DNA from: Mucilaginibacter pedocola
GTDB lineage: Bacteria > Bacteroidota > Bacteroidia > Sphingobacteriales > Sphingobacteriaceae
Length of the DNA stretch: 64,000 nucleotides
Reading direction: 5' to 3'
Assembly: GCF_002013915.1 (NCBI RefSeq)
Contig: NZ_MBTF01000038.1
Location: forward strand, 62,001-126,000
The first letter of the stretch is position 1; every line of letters starts with the position of its first letter. The translations under genes were made by a program, and so were the position numbers. Below, piece by piece: positions 1 through 64,000 of this stretch. The notes beneath the pieces are model-generated. The model was not told the origin of the DNA. It did no database searches and was given only the letters and a program-made list of their open reading frames with translations.

Positions 1-137
1 TTTCATAAATCAAATCATATAAATATCAGCACCTGAAAAACAAATTTAATTTTGCGGTTATGCTTTGAAAGTGTTTTTTCGACGGGCAAACTTTGGCAAC
101 CTCTCATATTTAAAAGTTTCCATCAGCATTACGCAGA

Positions 138-694
138 TCAAACCATTTTGCTCTCGAACAACTCACCAAAATTAGCGAAGGTTTCGTTAGCTGTATTAAT
201 AGCCGCGGCTTCATCAGCATTGGTTGGTGCTATGGCATTTAGTTGGGCTACAAAAGCGCCCCAAATACGTCCGGTATCGGCACCGTAGCCCGAGAAGAAC
301 GAGAATCCTTTGTCCATGCCGTGCTTTTGCAGCATCTGTACAATGTATGGCCCGCCCATAATAGATCCTTCCATTACATATAAAGCGCCCATAGCTTCAA
401 CAGCATTGGTAATAGTTGGTACGGTTACCGGTGGCAGGTCGTTCACATCTGCCCCAAGTTCCTCAATATCAGCTTTCAGGTAGCTGGAGTTACGGCGTTC
501 GGAATAATCGGGTAAAACTTCGGTAGTGATGTAGGGCTTTATGGCAGTTTCCAGGGCGCTGAAATAGGCGTAGAAATTCTTCAATACGTTAGCATAGTCG
601 GCATTGCTGCGAATCGACTTTAGTTGCAGTACCACCTTTTTTCGAGTTGCTGGTGCGGGATTTGTGTGGCATCTTTAATTTTTGCGCTTAACAT
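138..694 (-). pseudogene. heme oxygenase, frameshifted
   Basis: This is a biliverdin-producing heme oxygenase-type gene that would open heme and release iron, CO and biliverdin. The long downstream frame (138-635) has the family features, including the segment GALYVMEGSIMGG. Its usual N-terminus lies in another frame, starting at an ATG at 692-694 and reading MLSAKIKDATQIPHQQLEK, which includes the histidine expected as proximal heme ligand. The two frames join if the run of six T (six A on the coding strand) at 637-642 had one more base; the product would then be 185 aa, with EKKVVLQLK across the junction. As given, translation from the ATG stops at once. It could be a sequencing error or a recent null allele. 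No phytochrome gene is adjacent. Confidence 0.7.
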
Positions 695-1214
695 AGTTCT
701 TTCAGTTTTAAGTTGATGTATCCTTTAATCATTTTGTGCTCAGGTTTTGCTCCCACACTGTTGCACAAAGTAACGAAAAGCAAGATAAAGCGTGGCCCAA
801 TAAAGGCCGGTTACAGCGGGTGGGTTGCCCTGTAAATATTAATGAGTTCTAATTTAACGTATTTACCCCAACTTAATTTTACAACATAAGTACGGTTTTA
901 TTGCCTGCATAATGTGCGAGCACAGGCTATAATTATACCATCCGGGCGAATCGGCAGATGCGGCCCGCTCACTTTCGTAATGGTATATAAGGGGTATAGC
1001 AGCAAAGCCTTTTCATTTGGCCAATACAGAGGCCAACTAAATATAGATTTTCATAAATAACTGATTTAGAGACAACAGGTATTTTACACTTATCCTTATC
1101 CCCTCCGCCAAGTTCAACATTAAAACAAAGCAACCTGCAAATCAAAAACTTGCAGGCTTTTGTTTTTCATCACTGAAAAGCAGTAAACAAGTATCTGATA
1201 CCGTTGTATCGAAA
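695..1214. other. gene-free stretch with nested inverted repeats
   Basis: There is no credible coding sequence here. The stretch holds the presumed promoter of the heme oxygenase, and a nested pairing: TATACCAT at 934-941 with ATGGTATA at 980-987, enclosing CGGGC at 943-947 with GCCCG at 963-967. It also holds the terminator-like hairpin at 1134-1156. I do not recognise the nested element as a known riboswitch or small RNA. Confidence 0.4.
1134..1166. terminator. hairpin terminator downstream of the helicase operon
   Basis: CCTGCAA at 1134-1140 pairs with TTGCAGG at 1150-1156 around a 9-nt loop. The plus strand continues with a T-rich tail (CTTTTGTTTTT). Read on the minus strand the tail is also fairly T-rich, so it may act in both directions. 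It lies 49 bp beyond the helicase stop codon and is the best candidate for the end of the ter operon transcript. Confidence 0.5.
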
Positions 1215-4200
1215 TTATTTATTTACACGCTCAACAAAATTCCAAAAATCGTTCTCATGAAGTAATGCTATCTGGTGCCCTTGCTTTTGCAAGTTTATAG
1301 CTTGCTCAACTTTACGGCCATAGCATGCATAGGCCCAGCACGGGTTTCCACCATCGCCAATTATCAGGTAATCGGTTTTCTGTGATACGTTGTTCTGAAA
1401 TTTACTGCCTAACTTTAACACTACCTGTTCAATGTCTGTCCTTTTGGCGCGTGTTGAAACACCGGTAAAGCAAAAGCTCTTGCCGGTTGCTGTAATATCA
1501 GGCGACGCTGTATAAATGCCCATTGTTGACGCCTGTTTTGTGTCCTGCTTTATTTCGGCGCTTACCCGGGTGTTATTGAGCTTTGCAAATTCATTAAAAC
1601 AAGCCATTAACTGCAGCCGCTCGTCGGAGCCTATTTTACCGTCAGCCAGCACATCGGTTATTAATGCGCTTATCTCATCGTAAGGATAGTATGAGGCCAG
1701 GTGCCGATTTTCGTCCAACCACTTTTTTAATTCAAAAACCTCGGCATCGGCTACATAGCCATCAGCTAATATACCATGGCAAATACCCTGCAAAATTTGC
1801 AGGTCTGACGTGGCAGCATCATAATAATAGCTATCGGTTTCGTACTTTTGGCAAAGCCAGTAAAGGTCATTGATAATTTCAGAACGATGATCTTTTGCAC
1901 TAAGCGCTTCGCTTATGCTTACCATAAACTCTTTGAAAGGGTTCCGGTTTATCAAATCGTGATGTGCAGCGCACCAGCCCATCAATTCAGCAACTTCGGC
2001 ATCATTAACTTCACCATCCATATTAATACCCAAAAGGATTCCTTTTAAAGAATTGATTGCTTTATCTGCTTCACTCTTTGAAGTGAACTTCCGGAAGGCC
2101 ATATCCTCATAGGGCACTTTATTAAGTGGCGCTACAAGTTCTTCGGCTGCAGCCGCCGCGGGCATATCATCAACCATATTGGCGGCAAGCTTTATCCCGC
2201 TTAAGCTTTCCGCGAACTGCAAGTCGAAATATTTTTGTTTTAGCATTGCCACCTGCATATCCAAAGGCAACCAGCCTCCCCATTTAGAAAAATCAATAAT
2301 CCCGGGATTTTTTTCCACCAGGTTAAGCAAATGGCTATCGATATCCTTAAGTGATGAGGTTATATTTTGCCAGATTACATCAAACTCAGCAAATGATACA
2401 CCTTGAATTGTAAAACAACTTGAACCACTGTCGAAGGTATTTTTCAAATCCGCCATATCAAACAACAATTCAATGGTCCTGTTCTCTTTACTACCACAAA
2501 ATGTAAAGAGTTTCAATTGTTTCGGTTCAATAAGTAAAGGCATTTCAAGCCCGGGTTGCTTTATTTTGAAAGGGGCAAAGTCGGCGCGGAGTTCGTTTAT
2601 CGTCTGCATACTCTGGGCATCCAGCATATCAAACGCCGCATCATCTAAAACAATATCGAGCATCTTTCGCCTTATACGCTGGTGAACATCAGCCGCCCCG
2701 CCAAAAAACAATGGTTTTTTCCCATCATTTGCCCTGGCCACTTCTATCCGTTTTGCTTCTAAGTCTACATATATGATCTTCCAGATTTTAGCGGCCAGCA
2801 AAATATTTTCATCTTCTTTCACCTGCGGGCTTAGCGGAATTTGGCCAATGGTAACACCGGCGTTCACCACTTTAAAGTAAATATCGGTAGTAAACATGGA
2901 GTAAAAATCCATGCTGTTCACTATCTTCTCTCCGTCAATACCTATGATCACCTCGTTCCTGATGGCTTCAAGCATACCACTCGCTATCAAGTGAGCTACA
3001 ATAGTTTCAACGTCCTTTTGCGGTATTGCCCCGAATGCGAAGTTGCTTTTAAGCCGGGTGATGAGTTCTCCTTTATCAATGCCCGAATGCCCCCTGGTTA
3101 TTGATAGGGCCTGGTGCAGTAACACATCATACGCCGGACCAGCCGTGGCAGGCGGCTCTACAAAGCCTTCCTGAAAAAGCAGCCAGCACGCTAATGCCTG
3201 CAGCAAACTCCATGCATCTGTAGCATATAAACACAGCAAGCTGGTAGCTCCTTCCCTGCGCCCGCTCCTTCCAATTCGTTGCACCATAGAGGCTATACTG
3301 TGTGTTGCATCTATTTGCACTACTTCGTCAACTGTCCCAATGTCAATACCAAGTTCTAAAGTTGAGGTGCATGAGATAGTAAAAGGGAAATACTTATTTG
3401 TTTTTGCAAACTCTTCGATGTATTCCCGCACCTGTTTATGAACAGATGAATGGTGTGAGAAATAATTTTTATGCCCGCTTAACCTGTCAGAAAGCTTCAG
3501 CAGTTTCACGGCCACTTCTTCGGCCCTGCCACGGTTATTAGGAAATACCAGTACCTTTTTGTTATAAGTTTGAAGATAAAGGTCCTTCATCAGCTCCAAA
3601 GGCAGGTCAGATCCTTCGCCGGGGTAATATTTAAAGTTTGCGTTAACCGGTTTTGCCGTACGGTCGAGCAACACAGTAGTTCGTTCAGGGGTCCCTGTGA
3701 AATTCTTGGCCTCAGCAAAATCACCTAACGTTGCCGAAAGGCCAACAATGCTGAAAGGCTTGCTTTGAATGGCTTGTAACCTGGCCAATAACGATTTTAG
3801 CTGTACGCCTCGATCTTGCCCTACAAAAGCGTGTATCTCATCAATAACCACATATTTAAGGTTACCAAATAAAAGCTTTACCTGGAACGGCTTGTTAACA
3901 AACATTGCCTCGATAGATTCGGGCGTAATAAGCACAATGCCCTGTGGCTCTTTTATCAACCTGTTTTTGGCTCCCTGGCTTGCCTCGCCATGCCATTTGG
4001 TAACGTCGGCATCAAGGTGTTTACAAAGTTTTTCTACACGCTCAAACTGGTCGTTTATTAGTGCAATAAGTGGGGACACATAGAGCACCTGCACTCCGGG
4101 CTCGTTGAAGTTTACTTTTGAGAGGATAGGCAAAAACGCAGCCTCCGTTTTGCCCGATGCGGTCCGGGAGGCAAGAATATAATGATCATCATTAGAGGTA

Positions 4201-4298
4201 ATACGCTTGATGGCAGCATCCTGTATCGGGCGGAAACTCTCCCAGCCTTCCTCCCTGATGTATCGCCTTATTGGCTCCGATAAAAGTTCAAAGGCCAT
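1215..4298 (-). CDS. Lhr-like SF2 helicase with TerB-like and BRCT domains
   Basis: An ATP-dependent helicase of 1027 aa. Helicase motifs are clear: Walker A in SRTASGKTEAA (about 44-54), DEIH at 153-156, SAT at 188-190 and QRIGRSGRR near 340-348. This places it with Lhr/YprA-like superfamily 2 enzymes, like BrxHI of some BREX systems. After a middle region come three acidic TerB-type helices with the pattern DG-x5-E (MDGEVNDAE, ADGYVADAE, ADGKIGSDE, roughly residues 765-910). The last 85 or so residues form a BRCT domain (FCFTGVSTRAKRTDIE, KTDYLIIGDGGN). It is the last gene of the run and starts 1 bp after the ATPase stop codon, so the two are probably translated together. The TerB part suggests docking to the Ter proteins; the BRCT part suggests action on DNA ends or nicks. 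That role is inference. Confidence 0.85.
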   Translation of the reverse strand: MAFELLSEPIRRYIREEGWESFRPIQDAAIKRITSNDDHYILASRTASGKTEAAFLPILSKVNFNEPGVQVLYVSPLIALINDQFERVEKLCKHLDADVTKWHGEASQGAKNRLIKEPQGIVLITPESIEAMFVNKPFQVKLLFGNLKYVVIDEIHAFVGQDRGVQLKSLLARLQAIQSKPFSIVGLSATLGDFAEAKNFTGTPERTTVLLDRTAKPVNANFKYYPGEGSDLPLELMKDLYLQTYNKKVLVFPNNRGRAEEVAVKLLKLSDRLSGHKNYFSHHSSVHKQVREYIEEFAKTNKYFPFTISCTSTLELGIDIGTVDEVVQIDATHSIASMVQRIGRSGRREGATSLLCLYATDAWSLLQALACWLLFQEGFVEPPATAGPAYDVLLHQALSITRGHSGIDKGELITRLKSNFAFGAIPQKDVETIVAHLIASGMLEAIRNEVIIGIDGEKIVNSMDFYSMFTTDIYFKVVNAGVTIGQIPLSPQVKEDENILLAAKIWKIIYVDLEAKRIEVARANDGKKPLFFGGAADVHQRIRRKMLDIVLDDAAFDMLDAQSMQTINELRADFAPFKIKQPGLEMPLLIEPKQLKLFTFCGSKENRTIELLFDMADLKNTFDSGSSCFTIQGVSFAEFDVIWQNITSSLKDIDSHLLNLVEKNPGIIDFSKWGGWLPLDMQVAMLKQKYFDLQFAESLSGIKLAANMVDDMPAAAAAEELVAPLNKVPYEDMAFRKFTSKSEADKAINSLKGILLGINMDGEVNDAEVAELMGWCAAHHDLINRNPFKEFMVSISEALSAKDHRSEIINDLYWLCQKYETDSYYYDAATSDLQILQGICHGILADGYVADAEVFELKKWLDENRHLASYYPYDEISALITDVLADGKIGSDERLQLMACFNEFAKLNNTRVSAEIKQDTKQASTMGIYTASPDITATGKSFCFTGVSTRAKRTDIEQVVLKLGSKFQNNVSQKTDYLIIGDGGNPCWAYACYGRKVEQAINLQKQGHQIALLHENDFWNFVERVNK

Positions 4299-4299
4299 A

Positions 4300-5613
4300 T
4301 TACAGCTCCTCTATACCTGCCATCAGTTCATCACTTGGCCGCTCGTCGGATATCACTATCTCGCCAAATAGCTTACGTTTATCAAATGCCGGGTTTTGGC
4401 GAAGGATATTGAGGATGTTGAGGAAATCTCTTATCACTTCTCTTGGCGTTAAAAACTCGGCAGCGCCCGGTTTATTGTATATTTCTTCCATAAACTGGGT
4501 GATGTCGTAATCATCAAAATCAATGTCGGTTTTATAGTTGATATCAAAAATTTCCTTAAGCTTTTTAAGTAATACAAATATCTCGTTATTATCTATCGGT
4601 AATAAACGTATAACCGGTTGGGCAAAATCCCGTATCTCGCTGCTCTCAAATCTATTTGCTTCCAACCTGCTTTTTAAGGCCTGGTAAGAGAATAAGCCCC
4701 TCCGTTGATTCTCTAAAAATTCTTTTGTTCCTGCAAAGTTGATGTAGAAGTTACTCACTTTGCCCTGGAAACAATCGTTATAAATGCTTAATATCTTCTC
4801 GTAATTCTTTTCGCGCATGGCCCCGGTAGATATTTTGTAGAGGTTAATAGCCTCATCAAGGTTTATAACAAACCCACTGTAGCCCATACTTACAAACAGC
4901 TTGCAAAAGTTCTTCAGCATATCATAGTAGTTGAGGTCATTGATGATTTCCCGCACCCCCAGATCCTGCCGTGCCTCTATTTTGGTAGCATACTCGCCTT
5001 TAAGCCACTTTAGCGCATTCCTACGCAGTAATTCGTCATCATTGATATACCCCTCGTAATATTTCATTACAACGGTACCAAAATCAAACCCGCCCACATC
5101 AGTAAGTTCAGCTATAGTGGCCATTATGCCGGTTTGTATCAGGCTCAAATATTGGGGCGCGCGAATTTCTGTTACCGGGATATTATTATCCTGCGCTGTT
5201 TTCATCAGTACCTGCTCCATCCATTTTTCCATGAGTGTTGGCAGCGCGCCGCCCTCGGGTTTGGTTTGTATGGCAATATTATCCATAATGGCGGCATACA
5301 AAGCCTGGCCTTTACCATCGTTGGCATACAAGCGGTTATCAGGCGTAAAATCGGCATTAGCTACCACAAACTTTTGCTTTAGCGCTACAGTGTTCAGCAA
5401 ATGCAAAATGAAAGATTTGCCCGATCCAAAATCGCCTATCCAAAACTTAACCATGCTATGGCCGTTCTTCACGTCTTCTAATGCTGCCACCATCGCGTTT
5501 ATCTCGTCAGAACGGCCTACGGTTATATGCTGAACGCCAATTTTAGGCACTACCCCGCCAATAAGCGAATTGATAATAGAGGTTGCTTCTTTAGGTTTAA
5601 TGTTCGCTATCAT
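4300..5613 (-). CDS. DUF2791-type P-loop ATPase (BrxD-like)
   Basis: A 437-aa ATPase. Walker A is GDFGSGKS at 60-67, and a Walker B-like strand GFVINLDEAINL lies near 245-256, followed by NFAGTKEFL, a sensor-like strand. The layout matches the DUF2791/BREX ATP-binding family, whose members pair with Lhr-like helicases. The start codon overlaps the TerB-N/C stop codon as ATGA (5610-5613), and the helicase follows 1 bp after its own stop, so the three are tightly coupled. It is probably a DNA- or chromatin-associated AAA-like motor working with the helicase. Its substrate is unknown. Confidence 0.75.
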   Translation of the reverse strand: MIANIKPKEATSIINSLIGGVVPKIGVQHITVGRSDEINAMVAALEDVKNGHSMVKFWIGDFGSGKSFILHLLNTVALKQKFVVANADFTPDNRLYANDGKGQALYAAIMDNIAIQTKPEGGALPTLMEKWMEQVLMKTAQDNNIPVTEIRAPQYLSLIQTGIMATIAELTDVGGFDFGTVVMKYYEGYINDDELLRRNALKWLKGEYATKIEARQDLGVREIINDLNYYDMLKNFCKLFVSMGYSGFVINLDEAINLYKISTGAMREKNYEKILSIYNDCFQGKVSNFYINFAGTKEFLENQRRGLFSYQALKSRLEANRFESSEIRDFAQPVIRLLPIDNNEIFVLLKKLKEIFDINYKTDIDFDDYDITQFMEEIYNKPGAAEFLTPREVIRDFLNILNILRQNPAFDKRKLFGEIVISDERPSDELMAGIEEL

Positions 5614-7436
5614 TTTGCAAGTATGTTATTGTAATATTGTTGGTTAATAATATAGTGTTCTTCGTCTTCCTCTATCAGCACATCATCCAAAAGTTCATAG
5701 CATATCTCGTTAATACTATCGGTAAGGTGATTTTTAAACACGCTGTTTGCTTTGGCGAAAGCGTCTACCTCTGCGGCCGCCAGTGTAAAATTGCTTTTTT
5801 TGAACATGTTCAGCACAGCTACCTGTGTTGCCGAAAGCCCGAGCGACGCTTCATAGATGCTTGTTTGTAGCGTGTTGCTTTGGAGTGGCAATACAATATC
5901 TGCCTGGTGCGGGGCTGTTGAAGCGGTCACCGGCACAGGCATGGGGGGCTCAGGTTCTTCGTCGGCCAAATACTTATTTAACAATTCAACGGTACCCGCG
6001 TGCCGTTCGTTAATTTGGCTGATAGCCTCTTGATTCAGGATCATTTTTTTGCGCTTGGGCAGATAGATAGTTCTTACGGTCGTTAACGCAGCCTGCAGGT
6101 CTTTACTTGCGATTAGCTTGTTTATAATATCTCTGAAGTCGTTAAACTGCTCATCAGTGGCAAACAAACTTTTCTGAACCGTTTTATTCATTTGCCTGTT
6201 ATCAAACACGGCCGATTGCATATCGGTAAAAACATAGTTCACAAACAGATCCAGCGCCGTAAGTTTATCTGCTTTGGCAATTGACTTTGACGCTTCGAAG
6301 TAAATCATCTCAACGGATGGGTTTTGGCTGTTGAGCCTGGCCAGCTCTAACACTGCTTGGTAAAATGCGGGGGCATTGCCGGCGTGTTTTTCACAGATTG
6401 ATTGAAAGGCGGACCTCCAGCGGGTGGTGTTAAGCGCATTCAATTTTATGTTTGCCTGTTCGTCCGGCGCTTCTATCCGGGATATCCAAACAGGCAGTAT
6501 CCCACCAAGCTTATCAACCACTTTCTCCTTGTAAAGGGCGTCTATTTCCTCATCATTGTAATTGACATCGGTGTTTAGCTTTCGTGCATGGCCATATGCC
6601 TGACGCACTGCATTTTCAACGTTTTTGAACAGGAAGGTATAAATATCACCTATTGCAGAAAGCATGGTGTATTTATAATTGTAATTATTGATGCCCGTAC
6701 CTAATTGCTTGTGGGTAATCAGATCGGCAAGTGTATTAAACTCAACCTCAGTGGTTGCGCCTTCTTTTAAATATTTACGGTCAATAGCTTCGGTTACCAG
6801 TAAAAACAGCTTCACCGTTTCGCGAAGGCAAAATTCAATTTCGCAAAAGCTGTTATCGGGATACCATATTTTGTTTAACAGCTCTACGTCATAGTCGTTC
6901 AGCATTAACTTTTTCCTGAACCTGTTGCCAAGCTTCAAGCTGCGGTCTGTTGAAAGATGCAGCTGAAAATCGCGTATCCGGTCAATAGCAGCCCAGTCTT
7001 GTTGCTCTTCCAACACCAAGCTAAGCGCCGATAGCGCATATGCTTTTGTTTTAGGATAATTAGCGGCGAGTTCAAATATGCTTTGCTCCAGTAACCGTGT
7101 GTTGGTATGCAGCTTATAATTTTCAAGAAGATCAAAGAGCAGTATAAACGCGTAATTGTAATTCCCTTCCAGATCGAGATAGTCCTTTACCTGAAACTGC
7201 TTCTTGAAATATTGGTAAAAGGCATCCTGCTGCGCTGTAGCAGTTTGCAACTCATTGTAACTATAAATATACCTGGCTTCCCAGTACGGTATACCAGAGC
7301 CGTAGCGGCGCAGGGATCTGATATTGGCTTGATAATCGATCTTTACAGCTTCGCCGGTTACATCAACCACGCCGTTGTGTGCATCAATAGCTATTGATGA
7401 AGGATACTGGTTTTGAACTGATTGCTGGCCGGCCAC
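5610..7436 (-). CDS. TerB-N / TerB-C domain protein
   Basis: A 608-aa cytosolic protein. The first part (about 45-270) has the TerB-N signature: an aromatic-rich segment PYWEARYIYSYNELQTA followed by YFKKQF and a YAFILLFDLLENY helix. The C-terminus (about 525-608) looks like TerB-C, with short acidic helices and an ILIEEDEEH-type end. The middle is mostly helical and not recognised. There is no classical TerB metal-binding core between them; that function seems to have moved to the helicase C-terminus. It is first of the three-gene DNA-processing block and overlaps the ATPase by 4 bp. The likely role is a scaffold linking Ter signalling to the ATPase and helicase. Confidence 0.7.
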   Translation of the reverse strand: MAGQQSVQNQYPSSIAIDAHNGVVDVTGEAVKIDYQANIRSLRRYGSGIPYWEARYIYSYNELQTATAQQDAFYQYFKKQFQVKDYLDLEGNYNYAFILLFDLLENYKLHTNTRLLEQSIFELAANYPKTKAYALSALSLVLEEQQDWAAIDRIRDFQLHLSTDRSLKLGNRFRKKLMLNDYDVELLNKIWYPDNSFCEIEFCLRETVKLFLLVTEAIDRKYLKEGATTEVEFNTLADLITHKQLGTGINNYNYKYTMLSAIGDIYTFLFKNVENAVRQAYGHARKLNTDVNYNDEEIDALYKEKVVDKLGGILPVWISRIEAPDEQANIKLNALNTTRWRSAFQSICEKHAGNAPAFYQAVLELARLNSQNPSVEMIYFEASKSIAKADKLTALDLFVNYVFTDMQSAVFDNRQMNKTVQKSLFATDEQFNDFRDIINKLIASKDLQAALTTVRTIYLPKRKKMILNQEAISQINERHAGTVELLNKYLADEEPEPPMPVPVTASTAPHQADIVLPLQSNTLQTSIYEASLGLSATQVAVLNMFKKSNFTLAAAEVDAFAKANSVFKNHLTDSINEICYELLDDVLIEEDEEHYIINQQYYNNILAK

Positions 7437-7459
7437 GATTAATTAGGTTTAGGATGTGT

Positions 7460-7490
7460 TAAAATTAGTAAAAGGCTGTCTTTTTTTCAA
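7460..7490 (-). promoter_or_regulatory. candidate internal promoter of the DNA-processing block
   Basis: The 111-bp gap before the TerB-N/C gene is the only sizeable gap in the thirteen-gene run. On the minus strand it contains TTGA (7487-7490), 19 bp, then TAATTTTA (7460-7467). This is close to the Bacteroidota -33 TTTG / -7 TAnnTTTG pattern and about 24 bp from the start codon. It would allow the ATPase-helicase block to be expressed separately from the signalling genes. Confidence 0.35.
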
Positions 7491-7547
7491 TACCTTCCAG
7501 GCAGTTTCTGCAACTTCATCGCTCCCCCCTTCATTTGTATAATCAGG

Positions 7548-9053
7548 CTATACAATAGTAACCAGTACCAGCCGCCCGCCCTGTTCGTTAGATAACAATA
7601 CTTTTTGCCCGTTGGTAAGCACAAGCATTTCGCCAATTGCTATGGGTTTGTTTGCGGTAACATCTTTTAGCGAGGTAAGCTTTTGGTTAACCAACACCCA
7701 TTGCCCATTGTGGAAACTAAAGTACCCCACCGGCTTTTTATCTTCGGCGCTTAGTGAAATATTTCTTACAACGTTGCGGTTAACGTGCCAGGGCATCAGG
7801 TACTGGTTATGATACACCATCAGGCGGTGGTCTTCGGGTTTCCAAACATCGTCTTTAAACTTATAATACAAGTCTAAAACCGGCAGCGAGCCTTGGTGCG
7901 GGGTACCACAAAAAGGGCACTTGGGTTTATAAGTATTATCAAACACATACCATTTTTGCCGGCAGGTTGTGTTTAAGCAGCGCTGCATTAAATCGGTGGT
8001 TTTTAGCAAAGCTGTCTCCCATTCATCGGCCGTTGGCCGTTGGGCGGGGTTATGCAGGCCCTTAATAAAAGCATCGTTAAACAACGACGACAGGTATGGC
8101 CCGGTAACGGTGTAGGGCAATTTGGTTACATCGGCCCAGGGTAATTCCTTTGGGTTTAGCTGATTGGTTTTAGGGCGGTTGCTAAGGTCAGTCGGATGTT
8201 CAATAAATAACGCCTTCTGGCCCATCGATAGCAGATCATCCTCTTCAGGCTCCAAAGCATGTACCTTACCGCCTTTTAGCGGATGCCTGTATAACAGGTA
8301 CATATATATCATTACTGCAAGTGCATGCAGATCGGTATGCCGCGATGGCAGTTTTCTATTCGGGTCGGCAATGTTAAGGTGCTTTGTTGCCAATACCTCG
8401 GGGGCAATAAAATCGGCGGTGCCAATCACATCAGGAGGGTATAAACCGGGAACCACCAACCCGTCAATATCAATAATAGCGGCCGACTGGGTTACCGGAT
8501 CTACCAGCACATTTTTATACGAAAGGTCGGAATGGGCCAAGCCGGCCGAGTGCATCCGTTTTACGCCGCGGGCAATATTAACGCATATCTGGAAATAGGC
8601 CAGCCAGTTACCCAGTTCCGATTCGTCAAGCCGCAGTGCAAAATCTTTATGCCTGAATTTTGGTGCGGCAAACCATTTGCCTTGCTTCTCCTCTCCTTTT
8701 ATGAGATCGCTGGTGGCGTAGCCCTTTTGAAAAAAGAATTTAGAATTATAGGTGGGTACAATGATGCCTGTTTTGTCGTTAATTTTCACAACGTCGGTAG
8801 GCCAGCTGTATAGCTCTTTGTAATAGCTTCCGCCCTCGCGGTTAAAAAAGCTATCGTAATATTTAGTAACTATCTTGGTTAAGCGCTCTTTTGAGTTATG
8901 ATCTTGAACGTTGCGAAAAAGAGCCACCACGTATGACCTGTCGGGGCTGAAATAAACATCTTTCATGCCCCCGCGCATAGGCTCGCCATTATCTACATAC
9001 TGGTATTTCTTCCCGGCATCAATTATAGAAGTTACGGTAATAATGTTACTCAT
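7548..9053 (-). CDS. TerY-P type protein kinase with C-terminal zinc ribbon
   Basis: A 501-aa serine/threonine kinase-like protein. HSDLSYKN at 174-181 takes the place of the HRD catalytic loop, DIDG at 195-198 the place of DFG, and APEV at 217-220 the APE motif. I could not place a normal VAIK lysine in the N-lobe; the corresponding strand reads YVVALFRN. After the kinase core there is a four-cysteine zinc ribbon (C359, C364, C379, C382), then a beta-rich tail that could be FHA-like. It sits 3 bp from the PP2C gene and near the TerY-type vWA genes. Together they form the TerY-P triad, which is predicted to set the phosphorylation state of Ter proteins. Targets are not known. Confidence 0.8.
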   Translation of the reverse strand: MSNIITVTSIIDAGKKYQYVDNGEPMRGGMKDVYFSPDRSYVVALFRNVQDHNSKERLTKIVTKYYDSFFNREGGSYYKELYSWPTDVVKINDKTGIIVPTYNSKFFFQKGYATSDLIKGEEKQGKWFAAPKFRHKDFALRLDESELGNWLAYFQICVNIARGVKRMHSAGLAHSDLSYKNVLVDPVTQSAAIIDIDGLVVPGLYPPDVIGTADFIAPEVLATKHLNIADPNRKLPSRHTDLHALAVMIYMYLLYRHPLKGGKVHALEPEEDDLLSMGQKALFIEHPTDLSNRPKTNQLNPKELPWADVTKLPYTVTGPYLSSLFNDAFIKGLHNPAQRPTADEWETALLKTTDLMQRCLNTTCRQKWYVFDNTYKPKCPFCGTPHQGSLPVLDLYYKFKDDVWKPEDHRLMVYHNQYLMPWHVNRNVVRNISLSAEDKKPVGYFSFHNGQWVLVNQKLTSLKDVTANKPIAIGEMLVLTNGQKVLLSNEQGGRLVLVTIV

Positions 9054-9056
9054 GGC

Positions 9057-10460
9057 TTAATAAATTATAGCGAGGGTCCTGTCATCGTGGTTACCGGGGC
9101 TCCAAAAGTCCATCCATTGCGAAAGTTCGTTGGCTATATTATCATTCGCAGCATCGAACACTACGCGTGTGCCGTCCGGGTTACCCCCATCCAAATCGTT
9201 GAAAAACTGTTTCCAGCGTTCAGGTTTTTCCAGGTTCGCTTCCACTTCAAATTTAGGGTCGTATATACCGTCGGTCATCATCACCAGGTACTTAAAATCG
9301 TCAACCAATTTAAAGTTAAAGCGGGTTGCGAATTTATCGCTCTTGAATACCTCGGGCATGGTAATAAAACGTGTGCCGCCGCCATATTCGCCAACATCCA
9401 GCCAGTTCATCAAGGTTACGCTCTCGTCCTTGCCTATCAAGGCAATGGGGCAATCGCCAACGCCGAACGACAGTATGGCGTAACCAAATCCGTATTTTTT
9501 AAACAGCGTGAATATCAGCGTGGTGTGCAATTGCGTTAGCGGCACCTGCATATCGGCAGCGCATTGCTCTAAATGCTTAAAGATATGAAAAGCCGCCGCT
9601 CCCAACTTTTCATACACCCACAGGTTTATTTTCCTGAGCGTTAGAGCATCAGCCGCTTGGTGCTGTTCTGCCAAAAGGCCGTCAAATTCCGCAAACGCAG
9701 CCGGATCTATCTTATTTTTGAAGTACGCTACCGCTGCCTTACAAGCCTCTTCCGATCCTTTGCGCGAGTATTCGGCGCTCCCGGCACCATCGGCCAACAC
9801 AACCTGGCCCCAGCCCGAAGCATGCTGTAACCACCTGAAGCCATCGTCTCTGAAAGAGCCTTTATTAGCGTGCGATCTTCCGCGTTTTGAGGCCACAACT
9901 ATTTTTTTATCGCCAAGTGCCCCAAAACTGGTAATATCGTCCTCTTTCCAATAAGTATCGTGTGTATCGCTCGGGATATTTTTCCATAACGACCGTGCAT
10001 CCGGGTTAACTATCAGCGAGGCAATTTTTTCATACTGTGCCTCAACGCCCCCTTCCTGTGTTAGTTTATAGCTTATAATAAACTTGTGGTCGCCGCTGCT
10101 AACGGGCATGCCCGATATGGTATTTGTACTGCTATCAAACTGCAAGCCTATCTCATTTAAGCCGGCTATATCAACAATGGCTACATCGCTCCAGCGCAAC
10201 TGCTGCCTGTCTATAACAAATTGATATGGTTTACCAACCATACCATTAGGGATGCTTAAGTTTTGGTCTTGTATATCCTGTACCCTGTTACGGATCTGCC
10301 AATTCTCCATAAGCTTTTTTTGGTTCTGCAGTATTTGCTCAATAATATTTTGATTGTGTTCCGAATCGCAAAATGTATCAAAAAATCCGCTCCGGTTGTC
10401 GGGTACGGTAATGTTATTTGCCGATAACAACGTTTTTAAATAGGCTTTTGCGCTGCTCAT
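9057..10460 (-). CDS. PP2C-family protein phosphatase with N-terminal Ig-like domain
   Basis: A 467-aa metal-dependent phosphatase. PP2C motifs are present: LADGAGSAEYSRKG with the first metal-binding Asp, then SFGVGDCPIALI, VMMTDGIYD and DDRTLAII near the C-terminus, so it is probably active. Residues about 65-145 look like a small Ig/He_PIG-type beta domain, with a pattern like GKPYQFVID ... SGMPVSSGDHKF, which is more usual in surface proteins. No signal peptide is seen, so the enzyme should be cytosolic. It is 1 bp from the vWA/zinc-ribbon gene and 3 bp from the kinase. The likely role is to reverse the kinase. Confidence 0.85.
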   Translation of the reverse strand: MSSAKAYLKTLLSANNITVPDNRSGFFDTFCDSEHNQNIIEQILQNQKKLMENWQIRNRVQDIQDQNLSIPNGMVGKPYQFVIDRQQLRWSDVAIVDIAGLNEIGLQFDSSTNTISGMPVSSGDHKFIISYKLTQEGGVEAQYEKIASLIVNPDARSLWKNIPSDTHDTYWKEDDITSFGALGDKKIVVASKRGRSHANKGSFRDDGFRWLQHASGWGQVVLADGAGSAEYSRKGSEEACKAAVAYFKNKIDPAAFAEFDGLLAEQHQAADALTLRKINLWVYEKLGAAAFHIFKHLEQCAADMQVPLTQLHTTLIFTLFKKYGFGYAILSFGVGDCPIALIGKDESVTLMNWLDVGEYGGGTRFITMPEVFKSDKFATRFNFKLVDDFKYLVMMTDGIYDPKFEVEANLEKPERWKQFFNDLDGGNPDGTRVVFDAANDNIANELSQWMDFWSPGNHDDRTLAIIY

Positions 10461-10461
10461 T

Positions 10462-11514
10462 TTATCCCTGCGCCCTTCCTATATCCATACTGCCATCGCC
10501 AACCCCATAGTAGCCTATGTTGCCGCACCAGGGGCATGTTTGCTGTTCACGGTCGTCAATACAATGTATCTTACCACAGGCGCAAACAGCCACGCCATAA
10601 GGGTTGGCACAGCTGGGGCAATTAGGAAAACCCACCAGCTCGCTCGAATTGATCTTGTTAGCCGCGGCTGAGCTGTCGGAGAGTTCTTCATAAGTACCAT
10701 CTACCTGGTAACCGCCCACCAGGCGGTAAGATAAGGTATTGAGGCCGAGCCCCGGTATATCGCTTTCGCCAACATGTTTCCGGTACTTGATGAGGTACTG
10801 CCTCTTACTGTTCTGGCATTTGCCGGCAAGCACAACAAAATTATTATCGGTAACCGGCAGGTTTGGTTTTTCTTTAGTCAGATCGATCTTTGATAGCGGC
10901 GTTCCTTTCAGGTTGGCCAGTTCAAAATCCGAACCGCTGCTTTCAACGCTTACGCTGGTTGTTTTTATAGAATCGGTTACCCATTTAAAAAATTGCTTAT
11001 ATGCGTTTTGGTCTGCATTTTTAAACGAAAGAACATTCTCAGTAAGTTGAGACAAAATGTGGTTATCGGCCTCGTTACCAAAAGATACTGCCACCATATT
11101 GGCAGATCGCTGCCAGTTACGCTTCCACTCGCCGATGGCCGCAGAGCTGTCTTCTGTTGGTACGCCATCTGTAAATAAAAAAACCAGTGGCTTCCAGTCG
11201 CCTTTTTGCTCAAAAGTGGTTTTTACAATATTCTTTCGTAATTCATACATCAGGTGCCCCAGCCCCTTACTTAACGAAGTACCGCTCCCCACCGGAAACC
11301 GGGGCGGGTAAAAATTAACTATCTCTTGTAAGGGCACAAGCGTTTTTGCCTGCCCTGCGAATACGATAATTGATATCCATGCCGTTTCGATAGCATAAGG
11401 ATCGGCCTTTAAGGCCTTGATAATTGTTGCCAGGCCTTCTTCCACCAACTGTATGGGCTCGCCCACCATTGATTCGGATACATCGATAAGGAAATAAACA
11501 GGTAATCGTCTCAT
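10462..11514 (-). CDS. TerY-like vWA protein with C-terminal zinc ribbon
   Basis: A 350-aa protein. The N-terminal von Willebrand A domain has a MIDAS metal site (DVSES at 11-15, later TDG). The C-terminus carries a cysteine-rich zinc ribbon (CPSC, CACG, CPWCG, about 295-335), as in TerY-C proteins. It starts MRRLPVYFLIDVSES and is clearly related to the two shorter vWA proteins upstream. It is the vWA member nearest the phosphatase and kinase, so it is the likely partner in the TerY-P triad, binding metal-dependent ligands or holding the complex together. Confidence 0.8.
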   Translation of the reverse strand: MRRLPVYFLIDVSESMVGEPIQLVEEGLATIIKALKADPYAIETAWISIIVFAGQAKTLVPLQEIVNFYPPRFPVGSGTSLSKGLGHLMYELRKNIVKTTFEQKGDWKPLVFLFTDGVPTEDSSAAIGEWKRNWQRSANMVAVSFGNEADNHILSQLTENVLSFKNADQNAYKQFFKWVTDSIKTTSVSVESSGSDFELANLKGTPLSKIDLTKEKPNLPVTDNNFVVLAGKCQNSKRQYLIKYRKHVGESDIPGLGLNTLSYRLVGGYQVDGTYEELSDSSAAANKINSSELVGFPNCPSCANPYGVAVCACGKIHCIDDREQQTCPWCGNIGYYGVGDGSMDIGRAQG

Positions 11515-11526
11515 GGAAAATAAGAT

Positions 11527-12156
11527 TTATCTAAAATTTACCGAACTTACATACACCGCGCCCGGGCCGGCAACCCGCATCATTGAAAGGCCTTCGCCAC
11601 CAAAAAAATTCGTCCCCGAAAAATGAGGCGTAAGCTGGTTGTGCATCTCTGCCCCCATAGCAATAAAGCTTTTCTCATCAATATACACCACTTCCCCCGG
11701 TTTTAGGTCGAGGGTAATTGGGGTGCCTATGGCATCAAGAAAAACGGTACAAAAGCCGGTTATTTTTTGAAGGATTGGCCCGTTACCGCCAATAAACGAG
11801 GTGATGTTGAATTTAAAATCGATATCAACCTTGCCCGAAGACGCTACGTAACTGCCTGCTTTGCATATAATACCACCGGGCAACGTTTTAAGGTTAACGG
11901 GCAACAAACCAACTTTGCCTGCCAGCACCAGTTTCTTTGGCAAGGGGTGGTTATTTACAAGGTCTACCATAAACAGGCTCTCGCCCGATAGGGTGCGTTT
12001 TATCATACCGGCTATACCGTTGCCTAATACGTTTAAGGTTGAGGCAATACCCTCTTCATAGTAAATAAGTGCGCCGCGTTCGCAGTAAAACTGTTCTTGC
12101 TTTGATAGTTCTACCTGCAGGCATTTATAATCGTGGCCTATGAGTTTTACATTCAT
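11527..12156 (-). CDS. AIM24 / TIGR00266 family protein
   Basis: A 209-aa protein of the AIM24 family, a double beta-sandwich fold of unknown biochemistry found in bacteria and mitochondria. Family features include the glycine-rich segments GNGIAGMIKRTLSGES and ISFGG-like loops near the end (HFSGTNFFGGEGLSMM). It has no signal peptide or membrane segment. It sits between two vWA genes with gaps of 12 and 7 bp, so it is part of the ter transcript. AIM24-like proteins recur in Ter gene neighbourhoods; the specific job here is unknown. Confidence 0.7.
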   Translation of the reverse strand: MNVKLIGHDYKCLQVELSKQEQFYCERGALIYYEEGIASTLNVLGNGIAGMIKRTLSGESLFMVDLVNNHPLPKKLVLAGKVGLLPVNLKTLPGGIICKAGSYVASSGKVDIDFKFNITSFIGGNGPILQKITGFCTVFLDAIGTPITLDLKPGEVVYIDEKSFIAMGAEMHNQLTPHFSGTNFFGGEGLSMMRVAGPGAVYVSSVNFR

Positions 12157-12163
12157 GCAAGCT

Positions 12164-12799
12164 TTATATTACCAAATGTATATCCTGTGGCGGCGGGGGC
12201 AGCGAAATACTGTCTGTTGTACCCATGCTTTTATTGCCTTGCTCAATAGTGTCTGATACCCATCTAAAAAATTGCTTCAGGGTGTTGCTATCAGCGGTAT
12301 CTAAATGCACAACGGTATCGGTAAGTTCCTTCAGCATCATATCATTTGCATTATGGCCGGCTGCGCAAGCTACTATGGCGCCAAAATTTAACGACTGTAT
12401 CTTGGGTATCATTTCCCGGTAAAGTAATATATCCGAAGGTTTACCGTCGGTAAACAGAAACAATAAGGGTTTCCAATCTGCTTTTTGTGTGGCGGTACCT
12501 TTTTGCACCCCGGTGCGTACTTTTTCGTAAAGCATCTCTAAGGCCATGCCTGTATGTGTAGGCCCGCTTTGCGGGCAGCTTATCTCGGGCAGCTGAAAAT
12601 TAACCAGTTCGGTGAGTGGCATCAGTTCGGTTATATCACGGTTGAAGGTGATCATACTTATCCATAACGAATCAAGTGCCTGGGCATCGGTACGTAAGGT
12701 GTTGATCATGCCACTCAACGCGTTATTCAACGCCTGAATGGGTTCACCAAACATGGAGCCCGATGTATCCAATAAAAAATATACCGGCAGTCTTCTCAT
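12164..12799 (-). CDS. TerY-like vWA protein (short)
   Basis: A 211-aa single-domain vWA protein with an intact MIDAS (DTSGS at 11-15, LFTDGKPSD in the middle). It is a paralogue of the next gene upstream and of the longer zinc-ribbon vWA protein, but ends after the domain with a proline-rich tail (PPPPQD). Cytosolic. It probably binds a divalent metal and another Ter protein. Confidence 0.8.
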   Translation of the reverse strand: MRRLPVYFLLDTSGSMFGEPIQALNNALSGMINTLRTDAQALDSLWISMITFNRDITELMPLTELVNFQLPEISCPQSGPTHTGMALEMLYEKVRTGVQKGTATQKADWKPLLFLFTDGKPSDILLYREMIPKIQSLNFGAIVACAAGHNANDMMLKELTDTVVHLDTADSNTLKQFFRWVSDTIEQGNKSMGTTDSISLPPPPQDIHLVI

Positions 12800-12820
12800 A
12801 CACGTAATTTTTTAAGGTTT

Positions 12821-13459
12821 CTACACCACAATGTTTAATTCGGCAGGCGGCGGTGGCAATTCATTTAAGCCAACAACCTCTTTGCCGGAGTCTTCAACTT
12901 TGGTTGATGTAACACCTATCGAGGCCGTAACCCAGGTAAAGAATTTGGCAATACTTTGGCTACCGGCGGTATCAAGGCTCACCACATTTTCTGTGATCTG
13001 CTTTAACACACCTGTATCGGCCCCATGCCCGGCCGCGCAGGCAACAGTAAATGCCACTTTGCGTTTTTTAAATTCGGTTAGTCCGGTTTGCCAGCTATCA
13101 GTAGGTATACCATCGGTCATGATAAACACCAATGGCTTCCAGTCGCCACGCTGATCCATCGTAGTTTTTGTTACTTCGGTATCTATACATTGGCTTACGG
13201 TGTTTAAAGCAGCCCCAAGTGCTGTTGTGCCGCTTGCTTTTATATCCACCATCTGGAATGAGGCCAGATCGGTAAGCGGTACCACTTGTTTGGCCACGCT
13301 ATCAAAAGTTATCACGCTGATGTAAGCCGTTTCGATTGCCTGCGGGTTTTGGCGCAGCGAACTGATCATTACCTGTACGCCGTTTTTCACTGCCTCTATA
13401 GGCTCGCCGCTCATAGAGCCCGAGGTATCAAGTAATAAATAAACCGGTAGTTTTCTCAT
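12821..13459 (-). CDS. TerY-like vWA protein (short)
   Basis: A 212-aa vWA domain protein. MIDAS DTSGS at 11-15, with GTTAL and MTDGIPTD supplying the other metal-binding loops. It ends in a short proline-rich tail (ELPPPPAE) like its downstream paralogue, so the pair arose by duplication. It lies 9 bp behind the first TerD-family gene and links the TerD block to the vWA block. Confidence 0.82.
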   Translation of the reverse strand: MRKLPVYLLLDTSGSMSGEPIEAVKNGVQVMISSLRQNPQAIETAYISVITFDSVAKQVVPLTDLASFQMVDIKASGTTALGAALNTVSQCIDTEVTKTTMDQRGDWKPLVFIMTDGIPTDSWQTGLTEFKKRKVAFTVACAAGHGADTGVLKQITENVVSLDTAGSQSIAKFFTWVTASIGVTSTKVEDSGKEVVGLNELPPPPAELNIVV

Positions 13460-13468
13460 GTCGAAATA

Positions 13469-14020
13469 TTAGTTATATTTATTCAGATAATCTTGTAAAC
13501 CGCCCTTCATACCTGCACCAACGGCCTCAAAGCGCCAGGTGCCTTCGCGCTGGTATATACGCCCAAACTCTACAGCAGTTTCTATGGAGAAGTCTTCTTC
13601 CAGTTCGTATTTCAGTATCTCATGCTCGGTGGCCGAATCAAAAATACGCACAAAGGAATTGCGTACCTGGCCAAAGTTTTGCCGGCGGTTTTCGGCCTCG
13701 TGAATAGTAACTACAATGCAAATCTCTTTAACCCGCGGATCTATCTTCGAGAGGTCTACCCTAAGTTGTTCATCGTCTCCGTCGCCCGCCCCGGTTAAAT
13801 TATCCCCTGTATGTTCAACAGCGCCATCCGGCGACCGTAAATTATTATAAAAAACAAAGTGCTCGTCGGTTACTAACTTCTTATTATCGCCCAGCATAAA
13901 TACCGAAGCATCCAGGTCAAAATCAAACCCTGTAGATTGATTTGTATCCCAACCTAAACCAATGGTAAATTTTGGTGCATTGATGTTTTCGCGTTGCCCC
14001 TTTTGAAGATTGATGGCCAT
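13469..14020 (-). CDS. TerD family protein
   Basis: A 183-aa TerD-domain protein. It shows the usual start MAINLQKGQR, the GLGWD segment, the FDFDLDAS calcium-site segment and GDGDDE at the second acidic site. TerD-family proteins bind calcium and are needed for tellurite, phage and stress tolerance in classical ter clusters. It follows another TerD gene after 40 bp. No TerC membrane protein is in the window, so this is not the classical tellurite operon. Confidence 0.88.
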   Translation of the reverse strand: MAINLQKGQRENINAPKFTIGLGWDTNQSTGFDFDLDASVFMLGDNKKLVTDEHFVFYNNLRSPDGAVEHTGDNLTGAGDGDDEQLRVDLSKIDPRVKEICIVVTIHEAENRRQNFGQVRNSFVRIFDSATEHEILKYELEEDFSIETAVEFGRIYQREGTWRFEAVGAGMKGGLQDYLNKYN

Positions 14021-14060
14021 ATTAGATACGTTTTATAGATGTTTATATTCCGTTTTAGTG

Positions 14061-14732
14061 CTACTGAATGTACTTTTTTAGCAAATCGACAAAGTTGTCG
14101 GTTGAATGTGGCTCGCCTATAGCCCGAAACTTCCACGAATTATCTTTGCGGTATGCTTCTGCAAATACCATTGAACACATGCCATTATAGGTGCTATCGC
14201 CGGATAAGCTGAATTTGGCTATCTCATTCCCCTTTCCGTCAACCGCGCGGATAAAGGCGTTTTCAACCATGCCAAAATGCTGGTTATTGGCTTTACCCTG
14301 GTATATAGCTACTACAAAAACTATTTTTTGATACTGCTGCCCCAAATCGTTAAGCTTAACTATTATCTGCTCATCATCACCATCGCCCGCGCCGGTTCTG
14401 TTATCGCCGGTTAGCCAAATATGGCCCGAGGGATGTTTCATGGAGTTAAAAAAGACCACATCGCCTTCGTAAAGCCCAATATTGCGCCCATTTGATGCCT
14501 GCACAGTTCTGCCAAGGTTGGCCACGCGGCCGTTCGCATCCAGCAAAAAAGCAATAGCATCAAGGTCATATTCTTCTTCCTGGCCGCCGCCAAAAAGTTT
14601 GCCTAAAAACCCGCTGCTTTTTTGCCTAACGTCCCATCCTAAGCCAATGGTAACCATCGAGAGGTCATAATCTCCCCCTTTATCGTTTTTGCGCAGATCA
14701 ATGGTCTGCCCTTTTACCAAATTTATTGCCAT
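14061..14732 (-). CDS. TerD family protein with an inserted loop
   Basis: A 223-aa TerD-domain protein, about 40 residues longer than its neighbours because of a loop after GLGWD (FLGKLFGGGQEEE) and a longer acidic hairpin. The calcium-binding segments are kept: EYDLDAIAF and GAGDGDDEQ. Its length and insertion recall the TerZ/TerX type. It is 6 bp from the TerA-like gene. Confidence 0.85.
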   Translation of the reverse strand: MAINLVKGQTIDLRKNDKGGDYDLSMVTIGLGWDVRQKSSGFLGKLFGGGQEEEYDLDAIAFLLDANGRVANLGRTVQASNGRNIGLYEGDVVFFNSMKHPSGHIWLTGDNRTGAGDGDDEQIIVKLNDLGQQYQKIVFVVAIYQGKANNQHFGMVENAFIRAVDGKGNEIAKFSLSGDSTYNGMCSMVFAEAYRKDNSWKFRAIGEPHSTDNFVDLLKKYIQ

Positions 14733-14738
14733 AATTTA

Positions 14739-15332
14739 TTAGTCTTTACTGCCAACTGTCCATTTAAACCCAAACTTGTAATATTCATCTGCATCCTGGT
14801 GCCCGTTAAAATAACGGGCCTCTTTCTGTATCGATAATTGGCCGTCTTTATTTTCTATAAGCGCGGCGGCACAAAATGGTTTTCCGGCACCGGCATTATC
14901 CAGTTGAAGGGTAACCTCTTCCCCGTTGCTGATTTTAAAGAACATACGTCCGTTCACCGAATTGAAGTCCTTTGCTCCTGCATATATCAAACCAAAAAAC
15001 ATGATGCGTTTGATCAACTCGGGTTTAAGTACATGCATATTTTCGCCGTCGGCAGCCGCACCGCTCCTATCGTCTTTATCTAAAAAGATAAATGGCAAGG
15101 CTGTTTTTGAGCCAAAACTATTACCCAAAGGTTGAATAACCCCTTTTTGTCCTGTAGTTAATTCAAACATACAACCAAGGTCAAGATCGGCCCCGGCTTT
15201 GTTAAGGAAAGAGAAAAACCCCGTCTTTTTTTCTTCCGACCAATTCAGGTTGGCATGAATATTTAGTTGTTGCCCCGGTTTGGTAAGGTCAATAGCATGC
15301 TTATCGCCGCCTTTGCTCAGGTTGATGGCCAT
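14739..15332 (-). CDS. TerA-like TerD-superfamily protein, calcium site not conserved
   Basis: A 197-aa protein sharing the MAINLSKG start and general strand order of TerD proteins, but more divergent. In place of the GDGDDE acidic loop it reads DRSGAAADGENMHV, and the DLDA segment is ADLDLGCMF. This is the pattern expected of the TerA-like branch. Gaps of 6 bp on both sides show it belongs to the same transcript. It may heteromerise with the calcium-binding TerD proteins; that is inference. Confidence 0.72.
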   Translation of the reverse strand: MAINLSKGGDKHAIDLTKPGQQLNIHANLNWSEEKKTGFFSFLNKAGADLDLGCMFELTTGQKGVIQPLGNSFGSKTALPFIFLDKDDRSGAAADGENMHVLKPELIKRIMFFGLIYAGAKDFNSVNGRMFFKISNGEEVTLQLDNAGAGKPFCAAALIENKDGQLSIQKEARYFNGHQDADEYYKFGFKWTVGSKD

Positions 15333-15338
15333 GGTATA

Positions 15339-15914
15339 TTATTTTATGATTTGCCCTTTAAAATATTTACCTAAAAAGAAGGCCAGGTCTTCTTTGTAAC
15401 CAATACCCGAAGCTTCGAATTTCCAATTGCCATCCTTTTTATACAACCGCCCAAACTCTATCCCGGTTTCTATGGAGAAGTCTTCGTCTAACTCGTATTT
15501 GGCTATTTCGCTACCATTGGCTTCGTCAACTATACGAATATAGGCATCCCTTACCTGGCCATAATTCTGTCGCCTTGCAGCTCCATCATGAATGGTTACT
15601 ACAAACAATATCTCGGTAATTCTCGGGTCTACTTTATCAAGCTCAACACTAATCACTTCGTCATCTCCACCATCGCTGTTTCCGCCGGTAGGGTCGTCGC
15701 CGGAATGCTTTAATGCACCATCCGGAGATTGGGTGTTACCATAAAAAATGAAAAATTCTTCTTCGGGGATAAGGCGTCCGGCACCAATCATAATAGCCGA
15801 CGCATCAAGGTCGAAATCAAAACCGGTACCTTCATTAGGGTTCCAGCCTAAGCCCACACTAATTTTCGATAGGCCAATATTTATTCGTTGACCCTTCTGT
15901 AAATTGATAGCCAT
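15339..15914 (-). CDS. TerD family protein, first gene of the ter operon
   Basis: A 191-aa TerD-domain protein with GLGWN, FDFDLDAS and a GDDEV-type acidic loop preceded by a serine/glycine insertion (GGNSDGGDDE). It is closely related to the 183-aa paralogue. As the first gene of the thirteen-gene run it lies next to the promoter region. A perfect 18-bp inverted repeat starts 93 bp upstream. Confidence 0.88.
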   Translation of the reverse strand: MAINLQKGQRINIGLSKISVGLGWNPNEGTGFDFDLDASAIMIGAGRLIPEEEFFIFYGNTQSPDGALKHSGDDPTGGNSDGGDDEVISVELDKVDPRITEILFVVTIHDGAARRQNYGQVRDAYIRIVDEANGSEIAKYELDEDFSIETGIEFGRLYKKDGNWKFEASGIGYKEDLAFFLGKYFKGQIIK

Positions 15915-16006
15915 GTGAAAATTATAATATTGATATATAAATAAAGTGAAATTTTATTCGCTCAGCGGGGGATATTTGTGAATAAGGTTCCAAGGGTGAA
16001 TGTAGG

Positions 16007-16048
16007 ATTTAATTATTTCAAATTCTGTAAAATTTGAAATAATTAAAT
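16007..16048. repeat. perfect 18-bp inverted repeat upstream of the ter operon
   Basis: The left arm ATTTAATTATTTCAAATT (16007-16024) is the exact reverse complement of the right arm (16031-16048), with a 6-nt spacer CTGTAA. It lies between the divergent ter operon and drug-exporter genes, 93 bp from the first terD gene. There is no T-run to make it a normal terminator. It could be an operator for a dimeric regulator, or a cruciform-forming site. The rest of 15915-16275 holds no gene. Confidence 0.8.
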
Positions 16049-16230
16049 GTTAACAACTTACCGCAGTTTTAACACTCGCCCCTGTTCAGCTAAGGGCCCT
16101 AAAGGCCATCTCAACAAAATACTCGCCTGCCTCATTTTCATCTTACTTACTATCTGGCACTGCTATATCAGGAAAGCATTACCGGCCATCTCAATATCAT
16201 AAAATCAAACAAACAATCCAAACAAATGTT

Positions 16231-16255
16231 TTAATCAAACGATTGAATAATTTTG
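16231..16255 (+). promoter_or_regulatory. operator-like palindrome overlapping the exporter promoter
   Basis: TTAATCAAACGATTGAATAA (16231-16250) is an imperfect palindrome around AACGA, of the kind TetR repressors bind. It overlaps TAATTTTG (16248-16255), an exact match to the Bacteroidota -7 consensus TAnnTTTG. The exporter ATG is 20 bp further on. Binding here by the TetR product at 17884 would block transcription. Confidence 0.5.
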
Positions 16256-16275
16256 TCGAGTAAATTTTATCAACC

Positions 16276-17824
16276 ATGGCAGAAACGGGTTTCAGGAAAT
16301 GGATCATCACCATTACCGTTGTAACAGCATCATTATTAGAGTTGATCGATACCACGATCGTCAACGTCTCTATCCCCCAAATACAAGGAAATCTTGGGGC
16401 AACCATTACCGACACCGCCTGGGTGGTTACCGGGTACAGCGTGGCTAATGTTATCATTTTACCAATGTCGGGGTGGTTAAGCAGCTTTTTTGGCCGCAAA
16501 AATTATTTCGCTATCTCTATTATCATCTTTACCATCGCATCTTTTCTTTGCGGCAATTCGCAAACGCTTACCGAGCTTTGTGGCGTTCCGCATTTTGCAG
16601 GGTTTGGCGGGTGGTGGCCTATTGTCTACGGCGCAAGCTATCTTACTGGAAACATGGCCGCCCGAGCAAGTGGGTACCGCCACGGCCATCTTCGGGTTGG
16701 GGGCAGTTTTTGGTCCTACCGTTGGCCCTACCATCGGCGGGTATATCAACGATCATGCATCGTGGCAATGGATATTTTATGTTAACATCCCCGTGGGTTG
16801 CCTGGCGCTTGTTGGGACGCTGATGTACATCCGGCCAACCCCATCAACCGGGAAAGACGAGCCTATAGACTGGTGGGGCATTGCGTTGTTAGCCATTGCT
16901 GTGGGCAGCCTGCAAACAATACTCGAAAAAGGCGAAGACGAAGATTGGTTCGCACAACCTTATATCATTGTGCTAACCGTGGCAGCGGTTATAGGCACGT
17001 TGCTGTTTATCTGGCGCGAGCTTAGTACCGACCACCCCATTGTTAATTTCAAGATCATGCGACACCGCAGCTTCTCTATGGGGATGATCACCTCGTTTGT
17101 GCTGGGCCTTGGCTTGTATGGGTCAAACTATGTGTTTCCGCTGTTCACGCAAAGCTTGCTGGGTTTTTCGGCGCAGCAAAGTGGCGAAATACTGTTTCCG
17201 GGTGGTTTGTTCACCGTATTTTGTATGCCCTTTGTGGGTATTATGCTGAATAAAGGCGTACCCGCACAGTTAATGGCTGTTACGGGGATGATCTTGTTCT
17301 ACATATGTTCTATCATGCTAAGCCACTCCACGTTATCATCCGGAACCGGCGATTTCTTTTGGCCGCTGGCCATACGCGGTATAGGTTTAGCCTTGCTATT
17401 TGTGCCGTTGACTACCTTGGCCATAGGCAGCCTTCGCGGTGCCGAGATTGGGCAGGGCGCGGGTTTAAATAACATGATGCGCCAATTGGGCGGCTCCTTT
17501 GGTATTGCCGGTTTAAATACGCTCATTCACATCAGGCAAGCCGTGCATCGCAATAACCTGCTGGTGAATATCACACCTTACAATTCGGCACTCACAGAAA
17601 GGCTGAATATACTGGTACAGGGATTCCGGGCTAAGGGCCGCTCGGTTATGGATGCCACGCAAATGGCCTACGCCGCCATAGAGCGTTCGGTGCAAAAACA
17701 AAGCCTGCTTTTGAGTTATAATGATGCCTACTGGATAGTTGGCATAGTGATGCTCTGTGCCATTCCGCTGGTTTTTCTACAGCCCTTTGTGAAGGGCCAG
17801 AAAGCCGTTGCCGATACGCATTAA
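16276..17824 (+). pseudogene. DHA2-family (EmrB/QacA) drug exporter, frameshifted
   Basis: A 14-helix major-facilitator drug:H+ antiporter. The N-terminal part (MAETGFRKW, ELIDTTIVNVSIPQIQ, WVVTGYSVANVI) is in one frame to about 16576. The rest (VAFRILQGLAGGGLL, then the remaining helices to the stop) is in the next frame. One surplus base in CTTT at 16576-16579 explains it; removing it gives 515 aa, a normal family length, reading TELVAFRILQG. As given, the first frame runs on to 16785 with unrelated sequence. It may be a recent mutation or a sequencing error, since the downstream frame shows no other damage. Regulation is probably by the TetR gene just downstream. Confidence 0.75.
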
Positions 17825-17832
17825 CACTTACC

Positions 17833-17875
17833 GAATTTATTTGTAAAGCATTTTTTTAGCTTTACAAATAAATTC
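17833..17875. repeat. perfect 17-bp inverted repeat between exporter and tetR
   Basis: GAATTTATTTGTAAAGC (17833-17849) is mirrored exactly at 17859-17875 around a T-rich 9-nt spacer. It fills most of the 59-bp gap between the exporter stop and the tetR start. It may be the regulator's own operator, an RNA hairpin that limits read-through, or both. The right arm ends 8 bp before the tetR ATG. Confidence 0.75.
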
Positions 17876-17883
17876 CTGTACAA

Positions 17884-18495
17884 ATGCCCATTGATAGCGG
17901 AGCGTCGACTGAAGAAAAGATAAAGGCTGCGGCCAGAAAGATATTTACGCAAAAAGGGTTCTTATCCACCACCGTACGTGATATTGCGGCCGAGGCGGAT
18001 ATCAACCTGGCTTCTGTAAATTACTATTTCAGAAGCAAAGAAAAGCTTTTCGAATCCATTATGGATGAAACCATTAGTGCGCTATTCGCGAGGATAGAGC
18101 CGGTGCTGAATGACCGAAACAAGTCCATTTCGGAAAAGCTGGAGATATGCGTGAGCTATTACATTGATAACATGCTGCAAAACCCCGACTTTGTTTTTTT
18201 TACCGTGGGCGAGATCATGAGCGGCCGGCTGGAAAACCCGGGTATGGTTAATAAGATAAAAACATTGGAACAAACGCACTTTGCACAGCAACTTAAAGAC
18301 CTTGGCACCGAGGGTAAGATCAGTTTCCACCCTATAAATTTGCTTTGGAATATTACCGGCATGACCTTTTTCCCCTTCCTAACGCGCCCGCGATTACTGG
18401 AATCGGGCTATTTTAACTCGGAGGAATTTGCGGCATTGATACAAGAACGTAAAAAATGGGTACCTATTTGGATAAGCCAAATGATTGGCAACTGA
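17884..18495 (+). CDS. TetR/AcrR family transcriptional regulator
   Basis: A 203-aa repressor. The N-terminal helix-turn-helix is typical (KIKAAARKIFTQKGF, TTVRDIAAEADINLASVNYYF, KEKLFESIM, about residues 11-60). The C-terminal ligand domain is variable, as in the family. It lies behind the drug exporter on the same strand, and palindromes precede both genes, so it probably controls both. The inducer is unknown. Confidence 0.88.
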   Translation: MPIDSGASTEEKIKAAARKIFTQKGFLSTTVRDIAAEADINLASVNYYFRSKEKLFESIMDETISALFARIEPVLNDRNKSISEKLEICVSYYIDNMLQNPDFVFFTVGEIMSGRLENPGMVNKIKTLEQTHFAQQLKDLGTEGKISFHPINLLWNITGMTFFPFLTRPRLLESGYFNSEEFAALIQERKKWVPIWISQMIGN

Positions 18496-18560
18496 TTAAT
18501 TCCCCAAATGGATTCACTAAACCATGCAATATACGCTACAGGTACAACTAAGCGCCCGGG

Positions 18561-19055
18561 TTATAAATAACGTATAAGCGCCTCCAACAACTGTTCTTTA
18601 TCCGATTCGGCCTCTTTTAAATTATCTTTCAGAAGCGATTCAATATCCGCTACTCCAAAACTCTTGGTTACGATTTGCATTGACCTGTAAGATGCTGCCG
18701 ATACGCTTGCGGCCATGTATAAACGGCTGATATTTTTCATATCATCGTCCGGTGTATCGTCTGTTGGGGTAATTGATGTTTCGGTATCGTCGGCGTAGAA
18801 AGTGGCTGGATTTTGATCATTATCCGCAAAAGTTGAACCGCCTAAAATAGCGAGCATTAAAATTATGCCGCCCAATTGTTGCCTGATATATCGTGCTGTT
18901 TTGGCAATGGCTTTCTTCGCACCCGGCAAATGGGATTGTCGAGCAAGGCGCGGCAGAGCAGCCTCGAGGTTGGTTTGTACCATATAAACCTTCCCGAGTT
19001 TTTTTATCAAAAGCTCCCTTACTTTGTCCCCGCCGGGAATTTGACCATGTTCCAT
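18561..19055 (-). CDS. DUF892 (YciE/YciF-like) ferritin-like protein, divergent
   Basis: The N-terminal part (KVRELLIKKLGKVYMVQTNLEAALPRLARQ, given here as its start KVRELLIKK and end ALPRLARQ) matches the first helices of DUF892 proteins, stress-induced ferritin-like helical bundles. The C-terminal helices (ASYRSMQIVTKSFGVADIESLL) also fit. The middle is unusual: an acidic threonine-rich stretch (TPTDDTPDDD) replaces expected helix. I chose the methionine at 19055 because the domain begins just after it; an ATG at 19103 would add 16 residues. It stands alone between two unrelated loci. Confidence 0.5.
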   Translation of the reverse strand: MEHGQIPGGDKVRELLIKKLGKVYMVQTNLEAALPRLARQSHLPGAKKAIAKTARYIRQQLGGIILMLAILGGSTFADNDQNPATFYADDTETSITPTDDTPDDDMKNISRLYMAASVSAASYRSMQIVTKSFGVADIESLLKDNLKEAESDKEQLLEALIRYL

Positions 19056-19287
19056 TTGCCCACGTTTTCGTTCACACTTTATAATAGGCTGAAACAGCAT
19101 CATGGCATTTATTCCGATGCTGTATCGCTCATCTTTGTATATAAAGATAATAAACTAAATCGATTTTCAACGCATCCGCACGCTTCCTGAAAGGTTTTAT
19201 GTGTTTTCAACACGGGATGGGCTCCTTTGGCATCAAAACAGTAAGGCCCCGTTTGCAAGGTACCGCAGCGATATTAAATGCCCTTAA

Positions 19288-20832
19288 TTAATTTATAGGT
19301 TTTAACCGGTGCACGCTTCCCGACTTTAAAACTACAGGGCCTTTCTCAGAAAACACCTCTATACGGTCAAAAGGTTCGGTAGGATAAAAGGTATCGGTAA
19401 ATACAACTTCGCCGTTAGCTGCAAATAACTCCAGCGAGGCTACGTCAATTAAGATGTGCCAGTCGATATCCTTGCCTTTACTTTTATACGAGGCTTTTTG
19501 TACCGAGGCGTAACGCCCGTGAAACTTAATACCGGTAGCGTTGGTACGGTCGGCAAAAAACTGTTGGGTGTTGCTGTCGTAGTAAACGGTTATGTGTTCG
19601 TTCAACTTGTTTTTAAACCTGATGCCATATTTTGCAGGCAGGTGTTTCCCATCAAATACCAGGCGTATATCAACAGGCGATTTTGCAAAAGAAAAGCCTG
19701 AAGATAAATTGAAAACAGTATCAACAACCGTTTTTTTCACTTTAAACTCATCGCCATACAAATTTGAAAGTTCGCTAACCGGTTGTGTTTTTATCCGGTA
19801 ACCTTCAGCTGTTTTTATCACGCTCAGTTCCCGGGGGAAGGTGGCTGCACCGGCCCAGGTATGGGTAATGGCGTTATGTACTGCGCCACCGTACTGGTGC
19901 GATTGCATCCACCCCACAAATATCCGCCGGCCGCCGGACACATTATTAAAGATATTGCCTGCGTAATTATCCTTCCCGTGGTCGAGCCACAAAGTATCTT
20001 TCTGATCACTTGTAAAACTTTTGCCATCAAAATCGCCAATGAAATATTGAGTGGCCGTAGCCAGCCGGTCTATACCATTGGTGAGGTCCACTACACTTAC
20101 CAAAAGCACCCATTTCATTTCGTTGGTTCCGGCAACTTTCACCGGGAAAAGGTCCGGGCATTCCCATGTGCCTATATGGTTACCTTTCCCTTCGCCAAAA
20201 TCATTCAATACTGTCCAGTGCAAGCAATCGGGAGAAGAATAGAATTGTATTACCTTGCCAGCAGCAAGTGCCATTAGCCAGCTATTGGTTTTCTCGTTCC
20301 ATAAAACTTTAGGGTTGCGGAAATCTTCCAGCCCGGGGTTCTTGATAATGGGGTTACCGGCATATTTTTTCCAGGTTCGGCCCTTGTCTACGCTATATGC
20401 CAGGGCCTGGGTTTGCTTCAGTTGTGCTTTAGGATCGTGGTAAGTAAAAATTGCCAGCATAGGTGGATTTTCTGCTGTGCCCAATCCCGATGTATTTTTC
20501 AGATCAGCTACACAACTCCCAGAAAATATATAACCAAGGCTATCAGGCGCCAATGCAACGGGGAGGTGCTCCCAGTGCATCAGGTCCTTGCTAACAGCAT
20601 GCCCCCAATGCGGTCCGTCAGGGCCACCTTTGATTACGTGCTGATAAAACAAATGGTACTCCCCGGCATAGTAAACCAATCCGTTTGGGTCGCTCATCCA
20701 ATCTTGTTTCGGCGAAAAATGCACCTTTGGCCTAAAAGCTTCCGTTTTTTTATAAATATCAGAAACCACCTGTGCATCAAGCAAATGCGGGGCTATCAAA
20801 AATAGAACGATAACTATTATTTTGTTCATCAT
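19288..20832 (-). CDS. secreted GH32 fructan hydrolase with altered RDP motif
   Basis: A 514-aa GH32 enzyme (five-bladed propeller plus beta-sandwich) with a signal peptide ending near residue 20. The nucleophile is in WMSDPNG (D48) and the acid/base in WECPD (E224). The third conserved motif, RDP, reads FRNPKV with Asn at 173 in place of the Asp that stabilises the transition state, so activity may be reduced or altered. It is the last gene of the fructan locus; a 69-bp gap separates it from the other GH32 gene. The expected substrates are levan, inulin or their oligosaccharides. Confidence 0.85.
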   Translation of the reverse strand: MMNKIIVIVLFLIAPHLLDAQVVSDIYKKTEAFRPKVHFSPKQDWMSDPNGLVYYAGEYHLFYQHVIKGGPDGPHWGHAVSKDLMHWEHLPVALAPDSLGYIFSGSCVADLKNTSGLGTAENPPMLAIFTYHDPKAQLKQTQALAYSVDKGRTWKKYAGNPIIKNPGLEDFRNPKVLWNEKTNSWLMALAAGKVIQFYSSPDCLHWTVLNDFGEGKGNHIGTWECPDLFPVKVAGTNEMKWVLLVSVVDLTNGIDRLATATQYFIGDFDGKSFTSDQKDTLWLDHGKDNYAGNIFNNVSGGRRIFVGWMQSHQYGGAVHNAITHTWAGAATFPRELSVIKTAEGYRIKTQPVSELSNLYGDEFKVKKTVVDTVFNLSSGFSFAKSPVDIRLVFDGKHLPAKYGIRFKNKLNEHITVYYDSNTQQFFADRTNATGIKFHGRYASVQKASYKSKGKDIDWHILIDVASLELFAANGEVVFTDTFYPTEPFDRIEVFSEKGPVVLKSGSVHRLKPIN

Positions 20833-20901
20833 GTTTTTTAATTGCCCCGCGCTTACTCAAATATTTCGGAGGGCCGATATATATCCGGATTCTAATAAGT
20901 A

Positions 20902-22551
20902 TTAAGGCCAAATAGATTTCACAGTGTAAACCTCGAGATTCTTGATATCGATATTGTTACCCCAAAAATGAAGCCCTTCTGTATTTTTTGCATCAGGCTT
21001 CCTGCTCATCGAATACGAATAAACCCCGCCGTCAATAAATACTTCAATGGTAGTGCGGTCAATATAAATATCAGCCGATATCTCCATACTCGTCATATCC
21101 TCGGGCGAGTAAAAGGTGCCGTTCACCAGGTTGGCATTCATATCATAATCAATAATGTGCTGCCCAAACAGGTTCAACCCGGCGCTGGTGGCATGCGAAA
21201 GTTTGATAGTCGTTTTAATGCGCAGGCGGTCGGCATCTTTATACTGCTTCAACTTTTCGTTGGCATCATTCTGTTTAATGTCCGCCCATTGGTTCGCTTT
21301 ATCAAACAATTGCGCGGTTTCTTTAACCGGCTGGCTAAATAACCTGATGCCGTCTTTGGTGGTTTTCAGCGTAAGCTCGGTTGGCAACAACATCATACCA
21401 TTAAACGGCATGCCCGGATGCGATACGCGCGACCAGCCTATTTGTATGCGGCGGCCATCTGCTTCAGGGATGTTGGTGTAGGTTTGGGCGGCGTAAATAG
21501 TGCCCGTGCTAAAAAAGTGCTTGCCCGATTCGGGGGTAAACTTTTGGCCATCAAAAGAGCCTATCATGTAGGTGTTAGATGCACCATACATTACCCATTT
21601 GGTTTTGCTTTTATCGCCATCAACAGGCAGTTCGAACAGATCCGGGCATTCCCAAAAACCGGTGGTGTGGCTCTTAAATTCCCAATCTTTAAGGTTGGTG
21701 GAGTTGTAGATAGAGTGCCCGTCGCGCTCGTTCAATACCAGTACCCAATGCTTACCGGGTGCATACCAAAATACACGCGGGTCGCGGGTATCGTGGCTGT
21801 TCCATTTAGCTTTTGAGTCTATCAAAGGGTTCTTGCTGTACTTTGTCCAGGTACGCCCTTTATCAAGGCTATAGGCCATACACTGTACTTGTTTTTCTTC
21901 AGAGTCAACAGTGTAAGTGGCTATCATGGCCGGTGTATTTCCTTTATTGAAGCCCGCAGTATTGTTATAATCTATTACGGTAGAACCTGAGAACATAGTC
22001 CCCAGGTTATCGGGGCGCAGGGCATCGTCCAATTCGTCCCAATGTATCATATCCTTGCTTACTGCATGCCCCCAGGTCATGTTCTCCCATTCTTTTTCGT
22101 AAGGGTTATGCTGGTAAAACAGGTGGTACTCGCCTTCATAAAATATAAGGCCGTTAGGGTCGTTTATCCAGCCGCGGCGGGTAGTGAAGTGGAACTGCGG
22201 GCGGTTCTTTTCGTGATACATCGAATCCTGTCCGGCAATTTTATCGTCCTGGTAAATTTTTGATAGCCCGGCACCATCGCCATCGTAGCTTATGGTAATG
22301 GTTTTGCCTTTTAAAGCAGTAACATCGTTAAATACCCAATAATCCGGCTCCCCGGTGGCCAGCCTTATTTTGAAGTAACGCTCTTGCTTACCCCCTATTT
22401 TAAACTGCATATTGCCCCTGGCCTGCGCCTGCGCCACGGGTAGGTTAAGGTAACGCTTGGTTATTTTGATATTAATATCGGCCGCAAGCGCCGGTATAGA
22501 AGTACATAGCAGCAAGCCGGCCGCTACAAATGTTGTGAATTTACCTTTCAT
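20902..22551 (-). CDS. secreted GH32 levanase/inulinase-type enzyme
   Basis: A GH32 enzyme of 549 aa from the chosen start at 22551 (MKGKFTTFVAAG, a signal peptide). An upstream in-frame start at 22599 would spoil the signal sequence. About 100 residues of extra N-terminal beta domain precede the catalytic propeller. All three motifs are intact: WINDPNG (D131), TRDPRV (D257) and WECPD (E301). The start overlaps the GH172 stop as ATGA (22548-22551), so the two are translationally coupled. It probably cuts levan or inulin-type fructans in the periplasm or at the surface. Confidence 0.9.
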   Translation of the reverse strand: MKGKFTTFVAAGLLLCTSIPALAADINIKITKRYLNLPVAQAQARGNMQFKIGGKQERYFKIRLATGEPDYWVFNDVTALKGKTITISYDGDGAGLSKIYQDDKIAGQDSMYHEKNRPQFHFTTRRGWINDPNGLIFYEGEYHLFYQHNPYEKEWENMTWGHAVSKDMIHWDELDDALRPDNLGTMFSGSTVIDYNNTAGFNKGNTPAMIATYTVDSEEKQVQCMAYSLDKGRTWTKYSKNPLIDSKAKWNSHDTRDPRVFWYAPGKHWVLVLNERDGHSIYNSTNLKDWEFKSHTTGFWECPDLFELPVDGDKSKTKWVMYGASNTYMIGSFDGQKFTPESGKHFFSTGTIYAAQTYTNIPEADGRRIQIGWSRVSHPGMPFNGMMLLPTELTLKTTKDGIRLFSQPVKETAQLFDKANQWADIKQNDANEKLKQYKDADRLRIKTTIKLSHATSAGLNLFGQHIIDYDMNANLVNGTFYSPEDMTSMEISADIYIDRTTIEVFIDGGVYSYSMSRKPDAKNTEGLHFWGNNIDIKNLEVYTVKSIWP

Positions 22552-24116
22552 AATGGTTTTTGTTCTATTAAAGTTTTTGATCCTTTTTTGCCGTACCAAT
22601 AGGTGGTGGCCGCAAAGTCGGCGCTGCCATTTTCCCAGCCCAGCGTTTCTACATTGTATCGAAAATGTTTTGTAAAAGGCACGGCATCTAAATTACGCGT
22701 GCGTGTAAAAGTGTTTTCGCCGAACGAGTCTTCGTTATCGGCCCTTGTGGCATTAGCAAAAGGAGTTTGGTACAACACCACCGGTGCCCACGAAGTATTG
22801 TAATAATCTTCCAGCCCGGTGCCAAACTCTGATGGAAAATCTTCGCCATCTACCCAAAGTTTCTGGTCGCCCTCGCCATACCATTTATGCATATGGTTAT
22901 TTACGGCCAGCGTTTCTCCAACAAATACCCCCTGCCCTTGTATGTTATTTAAGTCCCATTCGGTAGGTTTATCCTGTTCAGTGCGTTTTATGGCAACATT
23001 CTTTTCTAATCGCCAGTCGGCATGAAAATACAGGCTTCGGGCCGTCCAGGCACATGGCTTTGTAGAGAGGGTAAGTGTAATATCAAGTGCGGTAGCATTT
23101 TTATTCACCAAAGATATCTTCCCCTTCCGCTGATACGGCATAAACCAACGCGCTATCATTTTATCCTGCGGAATAACGATGCGGTACCAGCTATTTACAG
23201 CATTGTTGCCTGCACCGCTTCCGAAAAAATCGCTTACCGGGCAGTAAACTGTGCGTTCGCCGTCAAAGTCAGCAGCCAAAAACAAACCTCTTAATACCTC
23301 ATCGCTAAAACTGCCGGCACCGTTAAGTTTCAATTCCAAGTAAGTAACAGCATGGCTACCTAAGGGCAATGTTAAGCCGGCTTCACTATTAGGTGCTACT
23401 GTAAGCTTGGTAGTATTCTTTTTTGCCGCAGCGTTGTGTTTAAGCGGGTTTAGTAAATAAGCGTCAATTTTTGCCAGCAAGTTTTTGTTAGCTTCAAATG
23501 CTGCGGTAGTAAAGGTTTCTACAGGCGTACCCGCAGCGTATTTTCTAAAATTGATCTGGTAGTAGCGCTTTTCAACAATATTCTTTTCAGGGTCTTCCCA
23601 GGTTACCTTACAGTGCTTTTTGTAGGGCAGCGGTAAATACAGAGTACTGCCGCCTTTTGCCTCTGCCTCGTAGCTCGAGTGCGGCGCAAGTAGGCCTCTA
23701 CCCAAAGCTAAAGGGAACTTCATCAGGTCGTACCCCGGTATTACTATTTGCGCTGTTCGCTCGTTATCAAAATATATGCGCAGGGTACCGGGCCGTTTAA
23801 AAGTTGTTTCCCAAAAACGCACTATGGCACCGGAGCCAGCTTCGTCCATCATCACATACTCTGTACGGCCATTGTTTACTTCAGTCCTCAGAAAATTAGT
23901 ATGATCTTCATTAGCGAACCATCCGGGTTGCCTGGGCGCAACAGAGTGCCTGTCGTAACTGCTAACCTGTTTCAATACATAGGATGGGTTTGGCAGGCTG
24001 GCCACCGAAGCCGGGTTAGTAAGCTCGGTAAGCAGCGTAGTAAGCGATACCTTGCTTTGCGCCTTGCAAACACAAGCGGCAAGCAATAAACAGCAAACTA
24101 AATTTAGCTTTCTCAT
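22548..24116 (-). CDS. DUF2961 / GH172-type enzyme
   Basis: A 522-aa secreted protein (signal peptide ending near CKAQ) of the DUF2961 family, now GH172, which includes enzymes acting on alpha-fructofuranosides and difructose anhydrides. Family segments include YVMMDEAGSGAIVRFWET, DFFGSGAGNNAVNSWY, MPYQRKGKI and FGTGLEDYYNTSW. Its place between SusD and two GH32 genes fits a fructan or difructose-anhydride substrate. It follows SusD after a 205-bp gap that contains a long hairpin. Confidence 0.85.
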   Translation of the reverse strand: MRKLNLVCCLLLAACVCKAQSKVSLTTLLTELTNPASVASLPNPSYVLKQVSSYDRHSVAPRQPGWFANEDHTNFLRTEVNNGRTEYVMMDEAGSGAIVRFWETTFKRPGTLRIYFDNERTAQIVIPGYDLMKFPLALGRGLLAPHSSYEAEAKGGSTLYLPLPYKKHCKVTWEDPEKNIVEKRYYQINFRKYAAGTPVETFTTAAFEANKNLLAKIDAYLLNPLKHNAAAKKNTTKLTVAPNSEAGLTLPLGSHAVTYLELKLNGAGSFSDEVLRGLFLAADFDGERTVYCPVSDFFGSGAGNNAVNSWYRIVIPQDKMIARWFMPYQRKGKISLVNKNATALDITLTLSTKPCAWTARSLYFHADWRLEKNVAIKRTEQDKPTEWDLNNIQGQGVFVGETLAVNNHMHKWYGEGDQKLWVDGEDFPSEFGTGLEDYYNTSWAPVVLYQTPFANATRADNEDSFGENTFTRTRNLDAVPFTKHFRYNVETLGWENGSADFAATTYWYGKKGSKTLIEQKPL

Positions 24117-24242
24117 CTATCGTATATTAATTGTTAGGTAGCCTGTTTGGGTTTATATAAGTTCAAATATAGTGGTTCCTAAACCGATTTTGTACGCTTA
24201 CTCGTATGCCGGTTAATGCCATCATACTACTATATTAACAAT

Positions 24243-24277
24243 GTAAGAAAGCGCCCCTGCAAGGGGGCACTTCTTAC
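24243..24277 (-). other. long hairpin between susD and the fructan enzyme genes
   Basis: On the minus strand GTAAGAAGTGCCCC pairs with GGGGCGCTTTCTTAC across CTTGCA, with one bulge and one G-T pair. There is no T-run after it. It is placed where transcription passes from the abundant SusC/SusD genes to the enzymes, so it may be a partial terminator or an RNA-processing and stability element that lowers enzyme gene expression. Confidence 0.6.
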
Positions 24278-24321
24278 TAACCAACAACCGGTCTCGTATC
24301 CGGAATATTTTTAAAAGGTTG

Positions 24322-26037
24322 TTACCACCCGGTATTTTGTTTGTAAAGCCCTTTACTAAAGTTGATCTGGTTTAAAGGGATCGGCAAATACTCGTCGCGG
24401 TTCTTTTTAAACAAGGCATCGTTTAAATGGGTAACGCGGGTTTTCTCTTTAGTAAAATAAGCGTTTAAGTACTCTGCTGCTATACCCCAACGCACCAAAT
24501 CGAAAAAGCGGTAGCCTTCCATTGCAAACTCCAGCCTGCGCTCAAAGCGTAATGCCTGCCTTGCGTATTCGTTTGTCCAGGTGCAGTTTACGCCTGGTTG
24601 GTACGTGCTCACGCCATAGTTAGAGGTAAAGCTGCCATCGGTCATTTTCAACATCGATGTGCTGTTTGCTGCGCGGGTGCGTATGGCGTTAATTAAAGGC
24701 ACAGCCTCCAATTCGCGCCCTAATTCAATTAAAGCCTCAGCTTTCATCAGTATCACATCGGCATACCTGATCACCATCCAGTTTTTAGCGCTCGACATAA
24801 ACGGCGGGAAACGTTTAAATGCAGGGTCGTCAAAAAGTACGGTTTCTTTCATGCTTAGCATTGGGCCATAAATTTGCGGCGCGCGCGACCATGAGTTTTG
24901 ATAGATAAACGATGGCCTGTATTTATACGGGTGCCCCGGTATTGCGGCGGTATGATCCATACGCGGGTCGAAGGTGGATGTTTTATAATCGCCTGTTTTG
25001 GCAATTTCTTTGTCATTATACCCGGCAAAATCCGGCAAGCCTTGCGATGTTGTAGCAAACGCGTTAATTAAGTTATAACTCGGCACATGAAAACCGCAGC
25101 AGCCGTACTCTTTATTCATGGGGTAATTTAACGAGTGCCCGTTATCTATACGCCCGAATGGTGTATTATCATTGATAGAGTACTGTATAGCAAAAACCGA
25201 CTCGCTGCCATTATCAAATTGCGACAGAAAATTATTTGCATAATCGTTATAAAGCGAATAACCGCCAGCCGCTACTTCGTCGCACAAGGTAACAACTTCG
25301 GCAAGTTTGGTTTTATCGGTGCCGGTTACGTTATTGTTCTCATCCTGCGTGTAGGCCTGGTAAAGCAATGTTTTGGCGAGGTAGGCTTTTGCCGCATATT
25401 TATTTATCCTGCCTTTATCGCTCTGGGTTGCCGGCAAAGCATCCGCAGCCGAACGGAAATCGTTAGCTATTTTAGTCCACAGCTGGTCGCTCGAGTAGCT
25501 TCTGTTAGATACGGTATCGTACCCTACTTTCGGGATATTCTCATCAATGTACGGCATGTATTTATACATGATCTTGAGCAAAAAGTAGAAGTGCGCACGC
25601 AGGAACTTCGCTTCGGCCTGCCTTTCCTTTTTATTAGGGTAAGTAGCCTCAGGCATTTCGTTTATGCGCCTAAGGGCATCGTTGGCCCTGCCCACACCTA
25701 TATAGAGCCTAAACCAGGTTTGGTCAGATGCGCCCAAATCCACACGGTTCAATGCAAAAGTTTCGTAAGCATGAAAATCGCCCACATCACCGGGGCCATC
25801 GCCACCTTTGTAAGCATCGCCGCTTCGTACGCTACCGTACGACCATAAGTCGCTATACGGCGCCACAAAAGCATCGTTACCTAAGGCCGAATAGGCCGAG
25901 ATGAGCATTTTATCTACGTTTTCGGGCGTGTTCAGGTCATTGTCAGACACCGTGCCCTGCGGTTGTTCGTCCAGGTATTTTTTGCAGCTTGTTGCTAAAA
26001 AACAGCAGGTAAGCGCAAGTAAAATATATTTTTTCAT
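24322..26037 (-). CDS. SusD/RagB family outer-membrane lipoprotein
   Basis: A 571-aa surface lipoprotein with a lipobox (LATSC, Cys near 18) followed by KKYLDEQPQGTVSD, typical of SusD proteins. The C-terminal RagB/SusD segment is present (RRLEFAMEGYRFFDLVRWG). It binds glycans and caps the SusC channel. It is 11 bp from its SusC partner, so they are co-transcribed. The fructan enzymes downstream suggest the ligand is fructan. Confidence 0.92.
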   Translation of the reverse strand: MKKYILLALTCCFLATSCKKYLDEQPQGTVSDNDLNTPENVDKMLISAYSALGNDAFVAPYSDLWSYGSVRSGDAYKGGDGPGDVGDFHAYETFALNRVDLGASDQTWFRLYIGVGRANDALRRINEMPEATYPNKKERQAEAKFLRAHFYFLLKIMYKYMPYIDENIPKVGYDTVSNRSYSSDQLWTKIANDFRSAADALPATQSDKGRINKYAAKAYLAKTLLYQAYTQDENNNVTGTDKTKLAEVVTLCDEVAAGGYSLYNDYANNFLSQFDNGSESVFAIQYSINDNTPFGRIDNGHSLNYPMNKEYGCCGFHVPSYNLINAFATTSQGLPDFAGYNDKEIAKTGDYKTSTFDPRMDHTAAIPGHPYKYRPSFIYQNSWSRAPQIYGPMLSMKETVLFDDPAFKRFPPFMSSAKNWMVIRYADVILMKAEALIELGRELEAVPLINAIRTRAANSTSMLKMTDGSFTSNYGVSTYQPGVNCTWTNEYARQALRFERRLEFAMEGYRFFDLVRWGIAAEYLNAYFTKEKTRVTHLNDALFKKNRDEYLPIPLNQINFSKGLYKQNTGW

Positions 26038-26048
26038 GTTAATGAGTA

Positions 26049-29000
26049 TTAAAAAGATACGTTAAGGCCAATTGAGGTAATTACAGGTATCGGGAAGCCG
26101 TTACCGGGGTTTTCCGGATCAGGTGCCGTGTACGATTTTGATTTGATGTTCAACAGGTTACTTGCCTGGAAGTAGATGCGTGCGTTTTGCACTTTGTATT
26201 TACTTAAAAGCCCTTTTAAGTTGTAACCCAACTGCACGTTCCTCAATTTAAGGTATGAGCCTTTTTCGATAAAGTAAGTTGAAAAACGGCCTTCGTTATT
26301 CCTGTCCACAGTAGTAAGCGCAGGTATAGTTGACGAAGTGTTTTGCGGAGTCCACGCGGTTAGTACCCTCGAGCCCCAGTTAGCACCCGGCTGCAGCGAT
26401 GAAAAATCGGTTAAGCCTTTATAGGTATTGTTAACATCGTTACCCTGTACGCCTTGCAGGAAGAACGAGAAATCGAAATTCTTGTAAGTGATATTGGCGT
26501 TAAAACCGTACAGGAAGTCCGGGTCGCCCGAGCCTATGTAGTCGCGGTCTTTATCGTTAATAACGTTATCGCCGTTAAGGTCTTTATAGCGTATGCGGCC
26601 AACACCTTTACCCGGCTGTGCAGCGGCTGCATCAACTTCGGTCTGGTTTTGGAAAATACCATCAGCCACGTACCCAAACATCGAGTTAACCGAACGGCCA
26701 AGGATGGTTTTATCGGTTCCGTTACCGGGGTACGAGGTAAGCACCTCTGATGGCAGGCTGGTAATTTTATTTTTGTAGGTAGAGAAGTTGCCCGATAGTT
26801 CAAACTTCCAATCGTTATTAATAACGGTAGAATAGTTCAATACAACCTCTAAACCTTTGTTGGCCACGGCAGCTCCGTTAGCAAAGCGGGTACCACCATC
26901 GCCTTTTACAGCAAGGTAGGCAGGGCTTATTAATATACCGGTGGTGTTTTTTGTAAAGTAATCTACGGAACCGCTGATCTTATTATCGAACAAGCCGAAA
27001 TCGATACCGTAGTTGTTTTCGGTTTTCTCCTCCCACCTGATGTCGGGGTTGCCGGTTTGTATCAGCACGTAGCCCGATTGCAGCTGGCCGGTACCGGTGC
27101 CGCCAATGTCATAAGCTGTACCACCATCAAAAGCACCGGTTGGGTTGGTACCATAAATTGGCGAGTACAACGAATAGCTTGCGTAGTTACCAATTTCCTG
27201 GTTACCTGTTTTACCCCAGCCGTAACGTAGCTTAAGGTCTGAAATGAAAGGAAGATTTTCTTTAACGAAGCTTTCTTCACTTGCACGCCAGCCAATTGAT
27301 GCCGCCGGGAAGGTACCGTAGCGGTTGTTGCTACCAAAGCGCGAAGAACCATCGCGGCGCAGGGTAACCGATGCTATATACCTGTCGTTATAAGAGTAGT
27401 TCACCCTGCCGAATACCGACAGCAGCGCATTACCCGAGCCGCCACCGCCATTGGCAATATTGGTAGAGCCTGCATTAAGGTACGCATAGTTGATGTTTTC
27501 TAACGCATACCCCTGCCTGCTGCCCGAGAGCGAACGATTCATTACCTTTATCTGCTCGTGCGCGGCAAGCACGCTAATTTTGTGTTTATTAAGGTTTAAG
27601 CTGTAGGTCAACTGGTTTTTCCATATCAGGTTACCATCGTAAGAGGTATTGGCCGATACGGCGTTAGAAGGGTCTACCAGGTAGCCCGATACGTACGATT
27701 TACGCAGGCTCCTGCTGAAGTTGTTCGCATAATCGATACCGTAGTTGGTAGATAGGGTAAGGTTTGGCAATATGGACAGGTCGGCATAGGCGTTACCGAA
27801 TATACGGCCCAGGTGGTTAATGTTTTGTTTGTTATCCTCTATCAGCCTAACGGGGTTTTGCCTGTCGGCCATACCTGCCGATGGGCCGCCCCAGCCACCA
27901 TCAATAGTGTGCACCGGTATTATCGAAAAATCTATCAGCGATAATATGGTGATATCGCCCAGTGGCAAGCTTGGGCTGCGTATGTACGATGCCGAGAAGT
28001 TTTCGCCAATTTTTAACCTGCCGTTGAATAACGAATAATCGGAATTGAACCTGAGGGTAGTTTTTTGGTTACGGGTTTGCTTGATGATACCCTTGTTGTC
28101 ATAGTAGCTAACAGAGAAGAGCGAGTTGCTGCGTTCGTTACCGTTAGATACGTCTAAACTATACTGTTGTATTAACGATGTTTGCGATATCTCATCAAAC
28201 CAGCGGGTATTTGCAGGTTTCATGGTTTTTGCCGCATCTAAAAATTCGGGCAGTATAACGCGGTTTAGTACCGGGTTGTTAAAATCGTTATTCCAATCGT
28301 ATTGGTAAGTTGAGTTGAGGTTAGGGTTTTGCTTATCGTTAACGGCCGCCTGCCAGTATGCCCTGCCGCGCTCGTCGGTATTCAATACATCAAGTTTAGA
28401 AGTATTAAATTGCAGCGAGCTTGATGCGTTGAAATTGATACGGCTTTGGCCGCTCTTGGCTTTTTTAGTAGTAACAATGATAACGCCGTTAGCTGCCCTC
28501 GAGCCATATATCGAAGCCGACGATGCATCTTTAAGCACCTGGATAGATTCGATATCGTTTTGGTTAAGCTCTTGCAGACCACGGGTGGTTGGCACACCAT
28601 CTATTACATAAAGCGGGTCGTTATTACCCAAGGTACCAATACCCCTTATCCTTACGGTGGCGCCGCCGCCCGGGTTACCATCGGTGGTAATGTTTACACC
28701 GGCAATACGCCCCTGCAAAGCTTTAATGGGGTTACCCAATGGTACATCCTTTATATCTTTGGTATTTACTACCGATACCGCTCCCGTCAAATCCTTCTTT
28801 CTTTCTTTTTGGTAACCTGTAACAACCACCTCATTCAGCTCGTTGCTGCCGGGCTGAAATTGCACATCAAGCGGCGCGCCGGTATCACCAACTTTCAGGT
28901 CGATGGTTTTATAACCCACGAACGAAAAGGTTAATGTTTGGCCCGCAGAGGCCTTAATTTTGAATTTACCGTTTACATCGGTAAAGGTTGAGGTTTGCGT

Positions 29001-29138
29001 GCCGGCCACCACAACGGTAACGCCGGGCAAGGGCTTTGCCTCGTGGTCTTTCACCACGCCGCTCAGTTCTTTGGTCTGAGCAAAAGCTCCGCTTGCCAGT
29101 ATGACAAGCAAGGAACAAAAAAGTAGTAGTTTTCTCAT
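26049..29138 (-). CDS. SusC/RagA family TonB-dependent transporter
   Basis: A 1029-aa outer-membrane receptor. Signal peptide to about 20 (ASGAFAQ), then a carboxypeptidase-regulatory-like domain (SGVVKDHEAKPLPGVTVVV), plug domain (GRIAGVNITTDGNPGGG, PLYVIDGVP) and a 22-strand barrel with a C-terminal strand ending in aromatic Phe (SIGLNVSF). It imports oligosaccharides in a TonB-powered step and works with the adjacent SusD. The sugar porter gene lies 112 bp upstream. Confidence 0.93.
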   Translation of the reverse strand: MRKLLLFCSLLVILASGAFAQTKELSGVVKDHEAKPLPGVTVVVAGTQTSTFTDVNGKFKIKASAGQTLTFSFVGYKTIDLKVGDTGAPLDVQFQPGSNELNEVVVTGYQKERKKDLTGAVSVVNTKDIKDVPLGNPIKALQGRIAGVNITTDGNPGGGATVRIRGIGTLGNNDPLYVIDGVPTTRGLQELNQNDIESIQVLKDASSASIYGSRAANGVIIVTTKKAKSGQSRINFNASSSLQFNTSKLDVLNTDERGRAYWQAAVNDKQNPNLNSTYQYDWNNDFNNPVLNRVILPEFLDAAKTMKPANTRWFDEISQTSLIQQYSLDVSNGNERSNSLFSVSYYDNKGIIKQTRNQKTTLRFNSDYSLFNGRLKIGENFSASYIRSPSLPLGDITILSLIDFSIIPVHTIDGGWGGPSAGMADRQNPVRLIEDNKQNINHLGRIFGNAYADLSILPNLTLSTNYGIDYANNFSRSLRKSYVSGYLVDPSNAVSANTSYDGNLIWKNQLTYSLNLNKHKISVLAAHEQIKVMNRSLSGSRQGYALENINYAYLNAGSTNIANGGGGSGNALLSVFGRVNYSYNDRYIASVTLRRDGSSRFGSNNRYGTFPAASIGWRASEESFVKENLPFISDLKLRYGWGKTGNQEIGNYASYSLYSPIYGTNPTGAFDGGTAYDIGGTGTGQLQSGYVLIQTGNPDIRWEEKTENNYGIDFGLFDNKISGSVDYFTKNTTGILISPAYLAVKGDGGTRFANGAAVANKGLEVVLNYSTVINNDWKFELSGNFSTYKNKITSLPSEVLTSYPGNGTDKTILGRSVNSMFGYVADGIFQNQTEVDAAAAQPGKGVGRIRYKDLNGDNVINDKDRDYIGSGDPDFLYGFNANITYKNFDFSFFLQGVQGNDVNNTYKGLTDFSSLQPGANWGSRVLTAWTPQNTSSTIPALTTVDRNNEGRFSTYFIEKGSYLKLRNVQLGYNLKGLLSKYKVQNARIYFQASNLLNIKSKSYTAPDPENPGNGFPIPVITSIGLNVSF

Positions 29139-29250
29139 TTGTGTATTTATTAGGTTTGTATTTGATTCAATTGTGTTGTGGTTTTTTCAAACCCGGGCGG
29201 GGTTACCGCCTTATCATATTGCTTTGCAGCGCCCACCGCCGCCGGCATTA

Positions 29251-30576
29251 TTAGTGCATTACAAAACTTGTTTCTATCTGCTCCAGGCTACGGCCTTTGG
29301 TTTCGGGCATAAACTTCCATACAAAAACAAGCTGGCAAACCATCATGATACAGAAGAACGAGAAGGTGATAGCGCCCCCTAACGATTCGGCCAGGTATGG
29401 GAAGCAAAAAGCGATGATGGCTGCCATAAGCCAATGGGTAGAGCTACCGAGCGTTTGCCCTTTTGCGCGCACCTGGTTGGGGAATATCTCTGAAATAAAT
29501 ACCCATATAACCGCGCCTTGCGAGAAAGCGAAAAACGCGATAAACACCATCATATACATAGGGATAGAAAAACCGCTGAGGTGCCCTAAATGAAAGGTAA
29601 TGGCTACCAGGAAAAGCGATGCAATAAGCCCGAACGAGCCCACCAGCATTAATATGCGGCGGCCAACCTTATCTATTATATTGATACCAAGCAGGGTAAA
29701 CACAAAATTGACAAGCCCGATACCCACGGTAGACAGAAGGGATGAATGTGCGCCCAGCCCGGCCATCTCGAATATGCGCGGCGCGAAATAGATAATGGCG
29801 TTAATACCCGATACCTGGTTAAAAAAAGCGAACAGCACGGCCAGTATCAACGGCGTTTTATACTGCCCCGAAAAGAGGCTCGCAGCGGATGCGCCCTGTT
29901 GCAATGCCGAGTTTTTTATCGACTCGAGTTCTTTCTCGCACTCCAGCGGGTTAATAATGCGCAGTATCTCCAGTGCTTTTGCGGTTTCGTTCTTTTTAAG
30001 CACCAGCCAGCGCGGGCTTTCGGGTATAAAATAAATGAGGCAGATAAACAGCAGCGACGGAAATGCCTGTACGCCCAGCATCCAACGCCATGATGCCTCA
30101 CCTACCTGGCTAAGCAGGTAATTTGACAAGTAAGATACCAGGATGCCCAGCACTACATTGAACTGAAACAGGCCCACCAAGCGCCCCCTTCTATCGGCCG
30201 GCGATACCTCTGATATATAAATGGGTGCAGTTACTGATGATACGCCAACACCCAAACCGCCAAGCAGCCTGAAAATGAGGAATACATACCAATCATGCGC
30301 AAGGGCGGTACCTACTGATGATAGAAGGTAGGCAGCGGCTACAAAATAAAGTGTGTTTTTACGCCCGAACATATCTGAGGGCCGGGCGCCTAATAAGGAG
30401 CCTATAACTGTACCGATAAGAGCTATTGAAATAGTGAGCCCGTGCTGAAATACCGACAAGTGCCAGAATTGTTGAATAGATTTTTCTGCGCCTGATATTA
30501 CTGCGGTATCAAACCCGAACAGGAACCCACCAAGGGCCACGACCATGGACCACGCCAGGACGGAATGTTTTCTCAT
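29251..30576 (-). CDS. MFS sugar porter (fructose-type)
   Basis: A 441-aa inner-membrane sugar:H+ symporter of the sugar-porter family with 12 helices. Signatures are GFLFGFDTAVISGAE near the start, PESPRWLV in the central loop and PETKGRSLE at the end. It is first in the fructan locus and divergent from the sensor gene. It would import fructose released in the periplasm. No fructokinase gene is in the window. Two direct repeats upstream may be regulator sites. Confidence 0.9.
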   Translation of the reverse strand: MRKHSVLAWSMVVALGGFLFGFDTAVISGAEKSIQQFWHLSVFQHGLTISIALIGTVIGSLLGARPSDMFGRKNTLYFVAAAYLLSSVGTALAHDWYVFLIFRLLGGLGVGVSSVTAPIYISEVSPADRRGRLVGLFQFNVVLGILVSYLSNYLLSQVGEASWRWMLGVQAFPSLLFICLIYFIPESPRWLVLKKNETAKALEILRIINPLECEKELESIKNSALQQGASAASLFSGQYKTPLILAVLFAFFNQVSGINAIIYFAPRIFEMAGLGAHSSLLSTVGIGLVNFVFTLLGINIIDKVGRRILMLVGSFGLIASLFLVAITFHLGHLSGFSIPMYMMVFIAFFAFSQGAVIWVFISEIFPNQVRAKGQTLGSSTHWLMAAIIAFCFPYLAESLGGAITFSFFCIMMVCQLVFVWKFMPETKGRSLEQIETSFVMH

Positions 30577-30593
30577 AAAATTTATTGAAGGGT

Positions 30594-30653
30594 GTTATTG
30601 GTTTTAACTATCGCAAAGTAGGGCGATATGCCGGGTGGCCGTTATTGGTTTTA
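30594..30653. repeat. 13-bp direct repeat upstream of the sugar porter
   Basis: GTTATTGGTTTTA occurs at 30594-30606 and again at 30641-30653, 47 bp apart, in the 334-bp gap between the divergent sugar porter and hybrid sensor genes. Direct repeats in this place suit binding of the AraC-type domain of the sensor. The rest of the gap holds no gene. Confidence 0.55.
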
Positions 30654-30910
30654 TACCAAAAATGTATAAATATCAACAGGTAATTAATAAATTGATTTTC
30701 AGCCAAATAAAATTAAGCGTTACAACACAGGCTTATTTAACCTTTGGTTATGTTACACGCTATTTACAGTTTTGATACATGTTTGAAGCAAATTTGAACA
30801 CGCTCCGACAAGCCTATTTGCTCTGTAAAATAATTTATTTATACTTTTGATTAACCAGTTGTGCAAAACCAGTTTCAACAAAACATCTATTTATTATTTA
30901 ACAAAGCATT

Positions 30911-33670
30911 ATGGCTTTAATGCAGAAGCTGCGTATTGCAGCCTTATTTGCTATTATAACTTTATTGTGCCTGCCCGGTTGTAAAAACACCAAAGATGCG
31001 TCGCTATACACCATCGGCTTTTCGCAGTGCATAGGGTCCGACCTTTGGCGCCGCAACATGCTCGATGAGATGAAAATGGAATTATCCTTGCATCCCGGAG
31101 CTAACTTTATTTATGCCGATGCCGATGGCAACAGCAAAAAGCAGGCAGAGCAGGTAAAAAACATGCTGAACAAGGGCATAGACCTGCTGATAATATCGCC
31201 CAACGAAGCACAACCCCTCACCGGTATTGTAGAACAAGCTTACAATAAAGGTATCCCGGTTATAGTGATCGACCGTAAAACTGCTTCGGCACAATACACT
31301 GCCTATGTGGGTGCAGATAATTACCAGGTGGGCAAAATTGCCGGCGAATACATGCACACCATATTAAAAGGCAAAGGCAAGGTTGTTGAGGTAATGGGGC
31401 TACCCGGTTCATCGCCCGCCATTGAACGCCAGCGCGGCTTTTACGATGCTTTAGCACAATACAAGGGTATACAAATAACAAAACAAGTTTATGGTGACTG
31501 GCTGAAAGAAAATGCGCAAAAGCAACTGATGCAAATACAGCCCGAGCTTAAAGATGCCGACGCCGTTTTTGCCCATAACGATGTTATGGCTACGGGCACG
31601 CGCGAGGTGCTGGATAAACTAAAGCTGAGCAAAAACATAAAAGTTTTGGGTATAGATGCCCTGCCGGGTACCGGCGGCGGGTTGCAAATGGTATCGGCCG
31701 GTGTGCTTGATGCCAGTGTTGTTTACCCTACAGGTGGTAAAGAGGCCATCATGACCGCCTTCCGCATATTAAATAAGGAGCCCTTTAGCCGCGAAACCAT
31801 TCTACAATCGTTGGTTATTGATTCTACCAACGTGCAGCTGATGAAATTGCAATGGGGCAAAATAAGCAGCCAGCAAAAAGATATTGAGCGGCAACAAGCG
31901 CTGATTGCCGAACAGCGCGATATTTATAATAACCAGCAAATGGTGCTCAACATTATTGTGATAACACTGGTGTTGGCGATAGTATTTGGGGGGCTGGCAT
32001 TTTATTCGCTTACCGAAAACCGCAAGACCAACAAAAGCCTCGAGGCGAAAAACAACGAGATTTTGTTGCAGCGGAACCAGTTGATAGACATGTCGGCAAA
32101 GGCCGAGGCAGCCACCGAAGCTAAACTGAATTTCTTTACCAATATATCGCACGAGTTCCGCACACCGCTAACGCTCATCTTATCGCCTGTGGAAGATATG
32201 ATGCGGAACGAGAAGCTGAACACCACGGCAGGTAAAAACCTGTTGCTCATCCACAAAAATGTATTCAGGCTGCTACGGTTAGTAAACCAACTGATAGACT
32301 ACCGCAAAATAGAATACGATAAGCGGCAGGTAAGCGTATCGCACAATAACCTGGTGGCCTTTGCTAAGGATATAGTAAATAGTTTTCTGCATAACGCAAA
32401 AAAGAGGAACATCAGCCTAAGCCTTAGCAGTAAAGAGCCGGTTATAATGGCCTGGTTTGATACCAATTTGCTTGATAAGGTATTTTTCAACCTCATATCT
32501 AACGCCCTTAAATTCACTAACGATAATGGGCGTATTCAATTGCTATTATCAAGCAATAAAAACGTTATAGAAATATCCGTTCAGGATAATGGCGTAGGTA
32601 TGGAACCTACCGAAGCGGAGCACGTGTTCGATCAATTTTACCAGGCAGATAACGGCATGGCAAAAGGCTCGGGCCTTGGGCTGGCATTGGTTAAACAAAT
32701 TATAGGGCTGCACTTTGGCACCATAACCGTTACCAGCAAAAAATGGCAGGGAACTACATTTTGCATAACCCTGCCCGCCGATAGGGATAGCAGTTTTGCA
32801 ACGCAGCAAAACAACGCTACTCCCACCCCTATTGAAGAACGCGCCAAAGTTTACACAACCGACCTTGACGAACTACCCGTTGTTGAAAACCGGGAAGCAT
32901 TTGACCCGCTAAAAGAGCACTCGATATTAATTATTGAAGACAATACCGACCTGCTGAATTACCTGGGCGAAAAACTTGGCGCCGGGTATGAGATTTTTTT
33001 AGCAGATAACGGCACACAAGGCCTTAACGACGCATTCCAAAACGTGCCTGACCTTATTATCTCCGACGTGGTGTTGCCGGGTTTATCGGGCAAGGCCATT
33101 GCCGAAACTTTAAAAACAGATATGCGTACTTCGCACATCCCTATTATACTGCTTACTGCCCAGGTAAGTATGGAACAGCAGATAGACGGTGTAAAAAGTA
33201 TGGCAGATGCCTATATAACCAAGCCTTTTAACTACGAGTATTTACTGGCAACCATTGAAAACCTTATACACAATAGGGTTATATTAAAAGAGCACTTTAC
33301 CAGCGATGTAAGCCATGGCACAATGCCGGTATCTAAAACGCTGGATAAAAAATTCCTGAACGATTTTTCGGGCATTGTGGAGCAAAACCTGGCAAACGAA
33401 AATTTCAATGTAGACGATATTTGTAAAACACTCGGCATATCCCGCGTGCAACTCTACCGCAAAGTAAAGGCCCTGCTTGGCTGCAGCATAACAGATTATA
33501 TTTTGAATCGCCGCCTTAAAAAGGCCAAATACTTGCTTATAAACGAAAGCTATTCTATCTCCGAGATAACTTACATGGTTGGTTTCTCCAGCCCCAACTA
33601 TTTCTCAACAGTATTTAAGGCAAAATATAATTGCACCCCAAGCGAGTTTAAAAAACAACAGGTGCAGTAA
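30911..33670 (+). CDS. hybrid two-component system regulator with sugar-binding sensor
   Basis: A 919-aa one-protein two-component system. Residues about 30-315 form a periplasmic RbsB/LacI-type sugar-binding domain (VIDRKTASA, AHNDVMATG), as in the fructose-sensing BT1754 regulator. A transmembrane helix spans about 346-366. The kinase has H414 (NISHEFRTPL) and an ATPase lobe (GSGLGLAL). A receiver follows with phospho-acceptor D719 (IISDVVLPG), then an AraC-type DNA-binding domain (815-919). The N-terminus ends in LPGC with Cys24, so it might be lipidated. It should bind fructose and activate the divergent fructan locus. Confidence 0.92.
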   Translation: MALMQKLRIAALFAIITLLCLPGCKNTKDASLYTIGFSQCIGSDLWRRNMLDEMKMELSLHPGANFIYADADGNSKKQAEQVKNMLNKGIDLLIISPNEAQPLTGIVEQAYNKGIPVIVIDRKTASAQYTAYVGADNYQVGKIAGEYMHTILKGKGKVVEVMGLPGSSPAIERQRGFYDALAQYKGIQITKQVYGDWLKENAQKQLMQIQPELKDADAVFAHNDVMATGTREVLDKLKLSKNIKVLGIDALPGTGGGLQMVSAGVLDASVVYPTGGKEAIMTAFRILNKEPFSRETILQSLVIDSTNVQLMKLQWGKISSQQKDIERQQALIAEQRDIYNNQQMVLNIIVITLVLAIVFGGLAFYSLTENRKTNKSLEAKNNEILLQRNQLIDMSAKAEAATEAKLNFFTNISHEFRTPLTLILSPVEDMMRNEKLNTTAGKNLLLIHKNVFRLLRLVNQLIDYRKIEYDKRQVSVSHNNLVAFAKDIVNSFLHNAKKRNISLSLSSKEPVIMAWFDTNLLDKVFFNLISNALKFTNDNGRIQLLLSSNKNVIEISVQDNGVGMEPTEAEHVFDQFYQADNGMAKGSGLGLALVKQIIGLHFGTITVTSKKWQGTTFCITLPADRDSSFATQQNNATPTPIEERAKVYTTDLDELPVVENREAFDPLKEHSILIIEDNTDLLNYLGEKLGAGYEIFLADNGTQGLNDAFQNVPDLIISDVVLPGLSGKAIAETLKTDMRTSHIPIILLTAQVSMEQQIDGVKSMADAYITKPFNYEYLLATIENLIHNRVILKEHFTSDVSHGTMPVSKTLDKKFLNDFSGIVEQNLANENFNVDDICKTLGISRVQLYRKVKALLGCSITDYILNRRLKKAKYLLINESYSISEITYMVGFSSPNYFSTVFKAKYNCTPSEFKKQQVQ

Positions 33671-33744
33671 TATCAAAGGGTTGATGTGCCGGCCCTAATC
33701 AAGGAATCTGCCTTGCTCCAAAATACACATTAAAATATCAACAT

Positions 33745-33778
33745 AAGGCTGCACCATCATCTATGGCGCAGCCTTTTT
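33745..33778 (+). terminator. intrinsic terminator of the hybrid sensor gene
   Basis: AAGGCTGC (33745-33752) pairs perfectly with GCAGCCTT (33768-33775) and a T-run follows to 33778. It lies 75 bp after the sensor stop codon. The remaining stretch to 34131 holds no gene except a promoter candidate. Confidence 0.8.
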
Positions 33779-34007
33779 ACTTTGGCAAATACTGAGTTTT
33801 TATCGCTCGCCATGGTAATTTATCATTCTCCATAACCCTGATTATCAACCTTGACGACTAAGATATGATAGGCGAATAGGAAAATATTCAGCATTAGGCG
33901 CAAATTTTGGCAAGTAGCATAAGCTTAAGCGAACTCAAGTATCGCGCATTCTCCCCTCTACATATTATATCATATTTTCCACAAAAAATATCTATCAATA
34001 AAACCCG

Positions 34008-34038
34008 GTTGTTTTACAAACATATTGCTGTAGATTTA
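34008..34038 (+). promoter_or_regulatory. candidate promoter of the cysteine-rich peptide operon
   Basis: GTTG at 34008-34011, a 19-bp spacer, and TAGATTTA at 34031-34038 match the Bacteroidota pattern (-33 TTTG, -7 TAnnTTTG) with one mismatch in each element. Transcription would begin near 34045, leaving a leader of about 86 nt before the first gene. Confidence 0.45.
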
Positions 34039-34131
34039 AAAAGTTAACCAAAACCAACAGCGCAATACGCTCTGCAGTTAATTATAAACTTATAAACAAA
34101 TTTTCCTAAACCTTAACAACATCTACTTAAT

Positions 34132-35154
34132 ATGGGTGACAATTCCGCCTATGGCAAACCTTTTGTCGAAAAACAACTCCAAACCTTAGCAAACCATCTA
34201 TTATTAACATCAGAAAACATACCGGAAATTGGATTATACAAAGGAAAAACCGGCATTTGCCTTTTCTTTTACCTGTATTCATCCTATTCAAAAACTGAAT
34301 TTTATGATAATTCAGGCGGCGAGCTGCTCGAACTGATATTTGAGCAGGTACCTGCCGAAACCGATATCAGTTTTGCTACCGGACTGGCGGGCCTTGGCTG
34401 GGCAATAGAATTTTTAAGCCGGAGAAAATTAATTGATGCCGATACCGACGAGGTATTGGCCGATATAGATGAAGCACTGCTTGAGTGCTATACCGGGAAA
34501 AGTTCAACTGCTGATGATGATTCGATGTTGCAAATAGTACCGTATTTATTGATGCGGGAAAGCAGCAAACCGCGCGTTGAAGATGATGCCTGTTTAAAAA
34601 TACTCCGGCAGTTAAAATGGCTGGTTGATTTGCAAATTCAGTCGATATTCCAAAACAGGGATGCTAATTATCAGCATCGCCTATCGATAGATAACTTGCT
34701 GAATGTTTTATACCATTTAATCGCAAACCCAAATGCCGGCGGTAATAATTACGCATTCCTGTTACCCACACTAAATGCAGTAACGCAAATTAATAACGAC
34801 AACCTGCTTGCAGAATTTACAAAACTTACACACCTGTTACTGGCACTGCAAACCAGGGTGAGCGATCCTCAAATCCACCATCAATTCCAATTAATAATTC
34901 AACTGCTTAGAAACCAAACCGCGGCAATAAGTAACCATCATGGGTTTGCAGCTGAAGTAAACTCTATAGCGAAAAAAACTTCAATTGACCTAATATACCA
35001 ACTACCACTGCACCTACAGCCTGAGCACAATGGCCCGTATCAATTAAGCGACGACACATTTTGGCACGGCATAGTTGAAAACATAAATAAGCATAAACCC
35101 GGGCTTGACGGGCTTGCCGGTTTGGGGCTACATATTTTAAACCGGGCATCATAA
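34132..35154 (+). CDS. LanC-like protein lacking zinc ligands
   Basis: A 340-aa helical protein with the GxxG-type toroid repeats of LanC cyclases: GLYKGKTGICLFFYL, FATGLAGLGWAIEFL and, at the C-terminus, GLDGLAGLGLHIL. The three zinc ligands of active LanC (Cys, then Cys-His-Gly) are not visible, so it probably cannot form thioether rings by the standard mechanism. It is the first gene of the peptide operon, 18 bp before the VKOR fusion. It may bind the precursor leader or act as a chaperone. The family call is moderate; the role is unknown. Confidence 0.6.
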   Translation: MGDNSAYGKPFVEKQLQTLANHLLLTSENIPEIGLYKGKTGICLFFYLYSSYSKTEFYDNSGGELLELIFEQVPAETDISFATGLAGLGWAIEFLSRRKLIDADTDEVLADIDEALLECYTGKSSTADDDSMLQIVPYLLMRESSKPRVEDDACLKILRQLKWLVDLQIQSIFQNRDANYQHRLSIDNLLNVLYHLIANPNAGGNNYAFLLPTLNAVTQINNDNLLAEFTKLTHLLLALQTRVSDPQIHHQFQLIIQLLRNQTAAISNHHGFAAEVNSIAKKTSIDLIYQLPLHLQPEHNGPYQLSDDTFWHGIVENINKHKPGLDGLAGLGLHILNRAS

Positions 35155-35172
35155 CCTTATCATCATCACCCT

Positions 35173-36780
35173 ATGTCTGTAGAAAAAAAGATAATAAAGA
35201 TAATCAGAAAGTTTATAGGTTACCACAATGTGCCTGTTACAACTGCTAATATTAGCGACGTTTTACTTACCCATCCCGATTTCCCCGATCTGGTTAGCAT
35301 TTCTGATGCTTTCGATGAATGGAAGATAGACCACGCAACGTTAAAGGTAAAACCCGAGCAGCTTGTTGATATTGAAACGCCATTTATAGCAAGCCTAACC
35401 GACCCCGACGACTACCTGGCCATAGTTAAAGAGGTTAGCAACGATTATGTGATTTACGAAGCAGGGAACGGCCAAGACCTTAAAATTGATTTTGTGGGTT
35501 TCCTGGAGCGATGGAGAGGTGTTGTTATAGCAGTATCGCCGGATGAAAATTCGGGCGAGGCCGATTACCCGGCCAAGTACAAGGCTCAAAAAATAAATGC
35601 TTACAAGTGGGGGCTTTCCGGCTTAATTTTAATTACGCTATTAGCAGTTTTAATAAAGCTAAGGCTTGATACCACAGAGGCCCGGTACCTGGCGCCACTG
35701 CTTACCGGGCTGCTGTTTGCAGGCCTTGGTGTAATACTGAGCGCGCTTACCTATAGTTACGATAAAGGCTCGGCGCCCGAGTTTGTAAAAGAAATATGCG
35801 GCGCCGTATCCGGCAAAGGCTGTAAGGATGTTATTGCATCAAATGCATCAAAAATAATTGGCAACATAACTTTATCAGAAATAGGCCTCGCCTATTTTTT
35901 CGGGGTATTTATACTGCTGTTGCTGCCAACGGCAAATACCATAACCGCGCTGAATATTGCAGCCCTGCTTAATTTGTGCACACTGCCATTTACTGTATTC
36001 TCTATATACTACCAGGCCAAAGTAATGAAGGCAATGTGTGTGCTTTGCATATGCGTGCAGGTATTGTTATGGGTGCAATTCTGTATAGGTTACAGCTATG
36101 GTTTATTATTTATAGGCAACTACGATATTACCGGCCTTGCCGCGGCTTTGGTCAGCTTCAGTATCCCTGCATTCGCGCTAATGCTTTTACGTTCGTTTTT
36201 TGATAAGCAAGAGCAGGTGGGTACTTTAAAAAAAGCGCTTAAGCGTTTTAATAAAAACCCCGAAGTGTTTAACGGTATGCTTAAAAACGGGCGCAGTATT
36301 GATACCGGCAGCGGCGGTAGTTTTATAATAGGCAACCCCGATGCCGAAATAACGCTTACCATAGGCACAAACCTTTTTTGCGCGCCCTGCGCAAACTTAC
36401 ACCCGGTAATACATTCACTTATCAATAAACACGAAAGCCTGGTAAAAATTCAGTATGTGTTTCTCATCCCGCCCGATGATGCCGAACAATACGCCCTGGT
36501 AGATTATCTGCTGGCTATTTACAACCAACACGGGCCATCTGCTGCAGCATATGCGCTTAATTATTGGTTTGAAACTTTTGACCTACCCGGCCTAAAACAG
36601 CAAATACCCACGCAAACAGATGCTTATAAAACACAGAAGTTTATAAACGAGCATAGGGATATCTGCAATCTTTTTGAAATAGAACATAGCCCTGCAGTTT
36701 TTATTAACGGGCAAACCTATCCCTGGATATTTAAACTGAAAGAAATAGCTACCTGGATACCCTACTTAGAGCAGTACTAA
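35173..36780 (+). CDS. C39-like / VKOR / thioredoxin fusion, disulfide-forming enzyme
   Basis: A 535-aa membrane protein with three parts. Residues 1-125 resemble a C39 peptidase fold but contain no cysteine, so they cannot cleave; they may bind a leader peptide. Residues about 145-340 are a VKOR domain with membrane helices, the loop cysteines C209 and C217, and the CVLC centre at 289-292. Residues about 375-535 are a DsbA/thioredoxin-like domain with CAPC at 403-406 and SPAVFING near the cis-proline site. It would oxidise cysteines in the exported proteins and pass electrons to quinone. It directly precedes the cysteine-rich precursor genes. Confidence 0.85.
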   Translation: MSVEKKIIKIIRKFIGYHNVPVTTANISDVLLTHPDFPDLVSISDAFDEWKIDHATLKVKPEQLVDIETPFIASLTDPDDYLAIVKEVSNDYVIYEAGNGQDLKIDFVGFLERWRGVVIAVSPDENSGEADYPAKYKAQKINAYKWGLSGLILITLLAVLIKLRLDTTEARYLAPLLTGLLFAGLGVILSALTYSYDKGSAPEFVKEICGAVSGKGCKDVIASNASKIIGNITLSEIGLAYFFGVFILLLLPTANTITALNIAALLNLCTLPFTVFSIYYQAKVMKAMCVLCICVQVLLWVQFCIGYSYGLLFIGNYDITGLAAALVSFSIPAFALMLLRSFFDKQEQVGTLKKALKRFNKNPEVFNGMLKNGRSIDTGSGGSFIIGNPDAEITLTIGTNLFCAPCANLHPVIHSLINKHESLVKIQYVFLIPPDDAEQYALVDYLLAIYNQHGPSAAAYALNYWFETFDLPGLKQQIPTQTDAYKTQKFINEHRDICNLFEIEHSPAVFINGQTYPWIFKLKEIATWIPYLEQY

Positions 36781-36813
36781 CCATCTATTATATTAATTAC
36801 TAAAACAAAGAAG

Positions 36814-37152
36814 ATGAAAACAATTCCTAAATTATCATTGAATGCATTAAAAAAAAATGCCGACAGCATCATGACCAAAGATGAGCTAAGAAGCGTTAAG
36901 GGCGGATTTCAAACCTGCCAAAAAACTCTGCCCGATCCCGGTAGCTACTTTTGTCAAAGCAACCCCGGCCACCCTGACTGCAATCCGAACTTACCAAGAA
37001 CGGTAACCGGTTATTTATCAAATTGCTACAATTCGTCGGGTTCGTATATCGGTACTGCCTGCCATGTTAATGGCCCATGCGGGCAAAATTATGTAAACGT
37101 AACATGCCAATACGCCTACCCATCAAACGGCAGTTCAGGCGCATGTATTTAA
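36814..37152 (+). CDS. double-glycine precursor protein with eight cysteines (copy 1)
   Basis: A 112-aa secreted-protein precursor. Residues 1-31 form a leader ending KGG (KDELRSVKGG), the cleavage signal for C39-peptidase exporters. The remaining 81 residues carry eight cysteines at 35, 47, 56, 71, 83, 89, 98 and 111, enough for four disulfides, with many Ser, Asn, Gly and Tyr residues. It matches no bacteriocin family I recognise. The start has an AG-rich upstream stretch (CAAAGAAG). It is followed by a conserved hairpin and then by a second copy. Its function could be antibacterial, signalling or surface-related. Confidence 0.8.
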   Translation: MKTIPKLSLNALKKNADSIMTKDELRSVKGGFQTCQKTLPDPGSYFCQSNPGHPDCNPNLPRTVTGYLSNCYNSSGSYIGTACHVNGPCGQNYVNVTCQYAYPSNGSSGACI

Positions 37153-37180
37153 GGTAACATTATTTAACTAACGTACTGCT

Positions 37181-37214
37181 AACAATAGTTATCGGTTAGC
37201 CGGTAACTATTGTT
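37181..37214 (+). other. conserved RNA hairpin after precursor gene 1
   Basis: AACAATAGTTATCGG (37181-37195) pairs with CCGGTAACTATTGTT (37200-37214) around TTAG, with a single T-G wobble in 15 pairs. No T-run follows. The equivalent hairpin after copy 2 has different bases but the same pairing, which suggests it works as RNA, for example to protect the precursor transcript or to reduce read-through into the exporter. Confidence 0.7.
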
Positions 37215-37357
37215 CCTACACAACTAAACAACCTCGCTATCAATAATATAAAACAACGCAACTACCTGCTTCCCTTGCTCCAGCGTAGTAGGTTAACAAC
37301 AACAATCCAGGTGAAACAAAGGAAAAAACTACAGGCTACTTGATATTAACACAGCAA

Positions 37358-37442
37358 TGCAATTTTCATTAGCGGGCAAACCTATACATGGGTATTTAAA
37401 CTAAAAAAATTGCGCCCGCATATCCAACCCGGAGCAGTACTA
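37358..37442 (+). pseudogene. decayed copy of the VKOR/thioredoxin gene 3' end
   Basis: The sequence here aligns with 36695-36780: CGGGCAAACCTAT and GAGCAGTACTAA are shared, and the segment between them has many changes and a net loss of 2 bases that breaks the frame. It is a by-product of the tandem duplication and is not translated. The wider gap 37215-37476 holds no other gene. Confidence 0.75.
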
Positions 37443-37476
37443 AACATCTATTATATCAATTACTAAAACAAACCAG

Positions 37477-37818
37477 ATGAAAACAATTTCTAAATTATCA
37501 TTGAATGCATTAAAAAAAAATGCCGACAGCGTAATGACCAAAGATGAGCTGAGAAGCATTAAAGGCGGCTTTCAAACCTGTCAAAAAAACTTACCCGATC
37601 CTTATGGCAATTACTGCCTGTATCAACACCCTTCCGACCCTGATTGCCAGCCAAACATGCCAAGAACCGGCGTGGGTTATTTATCAAATTGCTACACTTC
37701 GTCGGGCTCATACCTCGGCACTGCCTGCCATGTTAATGGCCCATGCGGGCAAAATTACGTAAATGTAACCTGCCAGTACGCATACGGATCAAATAACGTA
37801 TTTGGTTCTTGCATTTAA
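37477..37818 (+). CDS. double-glycine precursor protein with eight cysteines (copy 2)
   Basis: A 113-aa paralogue of the preceding precursor. The leader is the same length (31 aa) and differs at three positions, ending KDELRSIKGG. The mature part of 82 aa keeps all eight cysteines (35, 47, 57, 72, 84, 90, 99, 112). The stretch GTACHVNGPCGQNYVNVTC is identical in both copies, while the region between cysteines 1 and 4 and the last ten residues vary. This pattern suggests a fixed disulfide core with variable loops. Export is by the C39 transporter just downstream. Confidence 0.8.
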   Translation: MKTISKLSLNALKKNADSVMTKDELRSIKGGFQTCQKNLPDPYGNYCLYQHPSDPDCQPNMPRTGVGYLSNCYTSSGSYLGTACHVNGPCGQNYVNVTCQYAYGSNNVFGSCI

Positions 37819-37846
37819 GTACCATTATTAATTAACGTGCTGCTAA

Positions 37847-37876
37847 CAATAATTACCGGCTTGCCGGTAATTATTG
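37847..37876 (+). other. conserved RNA hairpin after precursor gene 2
   Basis: CAATAATTACCGG (37847-37859) pairs perfectly with CCGGTAATTATTG (37864-37876) around CTTG. Compared with the hairpin after copy 1, one G-C pair has become A-T on both sides and one T-G wobble is a C-G pair. No T-run follows. It lies 84 bp before the exporter gene. Confidence 0.7.
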
Positions 37877-37960
37877 CATAACCTGCTCAAATACAAATAA
37901 ATAGCCTCACAGGCAACACTTTACAACCAACAAAACAATCTATCTGAAATACTAAACCGA

Positions 37961-40180
37961 ATGAGTAAGGCATTCCCCATATATAAACAACTTGACGGTA
38001 TGGACTGCGGCCCCACCTGCTTACGAATGATATCGCAACACTATGGGCGTAAATATTCGGCCAGGTTTATAAAAAAGCGTTCAAATATTTCGAAGGGGGG
38101 CACTTCGTTACTTGGAATTAGCGATGCTGCCGAGAATATCGGTTTCAGGACTATTGGGTTAAAACTTGATGCCCAAAGTTTTTACAGCGATGTGCCCCTA
38201 CCCTGCATTGTACATTGGAACTTAGACCATTTTTTAGTTGTACATAATATAACGCCTAAAAAGAACACCGGCGGTAAAGGCTTTGTAATACATGTGGCAG
38301 ACCCTGCTAAAGGCAAAACTAAATACAACGACAAAGAGTTTGAGCACGGCTGGATAAGCACCCTTAAAAACGGCCGCGAAACCGGCCACTGCCTTGTGTT
38401 AGAGCCTACACCCGAATTTTACCGGGCAGAAGACGAGGTTATTGAAAAACGCACCAGTTTGTTTGATATGGCAGCTTACCTGCGGCCATTCAAAAAACTT
38501 ATTGTACAACTCATTTTATGCTTTGTAACGGCAAGCCTGCTGCAATTGTTTTTCCCGATAATCTCGCAATCGATTATAGACAAAGGGGTTAACAAAAATA
38601 ACCTAAACCTGCTTACCCTGTTGTTGATAGCACAGCTTACGTTATCTTTTGGCCAAACATCGGTCACCTACATTCAAAGCTGGATAACTTTACATTTAAC
38701 CACCCGTATTGATATAGCCCTTATAACCGATTTTTTAGCGCGGTTAATGCGTATGCCCCTATCGTTTTTCGACAGCAAACTGGCAGGCGATGTTTTACAG
38801 CGCGTAAACGATAATAACCGCATACAGGGTTTTCTTACATCAACATCAATCAACTTACTTTTTGCAGTAGGCAACTTTATAGTTTTCAGCTGTATAATGC
38901 TGTATTACAACGCATTGATTTTTTTAATATTCATTACCGGGAGTGCCGTTTATGTTGCCTGGATAACTGGTTTTTTAAAATACCGGCGCGATTTAGACAA
39001 CCGGAATTTTGTGCAGGGTGCCGGCTATCAAAACAATATGATAGAAATGATTAGCGGTATGCAGGAAATAAAACTTAACAATTGCGAAAAACAGAAAAGA
39101 TGGCAGTGGGAGCGCATACAGGTTAAACTTTTTAAAATACGCACAAGGGGCCTAATGATAGGGCAATACCAACAGGGAGGCGCATTTTTAATAAATAGCG
39201 CCAAAAACCTATTCATTTCATACTTCACCGCCAGGTCTGTTATCGAGGGGCAATTATCCGTAGGGGTTCTATTTTCAATCCAATACATTATAGGGCAACT
39301 AAACTCCCCTATAGAACAGTTTGTATCGTTTTCTCAATCGTTGCAGGATGCACAAATAAGCCTGGAAAGGCTCAGCGAAGTAAAACACGAAGAAACGGAA
39401 GATAAATTTGATGAGTTTACCATTCACGAACTTCCGGCACAAAAAAATATAACTATAACCGATCTTACCTACAGGTACGAAGGCCCCGCTTCGCCCGCCG
39501 TGCTCGACAATGTAAGTTTAACTATTCCCGAAAACAAGGTAACGGCTATTGTAGGCGTTAGCGGCAGCGGCAAAACCACGCTTTTAAAAATGCTATTGGG
39601 TTTTTATAAACCCGAAAAGGGGCATATTATGGTTGGCGACGCCCCCTTCGAGCACATCAATTGTAAAGTTTGGAGGCAAAATACCGGCACCGTTTTGCAA
39701 GACAGCTTTATTTTTTCTGATACCATAGCTAACAATATAGCCATTAGCGATGAGTCTGTTGACCGGGATAAACTATTGCACGCTGTAACGATGGCTAATA
39801 TTAAAGAATTTATAGAATCGTTGGCCTTACGGTACAATACCCAAATAGGCGCTGCAGGGCATGGTATTAGTCAGGGCCAAAAACAACGCATGCTAATAGC
39901 AAGGGCCATATACAAAAACCCTCAGTTTATATTTCTGGATGAGGCCACAAACTCCTTAGATGCCAATAACGAAAAAGTTATTATGGATAACCTGAATAAG
40001 TTTTTTAAAGGTAAAACGGTAGTTGTGGTAGCACATAGGCTAAGCACCGTAAAAAATGCGGATAAAATTGTGGTGATAGATAAAGGAAAGATAGTAGAAG
40101 AAGGCACTCACGATGAGCTAAGCAACCTAAAGGGCCATTACTATAACCTCGTAAAAAACCAACTCGAATTGGGGAACTGA
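37961..40180 (+). CDS. C39-peptidase ABC exporter (PCAT)
   Basis: A 739-aa inner-membrane exporter that removes double-glycine leaders and transports the mature part. The peptidase domain has catalytic C16 (DGMDCGPTC), H88 (WNLDHFLVVH) and D112 (VADPAKG). The membrane domain spans about 170-450. The ATPase has Walker A GVSGSGKT (530-537), signature ISQGQ (634-638) in place of LSGGQ, Walker B FIFLDE (654-659) and the H-loop VVVAHRLST. It follows the two precursors and is 1 bp from the adaptor gene. The precursors' KGG sites are its likely substrates. Confidence 0.93.
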   Translation: MSKAFPIYKQLDGMDCGPTCLRMISQHYGRKYSARFIKKRSNISKGGTSLLGISDAAENIGFRTIGLKLDAQSFYSDVPLPCIVHWNLDHFLVVHNITPKKNTGGKGFVIHVADPAKGKTKYNDKEFEHGWISTLKNGRETGHCLVLEPTPEFYRAEDEVIEKRTSLFDMAAYLRPFKKLIVQLILCFVTASLLQLFFPIISQSIIDKGVNKNNLNLLTLLLIAQLTLSFGQTSVTYIQSWITLHLTTRIDIALITDFLARLMRMPLSFFDSKLAGDVLQRVNDNNRIQGFLTSTSINLLFAVGNFIVFSCIMLYYNALIFLIFITGSAVYVAWITGFLKYRRDLDNRNFVQGAGYQNNMIEMISGMQEIKLNNCEKQKRWQWERIQVKLFKIRTRGLMIGQYQQGGAFLINSAKNLFISYFTARSVIEGQLSVGVLFSIQYIIGQLNSPIEQFVSFSQSLQDAQISLERLSEVKHEETEDKFDEFTIHELPAQKNITITDLTYRYEGPASPAVLDNVSLTIPENKVTAIVGVSGSGKTTLLKMLLGFYKPEKGHIMVGDAPFEHINCKVWRQNTGTVLQDSFIFSDTIANNIAISDESVDRDKLLHAVTMANIKEFIESLALRYNTQIGAAGHGISQGQKQRMLIARAIYKNPQFIFLDEATNSLDANNEKVIMDNLNKFFKGKTVVVVAHRLSTVKNADKIVVIDKGKIVEEGTHDELSNLKGHYYNLVKNQLELGN

Positions 40181-40181
40181 T

Positions 40182-41174
40182 ATGGAAAACGCCGTGGAAA
40201 ACAACATCGAAATTTACTCGGATGAGGTGCAGGAGCTAATGGAGGCCCCGCCTGCCTTGATCATAAGATATGGCATAACCGGCATTTTGGTTAGCATTTT
40301 AGTATTAATAGCACTAACCTTTTTTATTGATGATAACCGCGACGTGGCTGTAACAATAACGGCTTTGCCCGGCACAGTGCCTGCAACGATAACAACCGCT
40401 GCTAAATATAAAATAATACAGCCTACGGTATTAGAAAACCAGCTGGTACATAAAAACCAGGTGCTCGCCCTAACAGATAATGATACGCTCAACTACGCAT
40501 CAGTTATCAGTATTAAAAATTACACACACCTGCTCGATTCGGCACTGGGGATTGATAAGGTATCTTTTGCGAAATTGCCGGTAATGTTTGGGCTACGGCA
40601 GCTCGGGGGTATGCAACAACCCTTTTTTAATTTACGGTGGCATGTTATACAGGCAAAATACGAAGCGGACCGCAGCCCCGGCTCCTATTACAAACATTTA
40701 GCTACCCTCGAAAAGGCCGTTGATGAATTTAAGCGAAACTTAACGGATTGGGAAAGCACCCACGTTGTAAAATCACCAATAAAAGGGCTGGTTTCTATAG
40801 GCAGATTTTTCACCGCAGCTAATGGCAATACGGGTTTCAGGTTAACAATCAGCCCCGACGATCGGGTTCAAAAAGCGGGCTTCGACTCGTTATTGCTAAC
40901 AACAGCCGTTCCGCTGCCATACGGTAAGGTAATAAGCTTTAAACTGATTGATACAGCAAAAAGTGCCCCGGCAACGCTGTTACAGGGAATGCTGCTACCC
41001 TCCAACAATACCGGCAAAAACTTCCGGGCTTATTTAAAAATGTCAAAACCGCTTGACGCACAAACAGCAGCTATGCTTACCGATAATTTGGGGCCTAATG
41101 CAGTGGTAACTGTACGTAAGGGATCGCTCGGCGAAAAAATATTTCGCGAAGTAATAAACCTTAATAACAAATGA
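40182..41174 (+). CDS. HlyD-like membrane-fusion (adaptor) protein
   Basis: A 330-aa protein with one N-terminal membrane helix (about 27-48, ITGILVSILVLIALTFF) and a periplasmic part. The lipoyl-like halves are recognisable (TITTAAKYKIIQPTVLENQLVHKNQVLAL given by its ends TITTAAKYK and VHKNQVLAL; later VVKSPIKGLVSIGRF). The coiled-coil hairpin between them is short. It would link the exporter to an outer-membrane channel, which is not encoded here. It begins 1 bp after the exporter stop. Confidence 0.75.
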   Translation: MENAVENNIEIYSDEVQELMEAPPALIIRYGITGILVSILVLIALTFFIDDNRDVAVTITALPGTVPATITTAAKYKIIQPTVLENQLVHKNQVLALTDNDTLNYASVISIKNYTHLLDSALGIDKVSFAKLPVMFGLRQLGGMQQPFFNLRWHVIQAKYEADRSPGSYYKHLATLEKAVDEFKRNLTDWESTHVVKSPIKGLVSIGRFFTAANGNTGFRLTISPDDRVQKAGFDSLLLTTAVPLPYGKVISFKLIDTAKSAPATLLQGMLLPSNNTGKNFRAYLKMSKPLDAQTAAMLTDNLGPNAVVTVRKGSLGEKIFREVINLNNK

Positions 41175-41195
41175 TGCACCTTATTTTTTAGTGAT

Positions 41196-43076
41196 ATGGA
41201 TATTTATAACGGCGTAACGGTCATCATGCCAACATACAGGCACCAGGCATTTATACTACGGGCAATAAAAAGTTTGTTGCTGCAAACCTTTACCAATTGG
41301 GAGTTGATAATTATTAATGATGCATCGCCGGATGATACCGAAAGCGTTATTAAGCATCATTTAAATAACCCCCAGATACGATATTACCGCAACAGTGAAA
41401 ATGCAGGCTTAGGGGCTTGCTTAAATATGGGCATAAAACTGGCATCGCACAACCTTATCGCCTACCTCCCGTCCGACGATTTTTATTACACCCAACACCT
41501 GCAAAACCTTATAGATAAAATAAACGCAGTGCCCAATTGCGTGCTGGCTTATACAGGCATCAAATATCATACTTACAGCTCTGTAACAAGTAATAAAACC
41601 TTGCTTGCCAATGGGCAGGTACCGGGCTTTTATTTACAACTGGCGCAGGTAGCCCACATTAAAAACCAGGAACGCTGGGTGGAACGCGATGAACTGGTAA
41701 CCCACGACCTGTTTACTATGTACTGGAGCAAATTATTGGATAAGGGGATTTTTGCACCAACAAGTAAAGTTACGTGCGAATGGTGCGCGCATCCGGAACA
41801 GCGGCATAAAATAATAAACCAGAAACTGGGCGGCGGCTTGTGTTATTACCGCAGTTACTACCAGGTAAAAGGCCCCATAAGGTTTAAATTACCCACAGGG
41901 ACCATACATAACGAAGAGGAAATTTACACCACCCCTGCGGCATCTGTACCTTTATCGGGTTTAAAAATACTGCTTGTTGGCGAATTGGCCTACAACCCCG
42001 ACCGTATTTTGGCATTTGAAGAGCAGGGGCATAAATTATACGGACTATGGTTGGACAAACCCATGTTCTCAAACTTTGTTGGCCCGCTGCCATTTGGAAA
42101 CGTAACCGACATTAGCCCTGCAAATTGGGTTGAAGAGGTAAAAAAAATAAAGCCCGATATTATTTACGCCCTATTAAATTCAGAAACGGTTCCGTTTGCC
42201 TACCGGGTGTTAACCGAAAACCCGGATATACCGTTTGTATGGCATTTTAAAGAAGGGCCCACGTTTTGCCAAATTGCCGGCCACCAAAACCAATTGATGG
42301 CTCTTTACAGCCTGTCAGACGGGCAGATATTTATAAATGACGAGGTGAAAGCCTGGTTTGGTAATTACCTCAACCTAAATGATGATACCACGCTTATACT
42401 CGACGGCGACCTCCCGAAGAATAATTATTTCAAGGGAACGCGTTCGGCCTTATTATCTGATTTTGATGGCCAAATACATACCGTACTACCCGGCCGCCCA
42501 ATGGGCATTGTGCCCGATGATATAGCAGTTTTGGCGGGGCAAAAAATACATGTGCATTTTTATGGTAACTACCAGGATGTATGGAAAGATTGGGTTAACG
42601 ATTGCATGCAAGCCGCCCCGGGCTATTTTCATGTTCATGAAAATTGTGCACCTGATAACTGGGTGAGCGAGTTTTCTAAATACAACGCCGGCTGGCTGCA
42701 TCATTTCAAAAGCCAAAACAATGGCGAGTTAATGCAAACCGTGTGGGACGATTTAAACCTGCCGGCCCGCATTACAACACTTGCCGCGGCCGGGCTGCCC
42801 ATGCTTCAGTTTAACAACAACGGGCACATAGTAGCTTCGCAGGCGCTGTTGCAAAGGTATGATATAGGTGTTTTGTACGATAGCTTTGAGCATGCCGCGC
42901 AGCTACTAACAGATAGTGCATTGATGCGCCGACTGGCAAACAATGTATGGCACCACCGCGATGAGTTTTCGTTTGACCACCATGTACCGGGCCTTATCGC
43001 ATTCTTCAATAAAATAATAGCCGGCAAGCAAAGTAACAAGGCTTTACATCATACTTATGCAAATGGCAGCTACTAA
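41196..43076 (+). CDS. two-domain glycosyltransferase (GT2 plus GT-B-like)
   Basis: A 626-aa cytosolic enzyme. Residues 1-245 are a GT2-type GT-A domain (VTVIMPTYRHQAFI, IINDASPDD, LPSDDFYY as the metal-binding DxD equivalent). Residues about 255-610 look like a GT-B-type glycosyltransferase (LKILLVGELAYNPD, then TLAAAGLPMLQFNNNG near the donor site). It starts 21 bp after the adaptor gene and overlaps UDP-galactopyranose mutase by 20 bp, so it belongs to the same transcript. It could add one or two sugars to the precursor proteins, as GT2 enzymes do in glycocin clusters, or build a separate glycan. The acceptor is not known. Confidence 0.75.
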   Translation: MDIYNGVTVIMPTYRHQAFILRAIKSLLLQTFTNWELIIINDASPDDTESVIKHHLNNPQIRYYRNSENAGLGACLNMGIKLASHNLIAYLPSDDFYYTQHLQNLIDKINAVPNCVLAYTGIKYHTYSSVTSNKTLLANGQVPGFYLQLAQVAHIKNQERWVERDELVTHDLFTMYWSKLLDKGIFAPTSKVTCEWCAHPEQRHKIINQKLGGGLCYYRSYYQVKGPIRFKLPTGTIHNEEEIYTTPAASVPLSGLKILLVGELAYNPDRILAFEEQGHKLYGLWLDKPMFSNFVGPLPFGNVTDISPANWVEEVKKIKPDIIYALLNSETVPFAYRVLTENPDIPFVWHFKEGPTFCQIAGHQNQLMALYSLSDGQIFINDEVKAWFGNYLNLNDDTTLILDGDLPKNNYFKGTRSALLSDFDGQIHTVLPGRPMGIVPDDIAVLAGQKIHVHFYGNYQDVWKDWVNDCMQAAPGYFHVHENCAPDNWVSEFSKYNAGWLHHFKSQNNGELMQTVWDDLNLPARITTLAAAGLPMLQFNNNGHIVASQALLQRYDIGVLYDSFEHAAQLLTDSALMRRLANNVWHHRDEFSFDHHVPGLIAFFNKIIAGKQSNKALHHTYANGSY

Positions 43077-44199
43077 CCCTCATTACGATTACCTGATAGT
43101 GGGGTCGGGCTTATTTGGGGCCGTGTTTGCATATGAAGCAACCCGGGCCGGTAAAAAATGCCTGGTGATTGATAAGCGCAATCACCTTGGCGGGAACGTA
43201 TACTGCGAAAACATAGCCGATATAAATGTGCATGTTTATGGCCCGCATATTTTTCATACCAATAGCAAACGCATTTGGGACTATGTAAATCAATTTACCA
43301 CGTTTAACAGGTTCACCAATAGCCCGCTGGCTAACTATTATGGCGAGTTGTTTAACCTGCCCATAAACATGAATACATTTTACCAGTTTTGGAAAATTAC
43401 TTCGCCAACGGAGGCCAGGCAAAAAATTAGCGATCAAATAAGTAAACTTCCGTTTAAAAAAGCCGGCAACTTACAAGAGCAGGCATTGCTAATGGTAGGG
43501 CCCGAAATTTATGAAAAACTGATAAGGCATTATACCGAAAAACAATGGGGAAGGGATGCTACACGGCTGCCTGCTTCCATCATAAAAAGATTGCCCGTAA
43601 GGTATAATTACGACAATTGCTATTTCGACGACACCTACCAGGGCGTGCCTGTAGGCGGCTACAACAAACTCGTAGCCAAACTATTGGCCGGCATCGACTT
43701 CAAAACAGGCGTTGATTTTAACACCAACAGGTATGAACTTACCGCGCTTGCCAAAAAAGTAATTTACACCGGTGCCATTGATGCCTATTTTGATCATTCG
43801 CACGGGCATTTAGAATACCGCAGCCTGCAGTTTAAAACTGAAGTGTTGGATATGGAAAACTTCCAGGGAAATGCGGTGGTTAATTACTGCGACCCCAAAA
43901 GTAAATTCACCCGGATTGTAGAGCACAAACATTTTGAGTTTGGCAGGCAAAGTAAAACCGTTATAACCCGCGAGTATCCGGTAATGGCCGATAAAAACGT
44001 TGAGCCCTACTACCCTATTAACGATGACCGCAACAATGCCATTTTAAAAAAATACCAAACAATGGCTGCGCAAAACCATAATGTTGTTTTTGGCGGCAGG
44101 CTTGCCGAATACAAATATTACGATATGCACCAGGTAATTGCATCGGCGCTAAAAGTGTGCAACCGCGAGTTATATACCGCCTTTGAAGTCGAAGTTTAA
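43057..44199 (+). CDS. glf: UDP-galactopyranose mutase
   Basis: A 380-aa flavoenzyme that converts UDP-galactopyranose to UDP-galactofuranose. It has the FAD-binding start YLIVGSGLFGAVFA, then CLVIDKRNHLGGN, HVYGPHIFHTN and later NYCDPKSKFTRIVEHKHF, all typical of Glf; the length is usual. It overlaps the glycosyltransferase gene by 20 bp, so its product is the likely sugar donor for that enzyme. A second start at 43063 is possible. This is the last gene of the peptide operon and converges on the rhamnosidase gene. Confidence 0.93.
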   Translation: MQMAATNPHYDYLIVGSGLFGAVFAYEATRAGKKCLVIDKRNHLGGNVYCENIADINVHVYGPHIFHTNSKRIWDYVNQFTTFNRFTNSPLANYYGELFNLPINMNTFYQFWKITSPTEARQKISDQISKLPFKKAGNLQEQALLMVGPEIYEKLIRHYTEKQWGRDATRLPASIIKRLPVRYNYDNCYFDDTYQGVPVGGYNKLVAKLLAGIDFKTGVDFNTNRYELTALAKKVIYTGAIDAYFDHSHGHLEYRSLQFKTEVLDMENFQGNAVVNYCDPKSKFTRIVEHKHFEFGRQSKTVITREYPVMADKNVEPYYPINDDRNNAILKKYQTMAAQNHNVVFGGRLAEYKYYDMHQVIASALKVCNRELYTAFEVEV

Positions 44200-44281
44200 A
44201 CAGCTTTAGTTTAACATTTCAAAAAAATCAATTCTCTATAAACCAACAGTTTATATATTCCCTACCTAAAAGAAGCGCGTG

Positions 44282-46708
44282 CTACATTTCACAATCAAAC
44301 AGATAAACACCAGCCTTTATGGTTAACACGGTATCATTGTTTTCCGAGTTATGCAAACCATAGGCAGATTTACTTTGTACCATTTTGCCATTTACTCTTA
44401 CCGTTTTTCGTTTTGTTGTTGGCAAATAAACGGTTGCGGAGGTTCCGGTTGGTACATTAAGCTTCAACGTAAAATGCCTTGCGCCTGTTTTATGCCATTC
44501 GGCAGCAATATTACCCAAAACGGTGCTCACGGTGCCTTTGGCCCATTGCAGATCACCGATAACAGGTTTAACATTGACTGTTTTCCAGCCATCGCCGGTA
44601 GGCTCTATCCCCACTATCTTTTCGGTTAACAAGGCCGTAGGCCCCGACGACCAGGCGTGCGAAGTTGAGCCCCAATCAAGGTCCCAGCCCTCGTGCCATG
44701 CACCGTTGAAAGATGATAGTTTCATTTGTGCACCCCAGTTTTTGCGCATATAGTCAAGCGCCCACTGCTCCTGCCCGTGGGCGAACATTGCCTTTAGCAC
44801 CCGATAGGCAAATGATTGTTCGCTGGCTTTGCCTGCTGCGGTTATTACGTTTGTCATGCTGCTTTCTTTTGCCTTATCGGCCAAGCCGTATTCCATAGCG
44901 TAAACCTGCGATTGCTGCTGAATTTTGGCTCCCCCGTAACTATCCAAATAAGCCCCATCCTTTGCCGACCATAGGTAGGTATTGATCCCTTCTTTAATTT
45001 TTGCTGCCTGCTGCCTCCATTCTTCGGCTTGTTTAGGGTCGTGGCCAAAATCGGCCGCCATTTCTGCCGCGGCGTTAAGGGCGCCGTAATACAGGCAATT
45101 GGTACCGGTTATAATTTTCTTTTGCTCAATGGGGTAAGTGCTGGGCCAATCTAAAACTATCCAGCCGGGTAAGTTGGCCAGCAAGCCCGTTTTAGCGTCA
45201 ATAAACTGGCGGTAATAAGCCATGGCCTTCTTGAGGATGGGGTAAAGCGCTTCAATGCGCTCGTCGCGGCCGTAGTACAGGAAGTACTCGCGCATCATCA
45301 GCGCCCACTCCAGTTGATAATCCACCAAATAAACCGAACTGCCGGGCTGCATAAAATAATCCGTTGGGTAGCGGCTGCGCACAGCACCATCATCGCGCCA
45401 GCGCTGCGACTGCGCCCCCGAAAGCAGGTTGTATGCCGACAACAACCTTGAACTTTTGCCAAAAGCATAATTGCCGAATAGCTGCATATACCGCGAATCG
45501 CCGGCAATGTATTGCGTATGCTCTCGCCAAGGGTCCTGGTAAGTATCTATCGAATTGATGCGCATGGTATGGCGGCCAACTTCCCAAAACTTATTCAGCA
45601 GTGTATCCGAACAGGCAAAGGTGCTCTCCATCTCATAATCGTAACAGGCGAACTCGGCGTCTACATTTACCACCTCAACATCCTTATTGGCATCTATGGA
45701 AAAATACCTGAACCCGCTCCAGGTATACGGCCGCCAGCTTTGTAGCCCTTTGCGAGTGATGTAGCGTTCCGAATGGTCGCTGCTAACCCGAAGCAAGGGT
45801 GCACCATCTTTATCCAACCGCTCTCCCGTCCCTATCTCTAACTCAACACCCTCTGTTTTTGAGTTGATGGTAAATTGCGGGTAGCCCGCTATCTCCACAC
45901 CAAAGTCGTAAACCAGTTTATTCCCGCTTCGCCATTGCTTTACCGGTTTTACAATTTTTCGGCTGAGGCGCGGGCGTTCAATTACGGTAATACCATTCCA
46001 TGGCGCAACGGGCGGCACACCTATTATAGTGGCGTTCTCCCAAGCAGCATCGTTGAAAGCTGGGCTTTCCCAATTTTGCGGCCACAGCCGTGCGTCGAAC
46101 TTTTCTAAAAAACCTATCAGGTGGGCGTTGGTATCTCTAAAGGCAGTTTGGGTATCCCATGCTTTGGCCTGTGTAACTTTCCAGGTGTTGTCGCTCAAAA
46201 TATCTATCGACTTATCAGGGTAGCTCAGTTTACACTGAAAAAAGAACCCGCCGCGCGCATTCATCTGCGAGTGCAGCCCTACCCCGAAGTTTTGCACAAC
46301 AGCAGTTATGGTGTTGTCGCCTTTCTTCAGGTAAGCAGCAATGTCGAATTTATCGTAATTCTGGTATTCAGGGTCGCTGTTTACCGGGCAACGTTCGAAA
46401 AGCTTGCCGTTGATATAAACATCGGCATAAGCAAAGGCAGATATATAGGCTATGGCACTGGTGGGAAGCCTATCCAACTTAAAGGCTTTTCGCGCCAGCA
46501 AATAATAATTGCGCGGGTTAGGCTCTCCCGAATCCCATATCCATTGCGCTAATGGCTTCACGCCATCAAGCGTTTTTGTGGTTACCGAGATATAAGCACT
46601 TTTGCCCCATCGATATTTTGACGAAGCGGTTTGGCCAAAAGCGGCTATGTTAAAACACAATAACACGGCAAGAGTTATGTTTAATGGCAGGTATAGGTTC
46701 TTTCTCAT
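44282..46708 (-). CDS. secreted GH78 alpha-L-rhamnosidase
   Basis: An 808-aa secreted enzyme (signal peptide ending near AAFGQ). N-terminal beta-sandwich domains include AFAYADVYINGK, the carbohydrate-binding part typical of family 78. The (alpha/alpha)6 catalytic domain carries IDTYQDPWREHTQYIAGD with the acidic residues around the general acid, and the C-terminal segment HEGWDLDWGSTSHAWSSGPT is characteristic. It removes terminal L-rhamnose from plant glycans or glycosides. It is divergent from the AraC regulator, its likely controller, and near a SusC/SusD pair. Confidence 0.88.
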   Translation of the reverse strand: MRKNLYLPLNITLAVLLCFNIAAFGQTASSKYRWGKSAYISVTTKTLDGVKPLAQWIWDSGEPNPRNYYLLARKAFKLDRLPTSAIAYISAFAYADVYINGKLFERCPVNSDPEYQNYDKFDIAAYLKKGDNTITAVVQNFGVGLHSQMNARGGFFFQCKLSYPDKSIDILSDNTWKVTQAKAWDTQTAFRDTNAHLIGFLEKFDARLWPQNWESPAFNDAAWENATIIGVPPVAPWNGITVIERPRLSRKIVKPVKQWRSGNKLVYDFGVEIAGYPQFTINSKTEGVELEIGTGERLDKDGAPLLRVSSDHSERYITRKGLQSWRPYTWSGFRYFSIDANKDVEVVNVDAEFACYDYEMESTFACSDTLLNKFWEVGRHTMRINSIDTYQDPWREHTQYIAGDSRYMQLFGNYAFGKSSRLLSAYNLLSGAQSQRWRDDGAVRSRYPTDYFMQPGSSVYLVDYQLEWALMMREYFLYYGRDERIEALYPILKKAMAYYRQFIDAKTGLLANLPGWIVLDWPSTYPIEQKKIITGTNCLYYGALNAAAEMAADFGHDPKQAEEWRQQAAKIKEGINTYLWSAKDGAYLDSYGGAKIQQQSQVYAMEYGLADKAKESSMTNVITAAGKASEQSFAYRVLKAMFAHGQEQWALDYMRKNWGAQMKLSSFNGAWHEGWDLDWGSTSHAWSSGPTALLTEKIVGIEPTGDGWKTVNVKPVIGDLQWAKGTVSTVLGNIAAEWHKTGARHFTLKLNVPTGTSATVYLPTTKRKTVRVNGKMVQSKSAYGLHNSENNDTVLTIKAGVYLFDCEM

Positions 46709-46769
46709 ATCGATAAGAATTGGGCGCGCACAATAGCAGCCTAATTATTTATAAAACGTTTTAGCTTAT

Positions 46770-46803
46770 TGGTATATTGGTCTAATAATTTTTAAATATA
46801 CCA
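46770..46803. repeat. inverted repeat between rhamnosidase and araC genes
   Basis: TGGTATA (46770-46776) and TATACCA (46797-46803) flank an AT-rich 20-nt spacer in the 286-bp divergent gap. It is a candidate site for the AraC regulator. I saw no gene in the gap. Confidence 0.4.
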
Positions 46804-46994
46804 TGCCTATCCGTTTAAAAAGTGTGTTTTTTGATATTAGAAAAATACTTTTTGTCCGCTATGTAAGAGAGGTTTTGGGCTACAAAAGTGCAGTTATGTG
46901 TGAAGAATTTGATCTTAGTTGTTCGTTTTTTGCTATTTGGGCGTTACCGGCAAAATTTCTTCGATATTAGGGTTATCGGTTATAAATAATTGTG

Positions 46995-47894
46995 ATGAAG
47001 AATTTTTATAAATACCTCCCCATCTCGGCGCAGGACGAAAACTGGGGCTTGCAGGTTTTGCATGCAGGTTACCAGGAATATGCCCCCGGCGGGCAATACC
47101 CCGATGCCGAACACCCCAAGCACCATACCTTTAGCTGGGAGAATGGGCGGGTACTGCAAGAGTATTCGCTGGTATATGTAACCGAGGGTAGCGGCGTATT
47201 CAACAGCCAGGCCACCGGCGATATCCCTATCACGAGCGGATCGGTAATAGCTATATTCCCAAACGTAAGGCACCGTTATCGCCCTAACTTAAAAACAGGT
47301 TGGAAAGAATACTGGATAGGCTACCAGGGCGCATTTATGGCCAATTTGGTAGATAAGGAGTTTTTTGACCCGGAACACCCCGTGGTTAACGTTGGCTATA
47401 ACCAAAACATGATAAGCCTTTTTAACGAGGTAATAGAAATTATAGATAAAGAAAAACCTGCCTACCAACCGCTGGTATCGGGTGCCGCCATTTATCTTTT
47501 GGGGCAGATATACAATTCATCCAAACAAAAATCCTTCGGGCAGGATGATGTGGAGAACATTATCAACCGCGCCCGCTCCATCATCAGGGACAACCTGGAA
47601 AGCAAACTCTGCCCCAACGACATTGCCGACCAATTACATATCAGTTACTCGCGCTTCCGTAAACTTTTTAAGGGTTATACCGGCATGGCGCCCATACAAT
47701 ACCAAATACAGCTTAAACTGGAAAAAGCGAAGGAAGAATTAGTGAACAGCACACGCTCGGTAAAAGAGATAGCGTTTTCGTTGAACTTCGAATCCACTCA
47801 GTACTTCTCTAACCTCTTTAAAGAAAAAACAAAGCTCACACCGTTGGAGTTCCGGAAGAGTTTCGCTAAGAATGCGGGTACTTTGGACAAATAG
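46995..47894 (+). CDS. AraC family transcriptional regulator
   Basis: A 299-aa regulator. The N-terminal half is a cupin-like sugar-sensing domain (EYSLVYVTEGSGVF, SGSVIAIFPNVRHRY). The C-terminal half is the double helix-turn-helix (LCPNDIADQLHISYSRFRKLF, then VKEIAFSLNFESTQYFSNLFK). I chose the ATG at 46995 over the GTG one codon earlier. It lies between the rhamnosidase and SusCD genes, so it probably activates both in response to rhamnose or a rhamnoside. Confidence 0.9.
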   Translation: MKNFYKYLPISAQDENWGLQVLHAGYQEYAPGGQYPDAEHPKHHTFSWENGRVLQEYSLVYVTEGSGVFNSQATGDIPITSGSVIAIFPNVRHRYRPNLKTGWKEYWIGYQGAFMANLVDKEFFDPEHPVVNVGYNQNMISLFNEVIEIIDKEKPAYQPLVSGAAIYLLGQIYNSSKQKSFGQDDVENIINRARSIIRDNLESKLCPNDIADQLHISYSRFRKLFKGYTGMAPIQYQIQLKLEKAKEELVNSTRSVKEIAFSLNFESTQYFSNLFKEKTKLTPLEFRKSFAKNAGTLDK

Positions 47895-47977
47895 TTTCGC
47901 ACCTGGCGGCGCGATACTTTGTGATTAATTATAAGCTACCAACATTACGCACCTATGGCGCGCCCGATCTAAAACAT

Positions 47978-48011
47978 AAAAAAGCGGCCGGTTAACCAAC
48001 AAACCGGCCGC
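47978..48011 (-). terminator. intrinsic terminator of the susCD operon
   Basis: On the minus strand GCGGCCGGTT (48011-48002) pairs perfectly with AACCGGCCGC (47993-47984) and is followed by a run of six T. It is 23 bp past the SusD stop codon. It also lies past the convergent araC gene, but there is no T-run in that direction. Confidence 0.9.
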
Positions 48012-48033
48012 ATTGCATTAGAAGTACCGGGGA

Positions 48034-49815
48034 TTAATTATACCCCGGGTTTTGTACCAGCTTAGCGTTCTTGTTCATTTCAGATCGTGCTATTGGCATA
48101 AAGTAGGCTTTCGGATCCCATGTGCCCGTTGTTATTTGTACCGGGGTTACGGTAGGGATAGTAGCCGTGGTTTTATCGGGGTTTAGTTTGTAAACCACAT
48201 CCACCCCGTGCATATTATGGTACGCATCGGCACCGATCATCCACCTGCGCACATCAAAAAAGCGCTGGTTCTCAAAAAGCATCTCAATGCGCCTTTCGTT
48301 TTGGTAGCGTTTTTTCAAAGCATCGCCGGATTCTGTAACATCAGGCATGCCCGCCCTTTTCCTTATCATGTTCATGTAGGTACGCGCCTCGGCATCCTGA
48401 CCCAATTCTATACAAGCCTCTGCATAGTTCAGTATAATTTCCGAGTAACGGATGTAGCGCCAGGTAAGGTCGTCCTGGTGGTTCACATACATATCGGTTT
48501 TGCGGTTGATGAACTTCAGCATAGAGGTACCGGTGTTGTTATAACCACCGCCATAAACGGCACTATTGCGGCTATCTAAACCATATACATAAGTTACCTT
48601 ACCGGCAGATGCATCCCATTTTTCCCAGGTACCCACCTGCAGCACGCCTACCGGGTCGGTCCCTACAAGGTTTGATGCCCTTGGGCGGAATTTTGCACCT
48701 TCATACAAAATAGTGGCATAAAAGCGTGGATCGCGGTTTTTGTATGGCTCCAGGTTTTGTGCAGCATTGCTTCGCGAAAATGTTGTTCCATCAGCCATTT
48801 CGTAAGCATCAACGGTTTCGCTGGTTGCACCGTTATACTCTATACCGCCGAAACCATTGGGGAACACTGTCCAAAAATCGGCACCTAAATTTGCGGCTAC
48901 GCTGAAATACCTGATGAAGATATCCTCGCTGCTCTCCTTTGAGGTAAACAGGTCCTCGTAATTTTGGGTGGCCTGCGCCGGCGTTGCCGGGGTTGGCTGA
49001 TAAAGGCTGTAAACACCAAGGTCTATCACCGCTTTAGCCGCATCTTTAGCTGCCTGCCAGCGCTGGTTCTTATCGCCACCGGTGTAGCCCAATAATTCAG
49101 GATTAGAAAAACCCGAGAACTTACCCTGGTAATGTAATTCGCTGGCGGCATACAGTAAGGCTCTCGATTTTAGCGCCAGCGCCGCGCCTTTGGTGGCCCT
49201 ACCCTTGCTATCGCCCGAGTTAGTAGTTGGTAACAAGGCCGCTGCCTGGTCGCATTGCTCGCTGATGAATTTAACGCACTCTTCATAAGTGTTTCGTTGT
49301 GCAGCAAAATCATCCGTCAGCACGTATGATTTGGTTACCAGCGGCACGCCGCCAAAATAGCTTACCAGCATTTGGTAATACCAGGCGCGTAAAAATATAG
49401 CCTCGCCTTTTAGCCTGTTCTTTAAGGTTACACCATCGGTAAGCGATGGGTTATCGGGCAGTTTATCTATATTCTCTAAAAACACATTGCAATCGCGTAT
49501 AGCGCGGTACTTGCCGTTCCAGTCGCCCCAGCCGGCGTTATCAGGAGATAACAGCATATTGCTCATGTTGTAGTCGGCGCCGCCATCGTAAGAGCGGGCC
49601 TCATCAACAGATAGCGATGTAAGGTAAAAGTTCCAGGGGTTTTGGTTATAAATGCTGTTGATATTCAGCTGCACCAGGTTAGGGTCCGACCATACATCCG
49701 ATTCGGCGAATTGCGTAGAGGGTTTGGTATCCAAAAATTCTTTCTTGCAGGAACCCAGCGACAGTGCCGTGAAAAGCACCGACGTACCTATTATTTTGAT
49801 TTGATTACGTTTCAT
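48034..49815 (-). CDS. SusD/RagB family outer-membrane lipoprotein
   Basis: A 593-aa surface lipoprotein with lipobox LGSC (Cys near 23) and SusD-type start KKEFLDTKPSTQFAESDVW. The C-terminal part has RRIEMLFENQRFFDVRRW, the RagB/SusD signature. It partners the SusC protein 11 bp upstream. The neighbouring rhamnosidase suggests rhamnose-containing plant glycans. Confidence 0.92.
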   Translation of the reverse strand: MKRNQIKIIGTSVLFTALSLGSCKKEFLDTKPSTQFAESDVWSDPNLVQLNINSIYNQNPWNFYLTSLSVDEARSYDGGADYNMSNMLLSPDNAGWGDWNGKYRAIRDCNVFLENIDKLPDNPSLTDGVTLKNRLKGEAIFLRAWYYQMLVSYFGGVPLVTKSYVLTDDFAAQRNTYEECVKFISEQCDQAAALLPTTNSGDSKGRATKGAALALKSRALLYAASELHYQGKFSGFSNPELLGYTGGDKNQRWQAAKDAAKAVIDLGVYSLYQPTPATPAQATQNYEDLFTSKESSEDIFIRYFSVAANLGADFWTVFPNGFGGIEYNGATSETVDAYEMADGTTFSRSNAAQNLEPYKNRDPRFYATILYEGAKFRPRASNLVGTDPVGVLQVGTWEKWDASAGKVTYVYGLDSRNSAVYGGGYNNTGTSMLKFINRKTDMYVNHQDDLTWRYIRYSEIILNYAEACIELGQDAEARTYMNMIRKRAGMPDVTESGDALKKRYQNERRIEMLFENQRFFDVRRWMIGADAYHNMHGVDVVYKLNPDKTTATIPTVTPVQITTGTWDPKAYFMPIARSEMNKNAKLVQNPGYN

Positions 49816-49826
49816 TTTTCCTTGAT

Positions 49827-52800
49827 TTAAAAGGTTACTGATAAGCCCACATTTATTGTTTTATTGAGCGGGTAAACCTGGCTGTTCACCCAGATAGAAC
49901 CCGGAGCAGTATCCGGCGATTCGGGGTCGAAATCCTTCATTTTGGTGAAGGTTAGCATATTCAGGCCGCTTGCAAATACACGCATAGTTTGTATACCCAT
50001 ACGTTTGCTAATAGAGGACGACAGCGTGTACCCCAACTCGAAGTTCTTCAGCCTAAGGTAATCGCTGCTGCGCACGAAATAGGTATTGTTAGGCATACCA
50101 TCGGTCATCCAGTAGGCACCACCGCGTTCCCAGGCGCGCGGGTTGGTAGAGCTTGGGTTCTGCGGTGTCCAGCGGTCTTTTATCAGGTTATACATAAAGT
50201 TACCTACACCCGGGCCGCCTGAAAACGCCGTGTAAGCACGCTCTGCCCCTGCTGCTCCCTGGAACAGTATGCTGGCATCGAAGTTTTTGTATTGCAGGTT
50301 AATGTTAAGCCCGCCTGTAAACGTAGGGATAGATGTTTTTTTGCTGCGCACCTGGTCGAGGCCGTTTATCACACCGTCGTTGTTAACATCCTTAAAAATG
50401 ATATCGCCGGGGCGGGCACCAGGCCAGTGCGGATAGGCATCAACAGCTGCCTGGTCTTTAAACACGCCCATGGACTGGTAGTATAAATTGGCGTTCATTT
50501 GGCTGCCGGTAGAGCGCTGGTAATCGGGTACGCCGGGTGTTTCGTCCCAGTATTGGATGTGGTTTTTAGAGTAAGCGCCGTTTGCCGATACGCTGTACAC
50601 AAAGTCGCCGGCGCGGTTTTGGTAACCAATTTGCAACTCGAAACCTTTGTTAACCACCTTGCCTATATTTTCCTGCGGAAGGGAAAGCCCTGCCGAGCCC
50701 GGTACCGACGCATTGCGGTAAGCCAGGATGTTAGAGCGCAGGTTATAAAAATAATCGCCGCTGATGGTTATTTTACCATCCAGCAATTGGGCATCTAAAC
50801 CGATGTTGGATTGATTGGCCACCTCCCAGGTAACACCTGCGTTAGGTATGCGTAAGGCGGTAAGCGTTTGCTGTACGGTGCTCTGGTTAAACACATAGGC
50901 GCCGTTGTAGCCGTAGGTGGTCATGTATTGGTATGGGCCAATACGGTCGTTACCGGTGCGGCCCCATGACCCGCGCAGCTTAAACTCGTTGATGAATGAT
51001 AGGTTCTCTTTCCAGAATTTCTCGTTAGAGATACGGTAACCCAACGAAACGCCGGGGAAGAAACCGAACTGCTGGCCATTAGGGTCGAATATGTACGAGC
51101 CATCGTAACGCCAAACAAATTCGGCCAGGTACTTAGAATCGTAGGCGTAGCTAACGCGGCCAAAATAATCGAGCCTGCGGGTCACGCCCGAGTTGCCACC
51201 ATTATCTTTAAGGGCGTTGCTGCCCAAGTCCAGTTCGGGCAGTATATCGCTGGTATAGTTGCGCCTGAACGCCCAGAAATACATATTATCGCCGCTGATG
51301 CGCTCGGTGGCGGCCAGCACCTTTAGGTCGTGTTTGCCAAAGGCGCGGTCGTAGTTCAGCAATGCGTTTAAGGTAGTAAGGCCCACTACGTTGCTCGATT
51401 GATATACGCGCGGGTCGGTGTTACCGCTTTTGCTGGCCAGTAACAGGGGCTGGTTATTTGCATCATAGGTAACTTTATCCCAGGTATATAAATTCCATGG
51501 TTTGCGGAATTGCTTGTATTGCACAAAAGTTTTATCAACCGCGGCGTTACCGGTTAGCGATAGGCCCTGCACCCATGGTATATTGATCACCAACCGCATG
51601 TTGCTCTGGAAAACGTAATCGCGCTGGTGGGTGTAACCTGTTTTATCGGTTACCAGTACCACCGGGTTGGCGCCGTACTCAATAGCCGGGCCGGGCAGGC
51701 CGTTTGGCCAATAGGCAGGTGTTGTAGGGAAAGCCCTGTTCAAGGCCCAAAAAATGTTCTGCGCTGCATCGGTACTACCGCCGTTATTACCACCGCCTGA
51801 GTAATTACGGTTCTCCTGCCTGCCGGTAATATCAAAGCTCAGGCGGATATCTTTTGATACGCGTGCATCTAAATTACTCTGAAAGTTGGTTTGCGAATAA
51901 TTGATATTACTGTTACGGAACATCCCATCGGTAAAGTTAGAGCCCAGTGATGTGAAGTATTTTACCGCATCCGACCCGCCCGAAAGGGTAAGGTTGCCAT
52001 AGCGCTGCGGCGAATTACTTTTAATGGTTTCTTTAAACCAATCGGTATTGGGGTGGCCCCATGGGTCGCTGCCGTTGGCATATTTCTCTATATCCTCTGC
52101 CGAGTAAGGTAGCGGGCTGCCCGGGTGGTAAGCTTCCGAAATTTCGTTCTGTAATTGTGCATAAAGCGGCGCGTCGGCCATTTTAGGCAATACGGTTGGT
52201 GTGTTCCAACCCTGGTTCAAATTAAGCTGAATAGTAGGTTTGCCGCTGGTACCGCGTTTGGTGGTAACCAATATAACACCGTTGGCGGCCTGCGCACCGT
52301 AAATAGCTGCCGAGGCATCTTTCAGAACCGTAACCGATTCGATTGTGGAAGGGTCCAAACGCTCCAGGTTACGGTTGGCTATACCATCAATAACCACCAG
52401 CGGCGAGTTATCGCCAAGGGTATTGGCACCGCGTATACGCAGGGTAGAGCCATCGTTACCGGGTTCGCCGGTGCGGGTTACGGCAACTAAACCGGGTAAG
52501 CGGCCGGCCAGCGAGTTAGACACGTTGCCTGCCGGCGATTTGGCAACCTCCGAACCCTTTACCGAAGCTATGGAACCGGTGAGGGTAGCTTTTTTACGGG
52601 TACCGTACCCTACTACTACCACCTCGTTCAGCGAGCCTTGTTTCGCTACCAACTGTACGTCGGCACGGGCGGCGGCTGTTCTTTCTATGGGCTCAAAACC
52701 GATGAAGGAATATTGTAATACGGCATCCTGGGGTACGGTGAGCTTATAGCCACCGTTCACATCGGTTACGATGCCGTTAGTGGTGCCTTTTACCTTAACG

Positions 52801-52952
52801 GTAACACCGGGCAGGGGCTTGCCGGTGGCCTGCTCGGTAACCACACCTGTTACATTGATAGTTTGCTGGGCCTGTGCTTTAAGTATAAACAATAAAGCCA
52901 ACACCCCTATGCAAACAAAGCGATGAACGCTTTTTAGTAAATATCTTTTCAT
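49827..52952 (-). CDS. SusC/RagA family TonB-dependent transporter
   Basis: An outer-membrane receptor of 1041 aa from the chosen start MKRYLLKSVHRF at 52952; a longer frame from 52991 adds 13 residues ahead of the signal peptide. It has the regulatory-like domain (VTGVVTEQATGKPLPGVTV), plug (GRLPGLVAVTRTGEPGND, PLVVIDGIA) and barrel, ending in a C-terminal Phe. It works with the following SusD gene. The 791-bp gap upstream holds a 14-bp palindrome. Confidence 0.92.
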   Translation of the reverse strand: MKRYLLKSVHRFVCIGVLALLFILKAQAQQTINVTGVVTEQATGKPLPGVTVKVKGTTNGIVTDVNGGYKLTVPQDAVLQYSFIGFEPIERTAAARADVQLVAKQGSLNEVVVVGYGTRKKATLTGSIASVKGSEVAKSPAGNVSNSLAGRLPGLVAVTRTGEPGNDGSTLRIRGANTLGDNSPLVVIDGIANRNLERLDPSTIESVTVLKDASAAIYGAQAANGVILVTTKRGTSGKPTIQLNLNQGWNTPTVLPKMADAPLYAQLQNEISEAYHPGSPLPYSAEDIEKYANGSDPWGHPNTDWFKETIKSNSPQRYGNLTLSGGSDAVKYFTSLGSNFTDGMFRNSNINYSQTNFQSNLDARVSKDIRLSFDITGRQENRNYSGGGNNGGSTDAAQNIFWALNRAFPTTPAYWPNGLPGPAIEYGANPVVLVTDKTGYTHQRDYVFQSNMRLVINIPWVQGLSLTGNAAVDKTFVQYKQFRKPWNLYTWDKVTYDANNQPLLLASKSGNTDPRVYQSSNVVGLTTLNALLNYDRAFGKHDLKVLAATERISGDNMYFWAFRRNYTSDILPELDLGSNALKDNGGNSGVTRRLDYFGRVSYAYDSKYLAEFVWRYDGSYIFDPNGQQFGFFPGVSLGYRISNEKFWKENLSFINEFKLRGSWGRTGNDRIGPYQYMTTYGYNGAYVFNQSTVQQTLTALRIPNAGVTWEVANQSNIGLDAQLLDGKITISGDYFYNLRSNILAYRNASVPGSAGLSLPQENIGKVVNKGFELQIGYQNRAGDFVYSVSANGAYSKNHIQYWDETPGVPDYQRSTGSQMNANLYYQSMGVFKDQAAVDAYPHWPGARPGDIIFKDVNNDGVINGLDQVRSKKTSIPTFTGGLNINLQYKNFDASILFQGAAGAERAYTAFSGGPGVGNFMYNLIKDRWTPQNPSSTNPRAWERGGAYWMTDGMPNNTYFVRSSDYLRLKNFELGYTLSSSISKRMGIQTMRVFASGLNMLTFTKMKDFDPESPDTAPGSIWVNSQVYPLNKTINVGLSVTF

Positions 52953-53743
52953 ATATGGGCGAGTTTGTGCAATTGCCTCTTTTGAGGGCATTACTTATTG
53001 GGTTAATAATTGTTGTTTGTAGTTCTGCAACCGCGGGCATTAATGCTGCGCAATTGCGGACGTACCGGGTTTATTTTTTACACGGCCCGTTTTTTATGGA
53101 GTGTTTTTAGTGCTGTTATTTTTCTCATTGATGAAGGCTTTAAACATCCGGCAGCAGAAAACAACAGATGCATCAAGCGCTTGATCACCGGAAGTATTTT
53201 GCAATTGGATGCAGGGGTAAATAATTGGTTATACTGGTAATCATCCTGTGGCAGCTTATTGCAATTTCAACTGCACAGTGATGACGATACGAAAGTATTT
53301 GGCGCCGGAAAAACCCTGTTGCACATTTTGACCTTTGATGTAAGCTTTTTGACAGGATATTCACTTTTCCGTGTAACCAACACCCTAAACCAACGGCAAT
53401 ACAAAACCACAAACAATTAATAAACAATAAATTACATTCAAAAATACAAACCTTAGTGTATCAACAACAATCTAAGGCATATTTGGGATAGTATAGGTTG
53501 CCAATTAAAACAACAAAGCAAATATTTACTAAAGCCGGGGGAAACGGCTGATATGTTCATTTAAATACAGGCCAGCAACATGCATATCAAATTGCTAAAA
53601 TCTTTTCTCAATTTCTGCAATCGCGCGGCGTGTAAAACTTGTTCTTTAGCACTAAATTTAGAAGGCCAAATTATAACCTTAGCCCCCTTCCGGTTCTGTT
53701 CAGCATCCGCGGGCGCACTAAAGCTTTACAACATTTATTTATT
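52953..53743. other. gene-free divergent region with a 14-bp palindrome
   Basis: This is a long spacer between the divergent susC and desaturase-fusion genes. No frame in it looks like a real protein. It contains ATCAAGCGCTTGAT at 53172-53185, a perfect palindrome fitting the AAnCGnTT core of LacI-family sites, 220 bp from the susC start. No LacI regulator is in the window. Confidence 0.45.
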
Positions 53744-56020
53744 ATGGCAACCCAAACAATGGAATATAACGCCGTTGAGAAGATCGATTATTCGTTAACC
53801 GGAGCAAGCGCCGAACGCGCGTTAGCCCTTGGGCTGGCCGAGGCCGATTGGTACCAAAGCCCCGTACCACATAAAACTATGCGTAGCCTGCTTGCCCGGC
53901 GCGATGGCCCCGCTATCCGCGATACCCTGCTGCTGTTTGCTGTATTGGCGATAACCGCAGTAGCTACCATCTGGCTTTGGGGAACGTACTGGGCCATTAT
54001 CCCCTACCTCATCTATGCCGTTTTTTATGGCACCAGTTCCGATTCGCGCTGGCACGAATGCGGGCATGGCACCGCCTTTAAAACCGACCGGCTGAATAAT
54101 CTGGTTTATGAGGTAGCCTCGTTCATGGTGATGCGCGAATCGGTAGTGTGGCGCTGGAGCCATATACGCCACCATAGCGATACCATCATTGTAGGCCGCG
54201 ACCCCGAGATACAGGTCCCCCGCCCTCCAAATCTGCTGAGCCTTGTATTATCGGTATTTAACATACAGACCTACCAGGCCTATTATAGCGGCTTGATACG
54301 CCACGCCTTTGGCAACATGAGCGCCGCCGAGAAAACCTACGTGCCTGATACCGAATACAACCGGGTATACCGCAACGCGCGCATCAGCCTTGGGCTATAC
54401 GTGTTGTTTATTATTAGCGCCATTGCTTTCCATAGCTGGGTGCCCATATTTTTATTCATCCTGCCGCAATTTTTCGGTACCTGGTTAATGATAGTGCACA
54501 ACACTACCCAGCATGCGGGCCTTGCCGAGAACGTGCTGGACCATCGCTTAAACTGCCGCACCGTTTACATGAACCCCATTAGCCGGTTTATTTACTGGAA
54601 CATGAACTATCACGTAGAGCACCACATGTTTCCGTTGGTGCCCTACCATGCTTTGCCTAAATTACATCAGTTGGTTAAGAATGATTGCCCGCCGGTTTAC
54701 CCCTCTATCCTATCGGCCTGGCGCGAGATACTACCAACGCTATTGCGGCAGCAGAAAGAACCCGGCTACCATGTAAAGCGCGAGTTACCGCTGGCAAGCG
54801 AAAGCAGCCGCGGCAATGTTATCGTATCATCCGCCTCAATTGGTAATGAAGGCTGGCTAAAGATAGGCGCAGCCGACCTGTTGGATAATGAAGATGTTCT
54901 GCGGTTCGATCATGATAACAAAACATTTGCCGTCTACCGCGATGCCAAAAGCCAGCTATACGCTACCGATGGTATTTGCACCCATGGCAATACACACCTT
55001 AGCGAAGGTTTGGTAAAGGGTGGCATTATAGAATGCCCCAAACACAACGGGCGTTTTAACCTGCACGATGGCTCCCCCGCAAGGGCACCTATTTGCCGCG
55101 GGCTTGCTACTTATCCCGTAAAAGAGGTTTCGGGCGAATTGTGGTTGAATCTTAAAAATGCGGGTGGCGCTAAGGAAATTGAAAGAGCCTATAAACTGCG
55201 CGTTGTATCTAACCAAAACGTAGCCACCTTTATAAAAGAACTGGTTTTGGAACCGATGGAAGACGGGGAGAAAATAAACTTTAGGCCGGGCGACTATATG
55301 CAGATAGAAATACCGCAATACGCCGAAATCAACTTCAGCCAGTGGGATATCCCCGCCCCCTACCGGCAGGTTTGGGAGGCGCAGCGGCTATTCGGTTTAA
55401 ACTGCCAAAACTCGTCGCATATCCGCAGGAATAATTACTCATTGGCAGGCAATTGCAAAACCGACAGGCAGCTTACCTTCAACGTGCGCATAGCTATGCC
55501 GCCCCCGGGGCAAGAGTGTTTACCCGGCGTAGGCTCAAGTTATGTTTTTAACCTCAAGCCCGGCGATACGGTAACCGCTTACGGCCCCTACGGCGATTTT
55601 CACATTAAGCCTACCGAAAAAGAAATGGTTTATATTGGCGGCGGCGCCGGCATGGCTCCTATACGTGCCCACTTAACACACCTGTTAGACAATAGCGCTT
55701 CCGACCGGAAGATCACATATTGGTACGGCGCACGCTCGGGACAGGAACTTTTTTATACCGGCTACTTCCGTCGGTTGGAGGCAGAACACGCTAACTTCCA
55801 TTTTCAGCCCGCCCTGTCTGATGCATTGGAAACTGAGGAATGGGATGGTTACCGCGGGTTCATCCACGAGGTGGCGCGCGATAATTACCTGAAGTTGCAC
55901 CACGACCTTAGCCAGGTAGAATTTTACTTGTGTGGCCCGCCAATGATGATAAAAGCCTGCACCAAAATGCTGGCCGGCTTAGGCGTTAAACCCGCACAAA
56001 TAGCGTACGACGAATTTTAA
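53744..56020 (+). CDS. fatty-acid-desaturase-like / Rieske / NqrF-like reductase fusion
   Basis: A 758-aa self-contained oxygenase; I chose ATG 53744 since the domain follows and the upstream 35 residues look unlike protein. Residues 60-350 form a membrane di-iron domain with HECGH (104-108), HIRHH (140-144) and HVEHH (290-294). Residues about 370-475 are a Rieske centre (CTH at 412-414, CPKH at 431-434). Residues 480-758 are an FAD/NAD reductase like the NqrF C-terminus (RPGDYMQIEIP, GGGAGMAPIR at 632-641, FYLCGPPMM). In rhizopine catabolism the same activities are separate proteins MocD, MocE and MocF. It may hydroxylate or demethylate a sugar-like or lipid substrate; which one is unknown. 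Confidence 0.88.
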   Translation: MATQTMEYNAVEKIDYSLTGASAERALALGLAEADWYQSPVPHKTMRSLLARRDGPAIRDTLLLFAVLAITAVATIWLWGTYWAIIPYLIYAVFYGTSSDSRWHECGHGTAFKTDRLNNLVYEVASFMVMRESVVWRWSHIRHHSDTIIVGRDPEIQVPRPPNLLSLVLSVFNIQTYQAYYSGLIRHAFGNMSAAEKTYVPDTEYNRVYRNARISLGLYVLFIISAIAFHSWVPIFLFILPQFFGTWLMIVHNTTQHAGLAENVLDHRLNCRTVYMNPISRFIYWNMNYHVEHHMFPLVPYHALPKLHQLVKNDCPPVYPSILSAWREILPTLLRQQKEPGYHVKRELPLASESSRGNVIVSSASIGNEGWLKIGAADLLDNEDVLRFDHDNKTFAVYRDAKSQLYATDGICTHGNTHLSEGLVKGGIIECPKHNGRFNLHDGSPARAPICRGLATYPVKEVSGELWLNLKNAGGAKEIERAYKLRVVSNQNVATFIKELVLEPMEDGEKINFRPGDYMQIEIPQYAEINFSQWDIPAPYRQVWEAQRLFGLNCQNSSHIRRNNYSLAGNCKTDRQLTFNVRIAMPPPGQECLPGVGSSYVFNLKPGDTVTAYGPYGDFHIKPTEKEMVYIGGGAGMAPIRAHLTHLLDNSASDRKITYWYGARSGQELFYTGYFRRLEAEHANFHFQPALSDALETEEWDGYRGFIHEVARDNYLKLHHDLSQVEFYLCGPPMMIKACTKMLAGLGVKPAQIAYDEF

Positions 56021-56829
56021 ACTATGGTGTTACGGATGATATCTTTCATAAAGCAATTGATATCGAACTGGTTGGCAATAGGTTCCCCGGTACCGGGCAG
56101 CTTTACCATGTAGGGTGGCGGGCCAAATTCGGTGGTGATGGTAAAGGTTTTGTAACCCGCTTGTCGTTTAATATCGATGACCCTCTCCCACCAATTCATA
56201 AAAATATCGGTGGCTTGTTGCCACTCGACCACGCGAGGGTCGGGCACTTGCGGGCCCTGGGTGTGCCCTACACGGGCATGCATATGTTCGGCACGGTTCA
56301 ATGCTTCGTTTACAATATCGGGGCAATGTTCCAGGTAGCTTTCGGTAACGCAAACCCAGTGCGATAGGTCGGCAGTAATTTTCATCCCGGGGCGATGTTT
56401 AAATAATTCAGCCGCATTGTAAGGGCTGTAACCCAGCCGCCCCCTGTGCGTTTCGTGCACTACGCGGATGTTGTTCTTTACCGAAAATTCTTCGGCCACG
56501 TCTATCACCCGCAATTGGTCGTCTAAACTAAAATAATCCCTGCCCGAATGGGAGTTGATGAGTATGGGGTTGCACTCCATCGAAATATTCAGGTAATATT
56601 CGAAAGAACGGCAAAACTCGTTGATGTTGTTGCCCTTCGCCTGGTGCTGATGGCTCACTATGGGTAACTTGTACTGTTCTATCAGCTTAACAAATTCCTT
56701 TCGCTCCTGCTCATCCTCCGGCATCCAGGTATCTATACCATCAAAACCTGCATCCTTTATTTTAATAATAAATTCTTCTGCGGGCAGGTGCTCAAAACCC
56801 CATTGGGGAGCTAATATTAAAACTTCCAT
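56017..56829 (-). CDS. xylose isomerase-like TIM-barrel sugar isomerase/epimerase
   Basis: A 270-aa cytosolic TIM barrel. Probable metal ligands lie in VVHETHRGR (Glu), KITADLSHW (Asp), HMHARVGH (His) and TTEFGPPPY (Glu), as in the sugar phosphate isomerase/epimerase family that includes MocC and inosose-processing enzymes. It converges on the oxygenase fusion so tightly that the two stop codons interlock in TTAA (56017-56020). It may process the sugar or inositol produced by the oxygenase. No signal peptide. Confidence 0.82.
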   Translation of the reverse strand: MEVLILAPQWGFEHLPAEEFIIKIKDAGFDGIDTWMPEDEQERKEFVKLIEQYKLPIVSHQHQAKGNNINEFCRSFEYYLNISMECNPILINSHSGRDYFSLDDQLRVIDVAEEFSVKNNIRVVHETHRGRLGYSPYNAAELFKHRPGMKITADLSHWVCVTESYLEHCPDIVNEALNRAEHMHARVGHTQGPQVPDPRVVEWQQATDIFMNWWERVIDIKRQAGYKTFTITTEFGPPPYMVKLPGTGEPIANQFDINCFMKDIIRNTIV

Positions 56830-56978
56830 AACAAGCTACTTTTGCCGCAATGTATATAAAATGCATTTACACTTTTTGACCGAAAACTTAAAGGATTTGC
56901 TAACTATTACGCAGCTATCCGTTTTTTACCAATATTTGGCATGCAACTCCAATTTATCTAACCAAGTAACCATCCGTT

Positions 56979-59450
56979 ATGCTTTCGCGCTTCAAGTTTT
57001 GCCTGTCTATAATATTCGTCATTGCCCTGCTGCCCAAAAACTCGCAGGCGGCTACCGGGAATATCATCCATAACAAAACCAACCATACCATTGCTATAAC
57101 GGGCGCAGACGGGAGCCTTAAGCTGATAATAGATTACACCAAAGGCTGTGTTGTAAAACAGCTGTTTGTAAAAGGCAAAAACAAGCTATCGCCATTGGGC
57201 ATATACAGTGGTATTGGCAGCGCCACATCCCTCAATACAGCATCGATACAAGTCTCCGAAAGTAAGAACGCCATTACCATAAGCGGTATAAAATACGGCG
57301 ATGTTGATTTAACTATAACCGAAACCTGGCTATTTAAACTCAATGGCAATACTGTAGATTGGGTGATAAACAGAAATTACGACAAGAATGCTAAGCCGAA
57401 TGATATGGCATTCCCCAAATGGAATTTTGCGGACATGAATACCTGGAAGGGCGGTATTATGGATAACGGCGGTATGGTTTGGTGCAAATACCTGAAAGCC
57501 GTTGGCGATACCTACGGTGTACATACCGCGGGGGTAACTTTCTGGGATGCATCATCGGGCGATGGTTTGGCTATTAAAGCCAACGCCGGGCAAGGGCAAT
57601 TCGCAGCATCAAAATATTCGCAGGGGCCAAACGGCGAGTTCACTTTCACCCAGCTTGCCACCACTACGCCCCTGCGGCAACGTTATGATCAGAGCAGGTT
57701 CGTATCTCAAAAAACAGATGTATTTGCGCCAGGCCAGGTAAAAAAGGGCGGGATGAGCATGCACCTGTCGTTAAGTTATGTAAACTATTTTGAGAAGTAC
57801 TCGCGCGGGAACTTACCCGGTATTGATGCCGCCGCCGTACGCGAGCTGCTGAATACCACCGGCAGGTATGGCGTGGTTGATAATAATATTGTGGGGGGCA
57901 ACGGCTGGACCACCAACTGGAAATGCCTGCACGAGCCATTTTTTGCGCAGGTTGGCATGGCCATAAACGACCCAAATTACACCCGCAACTTCTCGGCAAC
58001 CCTTAACCAGGAACGCGATGAGGCCATGCTGCCCGACGGCAGGGTACTATCCCGCTGGCATAACGCGGCCGGCGATGAGATACCGGGCACCTACAACCCC
58101 AAAACCGGCTATTACGAGGCCATGTGGGGCTACACCATCGATTCGCAAACGGGTTACATCATTAACCTGAGCGAACAATTTGATATCACCGGCGATGTTA
58201 ACTGGCTTCGCACACATCGCGAAAGCGCAGAGAAAGCGCTTGCGTGGCTCATTAAACGTGATGCGAATGGTAACGGCATTTTCGAGATGATGAACAATAA
58301 CATTGCCGAGCACAAGGCCAGCGACTGGCTGGATATTGTATGGGCCAGTTATGAAAATGCTTTTGTAAACGCCCAAATGTACGAGGCGCTCACCCTTTGG
58401 GCCGAGTGCGAAAGGGTAATGGGCGATTCGCAAAAATCAGGTTACTACAAGTCGGTTGCCCTGAAGCTTAAAACGGCCTTTAATAAACCTGTTGAGGAAG
58501 GCGGTTTTTGGTCGGCAGCTAAAAAACAATACGTTTACTGGCGCGATAATGATGGCAGCGTGCATGGCGACAACCTGGTAACGCCCGTTAATTTTGCCGC
58601 CATTGCCTTCGGCCTTTGCGACGATCCTAAAAGAATCGAACAAGTGCTCGGTCAGATAGAGCAGCGTACCGTTGCCGAAAACCTTTTCCACTGGCCGCTC
58701 TGCTTCGAATCGTTCAAGCGCGAAGAAGTGCAAAGCGGAAACTGGCCCTTCCCTAAATACGAGAATGGCGATATATTCCCGACATGGGGTTATCTGGGCA
58801 TACGAGCTTACGTGGGTTACGATAAAGCCATAGCTTTGAAGTACATCAACAACATCCTGAAGCAGTACAATAAAGATGGGCTATCGTCGCAACGCTACAG
58901 CCGGGTAACACAACTGGGCCAGGGCGATGATATCCTTTCGGGCATATGCACTTCTATTACTGCGCTTTACCGCGATATCTACGGCATCCGCCCAAAATGG
59001 AACCGCATGGGTATTGAGCCTAACATGGTGGCTTCGCTTAACGGCACAGCATTTAACTACACGTTACGAGGCACCGAATACCACATCGCCTTAAGCACGA
59101 ATAATTACCGCATCAGTGCAAAAGGTTTCAATGTTTCGGCAAACGAAGGTTTTGGTGTGGCTAAAAACGGCAACAAACTCACATACTACCACCAAAATAA
59201 GGAAGAGCACCGGTTAGAATTGCTATCGAAAAATGGCATTGAAATTAAGCTGAACGTGAACCGTTGGGATAACGATTCGGTTAGCTGGAAAGTCGCCTCG
59301 ACGGGGCTTTACACCTTTAAACTCACAGGCATGTCGCCCGGGAGGGAATATACAGTTGCTATCAACAATAAAAACCGGGTTATAAAAGCTACAGCCGAAG
59401 GTGATTTGCAGTTTAACCACAACGGCCCGGCAATCTTTATAGTGAAATAA
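56979..59450 (+). CDS. secreted six-hairpin glycosidase, family not assigned
   Basis: An 823-aa secreted protein (signal peptide MLSRFKFCLSIIFVIALLP, cleavage near SQA). The N-terminal 260 residues are beta-rich. Residues about 300-690 have the repeating helices and aromatic/acidic loops of an (alpha/alpha)6 glycosidase (HEPFFAQVGMAIND, TRNFSATLNQERDEAMLPDG, WLDIVWASYENAFVNAQMYE). The tail is a beta-sandwich. It recalls GH78-like or related rhamnosidase-type folds, but I cannot name the family. A rhamnose-rich or unsaturated plant oligosaccharide is a reasonable substrate guess, from the neighbouring loci. Confidence 0.7.
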   Translation: MLSRFKFCLSIIFVIALLPKNSQAATGNIIHNKTNHTIAITGADGSLKLIIDYTKGCVVKQLFVKGKNKLSPLGIYSGIGSATSLNTASIQVSESKNAITISGIKYGDVDLTITETWLFKLNGNTVDWVINRNYDKNAKPNDMAFPKWNFADMNTWKGGIMDNGGMVWCKYLKAVGDTYGVHTAGVTFWDASSGDGLAIKANAGQGQFAASKYSQGPNGEFTFTQLATTTPLRQRYDQSRFVSQKTDVFAPGQVKKGGMSMHLSLSYVNYFEKYSRGNLPGIDAAAVRELLNTTGRYGVVDNNIVGGNGWTTNWKCLHEPFFAQVGMAINDPNYTRNFSATLNQERDEAMLPDGRVLSRWHNAAGDEIPGTYNPKTGYYEAMWGYTIDSQTGYIINLSEQFDITGDVNWLRTHRESAEKALAWLIKRDANGNGIFEMMNNNIAEHKASDWLDIVWASYENAFVNAQMYEALTLWAECERVMGDSQKSGYYKSVALKLKTAFNKPVEEGGFWSAAKKQYVYWRDNDGSVHGDNLVTPVNFAAIAFGLCDDPKRIEQVLGQIEQRTVAENLFHWPLCFESFKREEVQSGNWPFPKYENGDIFPTWGYLGIRAYVGYDKAIALKYINNILKQYNKDGLSSQRYSRVTQLGQGDDILSGICTSITALYRDIYGIRPKWNRMGIEPNMVASLNGTAFNYTLRGTEYHIALSTNNYRISAKGFNVSANEGFGVAKNGNKLTYYHQNKEEHRLELLSKNGIEIKLNVNRWDNDSVSWKVASTGLYTFKLTGMSPGREYTVAINNKNRVIKATAEGDLQFNHNGPAIFIVK

Positions 59451-59633
59451 GGTATCATCGGGCTGTGCGCAAGGTGCTCAAAAAACAGCCATCACATCAA
59501 TGCCCAAACCATTCTAAATTGAGCTTAAGGGAAAGTGCCGTGTAGATACTTTAGCGTTGCGTTATAGAAAGATCGGATTAAAATGCGTATTATCACCGCA
59601 CGCTTAATTTGCTAACCATATACATCTATACCA

Positions 59634-60620
59634 ATGGCTAAATTATACCTGCTCTTGCTGGCTGTGCTATGCGGCTTCCGCACTTCGGCTCAGCAAAAAC
59701 CTAAAATGTATTTTACCGATACCTCGGCTACCGGCATTATGGTGGCCAAAGACCCGGTGGTGGTAAAATTTAAGGGCCGCTACCTGATGTATTACTCTAA
59801 ACAGGTTTTCAGGAACAGTGCCGATGGTATGCAGGGATGGAACATTGGTATAGCCGAAAGTAAGGACTTATACAACTGGCACAAAGTTGCCGAAATAAGC
59901 CCCGAGGCCGAGTATGAGAAAAAAGGGCTTTGTGCGCCGGGTGCATTGATCAGAGACGGGCAGGTACACCTGTTTTATCAAACTTACGGCAACGGGCCAA
60001 AGGATGCTATTTGCCATGCACAATCGGCAGATGGGCTGCATTTTACGCGGGATGCCTCAAACCCTATTTTTTCGCCCAAAGGCGATTGGACCAACGGGCG
60101 GGCGATTGATGCCGAGGTATATTTTTACAAGCAACAGTATTTCCTGTACTTCGCCACCCGCGACCCGGCAGGGCAGATACAGAAACAAGGCGTAGCTACC
60201 GCCAAAGCCGGCAGCAATTTCGGCCGCGAGGATTGGAAGCAGGCGAGTGATAATTCTATCCTCTACCCGGCTTTAGATTGGGAGGGGCAATGTATAGAAG
60301 GTGCCAGTGTTATTAAACGCAACAATAAGCTATACATGTTTTACGCTGGCAGTTACAATAACGTGCCGCAGCAAATAGGCGTAGCCGAAAGTAAGGATGG
60401 CATTAGTTGGAAGCGCGTATCAGATAAACCCTTCCTTGCCAACGGCGCACCGGGAAGCTGGAACACCAGCGAATCGGGGCATCCCTGCATTTTTGAGGAC
60501 GAAGACGGGCAAACTTATTTGTTTTACCAGGGCAATAATGATAAGGGGAAATCGTGGTATCTATCCAACCTGAAAATAGGCTGGACGAAAAAGGGGCCGT
60601 ACATCCTTCCAAATCAATAG
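59634..60620 (+). CDS. secreted five-bladed beta-propeller glycosidase (GH43/GH32-like)
   Basis: A 328-aa secreted protein (signal peptide ending near TSAQ). The repeated pattern of blade strands is clear: AKDPVVVKFKGRYLMYYS, IGIAESKDLYNWHK, RAIDAEVYFYKQQYFLYFAT, IGVAESKDGISWKR. The DPV near residue 41, a central acidic residue (AIDAEV) and ESGHPCIFED near 283 are candidate catalytic positions. Family assignment between GH43, GH117 or an unclassified propeller is open. It is the first gene of a three-gene operon with apbE and the oxidoreductase. Confidence 0.72.
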   Translation: MAKLYLLLLAVLCGFRTSAQQKPKMYFTDTSATGIMVAKDPVVVKFKGRYLMYYSKQVFRNSADGMQGWNIGIAESKDLYNWHKVAEISPEAEYEKKGLCAPGALIRDGQVHLFYQTYGNGPKDAICHAQSADGLHFTRDASNPIFSPKGDWTNGRAIDAEVYFYKQQYFLYFATRDPAGQIQKQGVATAKAGSNFGREDWKQASDNSILYPALDWEGQCIEGASVIKRNNKLYMFYAGSYNNVPQQIGVAESKDGISWKRVSDKPFLANGAPGSWNTSESGHPCIFEDEDGQTYLFYQGNNDKGKSWYLSNLKIGWTKKGPYILPNQ

Positions 60621-60631
60621 GCAACAATGTT

Positions 60632-61654
60632 ATGCATCTAACCCTATCAAAGTATTTTTGGGGCCTATGTTTCGCCGCTATCGCCTTTTGTTTAGCTGCG
60701 GCAAAACCTAACTTGGAGTTAAAGAGGTTTCAAATAACAGGTTATGCGCAGGGCACCACCTACCAGGTAACTTACTATGCCGAAGATAGTGTGGTAACCC
60801 AGCAGCAAACCGATAGTTTGTTAAACAGGTTGGATAGTTCGGTATCGCTGTATCGGCCCACATCCCTCATTTGCCAATTTAACCGTTCAGCTACAGGAAT
60901 AACTATTGATAAGGATTTCATAATGCTGATAAAGAAAGCCCTCGAGATAAACCGCGCTACGGATGGCTTGGTTGATATTACCGTAAAGCCGCTGGTTGAT
61001 GCCTGGGGCTTTGGTGTAAAAAAGCCTGCAAACTTTCCCGATAGTGCACAGGTAAAGGCCATTCTAAAAAATGTAGGCGGCGATAAGATTTGGCTCACGG
61101 GCAGCTTCCTACACAAAAAAACGCCGGGGGTACAAATAGACCTTAACGGTATTGCGCAAGGCTACGCTGCCGACCTGCTTGGCAATTTTTGCGAAAGCCA
61201 CAATGTTTATAGTTACTTAGCCGAAATAGGCGGCGAACTGCGCATACAGGGCACGAAGCCCGGCAATGAACCCTTTGTAATTGGCATTGAAGCGATAGAT
61301 GGCGACGATATGCGGCCCGAACCTTTGCGAAAACTCATCACGCCCGGCGACGGGGCCGTTACCACATCGGGCAATTACCGTAAGCATTTGCAGGCCAACG
61401 GCAAAACCATATCGCACATCATCGACCCAAAAACAGGCTACCCCACCCAAAACGAAATGATAAGCGTTACCGTTTTGGCGCAGGATGGCATAACGGCCGA
61501 TGGTTATGATAACGCATTTATTACAATGGGTTTGAAAAAAACGCTTCGGTTTTTGGCGAATAGAACGGATATTGGCGCATATATTATATACAAAAAACCT
61601 AACGGCGCGGTTGCAGATACAGTAACCGCCGGTTTTAAAGGTTTAAAAAAATAA
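60632..61654 (+). CDS. apbE: ApbE, FAD:protein FMN transferase
   Basis: A 340-aa exported enzyme (signal peptide from MHLTLSKYFWGLCF; I chose the ATG at 60632, 11 bp after the previous stop). It attaches FMN to Thr/Ser of target proteins outside the cytoplasm. Signatures are DLNGIAQGYAADLL, GGELRIQG, TTSGNYRK, HIIDPKTGYP and ADGYDNAFITMG. The next gene begins 4 bp later. NqrC- or RnfG-type targets are not in the window, so the neighbour, which has a motif that fits, is the obvious candidate. Confidence 0.9.
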   Translation: MHLTLSKYFWGLCFAAIAFCLAAAKPNLELKRFQITGYAQGTTYQVTYYAEDSVVTQQQTDSLLNRLDSSVSLYRPTSLICQFNRSATGITIDKDFIMLIKKALEINRATDGLVDITVKPLVDAWGFGVKKPANFPDSAQVKAILKNVGGDKIWLTGSFLHKKTPGVQIDLNGIAQGYAADLLGNFCESHNVYSYLAEIGGELRIQGTKPGNEPFVIGIEAIDGDDMRPEPLRKLITPGDGAVTTSGNYRKHLQANGKTISHIIDPKTGYPTQNEMISVTVLAQDGITADGYDNAFITMGLKKTLRFLANRTDIGAYIIYKKPNGAVADTVTAGFKGLKK

Positions 61655-61658
61655 CAGG

Positions 61659-62855
61659 ATGGATCGCAGGGGATTTGTTAAAAACACAGGTTTAGTAGCG
61701 GGCGGGCTTTTAATAAGCAAATTGGATGCTTTTGCCGGCGAAGATACAGGCATTATAAAAATTGGCGTTATTGGCTGCGGCGACAGGGGGAAAGGTATTA
61801 TAGATATGATAACCCGCTTACCCGAAAAATTTAAAATGATATCGGTTTGCGATGTGTTGGATTTCCGCCTGGCCGAAGCGCAGAGGTATGCAAAAGGCCA
61901 AGCCTATAAACAGTTTAAAGACCACCGCCAAATGCTTGACGATAAGGAGCTGGACGCTGTGGTGGTTTCTGTGCCGCTTAATGCGCATTACCAAATTGCT
62001 GCTGATGCCCTTAAAGCCAATAAGCACCTATACCTGGAGAAAACCATGACCTACGATATCCCCCAGGCGCTTAACCTGGTGAAACTGGTAAAAAGCCACC
62101 CGAAACAGGTTGTACAAGTGGGGCACCAATACCGCTACTCGCCGCTGTATTATAGGGTTAAAGAAATGATCAACAAAGGCTACCTGGGCCAAATAAGCCA
62201 GGTAGATTGCCGCTGGGACCGCAATGGCAGCTGGCGCAGGCCGGTGCCCGATGCATCGCTGGAGAGGCAGATCAATTGGCGCATGTATAAAGAATATTCG
62301 GGCGGCTTGGTTGCCGAACTACTATCGCACCAAATGGATTTTATTAACTGGGCCTTTGATACGCACCCTTCGGAATTTCAGGCTACCGGGGGCATTGATG
62401 TTTACAAAGACGGCCGCGAAACTTACGATAACGTGCAGGTACTGCTGCGCTACCCTGAACAGGGTATGGTGGGCAACTTCGGCGCTACCTGCGGAAACGC
62501 ACGCGATGGCTACCTGTTTAAAATAAAAGGCACAAAGGGTACTGTATCGTTATTAACCGACCAGGGGATGTTCTACCCCGAAAAAAGCCTGCTGGCAGAA
62601 AAAGGAACGGTTGATGGCGTAACCGGCGCCACCCGCATCACTTGGAACAAAGAGGGTGGCACCCCTATCCTGCCCGAACCTACAAAAGATGGTACCTGGT
62701 ATGCGCTTAACGATTTTTATGATAAAGTAAAATCCGGCCAACTGCCAGATTCTAACATCCATACCGGGGCTAAAACGGCTATATGCGTGCATTTGGCCAA
62801 CCAGGCGCTGTACAGCAAGGCCGCTGCCTACTGGAAAGATGAGTATAATGTTTAA
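61659..62855 (+). CDS. secreted Gfo/Idh/MocA oxidoreductase with FMN-attachment-like motif
   Basis: A 398-aa oxidoreductase exported by a Tat-type signal (MDRRGFVKNTGLVAGG). The Rossmann motif is GVIGCGDRG near 36-44, followed by YLEKTMT with K128 at the usual catalytic lysine, HQYRYSPLYYRV, and GGLVAELLSHQMDFINW. Such enzymes oxidise sugars with tightly bound NAD(P). An unusual feature is DGVTGATRIT at residues 319-328, a full match to the ApbE target pattern D-G-x-T-G-A-T-x-x-T; T325 would carry FMN. ApbE is the immediate upstream gene. It may take part in keto-sugar (oxidative glycoside cleavage) chemistry, but that is a guess. Confidence 0.85.
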   Translation: MDRRGFVKNTGLVAGGLLISKLDAFAGEDTGIIKIGVIGCGDRGKGIIDMITRLPEKFKMISVCDVLDFRLAEAQRYAKGQAYKQFKDHRQMLDDKELDAVVVSVPLNAHYQIAADALKANKHLYLEKTMTYDIPQALNLVKLVKSHPKQVVQVGHQYRYSPLYYRVKEMINKGYLGQISQVDCRWDRNGSWRRPVPDASLERQINWRMYKEYSGGLVAELLSHQMDFINWAFDTHPSEFQATGGIDVYKDGRETYDNVQVLLRYPEQGMVGNFGATCGNARDGYLFKIKGTKGTVSLLTDQGMFYPEKSLLAEKGTVDGVTGATRITWNKEGGTPILPEPTKDGTWYALNDFYDKVKSGQLPDSNIHTGAKTAICVHLANQALYSKAAAYWKDEYNV

Positions 62856-62912
62856 CACCTCCGTGTTTTTTATTCGGAAAGAGGCCAACTCTATGTAAAA
62901 TAGACTTTATTT

Positions 62913-63093
62913 ATGGAGGGCCGGGGTAACGAAAACAAACTGGAAAAGTATTCGCATTATGTAGTGCTACCACATTTTTTTGGAGGATGAAGAGTTAGCA
63001 TTAAAGGTGATTAACAAGATACCTAAGGATAAGCTTATCCTGCTTGATAAAATTTCCTGCGGGGTATTTGGTGAATTTGGAGCATCGTTATAA
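62913..63093 (+). pseudogene. fragment of a GntR-type regulator sensor domain
   Basis: The translation reads HYVVLPHF from one frame and then, after one surplus T in the run of seven at 62975-62981, LEDEELALKVINKIPKDK and LILLDKISCGVFGEFG from the next. Together they resemble part of the LacI-like sensor domain of Bacteroidota GntR regulators. The DNA-binding part and the rest of the sensor are missing on both sides, and a stop follows at 63091-63093. It is a relic. Nothing else was found in the 261-bp gap between 62856 and 63116. Confidence 0.5.
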
Positions 63094-63116
63094 ACCAATT
63101 GAACTCGATATAAAAC

Positions 63117-63983
63117 ATGAATATAAGGCCATTTTTACTCACCCTTACTTTACTATGTTCTGCACTGTGCAGTGTTGCACAGCAAAGCCTGCCACTATAT
63201 CCCGAGGGGCAAATACCTTTTGCCAAACCGGGTGCCGAAATACCAAAATTAACCGTTTACGCGCCTGCCAAAGCTAATGGCAAAGCGGTGATCGTATGCT
63301 CGGGCGGCTCGTACGTTGGCCGGGCTAATGATGTAGAAGGTATACCTGCCTGTAAAAAACTGATAGCTGCCGGCATAACTGCCTTTTTGCTGGATTACCG
63401 CGTGCCTGATCCTGCAAAAATGGACCACAAAGAGCTGGTGCCGCTTACCGATGCACAGCGCGCCATACAATACGTGCGCGAAAATGCCGCCAAGTACCAC
63501 ATCGACCCGCAGCAGTTGGGCATTATGGGTTTTTCGGCAGGCGGGCATTTGGTATCTACCGTGGGTGCGCATTTTAATAAAACCGAATTATCAAATCCTA
63601 AAAACACCAGCCTTCGCCCCAACTTTTTGGTGCTAATATACCCGGTGATCAGCTTTGCCGATTCGCTTACGCACCAAACATCGCGCGAACGGCTCATAGG
63701 GCCGGATATAACGCCCGAAAGAATTACCTATTACTCTAACGAACTGCAGGTTACCGATGATACGCCACCAACCTACATTACCCATGGTATGGATGATAGC
63801 GGCGTAAAGGTGGCCAACAGCCTGTACTTTGCTGCGGCCCTTAAACAGCACCACGTGCCGGTAGAACTTTTCCTGTACGCCAAAGGCGAACATGGTTACG
63901 GCGCTTACAATAAGGCAGCCCAAACGCAATGGATAGACGATTGCATCAACTGGATATTGAAAGATCGCTGGAAGCAGAACTAA
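63117..63983 (+). CDS. secreted alpha/beta-hydrolase (acetyl xylan esterase-like)
   Basis: A 288-aa secreted serine hydrolase (signal peptide ending near SVAQ). The nucleophile elbow is GFSAGG, the oxyanion region CSGGSYVGRA, and the remaining triad candidates are D in GMDDSG and H in KGEHGYG. It resembles esterases that remove acetyl groups from plant polysaccharides. It ends 17 bp before the window end and closes the glycan-degrading cluster. Confidence 0.85.
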   Translation: MNIRPFLLTLTLLCSALCSVAQQSLPLYPEGQIPFAKPGAEIPKLTVYAPAKANGKAVIVCSGGSYVGRANDVEGIPACKKLIAAGITAFLLDYRVPDPAKMDHKELVPLTDAQRAIQYVRENAAKYHIDPQQLGIMGFSAGGHLVSTVGAHFNKTELSNPKNTSLRPNFLVLIYPVISFADSLTHQTSRERLIGPDITPERITYYSNELQVTDDTPPTYITHGMDDSGVKVANSLYFAAALKQHHVPVELFLYAKGEHGYGAYNKAAQTQWIDDCINWILKDRWKQN

Positions 63984-64000
63984 AACACAAAAATTTCATA

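What the first reader, a model, noticed from the sequence alone, without database searches (positions are those of the whole stretch)
34132..44199. Possible new system for making and exporting disulfide-rich, perhaps glycosylated, proteins
Eight same-strand genes in close order encode two double-glycine precursors with eight cysteines, a VKOR-thioredoxin oxidase, a C39 exporter, an adaptor, a LanC-like protein, a two-domain glycosyltransferase and UDP-galactopyranose mutase. The logic resembles glycocin clusters (GT2 enzyme, oxidoreductase, C39 exporter). The mature parts are about 81 residues with eight cysteines, larger than known glycocins, and the galactofuranose donor enzyme is unexpected. 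I know of no described family with this combination.
Basis: partly seen in the sequence, partly recalled or inferred. Interest (0 to 1): 0.85.

Follow-up and report, generated by a model that had tools for sequence, protein, structure and literature searches.

The report
Export operon for likely sugar-tagged miniproteins
A Bacteroidota bacterium carries an operon that probably attaches sugar to two small cysteine-rich proteins, folds them with disulfide bonds and ships them out; the same kind of enzyme set recurs with very different cargo proteins in other Bacteroidota, which would make it a new variant of a known way to make secreted glycopeptides.

Summary
The eight genes are real, co-directional and closely packed. 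The two precursors are a tandem duplication under purifying selection (dN/dS 0.19). They have no convincing relative in 398 other family genomes, but the machinery recurs. A distinct two-domain glycosyltransferase (GT) clade sits, across Bacteroidota, with double-glycine (GG) leader cargo, C39-ABC exporter, HlyD, LanC-like proteins and UDP-galactopyranose mutase (GLF). Leave-one-out leader hits: 15 of 28 GT loci with exporter or LanC-like gene, 0 of 31 with neither, 0 of 31 controls. GLF lies at 13 of 18 exporter loci; by coordinates it is the only GLF found in 11 of those 13 genomes. VKOR goes with cysteine-rich cargo (6 of 6 loci against 2 of 11). The LanC-like protein lacks the zinc motifs and the operon has no dehydratase or radical-SAM match, so a lanthipeptide or rSAM RiPP is unlikely. 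Best reading: glycosylation in the cytosol, here probably with galactofuranose, then GG cleavage, export and oxidation. The chemistry is untested; some sister genomes have no GLF at all. It works like a glycocin system but its GT is not glycocin-type by sequence.

The parts
34132..35154 (+). LanC-like protein (340 aa) without zinc motifs; probable GT partner or precursor-handling protein
   Evidence: PF05147 over residues 34-121; no CHG or WCxG motif; relatives start within 20 nt of the end of the GT gene in 13 of 18 other LanC-bearing GT loci
35173..36780 (+). Degenerate C39-like domain + VKOR + thioredoxin oxidase (535 aa), predicted periplasmic disulfide former
   Evidence: PF03412, PF07884, PF13462; CVLC at 289 and CAPC at 403; weak match to solved VKOR-Trx 4nv2/3kp9, E 0.002-0.006
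36814..37152 (+). Precursor preA1: 31-aa GG leader, 81-aa core with 8 Cys
   Evidence: purifying selection between the two copies
37340..37472 (+). Decayed duplicate of the VKOR 3' end and following spacer, relic of the tandem duplication that gave preA2
   Evidence: 136-column local alignment with window 36674-36809
37477..37818 (+). Precursor preA2: 31-aa GG leader, 82-aa core with 8 Cys
   Evidence: 79% identical to preA1
37961..40180 (+). C39 peptidase-ABC exporter (PCAT, 739 aa): leader cleavage and export
   Evidence: PF03412 1.2e-29, PF00664, PF00005; DCGPTCL, Walker A and ISQGQ motifs
40182..41174 (+). Short divergent HlyD-like membrane-fusion adaptor (330 aa)
   Evidence: position; 26% over 91 aa to an HlyD_3 protein in a sister cluster; no family match of its own
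41196..43076 (+). Two-domain glycosyltransferase (626 aa): GT2 N-terminal domain plus C-terminal region without a family
   Evidence: PF00535 6.6e-27; export-linked clade; C-terminal stretch weakly like Gtf3 glucosyltransferase, E 0.013
43057..44199 (+). UDP-galactopyranose mutase (380 aa), predicted UDP-galactofuranose supply; the only one found in the genome
   Evidence: TIGR00031 386 bits; 1 match at E<=1e-10 in 7.0 Mb; overlaps the GT gene by 20 nt

Best explanation
The operon makes two secreted miniproteins of about 8.6 and 8.9 kDa. Proposed order. (1) The cytosolic two-domain GT, helped by the LanC-like protein, glycosylates Ser/Thr (or Cys) of the unfolded core; GLF supplies UDP-galactofuranose, so the glycan here probably contains Galf. 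(2) The C39-ABC exporter cuts after GG and exports the core with the HlyD-like adaptor, using a TolC from elsewhere in the genome. (3) The VKOR-thioredoxin oxidase, perhaps positioned by its degenerate C39-like domain, forms up to four disulfides at the periplasmic side. (4) The product acts outside the cell, most likely against competitors. Shown here: gene content, purifying selection on the precursors, recurrent linkage of GT, LanC-like, exporter, GLF and GG cargo, association of VKOR with Cys-rich cargo. Inferred: glycosylation itself, sugar identity, order of steps, the TolC, role of the LanC-like protein, biological activity. The operon is one member of a wider Bacteroidota family in which GT and exporter stay and the cargo changes.
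For: GT and GLF overlap by 20 nt. GLF is the only mutase found in the 7.0-Mb genome, although only 45 of 149 genus genomes have a GLF match at E<=1e-20. Of 59 non-redundant GT loci, 18 have a C39-ABC, 10 only a LanC-like gene, 31 neither; leave-one-out GG-leader hits (E<0.05) are 10/18, 5/10, 0/31, and 0/31 in GT2-only control loci; at E<0.01 9/18, 5/10, 0, 0. GLF within view: 9/18, 1/10, 1/31, 0/31; reading on at four exporter loci adds four, so 13 of 18. By coordinates it is the sole GLF found in 11 of those 13 genomes. In the GT tree one branch (SH-aLRT 100) sets off 35 of 62 rows with all 27 export-labelled rows; the other 27 rows have none. VKOR-bearing loci with an identified cargo have at least one core with 5 or more Cys in 6 of 6, against 2 of 11 without VKOR, p 0.0023 (near copies L111 and L072 dropped). 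One of the two exceptions, L085, has three BLAST relatives of a thioredoxin-domain protein. A sister operon (L071/L162) includes a TolC-type gene, others further GTs.
Against: No chemistry was observed. No conserved glycosite can be read, as the cores have no convincing homologues. Five exporter loci (L060, L080, L091, L103, L114) show no GLF in the stretch read; the genome of L060 (G326) and those of L055 (G092) and L094 (G843) have no GLF match at all, so the GT cannot depend on Galf in general. In 3 of the 13 GLF loci (L068, L083, L099) GLF is on the strand opposite to the GT, and in L099 about 13 kb from it. The four extended loci were chosen because a GLF coordinate lay near. 13 of 28 exporter or LanC loci gave no leave-one-out leader hit. 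27 more distant GTs and five Pedobacter GTs inside the clade sit with no exporter, LanC or leader hit, so the GT fold also serves something else. The LanC-like role rests on adjacency; in the window it lies 6 kb from the GT.
Confidence: 0.6

Rival explanations
1. GT and GLF build a surface polysaccharide or glycolipid; they are merely neighbours of an unmodified disulfide-rich bacteriocin-like export operon.
For: GLF usually serves polysaccharides (general knowledge). 31 of 59 GT loci have no exporter, LanC-like gene or leader hit; L056 sits beside GT9 and GT2 genes.
Against: GT and GLF overlap by 20 nt at the end of an operon that begins with LanC-like, VKOR and precursors, and none of the other proteins matches a polysaccharide gene family at cut-off. 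Export-linked GTs fall on one side of a branch, and leader hits occur only where exporter or LanC-like gene is present.
Confidence: 0.2
2. The glycosyltransferase modifies the producer's own surface or target as self-immunity, not the peptide.
For: No separate immunity gene was recognised among the eight proteins.
Against: Unlike cargo (lysozyme, Gly-rich proteins, Cys-rich peptides) goes with the same GT clade, hard to square with one shared target; several loci carry extra GTs, and L071 and L072 an FkbM-type methyltransferase gene, which suggests a glycan built on cargo.
Confidence: 0.07
3. Lanthipeptide-like RiPP: the LanC-like protein forms thioether rings.
For: PF05147 match; cores contain Cys, Ser and Thr.
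Against: No LanB or LanM match at cut-off among the operon proteins; no WCxG or CHG motif in 17 of 18 aligned LanC-like proteins, window included; match confined to the first 121 residues.
Confidence: 0.02
4. Radical-SAM-modified TIGR04149 RiPP, as the leader model's name suggests.
For: Leader resembles TIGR04149; a 2023 survey reports rSAM with LanC and GlyS genes in Bacteroidales (PMC10352776).
Against: Below the model's cut-off in the window; no CxxxCxxC-type ORF within about 10 kb of the window operon, and one in only 2 of 59 GT loci, by a narrow motif scan.
Confidence: 0.02

Closest known systems
Glycocins (sublancin, glycocin F, thermoglycocin; PMC12457901, abstract and passages seen)
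   Same: Ribosomal precursor, dedicated GT, C39-ABC exporter, thioredoxin-like helpers, disulfide-rich product
   Different: GT here is a 626-aa two-domain protein scoring 12.7 bits against the SunS model (cut-off 350); core 81-82 aa; HlyD-like, GLF, LanC-like and VKOR genes present
Bacteroidales RiPP candidate BGC5 and 'rSAM+LanC+GlyS' areas (PMC10352776; section 3.2 read in full; abstract and passages)
   Same: BGC5: two long-core precursors, three LanC-like proteins without Zn motifs, carbohydrate enzymes; L113 (B. faecalis) looks alike in layout
   Different: Paper reports rSAM genes and no transporter in BGC5; the term UDP-galactopyranose does not occur in its text; the parts seen propose no GT/GLF/exporter system. 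Identity of BGC5 with L113 was not tested
Unclassified LanC-like proteins in possible RiPP clusters (a number of 1,392; PMC7268733, one section read in full; passages)
   Same: LanC-like proteins without dehydratase, near ABC transporters and proteases
   Different: No function, GT partner or cargo is proposed in the section read
Bacteroidetocins (PMC6671954, PMC8546649; starts of abstracts in the search listing only)
   Same: Secreted antibacterial peptides of Bacteroidetes
   Different: The listing names no glycosylation; described there as related to class IIa bacteriocins
VKOR-thioredoxin oxidase of solved structures 4nv2 and 3kp9 (host recalled as a cyanobacterium)
   Same: VKOR domain with thioredoxin domain
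   Different: Here preceded by a degenerate C39-like domain and placed in an export operon

Membership tests
Glycocin | Leader-bearing precursor exported and cleaved by a C39-ABC protein | tested here: met
   gene content only: GG leader and C39-ABC in one operon
Glycocin | SunS/GccA-type peptide glycosyltransferase | tested here: not met
   TIGR04195 E 0.041, 12.7 bits, cut-off 350; SunS structure 7msp only E 1.5e-4, over the GT2 part
Glycocin | Thioredoxin-like disulfide helper gene | tested here: met
   VKOR-Trx protein in the operon; not the same type as the Trx-like ThgC/ThgD of PMC12457901
Glycocin | Sugar on Ser/Thr/Cys of the core | not testable with these tools
   needs mass spectrometry
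Lanthipeptide | Dehydratase LanB, or LanM/LanKC/LanL | tested here: not met
   no such match at cut-off among the 8 operon proteins
Lanthipeptide | LanC zinc motifs (Cys, Cys-His) | tested here: not met
   none in the window protein; WCYG and CHG in only 1 of 18 aligned (L083:8503); L103 and L110 have CH dipeptides elsewhere in the alignment
TIGR04149 rSAM-modified RiPP | Leader above model cut-off | tested here: not met
   19.6 and 23.2 bits, cut-off 25; two sister cargos do pass it (L085, L113)
TIGR04149 rSAM-modified RiPP | Radical SAM enzyme nearby | tested here: not met
   no rSAM family among the operon proteins; no motif hit within about 10 kb
GG-leader type I secretion (PCAT) system | C39-ABC with catalytic motifs, adaptor and GG leader | tested here: met
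   adaptor similarity weak; no TolC gene in the operon, one in sister operon L071/L162
UDP-galactopyranose mutase | TIGR00031 equivalog above cut-off | tested here: met
   386 bits, cut-off 304

The most novel reading that the evidence does not exclude
A previously undescribed, widespread Bacteroidota class of secreted GG-leader polypeptides glycosylated in the cytosol (with galactofuranose in many cases) by a dedicated two-domain GT working with a LanC fold that has lost its zinc site, with cargo ranging from Cys-rich miniproteins to a whole lysozyme.
Probability: 0.45. Interest if true: 0.85.

Novelty: new variant of a known kind. Interest (0 to 1): 0.72.

Why it matters
It gives a testable role to LanC-like proteins that a 2020 survey left unclassified, some in possible RiPP clusters (PMC7268733), and that a 2023 survey found without zinc motifs (PMC10352776): partners of a glycosyltransferase rather than cyclases. 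If Galf is on the product it would be unusual: no paper of the library held the words glycosylated, RiPP and galactofuranose together. The pairing of one exporter/GT module with a lysozyme as well as with small Cys-rich peptides suggests a general Gram-negative route for secreting glycosylated antagonists, also in the genus Bacteroides (loci L099, L102, L103).

Tried and rejected
Lanthipeptide and radical-SAM readings were rejected. Searching for precursor homologues led nowhere: 0 of 148 other genus genomes at E<=1e-3; in 398 other family genomes five hits at E 0.002 to 0.008, four with internal stops, the fifth (G048) a match to positions 7-47, mostly leader; I count none as convincing. No meaningful solved relative of the core (best E 0.16, taken as chance). 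A phylum-wide sample of 394 other genomes gave no GT at E<=1e-40, although the genome-contig scan found GTs in many genera; both are samples. A regular-expression scan for a TTG/TAnnTTTG promoter found none in 33601-44300. Literature: titles and abstract starts listed, and the empty, showed no description of the system; only three papers were opened (PMC10352776, PMC7268733, PMC12457901), none read whole, and the library is open PubMed Central papers only.

Caveats on counts. In one search, 68 loci (window, L055-L072, L074-L122) less 7 duplicates and 2 with partial GTs (L118, L119) leave 59. L087 was put by hand into 'neither' although it has a 1019-aa ABC hit, L115 into the exporter group although its exporter is in pieces, and the window was entered as having LanC-like, VKOR, HlyD and GLF. 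L111 is a near copy of L064, L072 a close relative of L071. Views differ: some contigs end near the GT. The leader seeds were picked by a scan of 29 loci, all exporter- or LanC-linked or L090/L095, so the model is tuned to those leaders; most hits were its own seeds, hence the leave-one-out run. The control set is not matched by taxon; two of the 31 controls have a shorter ABC protein (555 and 556 aa) without the other genes. The first VKOR/Cys table (6/6 against 1/11, p 5.7e-4) was set up by hand, required 5% Cys as well and left out L055; one search repeats it with L055 under three rules: 6/6 against 1 or 2 of 11, p 0.0006 to 0.0023 with near copies dropped. L090 (VKOR, 18-Cys ORF) and L100 (VKOR, 9-Cys ORF with leader E 0.11) are outside it.
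Full report
What is there. The eight genes exist as described, all on the + strand between 34132 and 44199. The operon is compact: GT and GLF overlap by 20 nt and C39-ABC and HlyD are 1 nt apart; only the spacers on either side of preA2 exceed 33 nt. The two precursors differ from random ORFs by selection: over 112 codons dS is 0.73 and dN 0.14. The spacer between them holds a decayed copy of the end of the VKOR gene, so the unit 'VKOR end + preA' was duplicated in tandem. Both precursors have 8 cysteines; seven align and the second is shifted by one residue at an indel. The genus label of the window's genome also holds the genome of Mucilaginibacter gossypiicola: G026 and G827 (L077) show the same GLF place and score.

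What the proteins are. The exporter has C39 catalytic motifs. The VKOR protein carries CVLC and CAPC motifs and a C39-like N-terminal domain without any cysteine; by analogy with other degenerate C39-like domains (recalled) it may bind the leader without cutting it. The LanC-like protein matches PF05147 only over residues 34-121 and lacks the zinc motifs; of 18 aligned proteins, window included, only L083:8503 has WCYG and CHG. The GT has a GT2 domain and a long C-terminal region without a Pfam family; a 47-sequence profile weakly matches Gtf3-type glucosyltransferases there (E 0.013). GLF is the only mutase found in the genome. The adaptor is short and divergent.

Is the combination more than chance? 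The precursors have no convincing relative in the genomes sampled. In 59 non-redundant GT loci, 18 have a C39-ABC, 10 more a LanC-like gene, 31 neither. HlyD occurs in 17/18, 0/10, 0/31; GLF in 9/18, 1/10, 1/31; VKOR in 7/18, 1/10, 1/31; GG-leader ORFs by a leave-one-out model in 10/18, 5/10, 0/31. None of these, nor a LanC-like gene, was found in 31 control loci that share only the GT2 domain; two of those have a shorter ABC protein. Reading further at four exporter loci, picked because a GLF coordinate lay near, put GLF beside the cluster in all four, making 13 of 18. By coordinates this copy is the only GLF found in 11 of the 13 genomes; L069 and L100 have a second. In the genus 104 of 149 genomes have no GLF match. 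Against a strict tie: GLF is on the other strand from the GT in L068, L083 and L099, and the genomes of L060, L055 and L094 have no GLF match.

One lineage. In a tree of 62 GTs one branch (SH-aLRT 100, quick method, midpoint root) sets off 35 rows that include all 27 export-labelled rows; the other 27 rows have none, and the label changes five times. GTs of L113, L114, L116 and L122 are cut or split and are not in the tree. The eight unlabelled rows among the 35 are five closely related Pedobacter GTs without visible partners, L107 (contig starts at the GT), L090 (VKOR nearby) and L095 (GLF and DUF6734 nearby). In 13 of 18 LanC-bearing loci the LanC-like gene starts within 20 nt of the end of the GT gene (the window was not counted; L122 could not be measured; in L055 a LanC-like gene overlaps the start of the GT).

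Cargo varies while the machine stays. GG-leader cargo includes Cys-rich peptides (L064, L077, L085, L099, L115, L121), Gly/Ser-rich proteins without Cys (L069, L071, L072), longer proteins (L094, L102, L103, L113) and a phage-type lysozyme behind a GG leader (L060, PF00959 5.3e-42). L095 may add a C39-like peptidase, but its leader is not clear. Where VKOR is present every locus with identified cargo has a core with at least 5 Cys (6 of 6), without VKOR 2 of 11 (L085, L110), p 0.0023. That is the best sequence evidence that VKOR acts on the cargo. Other sister operons add a TolC-type gene (L162, the continuation of L071), DUF6734, Gly_transf_sug, Branch-type and GT4-type transferases and an FkbM methyltransferase, which looks like glycan elaboration.

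How it most likely works. Cytosolic glycosylation of the unfolded core by the GT, with UDP-Galf from GLF, helped by the LanC-like protein; GG cleavage and export by C39-ABC and HlyD with a TolC in trans; oxidation by VKOR-Trx. In the window the two-domain GT is the only transferase in the operon, so if Galf is used here this protein should transfer it. An antagonistic role is inferred from the lysozyme cargo and from the general use of such exporters; no activity was tested.

Compared with what is known. The logic is that of glycocins (GT, C39 exporter, thioredoxin-like helpers; PMC12457901, passages), but the GT is not SunS-like by score, the cores are 81-82 aa, and GLF, LanC-like, VKOR and HlyD are extra. 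A 2023 survey of Bacteroidales saw LanC-like proteins without zinc motifs near carbohydrate enzymes and suggested that they are endoglucanase-like (PMC10352776); a 2020 survey left 1,392 LanC-like proteins unclassified, a number of them in possible new RiPP clusters (PMC7268733). The listings showed no description of this system. So it works like a glycocin pathway, fails the tested GT feature of that family, and is best called a new variant, possibly a new class.

Limits. Everything is genomic linkage. The controls are not matched by taxon, the leader model was tuned on exporter-linked loci, and some group assignments were made by hand (listed under Tried and rejected).

Noticed in passing
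L060:12486-13064: A phage-type lysozyme (PF00959) behind a GG leader beside a C39-ABC exporter and a relative of the window GT: a candidate glycosylated secreted lysozyme.
   Followed up: partly
L095:5023-5895: 290-aa protein with a Peptidase_C39_2 domain beside GT, GLF and DUF6734 genes: possible secreted peptidase cargo; its leader is not clear.
   Followed up: partly
L083:8503-9621: A LanC-like protein with canonical WCYG and CHG motifs lies in the same cluster as one without them; possible dual lanthionine/glycan cluster.
   Followed up: no
L115:3024-5241: The C39-ABC exporter gene of Niabella hibiscisoli is in several frame pieces beside VKOR, GT, GLF and cargo ORFs; broken gene or assembly error.
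   Followed up: no
L055:1-19000: GT, two LanC-like genes and a Ser/Thr-rich GG peptide (86 aa) lie beside a 550-aa ABC protein and a 2144-aa ORF.
   Followed up: no
L063:6208-8558: A Pedobacter GT of the export clade stands without exporter; its neighbours match an M57 metallopeptidase and a pectate lyase.
   Followed up: no
window 30911-33670: Hybrid two-component regulator with a periplasmic sugar-binding domain upstream of the operon; probably belongs to sugar uptake, not to the operon.
   Followed up: no
G000 contigs C23:434030-434422 and C7:41606-41842: Two further C39 peptidase domains in the same genome (frames of 791 and 108 aa), so other GG-leader exporters may exist.
   Followed up: no
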